The position numbers and the translations under genes are program-made. A stretch of DNA of 34,260 nt from Burkholderiaceae bacterium (GTDB lineage: Bacteria > Pseudomonadota > Gammaproteobacteria > Burkholderiales > Burkholderiaceae_E), in NCBI GenBank assembly GCA_021463505.1, contig JAJTYR010000039.1, positions 1 to 34,260 on the forward strand, read 5' to 3'. This document shows, piece after piece, positions 1-34,260 of the stretch. Position 1 is the stretch's first letter, and the number at the start of each line of letters is the position of its first letter. The notes below the pieces were generated by a model, which saw only the letters and a list, made by a program, of their open reading frames with translations, was not told the DNA's origin and did no database searches.

Positions 1-42
1 TGTCGCGCCGCCGCAACCTGTTACCATCGCCCGCAACCGGGC

Positions 43-62
43 ATCGGGCCGCCACGCCCGAT
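43..62. repeat. Short perfect hairpin upstream of the type I secretion operon
   Basis: ATCGGGC at 43-49 pairs perfectly with GCCCGAT at 56-62 across a 6-base loop. No T-run follows on either strand, so it is not a convincing intrinsic terminator. It could be a weak terminator of an off-window gene or chance structure in GC-rich DNA. I see no gene in the rest of 1-187. Confidence 0.25.
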
Positions 63-187
63 CATGCAGGCAGTCGCCGGCATGGCCCGCGCGGCCGCTA
101 GCCTGCGGAGATGCCAGCGCCGACGGTAGCGCCCGCCCGATCCGCCATGCGCCGACACCGCGCATTCACAGACGATCACGACCACAG

Positions 188-1387
188 ATGCGGCTACCCG
201 CCTTCGTCTTCGCCGGCCTGTTCGCAGCCTGCGCTCCGGCATCGGCCGCTTCGCTCGCCGACGTGGTGCGCAACGCGCTCGCCACCTACCCGGCGATCCT
301 GCTTGCGCAGTCCAGCCGCAACGTGGCGCAATTCGATACCGAGCGGGCGCGTGCGCTGCACTACCCCACCGTCGACCTGCTCGGCACACGCCGGCTCGCC
401 GGCGCCGCGCGCAACCTGGCGCAGCCGCGGCTGCGCGTGAACGTCTGGGCGTCGGGGGCGATCGAGGCGACGATCGAGCGTGAGGGGCTGCGCGAAGATG
501 CGTTGGCGAGCCGCGAGCTCGAAACACGCGAGGACGTCGCTTTCGAAGCCGCGTACTCGTATCTGCGCCTGCTGCGTGGCGCACGCACGCTCGAGGCCAC
601 GCAGCGCAACCTCGAGCGCCACGAGGCGCTGGTGAAGGACTTCGCGGCGATCGCGACGATCGACGTCGGCAGGCGCTACGACCTGGTGCAGGCCCGCACG
701 CGGCTCGAACAGGTGCGCCTGCAGATTGCCGAACGCGAGGCGGAGATCGCCTCGGCGCGCGAATCGCTGGCGCGCTTCTATCCGACTCGCATCCCGCTCG
801 GCGAACTGAGTCTGCCACCGGTGCTGCCCGAGCCCGCTCCCGGCGTCGCGCCGATCGCGCTCGACAGCCACCCGACGGTGCAGGCCGCGCAACGCGAAGT
901 GCAGGTGGCCGAGGCCGACACGCGGGTGACCCGCGCCGAGCGCATGCCGCGGGTCGACGTCGAATCCACGGTGGGCAAGGAGAACGCCACGCAACTGGTG
1001 GTCTCCTGGCCCGCGTTCGACCTCGGGCGCAACGCCGCCGAACAGGCCTCGCAGGCGGCGCTCGTCGGCGCGCGTGCGAAGCTGGCCGAACAGGAGCGGC
1101 TGATCGAGGAGCGCCAGCGCTCGGCGCTGCAGGACTACCGTGCCGCCGAGCGCCGCGAGGCGGTGTCGCACGGTCAGATCGGCCTGGCCGAGGAACTGGT
1201 CGACGTCTATCGCGAGCAGTTTCGCATCGGCCGGCGCAACCTGCTCGATCTGCTCAACGCCTTCGCCGAGTTGTCGACCGCCGAGGTGACCTTCGAAGCT
1301 TCGCGCGTGGACAAGTCGCTCGCACGCTACCGGATGGAATATGCGCTGGGCCGCCTGGCAGCCCGCTTCGACCGGAATTCACCATGA
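188..1387 (+). CDS. TolC-family outer-membrane channel of a type I secretion system
   Basis: A 399-residue protein with an N-terminal signal peptide (MRLPAFVFAGLFAACAPASA, cleavage expected near residue 21), then LADVVRNALATYP, typical of the first helix of TolC/OEP proteins. Two related helical halves follow, rich in Ala, Glu, Arg and Leu; the second ends in a YREQFRIGRRNLLDLLNAFAEL segment, the usual family signature near the C-terminus. It would form the trimeric outer-membrane and periplasmic duct through which the ABC/HlyD pair exports an unfolded protein. It is shorter than the usual 440-490 residues. The start at 188 gives a clean signal peptide, although no strong ribosome site precedes it. 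Its stop overlaps the ABC transporter start in an ATGA junction, so the genes are translationally coupled. Family assignment is firm; the substrate is unknown. Confidence 0.88.
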   Translation: MRLPAFVFAGLFAACAPASAASLADVVRNALATYPAILLAQSSRNVAQFDTERARALHYPTVDLLGTRRLAGAARNLAQPRLRVNVWASGAIEATIEREGLREDALASRELETREDVAFEAAYSYLRLLRGARTLEATQRNLERHEALVKDFAAIATIDVGRRYDLVQARTRLEQVRLQIAEREAEIASARESLARFYPTRIPLGELSLPPVLPEPAPGVAPIALDSHPTVQAAQREVQVAEADTRVTRAERMPRVDVESTVGKENATQLVVSWPAFDLGRNAAEQASQAALVGARAKLAEQERLIEERQRSALQDYRAAERREAVSHGQIGLAEELVDVYREQFRIGRRNLLDLLNAFAELSTAEVTFEASRVDKSLARYRMEYALGRLAARFDRNSP

Positions 1388-3486
1388 ACGACGTCGCCTC
1401 TCCGGATCTGCTGCAGGGCGTGGCGCAACTCGCGCGCCTCGCAGGCCGCCCGCTGTCGCCCACCGCGCTGCAGGCGCAGTGCACGCGCGAGCGCGACGGC
1501 CGCCTGAACCTCGAATCGCTGCGCAGCGCGCTGGCGGCCGGCGGTCTGGACCTGGCGCGCATCGACGCGAGCCTCGCGCAACTCGAGCGCGCCGGGCTGC
1601 CCGCGCTGGCCGCACTCGATGGCGACGGCTACCGCGTCGTCTCGGGCGCCGAGGAACTGCACTCGGCCGACCTGAAGCAGGCCTACCGCGGGCACTTCTT
1701 CACGCTCACGCCGCGCCCGGCTCCGGACATGCGCTCGGAGATCCCCGCACGGCGCAGCGCGCGCGCCTGGTTCTGGCGCGTGCTGTGGGGACTGCGCCAC
1801 TACTACACGCACGTGGCGCTGGCCACGCTGCTGGTCAACGTGCTGTCGATCGTGGTGTCGCTGTACGTGATGAACGTCTACGACCGCGTGGTGCCCAACC
1901 GCACCTACGAAACCCTGTGGGTGCTGACGATCGGCACCGTGGGCGCGCTGGTGTTCGACTTCGCGGCGCGCACGCTGCGCGCCTGGCTGGTGGACACCGC
2001 CGGCAAGCGCGCCGACATCGAGATCAGCGCCGGCCTGTTCCAGCGACTGCTCGGCATCCAGCTGATCCAGAAGCCCGCGTCGTCGGGCGCCTTCGTGAGC
2101 AACCTGCGCGACTTCGAGGCGATCCGCGAGGTGCTCACCTCGGCCACGCTCACCGCGCTGATCGACCTGCCGTTCTTCCTGCTGTTCGTTGCGGTGATCG
2201 CCGCGATCGCCCCGCCGCTCGCGGTGGTGCCGCTGGTGGCGATCGTCCTGGTGGTGATCGTGGGCGCGCTGGTGCAGGCGCCGCTGGCGCGCAGCATCCG
2301 CGATTCGATGAAGGAGAGCTCGCAGCGCCAGGGCCTGGCGGTGGAGACGGTCGAGGGGCTCGAAACGCTGAAAGTGAACAACGCGCAGGCGCACGCGCAG
2401 CAGCGCTGGGAGTGGTTCACCGAGACGGTGGCGCTGACGTCGATGAAGGCGCGCAACCTGTCGAACCTGGTGATCAACGCCACGTCCACGATGCAGCAGC
2501 TGGCCACGGTGGCGACGGTGGTCATCGGCGTTTACCTGATCCACGACAACCGGCTGTCGATGGGCGGTCTGATCGGCGTGGTGATCCTGTGCGGGCGCGC
2601 CATCGCGCCGCTCGGCCAGGTGGCCGGCCTGGCGGTGCGGCTGCAGCAGGCACGCACCGCCTTCGACGGGCTGCAGGCGCTGATCGACAAGACTGCCGAG
2701 CGCGACCCCGAGCGCAGCTACCTGAACCTGCAGGCGGTGCGCGGCGACGTGGTCTTCTCGGGCGTGGACTTCAGCCACGATCCGCAGGGCAGCACGCTGT
2801 TTCGCGGCCTGAACCTCACGATCCGCGCCGGCGAGCGGGTCGCGATCCTCGGGCGCACCGGCAGCGGAAAGTCGACGCTGCTGCGCCTGGCCGCAGGGCT
2901 GTACACGCCCGCGGCCGGACTCGTCACGCTGGACGGCATCGACCTGCGTCAGATCGATCCGGCCGACCTGCGCGCCAGGGTGGGCCTGATGCCGCAGGAC
3001 GCACGGCTGTTCCTCGGCACGCTGCGCGAGAATCTCGACATGGCGCGCAGCGACCGCGCGCGCGACGACGACCGGCTGGTCGAAGTGCTGCGCCAGTTCG
3101 GGCTCGACCGCTTCATCGCGCAACACCCGCGCGGCATCGACATGCCGCTGGGCGAAGACGGCCTCGGTCTTTCCGGCGGACAGAAGCGCCTGGTGTGCCT
3201 GGCGCGCATGGCACTGCGCGACCCGGCGGTGGCGCTGCTCGACGAACCCACCAGCGGCCTGGATCCCGGCACCGAGCAGCAGATCCTGCGCGCGATCGCG
3301 CAGTGGGCGCGCAGCGGACGCGAGCGCACGCTGGTGATCGTCACGCACCGGCCGCAGGTGCTGGAGATCGTCGATCGCATCGTCGTGGTCGAGCAGGGCC
3401 GCATCATCGTCGATGGCCCGCGCGCGCGTGTGGTCGAGCAGTTGCAGAAGGGCATCACCGTGCCGGCCGCGGAGACGGTGTCGTGA
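1384..3486 (+). CDS. Type I secretion ABC transporter/permease with C39-like domain (LapB/HlyB type)
   Basis: A 700-residue half-transporter. Residues 1-120 look like the peptidase C39-like domain of RTX exporters: the LLQGVAQLARLAGRPLS segment occupies the position where true C39 peptidases carry their catalytic Cys, and none is present, so it should bind rather than cleave substrate. Residues about 140-430 form the six-helix ABC membrane domain. The nucleotide-binding domain shows Walker A GRTGSGKST near 489-497, signature LSGGQ near 596, Walker B VALLDEPTSGLD near 615-626, and the H-loop IVTHRP near 650. ATP hydrolysis in the inner membrane would drive one-step export through the TolC and HlyD partners on either side. 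It overlaps the upstream stop by ATGA and the downstream gene by GTGA. Substrates of this subclass are usually large adhesins or RTX proteins; none is visible in this window. Confidence 0.93.
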   Translation: MNDVASPDLLQGVAQLARLAGRPLSPTALQAQCTRERDGRLNLESLRSALAAGGLDLARIDASLAQLERAGLPALAALDGDGYRVVSGAEELHSADLKQAYRGHFFTLTPRPAPDMRSEIPARRSARAWFWRVLWGLRHYYTHVALATLLVNVLSIVVSLYVMNVYDRVVPNRTYETLWVLTIGTVGALVFDFAARTLRAWLVDTAGKRADIEISAGLFQRLLGIQLIQKPASSGAFVSNLRDFEAIREVLTSATLTALIDLPFFLLFVAVIAAIAPPLAVVPLVAIVLVVIVGALVQAPLARSIRDSMKESSQRQGLAVETVEGLETLKVNNAQAHAQQRWEWFTETVALTSMKARNLSNLVINATSTMQQLATVATVVIGVYLIHDNRLSMGGLIGVVILCGRAIAPLGQVAGLAVRLQQARTAFDGLQALIDKTAERDPERSYLNLQAVRGDVVFSGVDFSHDPQGSTLFRGLNLTIRAGERVAILGRTGSGKSTLLRLAAGLYTPAAGLVTLDGIDLRQIDPADLRARVGLMPQDARLFLGTLRENLDMARSDRARDDDRLVEVLRQFGLDRFIAQHPRGIDMPLGEDGLGLSGGQKRLVCLARMALRDPAVALLDEPTSGLDPGTEQQILRAIAQWARSGRERTLVIVTHRPQVLEIVDRIVVVEQGRIIVDGPRARVVEQLQKGITVPAAETVS

Positions 3487-4676
3487 GCCGCTCGGCACTG
3501 ACCGGCAACGAGCGCCCGTGGCTGGTGTTCCTGTCGATCGCCCTGATGCTCGCGGTGGTGGCGAGCTTCGTCTGGTGGGCCGCTGCCTCGGAACTCGAGG
3601 AAGTCACGCGCGGCCAGGGCCGCGTGGTGCCGTCGAGCAGGGAGCAGGTGATCCAGAGCCTGGACCCCGGCGTGCTCACCGAGATGCGGGTGCGCGAAGG
3701 CGACAGCGTGGAGAAAGACCAGGTGCTGCTACGCATCGACGACACCCGTGCCACCGCGATGCTGCGCGAACTGCAGGCCAAGACGCACGCGCTGGCCGCC
3801 TCGGCGGCGCGCGCGCGTGCCGAGGCCTACGGCGGTCGGCTGGAGTTCCCGGCCGAGCTGCGCGGCTCGCGCGAGTTGATCCGCCGCGAAACCGAGGCCT
3901 TCAACGCGCGCCGCCGCGCGCTCGACGACAGCGTCGAGGCGCTGCGCCGCGGCATGAAGCTGCTCGATCGCGAGATCGAGATCACCGAACCGATGGTGGG
4001 CCGCGGCCTGGTCTCCGAGGTGGAACTGCTGCGCCTGAAGCGCCAGCGCAACGACCTCGCGCTGCAGATGTCCGACCGGCAGAACAAGTTCCACACCGAC
4101 GCCGCCGCCGACCTGATCAAGTTCGAAGCCGACCTGGCGCAGTCGCGCGAGACGCTGGTGGCGCGCGCCGACGCCGCGCAGCGCACCGAAATCCGCTCGC
4201 CGATGAAGGGCACGGTCAAGAGCATCAAGGTGACCACCATCGGCGGCGTGATCCAGGCCGGCCAGGAGATCATGACCATCGTGCCCACCGAAGACACGCT
4301 GGTGATCGAGGCCTACGTGCGGCCGGCCGACGTCGCCTTCATTCACCCCGGCCAGAAGGCGGTGGTGAAGATCAGCGCCTACGACTACGCGATCTACGGC
4401 GGGCTGGACGGCACGGTGGAGCACATCAGTCCCGACACGCTGCGCGACGAGCGCCGCGCCGGCACGCCGGTGGCCGACGTGGCCGACGAGGCCAACTCGT
4501 ACTACCGCGTGCTGGTGCGCACGAAGACCAATGCGCTCACCACCCCCGACGGCAGGGTCTTGCCGATCATCCCCGGCATGACCGCCAGCGTGGAAATGCT
4601 CACCGGCCGCAAGACGGTGCTGCAGTACCTGATCAAGCCGCTGAACCGGGCGAGCGAGGCACTGCGCGAGCGCTAG
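3483..4676 (+). CDS. HlyD-family periplasmic adaptor of the type I secretion system
   Basis: A 397-residue protein starting at GTG 3483, which overlaps the ABC stop codon by four bases (GTGA). Residues 10-35 are a single N-terminal membrane anchor (WLVFLSIALMLAVVASFVWW). A lipoyl/barrel-sandwich half follows (GQGRVVPSSREQVIQSLDPG, then VREGDSVEKDQVLLRIDD), then a long charged coiled coil of about residues 95-235, then the second lipoyl half (IRSPMKGTVKSIKVTTIGG) and a beta-barrel region. The C-terminal segment GRVLPIIPGMTASVEMLTGRKTVLQYLIKPL is a classic HlyD/LapC ending. It bridges the ABC transporter and TolC in the periplasm. The single-TM layout and exact operon position make the assignment secure. 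Confidence 0.92.
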   Translation: MSRSALTGNERPWLVFLSIALMLAVVASFVWWAAASELEEVTRGQGRVVPSSREQVIQSLDPGVLTEMRVREGDSVEKDQVLLRIDDTRATAMLRELQAKTHALAASAARARAEAYGGRLEFPAELRGSRELIRRETEAFNARRRALDDSVEALRRGMKLLDREIEITEPMVGRGLVSEVELLRLKRQRNDLALQMSDRQNKFHTDAAADLIKFEADLAQSRETLVARADAAQRTEIRSPMKGTVKSIKVTTIGGVIQAGQEIMTIVPTEDTLVIEAYVRPADVAFIHPGQKAVVKISAYDYAIYGGLDGTVEHISPDTLRDERRAGTPVADVADEANSYYRVLVRTKTNALTTPDGRVLPIIPGMTASVEMLTGRKTVLQYLIKPLNRASEALRER

Positions 4677-4830
4677 CAGCCCCATCGAACAAGGCCATTC
4701 GAAGCACAGGTGTGGAAGGCGTCACGGCAAACGCACGGCGACGTGCATAGAGTGCCTGGCACGTGGTGCCGCAGCATCGGACACCGTTCGCCCCGCTGTC
4801 GCGGCGAGGCCTGACACCGAGGAGACCGTG

Positions 4831-4992
4831 ATGGTCGTGACGTACCCGACCGCGCTGAAGAACCTGTTGGCAGCCACCGACGCCGGCACCGTGACCACCA
4901 GCCAGCAGGCATCCACCTTCGTTCTGACGGAGATCGGCAAGACGGCCGCCCAGCTCGAGGTCGACCACGCGGCCTGGGGCGCGGCGCAGTAG
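4831..4992 (+). CDS. Small unrecognised 53-residue protein beside the type I secretion operon
   Basis: ATG at 4831 is preceded by a good purine-rich ribosome site (GAGGAG at about 4819-4824, six bases upstream) and the frame ends at TAG 4990-4992. The product begins MVVTYPTALKNLLAATD and ends VDHAAWGAAQ. It is polar, rich in Ala and Thr, with no signal peptide, no membrane segment, no cysteine and no double-glycine leader. It lies 154 bases after hlyD and 35 bases before the PIG-L gene, same strand. I do not recognise it. It might be an accessory or small substrate of the exporter, a leftover end of a larger gene, or a non-coding frame. The ribosome site is the main support. Confidence 0.45.
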   Translation: MVVTYPTALKNLLAATDAGTVTTSQQASTFVLTEIGKTAAQLEVDHAAWGAAQ

Positions 4993-5027
4993 CATCGACT
5001 CCGGGTCGCGCGCGGCGCGGCCCGGTC

Positions 5028-5837
5028 GTGACCGGGATCCAGATGACTGGCAGCATGGTCGAGTACGTCGAGCGATCGGGGATCCAGGAGATCGTCATCG
5101 TGTCTCCACATCTCGATGACGCCGCGTTCTCGACCAGCGGGCTGCTGCTGTCGAAGGTGTCGCACAAGTGCCGCGTGCTGACGGTGTTCACGCAGTCCAA
5201 TGCGCAATCCGATTCCGGGTGGGCGCAGGCAGCTGGTTTCACCGACCCGGCGCAGGAACACGCCACGCGCCGCCAGGAGGATCGCGACGCGATGACCCAG
5301 GCCGGCGTGCGCTTCGCGCACCTGGGCTTCGGGCCGGGTGAATTCACCCCGGAACACGCGGCCGAACTGGCGCGGCGCATCGCGTCGCAGGACGCTGAAG
5401 CAACCGGCCCCTCGTCGCCCGAGCGGATCCTGTGCCTGCTGCCGGCGGGCGCAGGGCTTTCCGACCGACCCGGTAACTGCACGTACCGCTGGCGACGCCT
5501 CACCGGCAGACACCCGGGCGCCTCCGCTCATCCCGAGCATCTGGCGGTGCGTGACGGGCTGCTGCAGCATCTGATCGTGCACCGGTGTCAGGTAGGCTTC
5601 TACAATGAATTTCCGTACCTCTGGCGCGACTGGACATGGCGCGTGCAGCGGCAACTCCGGACCCTGTCGGCACGACCCGTGAAACGCTTCACGACGCCTG
5701 CGGATCGGGAGTCCAAACTGCGCCTGGTGGATGTCTACGCGTCACAGGTGGCACTCGCCTTCGGCCCGAACAGGCCAACGCTGATTCGCGCCATCGACCG
5801 TGACGAGGAGTACTTCGTCGCCCGTCCGGAGTATTGA
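5028..5837 (+). CDS. PIG-L (LmbE-like) family deacetylase
   Basis: A 269-residue protein with the PIG-L metal-binding signature as SPHLDDAAFS (usually PHPDDE) near residues 25-34, and a distal HPEHLAVRDGLLQHL segment matching the family's HPDH motif. These residues bind the Zn ion used to remove N-acetyl groups from GlcNAc-type sugars. In bacterial glycan loci such enzymes de-N-acetylate a sugar intermediate or an attached sugar. The GTG at 5028 lacks a clear ribosome site; ATG 5043 or 5055 are also possible and lose nothing conserved. The next gene, a GT2, starts four bases after this stop, implying a two-gene unit. The family is clear; the substrate is inference only. Confidence 0.82.
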   Translation: MTGIQMTGSMVEYVERSGIQEIVIVSPHLDDAAFSTSGLLLSKVSHKCRVLTVFTQSNAQSDSGWAQAAGFTDPAQEHATRRQEDRDAMTQAGVRFAHLGFGPGEFTPEHAAELARRIASQDAEATGPSSPERILCLLPAGAGLSDRPGNCTYRWRRLTGRHPGASAHPEHLAVRDGLLQHLIVHRCQVGFYNEFPYLWRDWTWRVQRQLRTLSARPVKRFTTPADRESKLRLVDVYASQVALAFGPNRPTLIRAIDRDEEYFVARPEY

Positions 5838-5841
5838 GGTC

Positions 5842-6924
5842 ATGAACCCGGGTCCAGCCGTATCGGTCATCATCCCGGCCTACAACACGGCCGGCTACAT
5901 CGACCGCTGCCTGGATTCCGTCCTCGGGCAGTCGTTACGGAACATCGAGGTCATCGTCGTCGACGACGGCTCGACCGACGACACCGCCGCGCGCATCGAG
6001 ACGCACGCCGAACCGCGCCTGATCCTGCTGAGGAAGGCCAACGGCGGCCCGTCGAGCGCGAAGAACCTGGGCCTCGATCGCGCGCGCGGCGAATTCGTGC
6101 TGCTGCTCGACTCCGACGACTGGCTCGAGCACACCTGCCTCGAAGAAATGGTCGCCAAGGCAACAGCGGACGGTCTCGACATCGTCGGCTCCGACGCCTG
6201 GTACGACTACCCCGGCAAGCCGCCGCTGCACTGGCCGTCGTCGCCGCCGGCAAGCGAGTGGACATCCCGGGAATCGGTGCTGCGCGACGTGCTGGCCATG
6301 CGCAACGCCTCGTGGATGGCCACGCGGCTGTACCGCCGGGCGCTGTTCGAAGAACACCAGTTGCGATACGACGAGCAGATCCACTACTCCGAAGACCGGC
6401 TCCTCGACCTGGTGCTCTTCCATCACGCGCGCAAGGTCGCCAAGCTGGACCGCGCGTACCTGCACTACGTGCAGCGCCCGGGCAGCCTGACCAACCGGAA
6501 GGACATCGACTTCTTTTCGGACATCGCGGCGCACGACGCGATCGTCGAGTTCATGTCCCGCCACGGCCTCGTCGAGAGCCACCGCACAGAACTGGACTAC
6601 CTGGAGTACCGGACGGTGTTCATCTCGCTGGTGCGGGCGTCGCCGGAGGACCCGCGCCACGCCGGCGAATTCGCGAAGATCGCGACGCACATCGCCGGCT
6701 ATGCCGACAATCCGCTCGTGAAGTCGTACGCAACATCGATGCCTGCGCGCACCCGATGGCTGGCGCTCGTCTATCGGATCGACTACCGGCTTGGCTGCCG
6801 GGTGCGCCGGGCGATCGAGCGGGCGAGGTCGTGGCGATCGACCGCCTCACGGGCCGCGTGCCACGGCGTCCGTCGGGAACAGCGCTCGTCATCGGGGCAG
6901 ACTCGCCGCGAAAGCGGCGCCTGA
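5842..6924 (+). CDS. Glycosyltransferase family 2
   Basis: A 360-residue protein with a canonical GT-A fold start: VSVIIPAYNTAGYIDRCLDSVLGQ, VVDDGSTDDT for nucleotide binding, and LLLDSDDWLE carrying the DxD-type metal-binding acidic motif near residue 95. ATG 5842 is chosen because it sits just before the conserved first strand and has a purine-rich site (GGAG...GAGG) upstream, while an upstream in-frame start would overlap the PIG-L gene. The C-terminal third is basic and helical with no clear membrane segment, so a cytoplasmic membrane-associated enzyme is likely. It probably adds one sugar to the lipid-linked repeat unit. Acceptor and donor cannot be read from sequence. Confidence 0.88.
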   Translation: MNPGPAVSVIIPAYNTAGYIDRCLDSVLGQSLRNIEVIVVDDGSTDDTAARIETHAEPRLILLRKANGGPSSAKNLGLDRARGEFVLLLDSDDWLEHTCLEEMVAKATADGLDIVGSDAWYDYPGKPPLHWPSSPPASEWTSRESVLRDVLAMRNASWMATRLYRRALFEEHQLRYDEQIHYSEDRLLDLVLFHHARKVAKLDRAYLHYVQRPGSLTNRKDIDFFSDIAAHDAIVEFMSRHGLVESHRTELDYLEYRTVFISLVRASPEDPRHAGEFAKIATHIAGYADNPLVKSYATSMPARTRWLALVYRIDYRLGCRVRRAIERARSWRSTASRAACHGVRREQRSSSGQTRRESGA

Positions 6925-6941
6925 CGATCGACGCGGCAGCT

Positions 6942-8465
6942 TCACCGGGGCCGGGGTCGCCCGGCCATCGAGCGCAGCAACTCGATCTCGGCCGCCCCGA
7001 ACGGGCGTGCCGCCGCGAGACCGACCGCGAAAACTGCCACCGCAACCGCTTCGGCCAGAAACCATCCACTGCCGGCCGCGCGCACTGCGAGCGCCGTACC
7101 CATGGCCAGGCCTGAAGCCGCCAGCAACCGCGCGAGATTCCCGAGGTCCAACCGGAAATCGAATCCTTCCTGGCGCAGGCGCCACACCAGGACGCCGCAG
7201 CCGAGCATCGCTCCGGCCAGATTCGCCGCCGGCAGCGCGTAGACGCCCACGACCGGCAGCATCGCGACCCCGGGCACGAACGAAAGCAGCATCAGGCCAT
7301 TGCCCCAGATCAGCGGGCCGTTGCGCTCCAGCGCGTGGCAGAGTTGATCGAGCACGGTGCGCAACGAGAACATCAGCAGCAATGCGCACATCAGCACCAG
7401 CAGGCCCGGCACGCCCTCGGTGTACTTGCCGCGGGTCAGCGCATCGAGCATCGGCATGCCACCAGAGAAGATCACGACCGCGGCGAGGCAGATCAGAGTG
7501 GCATTGATCTTGAAGATCAGGTTGGCTGCGAATTGAAGGTCGGCGAAGCGCCGATCACGCACGTAGCGCGCCGTCAGCACCGGCCGGATGACACCCGCCA
7601 GAAGATTCACCGGCATGTACCGGTCGATCAGGTCGATCGCCGACTGCGCAAAGCCGAACAGGGCGACCTCGGCGCTCGCCAATGCGCCGCCCACCAGCAG
7701 CCGGTTCGTCGACCCGGCGAAGGGCAGGATCAGCAGGTGCTGAACGTAGCCCCTGCCGCCGAACCCGAGCATCCGGCGCAGGTTCTGGCGTACCCAGTCC
7801 TTCCCGTCCAGCGGGTCGTCGGGCGCGGCGCGCGGCATCTTGCGCAACAGGCCGATCAGCATCACCCCGCACCCGACGAGGTCGGTGGTCAACTCGATCA
7901 GGATCACCTGACCGAGGTCGAGCGCGCCCTGGCTCGACACCAGCGCGAGCAGCGCAAAGCGCATCACCGTGACCACGCCGAAGCCCAGTTGGGCCACCGC
8001 CTGCAGCAGCATCGATTCGAGAACACCGAACAGCGTCGTCTCGGCAACCCGGACAACCACCACGGCGAGATAGGCCTGCAGGGCCCATTCCCAGTCGGCC
8101 AGCCCGATCAGCGGCGCGATCGCGGGTGCCAGGGCATAGACGGTTGCCAGGAACGCCGCAAGAACCGCAATCCGCGCCGCGAGAGCCAGACCCACCAGTC
8201 TGCGCAACGCCACGCGCCGATGCTCGACGTAGAGCTCGGGCACGTAGCGCGAGAGGATCTGGCCGAGACCGAAGCCGGTCAGGCCGTCGACCAGTTCCAC
8301 CATCCCGAACAGGATCGAATAGGCGGCGAACTGCTCCACCGGAAGCCCGCGCACCAGAACGAGGAAGGTGCCGAACCCGGCCAGGGCCGTCAGGGCCTTG
8401 CCGCCGATCAGGTAGGCGGCGCCACGCCGGATTCGCGTTGCGCTGTACGGGTCCACGCGACTCAT
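6942..8465 (-). CDS. Wzx-like flippase (polysaccharide/oligosaccharide exporter, MOP superfamily)
   Basis: About 507 residues starting at ATG 8465; a GTG twelve bases upstream is an alternative. It has twelve or more hydrophobic segments spread along its whole length, beginning GAAYLIGGKALTALAGFGTF then GLGQILSRYVPELY, the usual opening of RfbX/Wzx and polysaccharide-transporter proteins (two N-terminal helices followed by a conserved charged loop). It should flip undecaprenyl-linked repeat units across the inner membrane for a Wzy-type polymerase, for which there is a candidate at 13469-14965. It is convergent with the upstream GT2 and divergent from the next GT2. Family is confident; lipid-linked substrate specificity is unknown. 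Confidence 0.87.
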   Translation of the reverse strand: MSRVDPYSATRIRRGAAYLIGGKALTALAGFGTFLVLVRGLPVEQFAAYSILFGMVELVDGLTGFGLGQILSRYVPELYVEHRRVALRRLVGLALAARIAVLAAFLATVYALAPAIAPLIGLADWEWALQAYLAVVVVRVAETTLFGVLESMLLQAVAQLGFGVVTVMRFALLALVSSQGALDLGQVILIELTTDLVGCGVMLIGLLRKMPRAAPDDPLDGKDWVRQNLRRMLGFGGRGYVQHLLILPFAGSTNRLLVGGALASAEVALFGFAQSAIDLIDRYMPVNLLAGVIRPVLTARYVRDRRFADLQFAANLIFKINATLICLAAVVIFSGGMPMLDALTRGKYTEGVPGLLVLMCALLLMFSLRTVLDQLCHALERNGPLIWGNGLMLLSFVPGVAMLPVVGVYALPAANLAGAMLGCGVLVWRLRQEGFDFRLDLGNLARLLAASGLAMGTALAVRAAGSGWFLAEAVAVAVFAVGLAAARPFGAAEIELLRSMAGRPRPR

Positions 8466-8702
8466 CGGCCGGGGCACTTCGGAACATTCATCGATGGGGA
8501 GGCGGTTCGATTCCAGGGGATACCTTGCGACAAAGCGAAACCCGAATCAGACGAACCGGACAATCGTCTCACGAGGCATACCGGGCCGACAGGCCGTATT
8601 CCACAATGGCAACCTCTGTGGGCGCAGACGAAGCGATCCACTCGCCTCCCAGGGCCGCAACGGGTGATTCGATCACGCTCCGGAACGCATCCTGTGGGGA
8701 TA
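8466..8702. promoter_or_regulatory. Intergenic region between divergent flippase and GT2 genes
   Basis: 237 bases separate the divergent starts at 8465 (-) and 8703 (+), so promoters for both directions are expected here. I see no good consensus -35/-10 pair, operator dyad or RNA motif. The only clear signal is the GGGGATA ribosome site just before 8703. Confidence 0.35.
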
Positions 8703-9728
8703 ATGCAGGACTTCCGGAGTGACACGAAAGTGCCCGATCACGTCGACATCGCACCATCGGTCTCGTTCATCGCCATCGGACGCAACCAGGCCCGAACCCT
8801 GCGCCCGTGCCTGGAAAGCGTGTTTCGCGCCGCGCGCCGGGCCGGGCTGGAATCCTTCGAGGTGATCTTCGTCGACTCCGGTTCCTCGGACGAATCGGTC
8901 CCGCTGGTGCGCAGCCTGTTCGGCGCGTCGGTGCGGATCGTCAGCCTGACCGGCGCCATGAACGCAGGCATCGCGCGCAACGTCGGCGCCCGCACGGCCG
9001 CCGGCAAGGTGTTGTTCTTCATCGATGGCGACATGGAAGTGGATGCAGACTTTCTTCGCGAAGCCCTCGACCCGGGTCACGCGCTCGTACACCCGGTGGT
9101 CACCGGGCAACTCCCGGAGAAGCTCTACGACCCGAGCGGCAGACCCGTCGGCGACGCGTCGGATCGGTATCGCATCCGGATGCGGCACCATCGTCCCGAA
9201 CTCGGCGGGGTGTTCCTGATCGACCAGGCGCTGTTTCGCAGGATCGGGGGCTTTGCACCGGAACTCCGGTGCAACGAGGACCTGGACCTGGGCCTGAGAC
9301 TCGCGCGCGCAGGGGTGCTGGCGCTGGCGTTGCCTTGTCCGATCGCCATCCACCACACCGTCGAGTATCTCGAATGGGCCAGGCTGCTTCCGATGATCCG
9401 CAACGGCAGCCTGCTGTACCCGGGCGCCCTGTTTCGCCGGCACGTCACGAACCGGCACTACTGGCCGACCCTCGCGTCGCACCAGCGCGCCACCGCCGTG
9501 CTGCTCGCCTCGATCGGGCTCGCGCTCTGGCTGGATCCCCTGTGGCTCGGCCTGTATCTCGCGTACGTCGGCGCCAAGAACCTTCGCCGCCCGGGCGTGT
9601 CCCTGCTTCAGGATCTCGTTGGCACCACGGCACGAAGCATCTGCTTCCTGATCGGCGTCGTGGCATTTGCCCCGGCGCGCGTTCCGGCCGAGTCGATCAC
9701 CTTTGCCGTGTCGAACAGCCCGCCGTGA
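8703..9728 (+). CDS. Glycosyltransferase family 2 with C-terminal hydrophobic region
   Basis: A 341-residue protein. ATG 8703 is preceded by TGTGGGGATA, a good ribosome site; the same reading frame is open far upstream but that part is antisense to the flippase. GT2 features are VSFIAIGRNQARTLRPCLES, VIFVDSGSSDES, FFIDGDMEVD (DxD) near residue 110, and CNEDLDLGLRLARAG, the ED-type acceptor-side motif near 200. Residues about 260-325 hold two or three hydrophobic segments, suggesting membrane anchoring. Its 3' end overlaps the convergent GT14-like gene by 32 bases. It probably extends the polysaccharide repeat unit; specificity is unknown. Confidence 0.87.
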   Translation: MQDFRSDTKVPDHVDIAPSVSFIAIGRNQARTLRPCLESVFRAARRAGLESFEVIFVDSGSSDESVPLVRSLFGASVRIVSLTGAMNAGIARNVGARTAAGKVLFFIDGDMEVDADFLREALDPGHALVHPVVTGQLPEKLYDPSGRPVGDASDRYRIRMRHHRPELGGVFLIDQALFRRIGGFAPELRCNEDLDLGLRLARAGVLALALPCPIAIHHTVEYLEWARLLPMIRNGSLLYPGALFRRHVTNRHYWPTLASHQRATAVLLASIGLALWLDPLWLGLYLAYVGAKNLRRPGVSLLQDLVGTTARSICFLIGVVAFAPARVPAESITFAVSNSPP

Positions 9729-10806
9729 CGAGGACGGGCTCCGGCACCCGATCGGCGCCCGGATGAAGCCCGGCGACCGGCGTGCTTCCCGGCCCCCCGA
9801 TGCCTGCGAGTTCCCGCAGAACGCGTCTGCGCAGCGCCGCACCCGGATCGTCGGCGAACTTGCGCGCGAAAAAGGCGGGCGTGGCCTTCAGGCGTTCGAG
9901 GTCAGCCTCGCCAACCTGCCCCGGATGTGCCTCATCAAAGGTGTGAACATAGTGGTTCGACGGGCCGGCGCTTGCACCAACGTGCTTCAACAAGGTCGGG
10001 ATCAGGAACTCGTCGGCGATCAGGAGACGACTGAAGTAGTCGCGCACGCCCGGGGCTCCGAACGCCTCGACGATCCTGGCGACCGCCTGACGCCTGGCGC
10101 CGAACCAGGTCGAACCGTACCAGGGGCGGAACTGCCCGGTGAAAACGTGGCGCCCGACCGCCGGACGACTGAGCGCCTCCGTGGCAGCCAACGCGCAGCG
10201 GGCGAGGAGCGTCATGCTGCCTCGCCCGTTGGTTGCGTAGCCGGAACGCAACCAGATACCGGCCAATTCGCGCCGGCCGGCGGAACGACCGAAGTATTCG
10301 ACCGACAATCGCCGCATGATCCGGTGACGCAGCGAACCGCTCGGGGTAAATGCGCGCCACCCGACCGACATCAACGCATCCCGATCCGCCAACAGGTCGA
10401 CGCAACTGAAATGCGCCTCCACGCCGCCACTGACGTGCGCCTCGAAGTGCCGCAAAGGCTTGATCGGCAGGCAAGTCGGGCTGAGCAGCTGAAGATAGTC
10501 GAAATCGAGGTGCTCCAGTGCGTGCCGCAGCGAATGAAAAATACCGTCCACGAACCCGAAGTGGGCCCAGCCCGTACGCCTTGGATCGGGCACGAAGCGA
10601 ACGTTGGGCGCCGTCAACCCGAAAGCCGGCGTCTGGGAGAAATCGTGGTGAACCAGAACGATGTGCGGGGCGAGCGCCCGGGCCAGTTGATCCACGGTGT
10701 CGGCCCGGTGAACGGCCGACATCACCACGAACACGATTCCCGGTTTCATCTGGATGGGGGACGTCACGACTGGCATGCGCAGATCGTCTGCATCGAATCG
10801 CTGCAT
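9697..10806 (-). CDS. Core-2/I-branching-like beta-N-acetylglucosaminyl/xylosyltransferase family (GT14)
   Basis: A 369-residue protein. ATG 10806 follows a GAGG ribosome site; a longer frame to 10863 would add a glycine-rich, unlikely leader. Diagnostic parts are VFVVMSAVHRADTVDQLARAL, a region ending in VHHD, then LDFDYLQLLSPTCLPIKPL, matching the Y..LLS..C.P core motif of the GT14 branching-enzyme family, and later WYGSTWFGARRQAV, equivalent to the family's GSxWf segment. Bacterial members are found in capsule and exopolysaccharide loci and may add a branch sugar. No signal peptide or membrane segment is seen, so it should be cytoplasmic. Family confidence is good; linkage is inferred from eukaryotic relatives and may not hold. 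Confidence 0.78.
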   Translation of the reverse strand: MQRFDADDLRMPVVTSPIQMKPGIVFVVMSAVHRADTVDQLARALAPHIVLVHHDFSQTPAFGLTAPNVRFVPDPRRTGWAHFGFVDGIFHSLRHALEHLDFDYLQLLSPTCLPIKPLRHFEAHVSGGVEAHFSCVDLLADRDALMSVGWRAFTPSGSLRHRIMRRLSVEYFGRSAGRRELAGIWLRSGYATNGRGSMTLLARCALAATEALSRPAVGRHVFTGQFRPWYGSTWFGARRQAVARIVEAFGAPGVRDYFSRLLIADEFLIPTLLKHVGASAGPSNHYVHTFDEAHPGQVGEADLERLKATPAFFARKFADDPGAALRRRVLRELAGIGGPGSTPVAGLHPGADRVPEPVLVTAGCSTRQR

Positions 10807-11080
10807 CGTACCTCGCGTTCCACCGGCAACACGTGAGATACGTCCGCCGCCGCCGCCGACCATGAACGACAGTCTGCAGCGGGGTTCCCGCCACGGGGAT
10901 CGGATGCGCGGGGCATGTTAACTTATGCGCACACAACGGGATCCGGCTGGCCGAGGGCGGTGCGCACCCGGCCACAGCACGCCGCCGACAGGCGTGATGA
11001 AGTGCCTTGCGCCTGCACAGACCAGTTCGGACACTTGAGGCCTTCGACGGGCGTCGTGCGCTCGTAATCCGGGGACTGTC
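10807..11080. promoter_or_regulatory. Divergent intergenic region upstream of the epsF-epsG-wzy operon
   Basis: 274 bases between the divergent GT14-like gene and epsF. It must carry the promoter for the polymerisation operon. I looked for a sigma-54 type TGGCAC-N5-TTGC element, as might be expected for EPS genes under PrsK/PrsR-type control, and do not see a good match on the + strand. An AT-richer patch (GTTAACTTATG near 10918-10927) is the most promoter-like spot. No gene is apparent. Confidence 0.3.
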
Positions 11081-12505
11081 ATGCATCTGGGTATGTTCTT
11101 CCGAATCCTTCGTGCGCGCTGGGCGCTGATTCTCGCGATCCTGGGCATCACGCTCGGCACCGCGGCGATCGCCAGTTTCACGATGCCGAAGGTGTACAGC
11201 CCGACGGCAGTCATGTTCGTCGACGTCAAGGCGCTCGACCCGGTACTTGGCGGTGCCGTGAACTCGCCGCAGTCGGTTCGCAGTACCCTGGCGACGCAGG
11301 TCGAGATCATCAAGAGCGACCGGGTGATCCACGGCGTGATCCGTCAGCTCGGCCTGGACAAGCGGGCGGAGATCCAGGAGGCGTGGCGAAAAGATACGAA
11401 CGGCGAAGGCGAGATCCTCGACTGGCTGGCCAAAGCCATGCTGACGCGTCTGTCGGTCACTCCGTCGAACGAAGGTTCCACACTGGCGATCGTCTACGAG
11501 AGCAGCGACCCGAAGGGCGCAACGGACGTCACCAACGCGATCGCACAGAAGTACCTCGAGGCCACGCTGTCGCTTCGGGCCGGACCCGCCAGGCAGAGCG
11601 CCGCGTACTTCGAAGAACAGATCGCCGAGTACCGCAATCGCCTGAAGACCGCGCGTGCCGAGATGTCGGCATTCCAGCAGGCGCACGGCATCGTCGCGAT
11701 GGACGGTCGCGTCGACATCGAGAACCAGCGACTGCAGGAACTCTCGACGCAACTGGTCCAGATCCAGACGCTGACTACGGAGAGCCGGTCACGCCGCGCG
11801 GCCATCGGGCGCGAGGGCCGCGAGTCGATGCCCGAGGTGGTGCAGAATCCACTGGTGCAGGCCTTGAAGACGGAACTCGGGCGAGCCGAAGCGCGCCTGC
11901 AGGAGTTCTCTTCGCGACTGGGATCCAATCACCCGCAGTACCTGAGCGCCCAGGCGGAGGTCGAAGCCCTGCGCTCGCGCCTGAATGCGGAGATCGACAA
12001 GGTTTCGCGCAGCATCGTGGCCAATGCCACGGTGAACCTGCAACGTGAGAGCGAGATCCGCGCCGCGCTGGATGCCCAACGCGCCCGCGTGTTGCGACTG
12101 AAGAAGGACTACGACCAGCTGGCGGGCCTGCAACGCGAAGTCGACGAGGCCCAGAAAGCGCTCGACCTGGTCGCCCAGCGGCTCACGCAGACCAACATCG
12201 AAAGCCACGCCCCGCAATCGAACGTCAGCATCCTGGCCCCGGCCCTGCAGCCATCCGAACCCTCGCGGCCCAAGCCGTTGCTGAACATGGTGGTCGGCGC
12301 CTTCGTGGGGCTCCTGCTGGGCCTGCTCGCAGCGCTGTCGATCGAAGCTTTCAAGCGCCCGGTGCGCAATGCCGACGACCTGTTGCAGGCCGTGGCCGTG
12401 CCGGTGCTGGCGGTACTGCCGCCGTCGGCCACCCGACGCGCACAACGCCTGATCGGCAGCACCGGACCGACGATCGCGCCGCCGAACCTGCGGCTGGGCA
12501 ACTAG
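11081..12505 (+). CDS. epsF: Polysaccharide copolymerase / chain-length determinant (EpsF, Wzz family)
   Basis: A 474-residue Wzz/GumC-type protein. One membrane helix lies near the N-terminus (WALILAILGITLGTAAIASF, about 14-33), followed by the Wzz-domain start YSPTAVMFVDVKALDPV. A long periplasmic coiled-coil region spans about 170-370 (EEQIAEYRNRLKTARAEMSAFQ and later AQRARVLRLKKDYDQLAGLQREVDEAQ). A proline-rich PSEPSRPKP motif precedes the second helix (LLNMVVGAFVGLLLGLLAAL) near 400-420. It sets chain length together with the polymerase and partners the cytoplasmic kinase encoded 21 bases downstream. Size, topology and linkage to an EpsG-like gene match EpsF of betaproteobacterial EPS clusters; the symbol is by family resemblance. 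Confidence 0.88.
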   Translation: MHLGMFFRILRARWALILAILGITLGTAAIASFTMPKVYSPTAVMFVDVKALDPVLGGAVNSPQSVRSTLATQVEIIKSDRVIHGVIRQLGLDKRAEIQEAWRKDTNGEGEILDWLAKAMLTRLSVTPSNEGSTLAIVYESSDPKGATDVTNAIAQKYLEATLSLRAGPARQSAAYFEEQIAEYRNRLKTARAEMSAFQQAHGIVAMDGRVDIENQRLQELSTQLVQIQTLTTESRSRRAAIGREGRESMPEVVQNPLVQALKTELGRAEARLQEFSSRLGSNHPQYLSAQAEVEALRSRLNAEIDKVSRSIVANATVNLQRESEIRAALDAQRARVLRLKKDYDQLAGLQREVDEAQKALDLVAQRLTQTNIESHAPQSNVSILAPALQPSEPSRPKPLLNMVVGAFVGLLLGLLAALSIEAFKRPVRNADDLLQAVAVPVLAVLPPSATRRAQRLIGSTGPTIAPPNLRLGN

Positions 12506-12526
12506 CCCGAAACCCAGAGACAGCCG

Positions 12527-13453
12527 ATGAAAGACACGGGAACACTCCAACAGGTGGCGCCGCCCCCCACATCCGCGTCGCGGCCTGCCACGGCGCCGTC
12601 GAGAGCCGTCGCCCAGGCCAGGAGATCGCTGAAGATCGGCGAGATCCTGATCGCGGGCGGAAAAATGGGCCAGGAGCAGGTGGACATCGTGCTGAAGGCA
12701 CAGGAGTCCAGCGATCTGCGCTTCGGGGAGTTGGCGCTCGGGTTCGGATTCGTCAAACCCGACGACGTCGAACAGGCTCTGTCGATCCAGTTCGGCTACG
12801 CATCGGGCGAAACGAGCCCGAACCTGCCGTCGAACCTGGTTGCCGCGGTGTCGCCGTCGGCCCCATTCGCCGAGGCAGTACGCGGGCTGCGCAGCCAGTT
12901 GATGATGCGCTGGTTCGACGGCACACCGGGGCAGAGCGCCCTCGCCGTCACCAGCGTCGATCGCGGCGACGGCAAGAGCTTCATTACCGCCAACCTGGGC
13001 GTGGTGTTCTCGCAACTGGGCGAGCGCACGCTGATCATCGACGCCGACCTGCGCCACTCGACCCAACACAAGATCTTCGGGCTGCGCAACCGGATGGGGC
13101 TGTCGGGCATCCTGAGCGGTCGAGCCGGATTCGAGGAGATCGCCCGCATCGAGCACTTCCCCGAGCTGGCGGTCTTGCCCTCCGGCCCCCAGCCGCCGAA
13201 CCCCCTGGAACTGCTGGGCCGCGAGGAATTCGCTCTATTGCTGAACGAACTCTCCAGCCGTTACGACGTGATCCTGATCGACACCCCGTCGGCTCAGCAG
13301 GCGGCGGACGCCCAGGTCATCGCCCGGTGCGCCAGGGGCGTGCTGATCGTCGGCCGCAAGGACGTCACGAAGAGTCCGGAACTCGGGCAGCTTGCGTCGA
13401 TCCTCTCGGGTTCGGGAGCAACGGTGCTGGGCACCACGCTGAACGAGTACTGA
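12527..13453 (+). CDS. epsG: Chain-length determinant tyrosine-kinase-like ATPase (EpsG)
   Basis: A 308-residue BY-kinase-like protein. Residues about 30-90 (KIGEILIAGGKMGQEQVDIV, then LRFGELALGFGFVKPDDVEQAL) resemble the small nucleotide-binding MshEN/GSPII_E N-terminal module. The ATPase core has SVDRGDGKSFITANL as an altered Walker A near 142-156, LIIDADLRHS as Walker A' near 168-177, and VILIDTPSAQQAAD as Walker B near 246-259. It would phosphorylate itself and partner EpsF to control polymerisation. Only one tyrosine sits at the very C-terminus, so there is no classical Tyr cluster. The pairing with EpsF and the N-terminal module match EpsG of XrtB-type exopolysaccharide systems, although no exosortase is seen here. 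Confidence 0.87.
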   Translation: MKDTGTLQQVAPPPTSASRPATAPSRAVAQARRSLKIGEILIAGGKMGQEQVDIVLKAQESSDLRFGELALGFGFVKPDDVEQALSIQFGYASGETSPNLPSNLVAAVSPSAPFAEAVRGLRSQLMMRWFDGTPGQSALAVTSVDRGDGKSFITANLGVVFSQLGERTLIIDADLRHSTQHKIFGLRNRMGLSGILSGRAGFEEIARIEHFPELAVLPSGPQPPNPLELLGREEFALLLNELSSRYDVILIDTPSAQQAADAQVIARCARGVLIVGRKDVTKSPELGQLASILSGSGATVLGTTLNEY

Positions 13454-13468
13454 CCCCGGGTACCCGCG

Positions 13469-14965
13469 ATGTTGCTGCGGCTCGACAACCGCTTCGCCGG
13501 ATTGCGCCACGACGCTCTCGCGAGCAGCCTGATCGTGGCGGCCTTCGTCGTGGCCGCGTTGTTCATCGGATTCGTGATCGCGACCGGCCGGCCGATCCCG
13601 ATCATGCTCGCGGTCGGCGCCATTGTCGGCGTTGCATTGCTCAATGCGCTGCCGCTCGTCATCTGGATCGTCCTGGTCGGCGTGCTCCTGGTGAGCGGGC
13701 CGGTGACGATGTTCGTGCCCGCGCTCGAAAAGGCGGGCTGGCTGTTTTCGCTGCTGGGCTTCTACCTCACCGGTGCGGCGATCCTGTATGCCGCAGTCGG
13801 CAGGGAACGATTCGCACGACCACCGCCGGCGTTCGTCATCATCGCCGTGCTGTTCTTCGTCACGGGGCTGCTGTCGATCGCCCACTCGGATGGCCCGTTG
13901 ATGGAAGGCATCAGGGCCATCAAGCGGTACTACCAGTACTTCGGGCTGTTGTTCGTGCTCGCCGCGGTTCCGTTCGCTGCGGCCACCGTTCGACGCTGGT
14001 GGGGGTTTCTGGTCCTCCTTGCCTGCCTGCAATTTCCGATGGCCCTGTATCAGCGCATCGTCCTCGTTCCCGCACGGGAAGGCATGCCCAATGTCGAAGC
14101 CATCGACATCATCGTCGGAACCCTGGAAGGCTCGCTGAAGGGGGGCGGCAGCAACGGCGCATTGGCCCTGCTGCTGATCACTGCGCTCGCCTACCTGCTG
14201 GCCGCCTACCGCGACGGAGTGCTGCCGATGCGGCGTCTGTTGCTGCCGGGCACTCTCGTCACGCTTCCATTGATGCTGGGCGAGGTCAAATTGATCATCG
14301 TCCTGATACCCCTGGCCGTCGCGGCGGCCAATTTCGATCTGATTCGCGCCAACCTGTTCAGGTTCGTGTCGAGCACGCTGTCCGCACTGGCGCTGCTCGC
14401 GGCATTGGGCTGGGGATACCTGCTGATCAACACCCAACCGGGCGAGTCGGTCGGCAGGATCGTGGAAGCCACCATTGCCTACAATTTCGGCGACGTCGGA
14501 TACTTCGGCTTCGGCCTGAACCGGACGTCGGTCTATCCATACTGGCTGGAACATCAGCGCCTGTCGGATCCGGTCGGCATCGTTTTCGGCCACGGACTGG
14601 GCAGTTCGTTCGACGCCCTCGGCGAACCCGATGCCGGACACATGGATCAGGCACACCGCGGGATGCACATCGGCCTGACGGCGGTGTCGGCGGTTCTCTG
14701 GGACCAGGGTCTGGTCGGCCTGCTGCTGCTCGTCGGCATGCACGGCGCGGCAGCCATGTCCGCTTTGCGGCTCGTGCGATCTGCCCGGCCGGGATCCGAT
14801 CGGGCATTTTGCCGGGCGTTGTTCGCCCTGGCATCGATGCTGATCCTCATGCTGCTGTACGACAGTGCGCCGATCTCGCTACCCAGCCAGCAACTGCTGG
14901 CGGCACTCTGCCTTGGCCTGATTGCCTGGCGTTGGCGCAGGTCCAACAGGATAGAGAACCCGTGA
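13469..14965 (+). CDS. O-antigen polymerase/ligase-like membrane protein (Wzy_C type)
   Basis: A 498-residue inner-membrane protein with about ten to twelve hydrophobic helices, starting at ATG 13469 fifteen bases after epsG. A large periplasmic-type loop between helices in the C-terminal half contains GHGLGSSFDALGEPDAGHMDQAHRGMHIG; this G-x-G...H arrangement followed by a helix is typical of Wzy_C/O-antigen ligase family proteins. Position directly after the chain-length regulators makes it the likely polymerase that joins repeat units in the periplasm. It overlaps the next gene by four bases (GTGA). A ligase role cannot be excluded by sequence. Confidence 0.78.
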   Translation: MLLRLDNRFAGLRHDALASSLIVAAFVVAALFIGFVIATGRPIPIMLAVGAIVGVALLNALPLVIWIVLVGVLLVSGPVTMFVPALEKAGWLFSLLGFYLTGAAILYAAVGRERFARPPPAFVIIAVLFFVTGLLSIAHSDGPLMEGIRAIKRYYQYFGLLFVLAAVPFAAATVRRWWGFLVLLACLQFPMALYQRIVLVPAREGMPNVEAIDIIVGTLEGSLKGGGSNGALALLLITALAYLLAAYRDGVLPMRRLLLPGTLVTLPLMLGEVKLIIVLIPLAVAAANFDLIRANLFRFVSSTLSALALLAALGWGYLLINTQPGESVGRIVEATIAYNFGDVGYFGFGLNRTSVYPYWLEHQRLSDPVGIVFGHGLGSSFDALGEPDAGHMDQAHRGMHIGLTAVSAVLWDQGLVGLLLLVGMHGAAAMSALRLVRSARPGSDRAFCRALFALASMLILMLLYDSAPISLPSQQLLAALCLGLIAWRWRRSNRIENP

Positions 14966-15915
14966 CCCATGCGATGGTCGGCCGCCAGGTCGAGACATGC
15001 GACTCGCGCTTTTCGCGCTTGCCACAAGCAGTCTGGGCAGCGCTCGCATGTCCACAATGCGGTGGAAATCTAGCCAAGACCGCGACCGGAATGCGGTGCA
15101 GCGATTGCCATAACCCATTCGACGACACTCATGACGGGAATGCCGATCTCCGGATCCGTTCCCCGAAATGCTATCCGGTGAACTATCAAATTGGAGGGGA
15201 GTTACTGCCGGTGGGATTCAGATTCGCACCGCTTGAAATAAGGCCCAACCCGGCAGTTGACTTCTCGCAGATCAGCCCCCCCTGGCACCTGAGCCGCGCG
15301 CTCTTGTCATACTTCCCGAAAGCCAAGTCAACGAAAAGCGTCGCGCTCGATCTTGGTTGCGGCACTGGGCTTCATCGTGAGGTTTGTGAGCACGCCGGCT
15401 TCCAGTGGGCCGGACTGGACTACGCGAATCCGCAGGCGCCAATTCTCGGAGATGGTCATGCGCTGCCATTCCGCTCGAACAGCGTCGAACTCGTGGTGTC
15501 GCTGGCGGTCCTCGAGCACATTCGCCACCCATCAGTAGTGGCGCGTGAAGTGATAAGAGTGCTTGCCCCGGGTTGCTACTTTATCGGCACAGTGGCCTTT
15601 CTCGAACCTTTTCATGGCGACAGCTTCTATCACCACACACATCTGGGCACGTTCAACACGCTGCAGTCTGCCGGGTTCGACGTTATCCGGGTTGCACCAA
15701 TCCGTAACTGGTCTGGCATGCGCGCCCAAGCCACGATGAGCCTGTTTCCGAGGCTCCCAGGTCCATTGGTAACCACCCTCATCGGGCCTGTAGAGGGTCT
15801 GCACAAATTGTGGTGGCGTCTCGGCCGCTTATTCAGCCCGGCCGCAAGCGAGCTCTCACGGCAGTTAGCCAATGCAGGTTCCTTCGAATTCGTCGCGCGC
15901 AAACCTGCTGGCTGA
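14962..15915 (+). CDS. SAM-dependent methyltransferase with N-terminal zinc-ribbon-like knuckle
   Basis: A 317-residue protein from GTG 14962, which overlaps the wzy-like stop and follows GGATAGAG; ATG 14974 is an alternative. Residues about 30-55 contain CPQCGGNL...MRCSDC, a four-cysteine Trm112-like/zinc-ribbon knuckle common before class I methyltransferases of glycan loci. Motif I is VALDLGCGTGLHREV, followed by AGLDY (acidic residue after strand 2), DGHALPFRSNSVELVVSLAVLEHI and VIRVLAPGCYFIG. It would use S-adenosylmethionine in the cytosol, probably to methylate a sugar or sugar carrier. Base use becomes clearly AT-richer within this gene than in epsF/epsG, marking the start of a compositionally distinct block. 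Confidence 0.85.
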   Translation: MTHAMVGRQVETCDSRFSRLPQAVWAALACPQCGGNLAKTATGMRCSDCHNPFDDTHDGNADLRIRSPKCYPVNYQIGGELLPVGFRFAPLEIRPNPAVDFSQISPPWHLSRALLSYFPKAKSTKSVALDLGCGTGLHREVCEHAGFQWAGLDYANPQAPILGDGHALPFRSNSVELVVSLAVLEHIRHPSVVAREVIRVLAPGCYFIGTVAFLEPFHGDSFYHHTHLGTFNTLQSAGFDVIRVAPIRNWSGMRAQATMSLFPRLPGPLVTTLIGPVEGLHKLWWRLGRLFSPAASELSRQLANAGSFEFVARKPAG

Positions 15916-15954
15916 ATAGCAGCCACTCACCTGCGCGAATGGCCAGCATGCGGG

Positions 15955-17082
15955 TTATTTCGGCATGCCGATGAACGGCGGTGGATTCGCCCGGATCCGG
16001 GCCTCACTCAAATTCGTCCAACTGAACAACTGCCAGTCTTTGGTTACGTACTTCAATCGAGCGAATCCCATGTAGATAACGTTCTCACCCTGAACCTTGA
16101 ACCCCGAGATTGTAGCCTGATCTCGGAAGTAATCGCCCGCGCCCGCGGACAGAATGTGCGCGAGATGTCTGTCGTCCGGGCCTTTCGGATTGTCAAGTAT
16201 CAGGCGCGAAAAATACGCGGTTGCAACGCCGACCGCGTTCACTGGAATCCGATGAGGCGAGGCCCACGTATGCCAGAGATGTCGTGCATAGGATTCGCGC
16301 CCGATGCTGCGCATCGAGGCTCCGCCTCCGTTATTTGTCTCATCGCGCCAGATGTCGGTCCCGTTGATATCCGTGCCTTCAGCCCAGTCCAGTGGATACA
16401 TGTTCGGTCCAGGGCTCGGGTTGTGCGAGCCGAGTACCCACTGTCCACTATCAAGCAACCACCACATCTGGATGTCACGCTGCTGAACCCGGGTGTTCGG
16501 CGCCTGATTTCCGGTATAGGGGCTCGCCACACGCCATGGATATCCATTGCCATTCACATGGTTCGTGTCGGCCATCGTGTGCGTCCACGGAGTTGCGTAC
16601 TGCCAGCCCGACGGCTCACGCGCTTTCGCTTCTGGAAACGAAGCGCCAGATCCCCAGCCTTTTATGGTCTCCAAGACTGCGCTTGGCCCATCGTGGAACC
16701 ATTTCATGTCGCTGACCATGGTATCGACCAAATTGATCGAACTGGGCACCGAAGCCGACGTCTTTGGTAGCACCGTCGAAGCAGCGGCGAGCGACCCGGA
16801 TTCGGCGGTAGCGGGAGCGCTAGTCGCCGTAGGTTCGGTTATATCCTTCATGTCGGACAGGACCGGCTTTTCGGAATAGTCCTTCGGCGCAAGCGTCGAA
16901 AGTGAGGCTTCCGCAAGTGGCGGAGCAGTGCCACCATCACTTGGGTCCACCAGACCACAGCCCGAAATGATCAACGAAGCCAAACAAGCACTCAGCACAC
17001 CTTTGTTCCCTACCGGGCAAATCCGTAATTCCTTCTTGAACAGCGTAGCATCTTGCCGTTTGGCACGCTGGAGCTTTTTCAT
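15955..17082 (-). CDS. Unrecognised secreted lipoprotein
   Basis: ATG 17082 is preceded by GGAG nine bases upstream and gives 375 residues; an in-frame start further up lacks support. The N-terminus has a long basic stretch, a hydrophobic segment (VLSACLASLII) and a lipobox ISGC with Cys42, followed by Gly, so lipid anchoring is likely, probably to the outer membrane. Residues 43-120 are a Ser/Thr/Ala/Pro-rich linker. The remaining domain of about 250 residues is rich in Trp, Gly and Asn (QMWWLLDSGQWVLGSHNPSP, DWAEGTDINGTDIWRDE, YARHLWHTWASPHRIP). I do not recognise the domain. Composition is AT-richer than the flanks, suggesting transfer. It is convergent with the methyltransferase. A role in binding or processing the polysaccharide is possible but is inference. 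Confidence 0.72.
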   Translation of the reverse strand: MKKLQRAKRQDATLFKKELRICPVGNKGVLSACLASLIISGCGLVDPSDGGTAPPLAEASLSTLAPKDYSEKPVLSDMKDITEPTATSAPATAESGSLAAASTVLPKTSASVPSSINLVDTMVSDMKWFHDGPSAVLETIKGWGSGASFPEAKAREPSGWQYATPWTHTMADTNHVNGNGYPWRVASPYTGNQAPNTRVQQRDIQMWWLLDSGQWVLGSHNPSPGPNMYPLDWAEGTDINGTDIWRDETNNGGGASMRSIGRESYARHLWHTWASPHRIPVNAVGVATAYFSRLILDNPKGPDDRHLAHILSAGAGDYFRDQATISGFKVQGENVIYMGFARLKYVTKDWQLFSWTNLSEARIRANPPPFIGMPK

Positions 17083-17162
17083 GACGCATTTCTCCACTTC
17101 ATTCACGTTGCTCGCCGAACCAGTCGCCAAGGCTGCAAGTGCACACACCGAGACCGGAACGT

Positions 17163-17198
17163 GACCGATGTCACGAACGCTAGTTCGGAAGTCCGGTC
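17163..17198. repeat. Nested inverted repeat upstream of the lipoprotein gene
   Basis: GACCG (17163-17167) pairs with CGGTC (17194-17198), and inside it CGAAC (17174-17178) pairs with GTTCG (17183-17187) around GCTA. The dyad lies about 80-115 bases upstream of the lipoprotein start on the minus strand, a plausible place for an operator. The motif GTGACCGAYGT occurs here and again near 17279-17289. It could equally be a remnant of mobile DNA. Confidence 0.35.
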
Positions 17199-17339
17199 AG
17201 TCTAAGAAGACGTCGACGGGTGGCCATCTAACGCGGATAGATGGGGGGGATCGGTCGACTACGAGCGACAGACGGCATGTGACCGACGTAGTGCCTTCAG
17301 GCTGGCGGCAAGTACCGATCCGGTTAGCGGCGGGCGTAA

Positions 17340-17531
17340 TTTGCACACTCGCCTCCCGCTGCTCACTCTGTGGACGAACGTGGAGGTACCGCTCGTCTGT
17401 GGATCAGCCGACGAACCGTCTACTACTGGATCGAGTCGGGACAGCTCGATTTACAGCCCGACGAGGAGTCAGTCAGCGAAGCCGAGCGAATCATCGAGGC
17501 GAAAGAACCTCGCGATAACCGACCCAGGTGA
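17340..17531 (+). pseudogene. Helix-turn-helix protein fragment, probable transposase or excisionase relic
   Basis: The + frame open from 17340 to TGA 17529-17531 contains RLWISRRTVYYWIESGQL then DLQPDEESVSEAERIIEA. The first part reads as a recognition helix and wing of a small HTH domain, as in excisionases and the N-terminus of some transposases. There is no ATG, an in-frame stop lies at 17337-17339, and no catalytic domain follows. I call it a relic by inference; a short functional protein from GTG 17370 is possible but has only a weak site before it. Confidence 0.35.
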
Positions 17532-17695
17532 GCGCTCTCGAAATTGCCGAGAAATGCGTACGCCGATGTGTGGAACGTAGGTCAGCAAAAAGTTACCGGC
17601 GCATAAGGCGAAACTCGTCCGGTGCACGCTGGAACTTACGATTAGTGCGGATGTGCGGCCGATTGGGTACAACCGCGATCGCTGGACGAAATCGG

Positions 17696-18808
17696 TTACA
17701 GGCGCTCGCTCAGAGCATCACGGTAGAACTGGACCGTCTGTTCGGCAATTCTCGACCAATCGTATTCCTCATGAACGCGCGACTGCAGCGCCTTCCAGAC
17801 CTGCGGCGGAACCGTATCGGGGATCCTGGACATCGCCGTGGCCATTGCGTCGACATCGCCCACCTGGAAATAGCAGTCGGCGGGCAATTCGATTTCATGG
17901 TTTGCCGGAATGTTGCTGGCGACCACGGCCCGCCCCGCACTCAAGGCTTCCAGTAACGCGATGGGCAGTCCCTCGATGGCCGAGGGCAGAACGAAGCAAC
18001 CGGCATTCGTGAACAATGTCCGGAGATCCACGCCGCTGCGGAATCCGGCAAGAACAACGCCGGCACGCCCCGCCGCCATTCGTCGAACGCGTTTGCTGTA
18101 TGCGTCGTCGCCGGAAAGATCTCCCACCAATACCAGTTTCCAGCCCGGCAGTCGTGCCCGGGAAAACGCTTCGATCAGATCGTCCTGACGCTTGTCCGGA
18201 ATTGCACGACCCACGTGAAGCACATAACGACTCGAATCCAGGCGCAATTCGTCGAGGACGGCACCCGAGTCGGTCGGACCCATGAATGGCACACCATTGA
18301 GAATCACCACCGGTTCGCGGCCATACAGACGATTCAACTCGGCCGCTCCGTGTCGGGAAACGCTGATCACCTGGTTGGCATAGCGCATGGCCATCCGCTC
18401 GCCGGTCTCGAGGATCCATTTCCCGAGCCTTCCCCACTTGGCCTGCACGTAGTCCGGTGCGTGATGCGTCACCACAACGTGAAGCCCCAGGAGTCGTGCC
18501 AATGGCGTGAAGATTGCCGGGCCCACCGAATGCAGATGCAGCACGTCGGGACGATGCATCGCTGCGTAGAGCACCCCGAGGAATGTGTGCAGGATCACCT
18601 CCATCCCGGATTTGCGCGGGGACCACAGACGCCGGATCCGCACGCCGCGCCATTGCCTCGTTGCAGTGCGCGCGACATAGGCGCTTCGCACGAGAATTTC
18701 GACGTCGACACCGGCATTGGCAATCAACGGATACAGGTGCTCGCAATGCGACTCCACTCCGCCCGCGATACCGGGCAAGGCACGCAAACCGAGGACCATG
18801 ACCTTCAT
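17696..18808 (-). CDS. Glycosyltransferase family 4 (GT-B fold)
   Basis: A 370-residue GT4 enzyme. The N-terminal domain opens MKVMVLGLRALPGIAGGVESH, with the Gly-rich donor-site loop, then VLHLHSVGPAIFTPLARLLG and VVTHHAPD. The C-terminal nucleotide-sugar domain has YVLHVGRAIPDKRQDDLIEAF and the E-x7-E motif in PSAIEGLPIALLEALSAGRAVVAS. It would be a retaining, cytoplasmic transferase acting on the lipid-linked repeat unit. Its ATG overlaps the stop of the upstream GT4 as TGATG, so the two are co-translated. The sequence opening is reminiscent of the rhamnosyltransferase-like DUF1972/GT4 group, but the sugar is not determined. Confidence 0.88.
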   Translation of the reverse strand: MKVMVLGLRALPGIAGGVESHCEHLYPLIANAGVDVEILVRSAYVARTATRQWRGVRIRRLWSPRKSGMEVILHTFLGVLYAAMHRPDVLHLHSVGPAIFTPLARLLGLHVVVTHHAPDYVQAKWGRLGKWILETGERMAMRYANQVISVSRHGAAELNRLYGREPVVILNGVPFMGPTDSGAVLDELRLDSSRYVLHVGRAIPDKRQDDLIEAFSRARLPGWKLVLVGDLSGDDAYSKRVRRMAAGRAGVVLAGFRSGVDLRTLFTNAGCFVLPSAIEGLPIALLEALSAGRAVVASNIPANHEIELPADCYFQVGDVDAMATAMSRIPDTVPPQVWKALQSRVHEEYDWSRIAEQTVQFYRDALSERL

Positions 18809-20037
18809 CAGGAGATCCTCGCGCCCGTCAATCGATACGCTTCGATCAATCGTTCGACATGTCTTCGAACGGTGAAGTCGCGTTCCACCCAGGCGCGCGC
18901 CTGGCGCCCCTGAGCTGCGACTTCCTGGTCTGGCGCCTGCTCAAAGTGCCGCAGAACCCGGGCGAGATCGTCGCTGTCGCCACTTTCGAACATGTCGCCC
19001 GTCTCGCCTGCGCGGATCAACTCGGGTATGCCCCCAATCCGGGCCCCCAACGCCGGCTTGCCGCAGGCGTAGGCCTCGAGGATGGAGAGCGGGGCGTTTT
19101 CGTACCATTCCGAGGGCAGAACTACTGCTCGGCTGCTGCGGATCAGACTCCATAGGGCTGCGCCCTTCTGGAACCCGCAGAAGCGGACACGCGCACCGGA
19201 CACTTCGGCCTGACGGCGGAGATCCGCTTCCATCGGTCCCGTGCCCACCAACCACACCTCCACTCCCGATTTTGCTGCTGCATCCAGAAGCGTGACGAGA
19301 CCCTTCTCCTTGCTCAGCCGGCCGAAATACAGGAAATGTCTTCCGGGCTCGAACGAGGGCGTAAGCGATTCCACGTCGGCGAAGTTCGGTATGTGGCTGA
19401 ACGGAGGGTCGGTCCAGCCCCATTCGCCGAATTTGTCGATGAAGAACCGGCTCGGCGAGATGAGCCTGTCGATCGAGTTCCGGTAAATGCCGGACAGGGC
19501 ATGGAGACTCGATTCCGCGAACACCAGCGAGCTGAGCGCCAGCGAACCTTTCAGGCACCGTTTCCTCACGACCGAGAAACGTCCCGAGATTTTGCACTCT
19601 TCGCAGATCTCGCCGTTGGACAGCATGCTGATTGCCGGACAAAGCAGCTTGAGGTCGTGCGTCGTCAGCAATACCGGGATGCCGCATTGCCTGGCAGCGC
19701 GAACAACGGAGGGCGACAGGTGATGGTAGAGATTGTGGGCGTGTACGACGTCTGGACGTTCACGGTGAATCAGGTCCCGGATCTTTTTCGCCGCTTCGAA
19801 TGAATAGATGACTTTCGCCGCATGGCGCAGTTTCGTGAAAGCGCTGTAGTCGTGGCCATACTCGATCTCCTCGGAAAAATGTTCCGCGAACTCGGATGGC
19901 TCGTTCTTCGGGTGACGCATGGCGAACTCGGCTACTCGCCACCCCATCTCGCGGAGCAACCGGCCCTGCTCTAGGTAGACCACGTCGGCCCCGCCACGTC
20001 GGTAGTGGTAGCTGTTTATGAGGAGAATCTTCGGCAT
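18808..20037 (-). CDS. Glycosyltransferase family 4 with cysteine-rich insert
   Basis: A 409-residue GT4 enzyme beginning MPKILLINSYHYRRGGADVV, followed by DVVHAHNLYHHLSPSVVRAA and LLTTHDLKLLCP. A Cys cluster (LLCPAISMLSN, EICEECK, then KRCLKGS) occurs around residues 135-165; this four-Cys pattern recurs in a subset of bacterial GT4 proteins and may bind metal. The donor domain has FLYFGRLSKEKGLVTLLDAA and PSEWYENAPLSILEAYACGKPALGA. It is the first gene of a two-gene minus-strand operon, with the next GT4 starting at its stop codon. Role: sugar addition to the repeat unit; specificity unknown. Confidence 0.88.
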   Translation of the reverse strand: MPKILLINSYHYRRGGADVVYLEQGRLLREMGWRVAEFAMRHPKNEPSEFAEHFSEEIEYGHDYSAFTKLRHAAKVIYSFEAAKKIRDLIHRERPDVVHAHNLYHHLSPSVVRAARQCGIPVLLTTHDLKLLCPAISMLSNGEICEECKISGRFSVVRKRCLKGSLALSSLVFAESSLHALSGIYRNSIDRLISPSRFFIDKFGEWGWTDPPFSHIPNFADVESLTPSFEPGRHFLYFGRLSKEKGLVTLLDAAAKSGVEVWLVGTGPMEADLRRQAEVSGARVRFCGFQKGAALWSLIRSSRAVVLPSEWYENAPLSILEAYACGKPALGARIGGIPELIRAGETGDMFESGDSDDLARVLRHFEQAPDQEVAAQGRQARAWVERDFTVRRHVERLIEAYRLTGARIS

Positions 20038-20291
20038 CTCGGTTTCCTGCGCCTGGTCAAGGTTCTGATGTCCATATTCTGAGGTCGATGACCCACAGGA
20101 GCGCGTCGGAATGATACACAGCGACCCGCGAAGATCGGTTCACCGGCTCCGTTCGTCGCCGGGGGCACCCTGTCGGTCACTCGAAAGATCACCCGGATGT
20201 GGCATCCGACATACTGCCCCGAGAGGACTGAACACGACAATGTGGCCAAGCAACACAGCATCAGCCATCCTTTCCCCAGCGGAGCCATCGA
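20038..20291. promoter_or_regulatory. Divergent intergenic region between GT4 and oxidoreductase genes
   Basis: 254 bases between starts at 20037 (-) and 20292 (+). Promoters in both directions are expected. On the minus strand a TTGACC (complement of 20055-20060) could be a -35 element, but I see no matching -10. No gene or RNA motif is evident; the open frame crossing it lacks a ribosome site and family resemblance. Confidence 0.3.
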
Positions 20292-21395
20292 ATGATCCGG
20301 GTCGGAGTTGCCGGTCTGGGCAAGATGGGCCTGTCCCATCTCGCGATGATCAAGACACACCCTGACGTTGAGGTCACGGCGGTCTGCGACCCGGCGGGCT
20401 ACGTCGTCGACGTCCTCGGCAAGTACACCGGCGTGCGCTCGTTCACCAGCTATCCGGCGATGCTGGCCGAAGCCGAACTGGACGCGGTCCTGGTTTCGAC
20501 GCCCTCGCGTCTGCATGCCGGCATGGTCCGGGCGGCGCTGGATCGCGGTCTGCACGTCTTCTGCGAAAAACCGTTCGTCCTCGATCCGGGCGAAGGTGAT
20601 GAGCTTGTCCGCCTTGCCGAGGCCCGGGGACTCGTGAACCAGGTCGGGTATCACTACCGCTTCGTGGCCGCCTTCCAGGAAGTGAAACGGTTGCTCGAGA
20701 TGGGTGCGATCGGGGAGGTCACCCACGTGAAGGCCGAAGCCTACGGGCCCGTGGTCCTCGAGCCGAAGGGATCGACCTGGCGCACCCAGCGTGCCGAGGG
20801 TGGCGGCTGTCTCTACGACTACGCCGCACACCCGATCAATCTGGTCAACTGGTATTTCGGCGCTCCGATCGGCGTGGGCGGAACGGCACTGAACAAGATC
20901 TTCTCCCGGGATAGCGAGGACGAGGTCTATGGAACGCTCTATTTCGATGGCGGCAAGACCGCGCAGATCTCGGTCAACTGGTGTGACGAGTCGTTTCGGA
21001 AGATGAGCACGCAACTGACGATCTGGGGCACGGCCGGGCGCATCTACGCTGATCGTCAGGAGTGTCAGATCTACTTGCGCGATGGCGCCGCGGTACCCGA
21101 AGGCTACCGGCCTGGCTGGAACGTGCGCTACACGACCGACATGACTCCGCCCGTATGGTTCTACGTCCGCGGCGAGGAATATTCGGCGCAACTCGACTAC
21201 TTCGTGCGGCGCGTCGCCGCGCGCGACACCGGGAACGTCAACTCGTTTCGCAGCGCGATCATCACCGACCGCGTGATCGCGGAAATGATCGCCGATGCCG
21301 AGGCCGGGCCGCGTACCGAGCGGGGTACGCGCGCACCGGTTCCACGGCGAACGGGGTGGATGTCATGGCTGCGACCGGCAGCGGGAGTGAAATGA
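20292..21395 (+). CDS. Gfo/Idh/MocA-family NAD(P)-dependent sugar oxidoreductase
   Basis: A 367-residue protein. The Rossmann start IRVGVAGLGKMGLSHLAMI carries GxGxxG; AVCDPAG follows, then LVSTPSRLHAGMVRAALDRGLHVFCEKPFV with the family's EKP motif near residue 96. The second domain has GYHYRFVAAFQEVKRLLEMGAIG and GGGCLYDYAAHPINLVNWYFG; Asp-x-x-x-His in this segment fits the catalytic region. It probably oxidises or reduces a nucleotide sugar or sugar in EPS precursor synthesis. It overlaps the next gene by ATGA, implying a functional pair. The last 25 residues are basic and proline-rich and look dispensable. Confidence 0.86.
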   Translation: MIRVGVAGLGKMGLSHLAMIKTHPDVEVTAVCDPAGYVVDVLGKYTGVRSFTSYPAMLAEAELDAVLVSTPSRLHAGMVRAALDRGLHVFCEKPFVLDPGEGDELVRLAEARGLVNQVGYHYRFVAAFQEVKRLLEMGAIGEVTHVKAEAYGPVVLEPKGSTWRTQRAEGGGCLYDYAAHPINLVNWYFGAPIGVGGTALNKIFSRDSEDEVYGTLYFDGGKTAQISVNWCDESFRKMSTQLTIWGTAGRIYADRQECQIYLRDGAAVPEGYRPGWNVRYTTDMTPPVWFYVRGEEYSAQLDYFVRRVAARDTGNVNSFRSAIITDRVIAEMIADAEAGPRTERGTRAPVPRRTGWMSWLRPAAGVK

Positions 21396-22270
21396 TGGAC
21401 AGGCTGCTGTTCGGCGACAACCAGTTCTTCGGCGTGAACCACATGTCCGAGGAGAAGGCGCGGGCGCAGGCAATGCGCTTCCAGGATACGCAGGCGATCA
21501 TCGACGTGCTGGACACTGCCTACGACGAGGGGATTCGCACCTTCATGTGCACCACGCACGACCGTATCGCGGAAATCGCCTCGCATGTGCGCGCCCACCC
21601 GACCCGTTACCACGACTTCCTCTTTTACCCGTGCATGCCGTACGCGCACAAGTACGCGAACGCGATGACCGACTACGGAATGCTCGGTGCGGTCAAGCGC
21701 TTCCTGCCCGACGAGGGCCTGCTCGATGCGGCGATGCGCGGCGGCATGTCGCTGGCGAAGAAGGACATCGAGGGAGTCACCACGCTGCTGATCGATGCCG
21801 AGATGAAGATGTTCCAGGGCCTGAAGACGCCGGTGGTCTTCCTGCAGAACGCGGTGGTCGACTTCCTTCTCGGCCTGGGCTTCAAGGAGGCGTTCAGGAT
21901 CTTCGCCAACCACGTCAAGGCGCGCTACAGTGCCGAGCCCGGCTTCATCACGATGAACCTGCCGATGCTGCTCGACGTGCTCGACGAGGTGGGCATCGAC
22001 CACCCGATCGTCTGTGCCAACATCAACAAGATCGGCTTTCGCATGTGCGGGGGCATCCAGGCGTACGAGCGCGCCCTGCGTGAGCGGCGCTTTCGCGCGA
22101 TCGCGATGTCGGTGTTCGCGTCGGGCGCGATTCCGCCCGAAGAGGCCATCCAATGGATCTGCGCGCATCCGCAGATCAGGTCGGTCGTGTTCGGCGCCTC
22201 GAGCCGCGGCAACATCCGCAGTACGCGCGCGCTGATGGAACGGTACTCGCGCGAACTGATGGTCGCCTGA
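21392..22270 (+). CDS. TIM-barrel protein distantly resembling aldo/keto reductases
   Basis: A 292-residue protein starting at ATG 21392 within the oxidoreductase stop (ATGA) after a GGGAG site. It opens LLFGDNQFFGVNHMSEEKA; QAIIDVLDTAYDEGIRTFMCT then resembles the aldo/keto reductase segment that leads to the catalytic Asp/Tyr, and IRSVVFGASSRGNIRSTRALME resembles the C-terminal NADPH-phosphate site. The canonical Asp-Tyr-Lys-His catalytic set is not obvious, so it may be a non-canonical reductase or a different TIM-barrel enzyme. Coupling to the Gfo/Idh/MocA gene suggests that both act on one sugar intermediate. I can place the fold, not the reaction. Confidence 0.62.
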   Translation: MMDRLLFGDNQFFGVNHMSEEKARAQAMRFQDTQAIIDVLDTAYDEGIRTFMCTTHDRIAEIASHVRAHPTRYHDFLFYPCMPYAHKYANAMTDYGMLGAVKRFLPDEGLLDAAMRGGMSLAKKDIEGVTTLLIDAEMKMFQGLKTPVVFLQNAVVDFLLGLGFKEAFRIFANHVKARYSAEPGFITMNLPMLLDVLDEVGIDHPIVCANINKIGFRMCGGIQAYERALRERRFRAIAMSVFASGAIPPEEAIQWICAHPQIRSVVFGASSRGNIRSTRALMERYSRELMVA

Positions 22271-22367
22271 ACTGACCAGGGTTGCGCGATCGGCTGATCG
22301 AGGCGGCTACGGAAAAGTCGTCGGTGGCTAATCCAAAGTTCCTGAGCCGTTCGTATGGGGATTGTCG

Positions 22368-23603
22368 TCAACGATGGGAGCGCGTGCCGCTACGCTGCTG
22401 CGCCCCGAGTTCGCGGTAGTTCTCGTACACCCGCGCCAGCACCTTGGCAGGCGTGAACTTGTCGATGGCCTGCACGCAACCGACGCCGGCCTGGCCCGGC
22501 GCCCGACGCAGCACGCGGTCCAATCCGGCGGCGAAGGCCTCTGCCGTCTGTTCATGGACCACGGTGCCGCAGCTCTCGTTCACTACCTTACGCACCTCGC
22601 CGACGTCCATGGTCACCACCGGCAAGCCGGACCCCAAGGCCTCCAGCAACGCCATCGGCATACCTTCATAAGCCGACGACAGAGCGAACACATCCGCGCT
22701 GCGCAGTAGGCGAGCGATCTCCTTCTGGGGCCGCAGTCCCAGAAAACGTACCCGCGGCGCGAAGCCGGTCGATGCCACCCGGCCCTGCAAGCCATGACGT
22801 AGTGCGCCATCGCCCACATAGACCAGTACCAGTTCTGGATGTGCAGCAGCTATTCTGGCAAAAGCATCGAACAGCAAATCAGGTTGTTTCGAGGTATCGA
22901 TACGTCCCACCGTCACCACCAGTTTCGAACTCGGCAACAGGCCCAGTTCGGCACGCATCTGCGCGCGTAGTTCGTCCGCAAGCGCTGCGTCAAGCTCCGG
23001 GTGAAAGACTTCTACGTCGACCCAGGTGGGCACGAAGTGAACGTTGCCTGCCCACGACGGAAACCGCTTGCGCAACGTCGAGACGCCGGTTTCGCGCACG
23101 CAGAAGGCAGTCTCCAGCATCGGGATCAGTCGGTTCTCCAGCCACAAGTAGGCACTTGGCAGCGCACGCCACCGGCTCTCGGTATTCTTGCTTTGCAGGT
23201 GCGTCATGTCCTGGTGAAAGAACGCGTTCTTCGGCCGCGTGTCGCCGAAAAAAAGCAGCAGCGGTTCGACACGATGCAGTTCCAGCACGTCGAACCCTCT
23301 CATCAGGTCGACGCGGTAGCGCACGACGTTCCGACACAGGCGTAGCGTCGACGGGATCGCTGAACGCCCGCCCGCGTTGTGCTCCACGAATACCGGGAAG
23401 AAGTCAAAATCGCGCCGGCCCAGCGAGCAGCGGGTCCAGCGCCCCACAGGCCGCTTGTCGGGTTCGGTGGTCATGCCGACAACACTAAACTCCAGGTCTT
23501 CTGGCGCCCACTTGACAAGACCGCGGATGAAGGTGTCGATGCCACCCGCCACCACGCCTAACGGGTCGGCCTGGTAGAAGCTCCGAATGCGTGTGGTCTG
23601 CAT
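22368..23603 (-). CDS. Glycosyltransferase family 4
   Basis: A 411-residue GT4 protein: SFYQADPLGVVAGGIDTFIRGL at the N-terminus, VLELHRVEPLLLFFG in the acceptor domain, and a donor domain with KLVVTVGRIDTSKQPDLLFDAF, LVYVGDGALRHGL and SSAYEGMPMALLEALGSGLPVV containing the E-x7-E motif. It is convergent with the TIM-barrel gene across 97 bases that hold no terminator I would trust. It heads in the same direction as the SDR gene upstream of it, 70 bases away. Codon use is somewhat AT-richer than the type I operon. Sugar specificity unknown. Confidence 0.87.
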   Translation of the reverse strand: MQTTRIRSFYQADPLGVVAGGIDTFIRGLVKWAPEDLEFSVVGMTTEPDKRPVGRWTRCSLGRRDFDFFPVFVEHNAGGRSAIPSTLRLCRNVVRYRVDLMRGFDVLELHRVEPLLLFFGDTRPKNAFFHQDMTHLQSKNTESRWRALPSAYLWLENRLIPMLETAFCVRETGVSTLRKRFPSWAGNVHFVPTWVDVEVFHPELDAALADELRAQMRAELGLLPSSKLVVTVGRIDTSKQPDLLFDAFARIAAAHPELVLVYVGDGALRHGLQGRVASTGFAPRVRFLGLRPQKEIARLLRSADVFALSSAYEGMPMALLEALGSGLPVVTMDVGEVRKVVNESCGTVVHEQTAEAFAAGLDRVLRRAPGQAGVGCVQAIDKFTPAKVLARVYENYRELGAQQRSGTRSHR

Positions 23604-23673
23604 CAGATGCCACTGTCATCCAGTGTCCTCGTCGAACGCGGCCACTCCGACGGAATACATTCCGCAAGGTGCA

Positions 23674-24813
23674 TCAGCCACCCCTCAGCAGTCCGCGTTC
23701 CTGCATTTCGCGGAGTGAACGTTCATAGTCTCCGGTCTGCGCGTTCTGCTGCTGCACCCAAGCTACGAAGCGCGCCAGTCCGTCCGTGAATGGTACCTGT
23801 GGATGGAAGCCCAACGTCCGCCGTAAGTGGGTCAAATCGGCGATGTTATGGCGGATATCCCCCACGCGGAACATGCCCGACACCGTGATCGGCACATCCC
23901 GGCCGAAAAGCTTTGCCAACTCGTTAGCCACCTGCAGCACCGTGGTCTGCTGGCCTGACCCAACGTTGAAGACCTGGTGGTCAGCCGCTGGGCTTTCGAT
24001 GCCGGCTAACGTGGCCGCTACCACGTCGGAGATGTAGACGAAATCGCGACTGGCCAGACCGTCCTCGAACACATTGATCGGCAGTCCTGCAAGAATGCGG
24101 CTCGAGAAGATCGAGAGGATGCCGGTATATGGGTTGCTGAGAGACTGCCCGGGTCCATAGACGTTCTGATAACGGAACGAGACCGCAGGAATGCCGCAAG
24201 CTCGGCACGAGGTCATGACCAATTGCTCCTGCACCTGCTTGGTGATCCCGTATATTGACGAAGGATGGATCCTGGACTCCTCGTCAGTCGGCATGAGCTT
24301 CAATGCAGAGCACCCGGCATCGGTGACCTCGAAACGGCCAGCCTTCATGTCGGCTTCGCTGCGTTGGAGGGGATACACCACTCCGCGCTCCTCGCTCAAG
24401 TATTTGCCCTCACCATAAATGGCGCGGCTGGATGCGACGACGACCTTGCGCACCGTGGAGGCCACATTGGCCAGTATGTCCAGCATGATAGACGTGCCGC
24501 GGACGTTCACATCGACATACTTCTCAATCAAGTACATCGATTGTCCGGTCCCGGTCTCCGCCGCCAGGTGAACTACCACATCCTGATCGGCCAAGGCCCT
24601 CGCCCAGTCATCGCGAGAAGTCACCGAGCCGTGCATGAACTCCACCTTGCCCAGGATAGAGGCAAACAGCGGCGATGTGGACGACGGATCGCTGCCGTGG
24701 ATTTGCTCGGAGAGGTTATCCAGCACCCTCACCTGCCAGCCCTTCTGCAGCATGCGAATTGCGAGGTGCGATCCGATAAAACCTGCACCACCCGAGATGA
24801 GCACTCGTTTCAT
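23674..24813 (-). CDS. NAD-dependent extended SDR, probable dTDP-L-rhamnose 4-epimerase-like
   Basis: A 379-residue extended SDR. ATG 24813 starts [18 protein letters not shown] with GxxGxxG; a GTG at 24828 touching the upstream stop is an alternative. Further features are VVVHLAAETGTGQSM, SSRAIYGEGKY and the catalytic Y-x3-K in SSIYGITKQVQEQL near residues 190-200. The segment FRYQNVYGPGQSLSNPYTGILSIF, followed by EDGLASRDFVYISDVV, is what I associate with dTDP-L-rhamnose 4-epimerases, which make dTDP-6-deoxy-L-talose. That fits the rml genes at 31098-34097, though other nucleotide-sugar 4-epimerases share it. Cytosolic. The SDR family is certain and the substrate tentative. Confidence 0.8.
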   Translation of the reverse strand: MKRVLISGGAGFIGSHLAIRMLQKGWQVRVLDNLSEQIHGSDPSSTSPLFASILGKVEFMHGSVTSRDDWARALADQDVVVHLAAETGTGQSMYLIEKYVDVNVRGTSIMLDILANVASTVRKVVVASSRAIYGEGKYLSEERGVVYPLQRSEADMKAGRFEVTDAGCSALKLMPTDEESRIHPSSIYGITKQVQEQLVMTSCRACGIPAVSFRYQNVYGPGQSLSNPYTGILSIFSSRILAGLPINVFEDGLASRDFVYISDVVAATLAGIESPAADHQVFNVGSGQQTTVLQVANELAKLFGRDVPITVSGMFRVGDIRHNIADLTHLRRTLGFHPQVPFTDGLARFVAWVQQQNAQTGDYERSLREMQERGLLRGG

Positions 24814-24828
24814 CGCATGAAATCTCAC

Positions 24829-25854
24829 TCAAAAAGGATTCGATGCGAGTCGAGCGCCGCATGGCCGGAGCAGATCGTCGATAAAATCGGCAATCGTGCG
24901 AGGGTGAGACGTGAATGGCTGCGCCGCGGCGCGGCGTAGCGCCTCATCCAGACCCGGCCTGGGGACCCGATCGTCGAACACGACATAGTCACTGGGCGCG
25001 AAGTGCGGACTTCGAGTGATGTAGACGTTGTTGGTGATGATCTTCGTCCTCGCATTCACGGCCTCGAAACAGCGCATCGTAATGCCGGTCTGTGTGTCGT
25101 GGGCGTAATCGATGGTGAACAAGGATTCCGCCATTACCCGCGAATACTCCTCATACGGTACGGGTTTGAACCTGATCTGGCGCCAATACTTGACATACAG
25201 CAACGGAGTGCGCAAGAAGTTGAAAACGAAAGTGAAAACGTTCAACTCGAAAATCGATATGTAACTACTGCATGGCTGTAGCGTGCGAAATACGCGATCA
25301 ATGTAGCGCAGGCGACCGCTGTGATTCCGAACGATCGCCGACACCTCGTATTCATACGACTTGTCCCCGCTCAGCGTGTGGGCCGCAGAGAACAACTCGA
25401 TCACGGGCAACGACCAGCGCTGTGCATCGCGGTAGTCGAACGTGGCGTACATGGACACTGCCCTCAACCAACGCAGAGGTGCGCGATTGAGTCGAAACGA
25501 GTCCCAGTTGTAGCCCACCACCACACCCGCAGTGTGTCGCAACTTCTCGATCAACCCAATGCTCACCCCGCGACCCTTGAAGATCAATGCCAGGTCATAA
25601 CGCCGCCCATAACCAAGGTAGCGCCGGTCGAACTCGCGCTCGGTGGCAGTGAAGACATAGGGAATCTGCAGCTTTCCAAGTATCTTGCCCAGCATGCCTC
25701 GGGGATACTCGTCGTTGGCAACCGTGACACGGTACCCGCGCCGCTCCAGTTCACCGCAGATATGATTCTCGAACGAGTAGAAATGCCGGGGGACGATCAG
25801 CAGACAATGCCTATCCTTCGTCTCCGTGCCGATATTCGTGCGTAACTTCGGCAT
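24829..25854 (-). CDS. Putative GT-B-like glycan biosynthesis protein
   Basis: 341 residues from ATG 25854, which has GGAG five bases upstream; an ATG at 25869 lacks such a site. The N-terminus (HCLLIVPRHFYSFENHICGEL) and central DLALIFKGRGVSIGLIEKLR read like the first half of a GT-B protein. The second half has DYAHDTQTGITMRCFEAVNARTKIITNN, a pattern of putative glycosyltransferases in LPS/capsule loci where the Glu after Arg-Cys/Thr-Phe lies in the donor domain. I cannot give a named CAZy family. The gene is AT-rich compared with most of the window and stops one base before the SDR gene's GTG, so the two form an operon, likely horizontally acquired. Confidence 0.6.
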   Translation of the reverse strand: MPKLRTNIGTETKDRHCLLIVPRHFYSFENHICGELERRGYRVTVANDEYPRGMLGKILGKLQIPYVFTATEREFDRRYLGYGRRYDLALIFKGRGVSIGLIEKLRHTAGVVVGYNWDSFRLNRAPLRWLRAVSMYATFDYRDAQRWSLPVIELFSAAHTLSGDKSYEYEVSAIVRNHSGRLRYIDRVFRTLQPCSSYISIFELNVFTFVFNFLRTPLLYVKYWRQIRFKPVPYEEYSRVMAESLFTIDYAHDTQTGITMRCFEAVNARTKIITNNVYITRSPHFAPSDYVVFDDRVPRPGLDEALRRAAAQPFTSHPRTIADFIDDLLRPCGARLASNPF

Positions 25855-26139
25855 GATCGCTCCACTCATTCAAACAATCGTGGACACCCATGAATCGTCG
25901 GAAAGTCGCGTCAGCACTGGCTTTGCCGCCGACCGGCATGAAATGAACCGGACACTACTGCTGCCGCTTTTCGGATAACTCGGAGGTCACCATGCTCCCC
26001 ACTTTGCGCGTGTCCAAGTAAATTCCACACATCAAGTCGTACTGTGAGTGATGGTCGAGACGCGCAATTAACGCTCGGTGATCTGCTTCGGAGTTCGAAC
26101 GGGCGTACACCGCGCTATGCCACCCGCGTCCGCGCGACC
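25855..26139. other. 285-base intergenic stretch, possible insertion-sequence scar
   Basis: No credible gene. It would hold the promoter of the minus-strand gene starting at 25854. Around 25937-25956 the + strand reads TGAAATGAACCGGACAC, i.e. TGTCCGGTT on the minus strand, which looks like the terminal bases of some insertion sequences, but I found no matching second end or transposase. A minus-strand frame nearby (ending near 25955) is short and unsupported. Confidence 0.3.
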
Positions 26140-26793
26140 TCACATCCCGAGGAGCCGCCGCCGGAAGAGCTCGAACAACACTTCGTGGCCTGCGTCGTTG
26201 ACGAGCCGCCCATCCCCGGAGTCGAACGGAACCATCAGCCTTCGGCCTGCGGCCTCCGACTGGAAGTAACGATACAGCGGCAGAAAGGTGCTGCCGAGCG
26301 CCGCCGACGCGCGGCGTTCGAGATCGAGTTGACTGGCATCGATCCCAGGCGGAAGCGCATCGACCGGCTGCTGGCCTCCGATGATGCAGGTGGCGCCGCT
26401 CGACCGACAGGTCTCCGCAAGCTGGCGATAAGCGTCCAGCAGCGTGTCGACCGGCACTCCGGATGCGAGATCGGCATACGGATAGTGGACGAACACCACG
26501 GCACCGGGCTTGCGTCCGAGCTTCTCGCGCATCCCGGCCACATCGTCCACGAAACGCCCGTTGTCGCGCGCGAACACTTCGAACGCAGGGTTCTCGTGGC
26601 AGATCCGCGCGAAGAACAGGCGCAACCGTGCAACCAGCCCATTCGTTGCCGGCGCAGTCACGCCCCGGCCCAGCACGGTCGCATCGCCGAACACCATCAC
26701 CGGTCGCTCGCACGGTACCGCGGGAGCGGTTGTCGCCGAATGCGCCGAGACCGCAGCGAATGCCAACAGCAGTGCGACCAGAAACCTAGACAC
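26140..26793 (-). CDS. Secreted SGNH/GDSL-hydrolase-like protein lacking the nucleophile serine
   Basis: A 217-residue protein with a clear signal peptide (MSRFLVALLLAFAAVSAHSA), so periplasmic or secreted. Block I reads VMVFGDATVLGRGV where active enzymes have GDS: the serine codon position is GCG (Ala). The C-terminal block LVNDAGHEVLFELF keeps the Asp-x-x-His pair of block V. The interior (FARDNGRFVDD, VVFVHYPYADL) fits the fold loosely. Its start overlaps the acyltransferase stop by eight bases, so the pair is co-translated; membrane acyltransferases often work with an SGNH partner that moves acyl groups onto glycans. With the serine missing it may be inactive, a binding protein, or may use the adjacent threonine. 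The fold is inferred from motifs only. Confidence 0.6.
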   Translation of the reverse strand: MSRFLVALLLAFAAVSAHSATTAPAVPCERPVMVFGDATVLGRGVTAPATNGLVARLRLFFARICHENPAFEVFARDNGRFVDDVAGMREKLGRKPGAVVFVHYPYADLASGVPVDTLLDAYRQLAETCRSSGATCIIGGQQPVDALPPGIDASQLDLERRASAALGSTFLPLYRYFQSEAAGRRLMVPFDSGDGRLVNDAGHEVLFELFRRRLLGM

Positions 26794-27835
26794 GGATGCC
26801 GAAGCGCCGAAGGAGCCAGGCGATCGCGAACGATGCCGCCATCGAGATCGCGAACACCGCCAGCATGAATCCGAGCGAAGCCCGGAACGAGAAGAAGATC
26901 GGTGGCATGTTCACGTGCACGGTGCCCGCGTACAGCATCGTGACGAACACCGTCACGATGGCGATCACGGGAAACTGGACCAGGTACGGCACGAACAGGT
27001 AAGTGGACCAGCCCGGCGGTTTCGTGTGCCGGCAGATGCGATCCGCAATCGCCTTCAGCACCAGGAAGCAGGCCACGCCGTAGACGATCCGCAGGACCAC
27101 GTCGATGGCCGGATATGCCGGCTGGCCGTAATCGTCGAGCCAGGTACGCGCGACGTAGACCAGCGCGGCAACGGCGAACGCCGCCACCGGATTCGCCTGT
27201 CTTCCATGCAACCCGGTGCCGATCGCCATGCAGACGAAAGCGAGACTGATCGTCTGCAGGATGTAAGGGGACAGAAGCCTGCTCTCGGCCGGAAACATGA
27301 TGAACAGCAGGCAGCAGGCCGACGTCCAGAGCACGCCGCGGCGGTCCAGGCTCAGCAGCAGTGGCCCGGCAAAGGCATACGCGACGAAGAACCACAGGTT
27401 GCTGTCGTAGAGCGCGGCGTAGAAGTGGTGCTTCAGCGACTGGGGTTCGCCGCCCTTGGCGACGGTGAACAGGATGTCGAACGCCGCCAGCGCCGCCGCC
27501 GCGACGGCCAGCTTGAGCAGGTTGCTCGGCATCTTCGCGCGCGGGTTGGCGAGCATCTTGCCCTTCAGCGACACGCCGGCCAGCAGGAAGAAACCCACCG
27601 CGCCGAAGTCGCGCAGCAACTGCGCCCAGACCACCCACATCCGCTCGTCGAGGAAATCGTAGCGGACCTTGACCGTGTGGTTGAACAGGATCGACGAAAA
27701 GAACGCGATCCGCAGCCAGCCGGCGATCACGCGTTCGCGCGACGCATCGAACGGCTTCACCCACGCGCGCAGGCTCTGCGCGAATGCGCCGCGATCGCCC
27801 GCCAGCAGCGTGGATGGAGTCTCCGGAAATGGCAC
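26786..27835 (-). CDS. Acyltransferase-3-like integral membrane protein
   Basis: A 349-residue protein with about ten membrane helices. The first helix region contains LRIAFFSSILFNHTVKV with a His placed as in acyltransferase family 3, followed by LLRDFGAVGFFLLAGVSLKGKML, which matches the family's GvxlFFvlSGfl segment. The GTG at 27835 gives a charged 40-residue cytoplasmic leader; other starts such as GTG 27760 are possible. It would carry acyl groups, often acetyl, across the inner membrane for O-acylation of the polysaccharide, with the SGNH-like protein downstream as periplasmic partner. The overall match is moderate. Confidence 0.7.
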   Translation of the reverse strand: MPFPETPSTLLAGDRGAFAQSLRAWVKPFDASRERVIAGWLRIAFFSSILFNHTVKVRYDFLDERMWVVWAQLLRDFGAVGFFLLAGVSLKGKMLANPRAKMPSNLLKLAVAAAALAAFDILFTVAKGGEPQSLKHHFYAALYDSNLWFFVAYAFAGPLLLSLDRRGVLWTSACCLLFIMFPAESRLLSPYILQTISLAFVCMAIGTGLHGRQANPVAAFAVAALVYVARTWLDDYGQPAYPAIDVVLRIVYGVACFLVLKAIADRICRHTKPPGWSTYLFVPYLVQFPVIAIVTVFVTMLYAGTVHVNMPPIFFSFRASLGFMLAVFAISMAASFAIAWLLRRFGIRV

Positions 27836-27982
27836 CTGGGCAAACCTGCGAATGAACGTGTGACCCGGCCCGGCAAGGCGACCGGCCGGCGCAAGAGAAT
27901 TCTATCGTCATCGACTCTCGCGCTTTCGTGACGAACGTCGCAGGCCGGCGCGACGGGCACCACACAACAGGCGACGGACGGC

Positions 27983-27988
27983 TAGAAT
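27983..27988 (+). promoter_or_regulatory. Possible -10 element for the DUF6351 lipoprotein gene
   Basis: TAGAAT at 27983-27988 resembles a sigma-70 -10 box in an otherwise GC-rich divergent region (27836-28001). A matching -35 seventeen bases upstream is poor (CCACAC). If used, transcription would start near 27995, very close to ATG 28002, which would favour ATG 28038 as the real translation start. Confidence 0.3.
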
Positions 27989-28001
27989 CCAGCGACCGTC
28001 A

Positions 28002-30509
28002 ATGCACAGGGCGCGCACTTCGTCGACGCCACTCACCATGAAGCAAGCCGTGACCCCGAGCCGAATCGATGCGCCCTGCACGGTCGCCATCGCTCCGACG
28101 GCGATCCGCCGGCGTGTACGCCTCTCGATCTGCGTGGCGCTCACGGCCCTTTTCGTTGCCGGATGCGGTGGCGGCGGATCGACTGCGACCCCGGAACCGA
28201 CGCCGACGCCGACCCCTACACCCACGCCGACGCCCACACCCGAGCCCCCGCCACCTCCACCTCCGCCACCGCCTCCCCCACCACCGCCTCCGCCGCCGCC
28301 GCCGGTCAGCCTCACGGTGAAGTCGCTGTCGGCGCCGCCCGCCATGGTCAGCGGTGACGACGTGCTGTTGCAGGTTGACGTGCCTGCCGGCAGCGACCCG
28401 GCCAAGGTGTCGGTGCTGCTGAACGGCTTCGACGTGACCGGCAAGTTCCGCGCGAAGACGGGCGAGAACGCATTGATCGGGCTGATGGACAAGTCGGAGG
28501 CGAAGTACACGCTCGGGCCGGGATCGAACCTCGTCGTGGCGCGCTACGACACCGACAAGGGGAGCGGCGAGCTGACGCTGTCGAACCACGCGGTCTCGGG
28601 GCCCGTCTTCTCGGGCCCGCACGAGCGCCCGTTCGTCTGCGAGACCGCGTCGTTCGTATTGCCCGATGGCAGCAGCCTGGGCAACCCGCTGAACTGGGAC
28701 GTGTGCTCGTCGTCCACCCGCACGCAGTACGTCTACTGGTCCACGTCGCAGCAGCGTTTCGTTCCTACGACGACGCCCAACAGTCTGCCCGGCGACGCCG
28801 GGTGGATCACCGTCGAAGGGCGCAACGTGCGCTTCGTGGTGCGCATCGAAACCGGAACGATCAACCGGGCGATCTACCAGATCGCGATCCTGCACAACCC
28901 GGCCGCCGACGCTGCACCGTCACCGTTCGCACAGCCTTCGGGCTGGAACCGCAAGCTGGTCTACTCGTTCGGCGGCGGCTGCAGCGCAGGCTGGTACCGG
29001 CAGGGCACCGAGGTCGGCTGGGACAGCGGGTACTACGAGCGGAACGGTCCGATGCAGTTGCTCGACCCGGAACTCCTGAAGCGCGGCTTCGCGATCGCGT
29101 CGTCCACGCTGAACGTCTTCGCACAGAACTGCAACGAGGTGCTCGCCGCCGAGACGATGGCGATGGTGAAGGAACACTTCATCGAAGCCTACGGCGTGCC
29201 ACGCTACACGCTCGGCTGGGGTTGCTCGGGCGGCGCGTACCAGGAGTACCAGATCGCGGACAACTATCCGGGGCTGCTGGACGGCCTGATCGCCGGCTGC
29301 AGCTATCCCGAGGTGAGCTTCACGACCGTGCACTTCATGAGCGATGCGCGCCTGCTCAACCGCTACTTCAACGGCGTCTACTATCCCGGGCCGTCGTTCT
29401 CGGATGCGCAGAAGCGCGCGATCAGCGGCATGGTGAGCGTGGGCACGCTGCAACTGATGGATGACGGCGCGGCCGACCGCATCGGAGTCGGCGACTGTCC
29501 GGCGGTCCTGCCCTGGGAAGATCGCTATCGTCTCGGCGACAATCCGGGCGGTGCGCGCTGCGGCGTCTTCGACCACAGCGTCAACGTCTGGGGCACGCGG
29601 CCGAATCCGCTCAATCCGGGGCCGGATCCGCTCAGTCCGAACACGATCGCGAGGCGCCCGCTGGACAACACCGGCGTGCAGTACGGCCTGAAGGCGCTCA
29701 ACGCGGGCACCATCGGCGTCGACCAGTTCCTCGACCTGAACGAGAGGATCGGTGGCTTCGATTCCGAAGGCAATCCGACCGCCGAAGGCGGTGCGCTGCC
29801 GGCGCCGCGTTCGGTGGCCGACGCGGCAACGCTGCCGATCGCTTACCGAAGCGGACGGATGCTGTACGGCGGCTGGGGCCTGAAGAACGTGCCCATCGTC
29901 GACTATCGCGTCTACGAGGACGACAGCGCGGGTGGCGGGTTTCACCTGCGCTACCACTCGTTCGTCATCCGCGAGCGACTGCTCAAGGCGAACGGCACCG
30001 CGGCCAACCACGTCATGCTGCTCCAGGGGAGCGCGCCGACGGTCTTCAGTTCGCAAAGCGCGCTGGTGCGGCACGCACTCGACCAGATCGACGAGTGGCT
30101 GACGGCGATTCTCGCCGACTCCACGACGGACGCGCAGGCGGTCAAGGTGGCACGCCACCGGCCGGCCGAGCTGCGCGAAGGCTGCGTGCCTCCCGGTTCG
30201 AGTTACCCGGCCTTCCGGGCGGAAACGCTGACACCGGGCTCCGGTTCGTGCGCGAGCTGGTATCCGGTGAGCTTCGGCACGCGCGCGGCCGCCGGCGCTC
30301 CGGCCGTGCTCGACGTGGCCAAGTGCCAGCTCAAATCGGTGGACACGGCGCTGGGGGACGGCACCTACGCGGTGTCCTTTACACCCGGGCAGCAAAATTG
30401 GCTGAAGTCCATTTTCCCCTCGGGCGTCTGCGACTGGGACAAGCGCGGCGAGGGCCAACCGTCAGCCGCCGAGTACCAATCACTTCAGCCCTGGCAGACC
30501 TTCGACTGA
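28002..30509 (+). CDS. DUF6351-family lipoprotein, alpha/beta-hydrolase-like
   Basis: 835 residues from ATG 28002 (ATG 28038 is a real alternative). A long basic leader precedes the hydrophobic core LSICVALTALF and lipobox VAGC (Cys55), followed by a Gly tract, so it is probably an outer-membrane lipoprotein. Then comes a low-complexity tether: Pro-Thr dipeptides over about 62-82 and a run of 20 prolines. The large mature domain has RFVVRIETGTINRAIYQIA, which I associate with DUF6351, and a nucleophile elbow GWGCSGGAYQEYQ (G-x-S-x-G) as in tannase/feruloyl-esterase-like hydrolases. Several Cys suggest disulfides outside the cytoplasm. It may hydrolyse an ester or polyester at the cell surface; the substrate is unknown. 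Linkage to the EPS genes may be incidental. Confidence 0.78.
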   Translation: MHRARTSSTPLTMKQAVTPSRIDAPCTVAIAPTAIRRRVRLSICVALTALFVAGCGGGGSTATPEPTPTPTPTPTPTPTPEPPPPPPPPPPPPPPPPPPPPVSLTVKSLSAPPAMVSGDDVLLQVDVPAGSDPAKVSVLLNGFDVTGKFRAKTGENALIGLMDKSEAKYTLGPGSNLVVARYDTDKGSGELTLSNHAVSGPVFSGPHERPFVCETASFVLPDGSSLGNPLNWDVCSSSTRTQYVYWSTSQQRFVPTTTPNSLPGDAGWITVEGRNVRFVVRIETGTINRAIYQIAILHNPAADAAPSPFAQPSGWNRKLVYSFGGGCSAGWYRQGTEVGWDSGYYERNGPMQLLDPELLKRGFAIASSTLNVFAQNCNEVLAAETMAMVKEHFIEAYGVPRYTLGWGCSGGAYQEYQIADNYPGLLDGLIAGCSYPEVSFTTVHFMSDARLLNRYFNGVYYPGPSFSDAQKRAISGMVSVGTLQLMDDGAADRIGVGDCPAVLPWEDRYRLGDNPGGARCGVFDHSVNVWGTRPNPLNPGPDPLSPNTIARRPLDNTGVQYGLKALNAGTIGVDQFLDLNERIGGFDSEGNPTAEGGALPAPRSVADAATLPIAYRSGRMLYGGWGLKNVPIVDYRVYEDDSAGGGFHLRYHSFVIRERLLKANGTAANHVMLLQGSAPTVFSSQSALVRHALDQIDEWLTAILADSTTDAQAVKVARHRPAELREGCVPPGSSYPAFRAETLTPGSGSCASWYPVSFGTRAAAGAPAVLDVAKCQLKSVDTALGDGTYAVSFTPGQQNWLKSIFPSGVCDWDKRGEGQPSAAEYQSLQPWQTFD
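28181..28303 (+). repeat. Low-complexity tract coding Pro-Thr repeats and polyproline
   Basis: Tandem CCGACG/CCCACR hexamers encode alternating Pro-Thr, followed by twenty consecutive CCN codons. In-frame slippage could change tether length without breaking the gene. The mixed third bases show that it is maintained as protein rather than as a pure microsatellite. Confidence 0.85.
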
Positions 30510-30545
30510 ATCACGGCGCGATACGGCGTGCAGCAATCGTCGCAG

Positions 30546-31001
30546 TCAGCCGGGCCCCGCGTCGACACGCGCGCACCGGCCCGGTTCGCCGGCAGGTGTG
30601 CTCCTGGCGCGCAGCGCCCACAGCAGCAGCACCGCGAGCGCCGCGCCGACGAAGTCGGCCACCAGGTCGGGGGCGCCGGCGCTGCGCCCCGGCAGCCTCA
30701 GCTGCGCGAACTCGTCGAGCAGACCGATGCCGGCAGCGATCGCCACGGCGCCGACGTGCGCACCGGCACCGCGGCCGCCGAACACGATCCACCCCAGGCC
30801 CGCGATGCCGCCGAAGACGCTCAGGTGCGCCAGTTTGTCCCACGGCGCCGGAATCCATCCCGCGGCCCAGGGCCTGGCGCCGAGCACGAAGAGGTTGGCC
30901 ACCAGCGCCAGCGCGAGCAGCGCCGCAGTCAGCCGCAGCGACGCGGGCGGATCGATCAGCAGGCCGGCGATGCGCCCGATCGGAGCGTTCGTTTCGTGCA
31001 T
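30546..31001 (-). CDS. VanZ-like family membrane protein
   Basis: A 151-residue protein starting at ATG 31001; the frame is open further upstream, but that part is antisense to rmlB. It has about four membrane helices. The family's conserved parts are WDKLAHLSVFGGIAGL (Asp-Lys-x-x-His) near 58-73 and LLDEFAQLRLPGRSAGAPDLVADFVGA (Asp-Glu-x-x-Gln, Pro-Gly-Arg, Asp) near 101-127. VanZ-like proteins are small inner-membrane proteins of uncertain biochemical role; VanZ itself gives low-level teicoplanin resistance, but most homologues are unrelated to resistance. It is convergent with the DUF6351 gene and divergent from rmlB over 96 bases. Confidence 0.83.
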   Translation of the reverse strand: MHETNAPIGRIAGLLIDPPASLRLTAALLALALVANLFVLGARPWAAGWIPAPWDKLAHLSVFGGIAGLGWIVFGGRGAGAHVGAVAIAAGIGLLDEFAQLRLPGRSAGAPDLVADFVGAALAVLLLWALRARSTPAGEPGRCARVDAGPG

Positions 31002-31097
31002 CGACCGATCATATGGCACGCCTCGCTCCCCACCCGGTTCGCGGCCGCTCGACGGCACCTGCCCGCCGACCGCGACCCCTGCTGAGCCAGGCTGCAC

Positions 31098-32162
31098 GTG
31101 ATCCTCGTCACCGGCGGAGCCGGATTCATCGGTTCCAACTTCATCCTCGAATGGCTGCGGGTCGTCGGCGAGGACGTCGTGAACGTCGACGCCCTCACCT
31201 ACGCAGGCAACCTGGCCAACCTCTCGCCGCTGTCCGGTGATGGCCGACACCGCTTCTGCCGCGCGGACATCGGCGATGCCGAGACGATGTCCGCGCTGCT
31301 GCGATCTCATCGTCCGCGCGCGATCGTGCACTTCGCGGCCGAGAGTCACGTCGACCGCTCGATTCACGGGCCCGGTGCGTTCGTCAGGACGAACGTCGTC
31401 GGCACGGCGACCTTGCTCGAGGCCAGCAGGGCCTACTGGAACGAACTGACGTCGCAGGAGCAGGCGGCGTTCCGCTTCCTGAACGTCTCGACGGACGAGG
31501 TCTACGGCTCGCTCGGTCCCCGCGACCCTGCTTTCACCGAGACGAACCTTTACCGGCCGAACAGCCCCTACTCAGCCTCCAAGGCCGGCGCCGACCACCT
31601 GGTGCGTGCGTACCACCATACCTATGGCCTTCCAGTCCTCACGACGAATTGCTCGAACAACTACGGTCCCTATCAGTTTCCCGAGAAGCTGATTCCGCTG
31701 ATGATCGCCAACGCGCTTGCCGGAAAGCCGCTGCCCGTCTATGGCGACGGCTTGAACGTCCGCGACTGGCTCTACGTCACGGATCACTGCGCGGCGATCC
31801 GGCGGGTACTCGAGGCCGGCCGGCCCGGAGAGACCTACAACATCGGCGGCAACGCCGAGCGCACCAACATCGAGATCGTCCGGCAGGTATGCACGCTGCT
31901 GGACGCGCGGCGACCCGACCCGGCCGGCCCCCACGCGCGGTTGGTCAGCTACGTGAAGGATCGCCCCGGACACGATCGCCGCTACGCGATCGACGCATCG
32001 AAGATCGAGCGCGAACTGGGCTGGCGCCCAGCCGAGACCTTCGACTCGGGGCTGGCCCGCACCGTCGACTGGTACCTCGCGAACCAGGGCTGGGTATCGG
32101 AAGTGGTCTCCGGGGAATACCGCAACTGGGTCGAACTGAACTACGGTGGTCGTCGTTCATGA
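31098..32162 (+). CDS. rmlB: dTDP-glucose 4,6-dehydratase
   Basis: A 354-residue protein from GTG 31098, the only start that keeps the N-terminal strand [18 protein letters not shown] (GxxGxxG). Family hallmarks are [37 protein letters not shown] and the catalytic Y-x3-K in [38 protein letters not shown] and [15 protein letters not shown] are diagnostic for RmlB. It converts dTDP-glucose to dTDP-4-keto-6-deoxyglucose in the cytosol using bound NAD. It overlaps rmlA by ATGA. Length is normal and all expected motifs are present. Confidence 0.96.
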
Positions 32163-33034
32163 AAGGAATCATTCTCGCGGGAGGATCGGGCACCCGTCTG
32201 CACCCGATCACGCAAGTCGTGTCCAAGCAATTGCTGCCGATCTACGACAAGCCGATGGTCTACTACCCCCTGTCGACGCTGATGCTCGCCGGCATCCGCG
32301 AGATCCTGGTAATCTCGACGCCAAGCGACACACCGCGTTTCCGGCAACTGCTTGGCGACGGCAGCCAGTGGGGCCTCCGACTCGACTACGCGGTGCAACC
32401 GGCACCTGAGGGGCTGGCCCAGGCCTTCCTGATCGGCGAGCACTTCATCGAGGGCGACCGTTGCGCGCTGATCCTCGGCGACAACATCTTCTACGGCCAC
32501 GACCTCGCGAGCGACCTGCTGGGGGCGGCATCCGATTCGAAGGGTGCGACGGTGTTCGCGTACCCGGTGCTAGACCCGGAGCGATACGGCGTGGTCGAGT
32601 TCGACGCCGACTGGCGTGCGATCGGCATCGAGGAGAAACCCAGCCAGCCGAAGTCGCGCTATGCCGTCACCGGACTGTACTTCTACGACGAGCGGGTCGT
32701 CGAGTTCGCGAAGTCGCTGCGACCATCCGCGCGCGGGGAACTCGAGATCACCGACTTGAACCGGGTCTACCTGGAACATGGCGCACTCAACGTTCGCGTC
32801 ATGGGCCGGGGACACGCGTGGCTCGACACCGGTACCTGCGAGTCGCTGATCGATGCGTCGATGTTCGTGCAGACTGTCGAGAAGCGGCAGGGCCTCAAGA
32901 TCGCGTGCCCGGAGGAGATCGCCTTTCGTCGCGGGCTGATCAGCGCCTCGCAGCTCGAGGCGCTTGCCAAGCCGCTGCTGAAGAGCGGATACGGGCAGTA
33001 TCTTCTTTCGATCCTGCGGGACCGGATCGTCTGA
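32159..33034 (+). CDS. rmlA: Glucose-1-phosphate thymidylyltransferase
   Basis: A 291-residue protein beginning [19 protein letters not shown], with the nucleotidyltransferase loop, then [33 protein letters not shown] (metal-binding Asp), [18 protein letters not shown] and [19 protein letters not shown]. It makes dTDP-glucose from dTTP and glucose-1-phosphate, the first and feedback-controlled step of the rhamnose pathway. The ATG overlaps the rmlB stop by four bases, and 19 bases separate it from rmlC. Full length and motif-complete. Confidence 0.97.
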
Positions 33035-33053
33035 GGCCGTCGACGACGTCCAC

Positions 33054-33608
33054 ATGAGGACCATCGAGACCGATTTGCCCGGAGTGCTCCTGATCGAGCC
33101 GCGCATCTTCGAGGACTCGCGCGGCTACTTCATGGAGACCTACAACGAGCGGAATTTCCATCGTGCGGGAATCGCCGAACAGTTCGTCCAGGACAATCAC
33201 TCGCACTCTCGCAAGGGCGTCCTCCGGGGCCTCCACTATCAGTTGACGAATCCGCAGGGGAAGCTCGTTCGTGCGGTCAACGGCGAGATCTTCGACGTCG
33301 CGGTCGACCTGCGAAGGCATTCACCGCACTTCGGGCACTGGACAGGCTTTCTTCTGTCGGGCAGCAACCGCCGGATGGCCTGGGTTCCGCCGGGCTTCGG
33401 CCACGGTTTCCTGGTGCTGTCCGGGACGGTCGACGTCATATATAAGGTGACGGCGCTGCGTCACGAGGCGGGTGAGCGCTGCCTGCTGTGGAACGATCCC
33501 GCGATCGGGATCGAGTGGCCGCTGTCCCGGCTGGACGGCGCACCACCGCTGCTGTCGCCCAAGGATGCGGAGGCCACCGCACTCGGCGACGCCGAGGTCT
33601 ACGAATGA
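33054..33608 (+). CDS. rmlC: dTDP-4-dehydrorhamnose 3,5-epimerase
   Basis: A 184-residue cupin enzyme: TDLPGVLLIEPRIFEDSRGYFMETYNE, then FVQDNHSHSRKGVLRGLHYQL carrying the active-site His and Arg, AVNGEIFDVAVDLRRHSPHFG, and WVPPGFGHGFLVLS. It epimerises C3 and C5 of dTDP-4-keto-6-deoxyglucose. The coding end overlaps rmlD by four bases (ATGA). Length matches the family (about 180-185). Confidence 0.96.
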   Translation: MRTIETDLPGVLLIEPRIFEDSRGYFMETYNERNFHRAGIAEQFVQDNHSHSRKGVLRGLHYQLTNPQGKLVRAVNGEIFDVAVDLRRHSPHFGHWTGFLLSGSNRRMAWVPPGFGHGFLVLSGTVDVIYKVTALRHEAGERCLLWNDPAIGIEWPLSRLDGAPPLLSPKDAEATALGDAEVYE

Positions 33609-34097
33609 GTGCACGCAATCGACTGCGCCTCATGGTGACGGGGACCAGCGGACAGGTGGGCTGGGAACTGTTGCGATCGCTGGCTCCGTTGGGCGACGTC
33701 GTCGCGGCGGACCGGAGCAGAATGGATTTGTCCGACCCGGACGCGATCCGGCGCACGATCCGGGACATTCGCCCCGACGTGCTCGTGAATCCTGCCGCAT
33801 GGACTGCAGTCGACCGCGCCGAGGCGGAGCCCGACGCAGCGGCAGCGATCAACGCGGTCGCTCCGGGCATCATGGCGGAGGAATGCCGCCGGCTCGACGC
33901 CCTGCTGGTTCACTACTCGACCGACTTCGTCTTCGACGACAGCCGGACGGAACCGTGGACCGAAGACGACGAGACGGCCCCGTTGAACGTCTACGGCGCG
34001 ACCAAGCTTGCCGGCGAACGAGCAGTCTTGCAGGTCGGTGCGCGGCATCTCGTGCTGCGAACGAGCTGGGTGTATTCACTGCGGGGCAACAATTTCC
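33605..34097 (+). pseudogene. rmlD: dTDP-4-dehydrorhamnose reductase, 5' part, interrupted by an insertion sequence
   Basis: ATG 33605 overlaps the rmlC stop. About 164 authentic residues remain: LMVTGTSGQVGWELLRSL (GxxGxxG), LVNPAAWTAVDRAEAEPDAA, VHYSTDFVFDD, YGATKLAGERAVL with the Y-x3-K pair, and LRTSWVYSLRGNNF. Normal RmlD is about 290-300 residues and continues after NNF with the substrate-binding domain. Here homology stops at 34097, exactly where the insertion-sequence end begins; the frame then reads three foreign codons to TGA at 34106-34108. The enzyme would lack its C-terminal domain and should be inactive unless another copy exists. The rest of the gene may lie beyond the element, off-window. 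Confidence 0.9.
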
Positions 34098-34260
34098 GGC
34101 TCTGTTGAAAATCGAGTGGGTTACCGCGCATGAGGGTTGACGGCTGCGAAGTCCAGCTTGCCGGCGATCAGGAAGATCACGGTCCTGATTGTCCCGATGC
34201 GCGTGTAGCCGCGAGCACGACGCTTGGCAGCCTGGAACAACCCGTTCAGTGCTTCGAGAA
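34098..34260. mobile_element. ISL3-family insertion sequence, one end, running off the right edge
   Basis: The sequence changes character at 34098 with GGCTCTGTTGAAAATCG, typical of an ISL3-like terminal inverted repeat start, and the transposase stop codon follows within 24 bases, the usual spacing for such a terminus. The element interrupts rmlD. The opposite end and the target duplication (8 bp in this family) are outside the window. Confidence 0.8.
34121..34260 (-). CDS. ISL3-family transposase, C-terminal 45 residues (partial)
   Basis: On the minus strand the frame entering from 34260 and ending at TAA 34123-34121 reads LEALNGLFQAAKRRARGYTR, continuing with IRTVIFLIAGKLDF and ending NPHAR. 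The NGLFQAAKRRARGY...LIAGKL ending is characteristic of ISL3-family transposases (after the DDE domain). The rest of the gene lies outside the window, so activity cannot be judged. Confidence 0.82.
   Translation of the reverse strand, partial: LEALNGLFQAAKRRARGYTRIGTIRTVIFLIAGKLDFAAVNPHAR

Follow-up and report, generated by a model that had tools for sequence, protein, structure and literature searches.

Among described systems, the locus analysed here is closest to operons of the rmlBACD (rfbBACD) type and to insertion sequences (IS) of the ISL3 family. Members of this family have imperfect terminal inverted repeats and generate target site duplications of 8 bp. ISAe1, an ISL3-family element of the Cupriavidus necator plasmid pHG1 (NC_005241.1), has ends of the form GGCTCT...AGAGGC and, in the copy examined, the 8-bp target duplication CTCTCTAT. 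AT-rich duplications of 8 bp are described for an ISL3-like transposon in the accessible part of one paper (PMC5559704).

The window, that is, the whole stretch of 34,260 nucleotides analysed, is contig C54 in its entirety, from an assembly of 120 contigs and 3.58 Mb, for which completeness is rated at 97.7% and contamination at 0.3%. At its right end lies an operon with the order rmlB-rmlA-rmlC-rmlD (Table 1), in which the first three genes exceed the NCBIfam cut-offs and both pieces of rmlD, one here and one on contig C70, match RmlD models. It differs from the described operons in that rmlD is split and in that two more partial rml loci are present elsewhere in the genome. By its sequence, the window operon can thus supply RmlB, RmlA and RmlC, whereas any RmlD made from it would be truncated.

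Table 1. Features of the rml operon, the inserted element and the second rmlD. Positions refer to the window unless a contig is named; L003 is the locus on contig C70.
Feature	Position	Strand	Basis or remark
rmlB, dTDP-glucose 4,6-dehydratase	31098..32162	+	open frame, GTG start; TIGR01181 490 bits, cut-off 365
rmlA, glucose-1-phosphate thymidylyltransferase	32159..33034	+	TIGR01207 503 bits, cut-off 361
rmlC, dTDP-4-dehydrorhamnose 3,5-epimerase	33054..33608	+	open frame; TIGR01221 241 bits, cut-off 156
rmlD 5' part, residues 1-164, cut by the IS	33605..34097	+	PF04321 2-159 here, 158-284 on C70; alignment
Left target site duplication copy, 8 bp, CAATTTCC	34090..34097		right copy at L003 1335-1342
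Left 163 bp of the 1,440-bp ISL3-family IS	34098..34260		left inverted repeat 34098-34121; remainder at L003 58-1334
C-terminal end of the 412-aa ISL3 transposase	34121..34260	-	first 385 aa at L003 1156-2, overlapping
Stretch of 57 bp identical to the start of contig C70	34204..34260		last 57 bases of the window = first 57 of C70
Open frame of 419 aa, rmlB' remnant fused to rmlD'	C2 (L056) 101-1360		runs from the old rmlB' start to the rmlD' end

A sequence-only reading of the window had placed the end of RmlD homology at residue 164, exactly where foreign sequence begins, and the profile matches confirm this. The 5' frame (33605-34096, 164 aa) matches positions 1-159 of 285 of TIGR01214 with 198 bits, below the cut-off of 224 because it is only half a gene, and also positions 2-159 of 287 of PF04321; the sequence GGCTCTGTTGAAAATCG starts at 34098, just past the break. 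The remainder of the gene, which the same reading had proposed to look for, is present on C70, where one of 15 matches in a PF04321 search of the host genome covers positions 156-284 of the family. This 3' part occupies L003 1335-1764, with a stop at 1764. The two pieces were aligned as separate fragments with 17 other RmlD sequences (the one from contig C2 and 16 from relatives, several of the 17 being taken from inside the gene). The halves abut in phase, and their sole overlap is Asn-Phe, the two residues coded by the target duplication. In all 17 comparison sequences, 10 of which are displayed in the alignment, the frame runs to a stop.

The search for the other IS end and for an 8-bp duplication was equally successful. 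CAATTTCC occurs identically directly outside both ends, and with the ends fixed, agreement at 8/8 bases would arise by chance with a probability of about 3e-5 (65% G+C assumed). The right end is set independently by a second copy of the element on contig C69 (cut at the contig start; 94% identity across the 1,219 bp compared), in which the similarity stops at the same base and a different right flank, AGAACGGA, follows. The terminal inverted repeats are imperfect, with 17 matches among the first 24 bases, and the ends resemble those of ISAe1. The transposase, whose C-terminus had been proposed from the letters of the window, is encoded by a frame that is complete across the window and C70 on the minus strand, without an internal stop, and terminates with TAA at 34123-34121. 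Its C70 part (384 aa) reaches 280 bits against NF033550, transpos_ISL3 (cut-off 180); in Pfam the transposase exceeds the cut-offs of PF01610 (193 bits, cut-off 23) and PF13542 (39.7 bits, cut-off 27.4) and falls short of that of PF14690 (21.4 bits, cut-off 25.5). It is 64% identical to the ISAe1 transposase over the 385 aa compared, whereas the DNA identity is about 70% over 1,143 bp and the ends found on pHG1 lie only 1,313 bp apart, compared with 1,440 bp here.

Ends, duplication, transposase and rmlD remainder together bear out the interruption of rmlD by an ISL3-family element, every detail of the sequence-only observation that was open to testing having proved correct. The event is an ordinary IS insertion: an ISAe1-like element of 1,440 bp transposed into rmlD, duplicating the target CAATTTCC and splitting the gene after codon 164. 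The proposed link between C54 and C70 rests on the overlap, the duplication and the continuity of the gene.

Several side observations concern the surroundings. VanZ-like genes (window 30546-31040 and L003 1907-2341, both on the minus strand) stand on the two sides of the rmlBACD operon in the same orientation. Their DNA is 80% identical over 430 bp, and the pair may reflect a duplication linked to the arrival of the operon. The copy on C70 adjoins a gene that, judged by its frame, likely encodes a glycerol kinase. Window positions 5842-24828 hold a polysaccharide cluster with a Wzx-like flippase, a Wzz-like chain-length protein and a separate ATPase, several glycosyltransferases and an epimerase. 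Within the polysaccharide region, positions 28002-30509 encode a large tannase-like protein (DUF6351) in which a stretch close to the N-terminus is rich in proline.

Concerning the age of the insertion, all four IS relatives on genome contigs for which both ends were found (L011, L013, L015 and L017) lack a target duplication. A perfect duplication is therefore not automatic, and its presence here suggests that the insertion is not old. Both annotated plasmid copies used as controls have like ends and an 8-bp duplication; in the Variovorax sp. WDL1 plasmid copy, which has such ends, it reads GAAAAACA. The C69 copy differs by 6%, which argues against its being the source of a very recent jump. 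A left end of that copy was not found in the assembly with up to 3 mismatches, the lone match being the window's own. The ISL3 model has four matches in the host genome, three of them above the cut-off (on C111, C70 and C69), and the one on C111 (L035, about 1483-2682) is a distant family member, 30% identical, that covers model positions 5-370 of 370.

Across 74 genomes of the family, host included, a transposase this similar (E up to 1e-80) was found in the host only, in two copies. The relatives of the IS in 12 named-record loci come from Azohydromonas (5), unnamed Burkholderiales (2), unnamed Proteobacteria (2), Ideonella, Paraburkholderia and Silanimonas (1 each). Among the best 12 of 33 plasmid records, those of Variovorax, Burkholderia and Cupriavidus hold the most similar relatives; the genera with the most entries among the 33 are Acidithiobacillus (9), Caballeronia (8) and Cupriavidus (5). 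The simplest inference is that the IS arrived by horizontal transfer.

Whether the rhamnose pathway is lost depends on the rest of the genome. Matches above the family cut-offs are restricted to the window copy for rmlA (1 of 5 matches), to C54 and C64 for rmlB (2 of 14), to C54, C64 and C1 for rmlC (3 of 3), and to contig C2 for rmlD (1 of 13, the pieces of the split gene each falling short). On C64 lies a shortened relative of the window operon, with DNA 87% identical over rmlB and 79% over rmlC, and the rmlA family search of the host genome gave no match there. This locus (L076, about 3165-4833) holds rmlB and rmlC only, followed by an apparent alanine dehydrogenase gene, named from its frame. 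An rmlD of its own was rejected for this locus: similarity extends only about 54 bp into the start of rmlD after rmlC, and the rmlD model matches just the rmlB there. The rmlC homologue on C1 scores 179 bits (cut-off 156). Its neighbours, read from their frames, are an apparent sugar-1-phosphate nucleotidylyltransferase, an epimerase and a methyltransferase, and it seems to be part of a different sugar pathway; the idea that it marks one more rhamnose locus equipped with an RmlD was rejected, no match of the rmlD model there reaching the cut-off.

The RmlD on C2 is full-length, matching positions 1-282 of 285 of TIGR01214 with 234.1 bits (cut-off 224.05); against PRK09987 (NF007440) it scores 178.8 bits, under the cut-off of 308. 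It is just 43% identical to the interrupted RmlD over the N-terminal part. The motifs STDYVF and YxxxK have a catalytic role in RmlD, and alignments to 1kbz and to relatives show that both are retained, the latter as YGATK. The top match of the 309-aa RmlD part among solved structures is 1kbz/1kc1/1kc3/1n2s, aligned over residues 40-303, which is named dTDP-glucose oxidoreductase in the structure listing and which we take to be an RmlD. The next, 8ctr, is named dTDP-4-dehydrorhamnose reductase.

This second rmlD lies near the contig start in a reduced locus, whose genes are marked here with a prime. Of rmlB' the locus keeps the start but has lost the greater part, rmlC' is entirely absent, and rmlD' lacks its beginning, including the start codon apparently used by the copy in genome G014; the rmlD' part has neither a stop nor a frameshift. 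Seven loci that carry an rmlD of this type were retrieved, and six of them (L059-L064, but not L065) show the order rmlB'-rmlC'-rmlD'. In L059 all three genes are above their cut-offs, and in L064 rmlA follows rmlD', both exceeding theirs. A frame break in rmlB' was observed in one such locus, on contig C1 of genome G005 (L061, about 2296-3304).

Three gaps separate the C2 locus from its relatives. The first is 561 bp in comparison with each of the five relatives measured, and the last, which was measurable against two relatives, is 735 bp in both cases. Both are multiples of three, for which the chance is about 1/9 (1/27 if the middle gap is counted). The middle gap varies, from 93 bp against G014 and G015 and 93-94 bp against G005 to 60 bp against G009 and 120 bp against G017, and may thus be plain length variation. 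This variability and the frame break in G005 weaken the argument that the reading frame was kept.

The sequence-only reading held that rmlBAC would yield only the keto intermediate, a claim that is not supported as stated, given the full-length rmlD on C2; its proviso, unless a second rmlD is present, turned out to be well placed. With this second copy in the genome, the sugar pathway is probably not lost. The keto intermediate would probably still be reduced by the C2 RmlD, carried in one frame with the RmlB' remnant, and the insertion was probably tolerated because the gene that it removed was redundant. Taken as a whole, the explanation that an IS split rmlD, that the C2 RmlD is the probable backup and that the loss was tolerated is considered to be well founded and likely. 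A scattered pathway would then be the likeliest arrangement, with A, B and C from the window operon and D from the C2 fusion. More tentative, and possible rather than probable, is the wider proposal that the pathway is assembled from the remains of three operons, all broken (the window supplying A, B and C, C64 a second B and C, and the natural in-frame RmlB'-RmlD' fusion on C2 the only D), frame-keeping deletions having preserved RmlD while its partners were lost. It should be noted that the fusion calls for caution: it may be an assembly artefact, and its RmlD activity and substrate are predicted from sequence.

The most serious alternative is that the insertion is real and that no dTDP-L-rhamnose is made at all, the C2 fusion being the dead remnant of a decaying locus. 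The loss of most of rmlB' and all of rmlC' is in line with such decay, as are the incompleteness of all three rml loci, the damage to the same locus type in G005, and the restriction of a continuous match to the 419-aa fusion to the host among 18 genomes of the genus searched (host included), that is, its occurrence in none of the other 17. However, a dead gene is not what the rmlD' part itself looks like: it is uninterrupted, above the rmlD cut-off and in possession of its motifs, and the two large deletions are multiples of three. In addition, dN/dS values for the rmlD' part (Nei-Gojobori, own script) of 0.38, 0.34 and 0.31 for C2 versus G014, G005 and G009 lie in the same range as those among the three relatives (0.34, 0.45 and 0.41), and thus give no clear sign of relaxed selection, although a recent change or loss would stay hidden in such measures. 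On balance a dead remnant is regarded as unlikely, and a working C2 RmlD as the preferred reading.

Far less probable is a reversible switch, in which the IS would excise precisely in some of the cells, rmlD being switched on and off in this way. In its favour, the transposase has a complete frame, the duplication is perfect, as precise excision would need, and circular intermediates have been proposed for an ISL3-family transposase in the part of the literature source available (PMC5559704). However, each contig crosses its IS junction (C54 the left one, C70 the right one) without a break and ends only within the element, so that the mixed population suggested earlier left no sign in the assembly. 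The rmlD searches of the genome also revealed no undivided copy of the window rmlD. Both arguments are weak, since assemblers can drop or hide a minor variant. Least probable of all is an assembly artefact, raised in the sequence-only reading as a join of unrelated contigs at a multi-copy IS: the contigs do end inside the element, and the second copy on C69 is likewise cut at a contig start, but such a join is very unlikely given that C54 and C70 each hold, next to the element, one half of the same rmlD, that these halves fit in phase, that both flanks carry the same 8-bp duplication and that the C69 copy has a different right flank.

The preferred reading, an ordinary insertion backed up by the C2 RmlD, gives the insertion as such little significance, and the only unusual part is the state of the second rmlD on C2. 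The lesson is that one broken pathway gene does not equal a lost sugar until the remaining genome has been searched. If the fusion is a working RmlD, it would illustrate, on a small scale, complementary decay among redundant operons.

A literature search retrieved no published IS insertion in rmlD, the available portions of PMC7829505 and PMC4616057 included, which is no proof of absence; the portion of PMC11702846 available held nothing decisive, and the name ISAe1 occurs in none of the papers among the matches listed. Mobile elements that break polysaccharide genes of this sort are already known. In Escherichia coli K-12, according to the part of the source available (PMC3532297), IS5 likewise hits one gene of a rhamnose-dependent surface polysaccharide pathway, wbbL. 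There, however, the target is a rhamnosyltransferase and the strain lacks the long O antigen, whereas the IS in the window hits a sugar-nucleotide reductase of which a second copy exists. Another case is the cps cluster of Klebsiella K4, in which, from the portion of the paper available (PMC4616057), wza is cut by a transposase gene: as here, one copy of a polysaccharide gene is interrupted and another is present, but wza is an export gene and both of its copies lie within one cluster.
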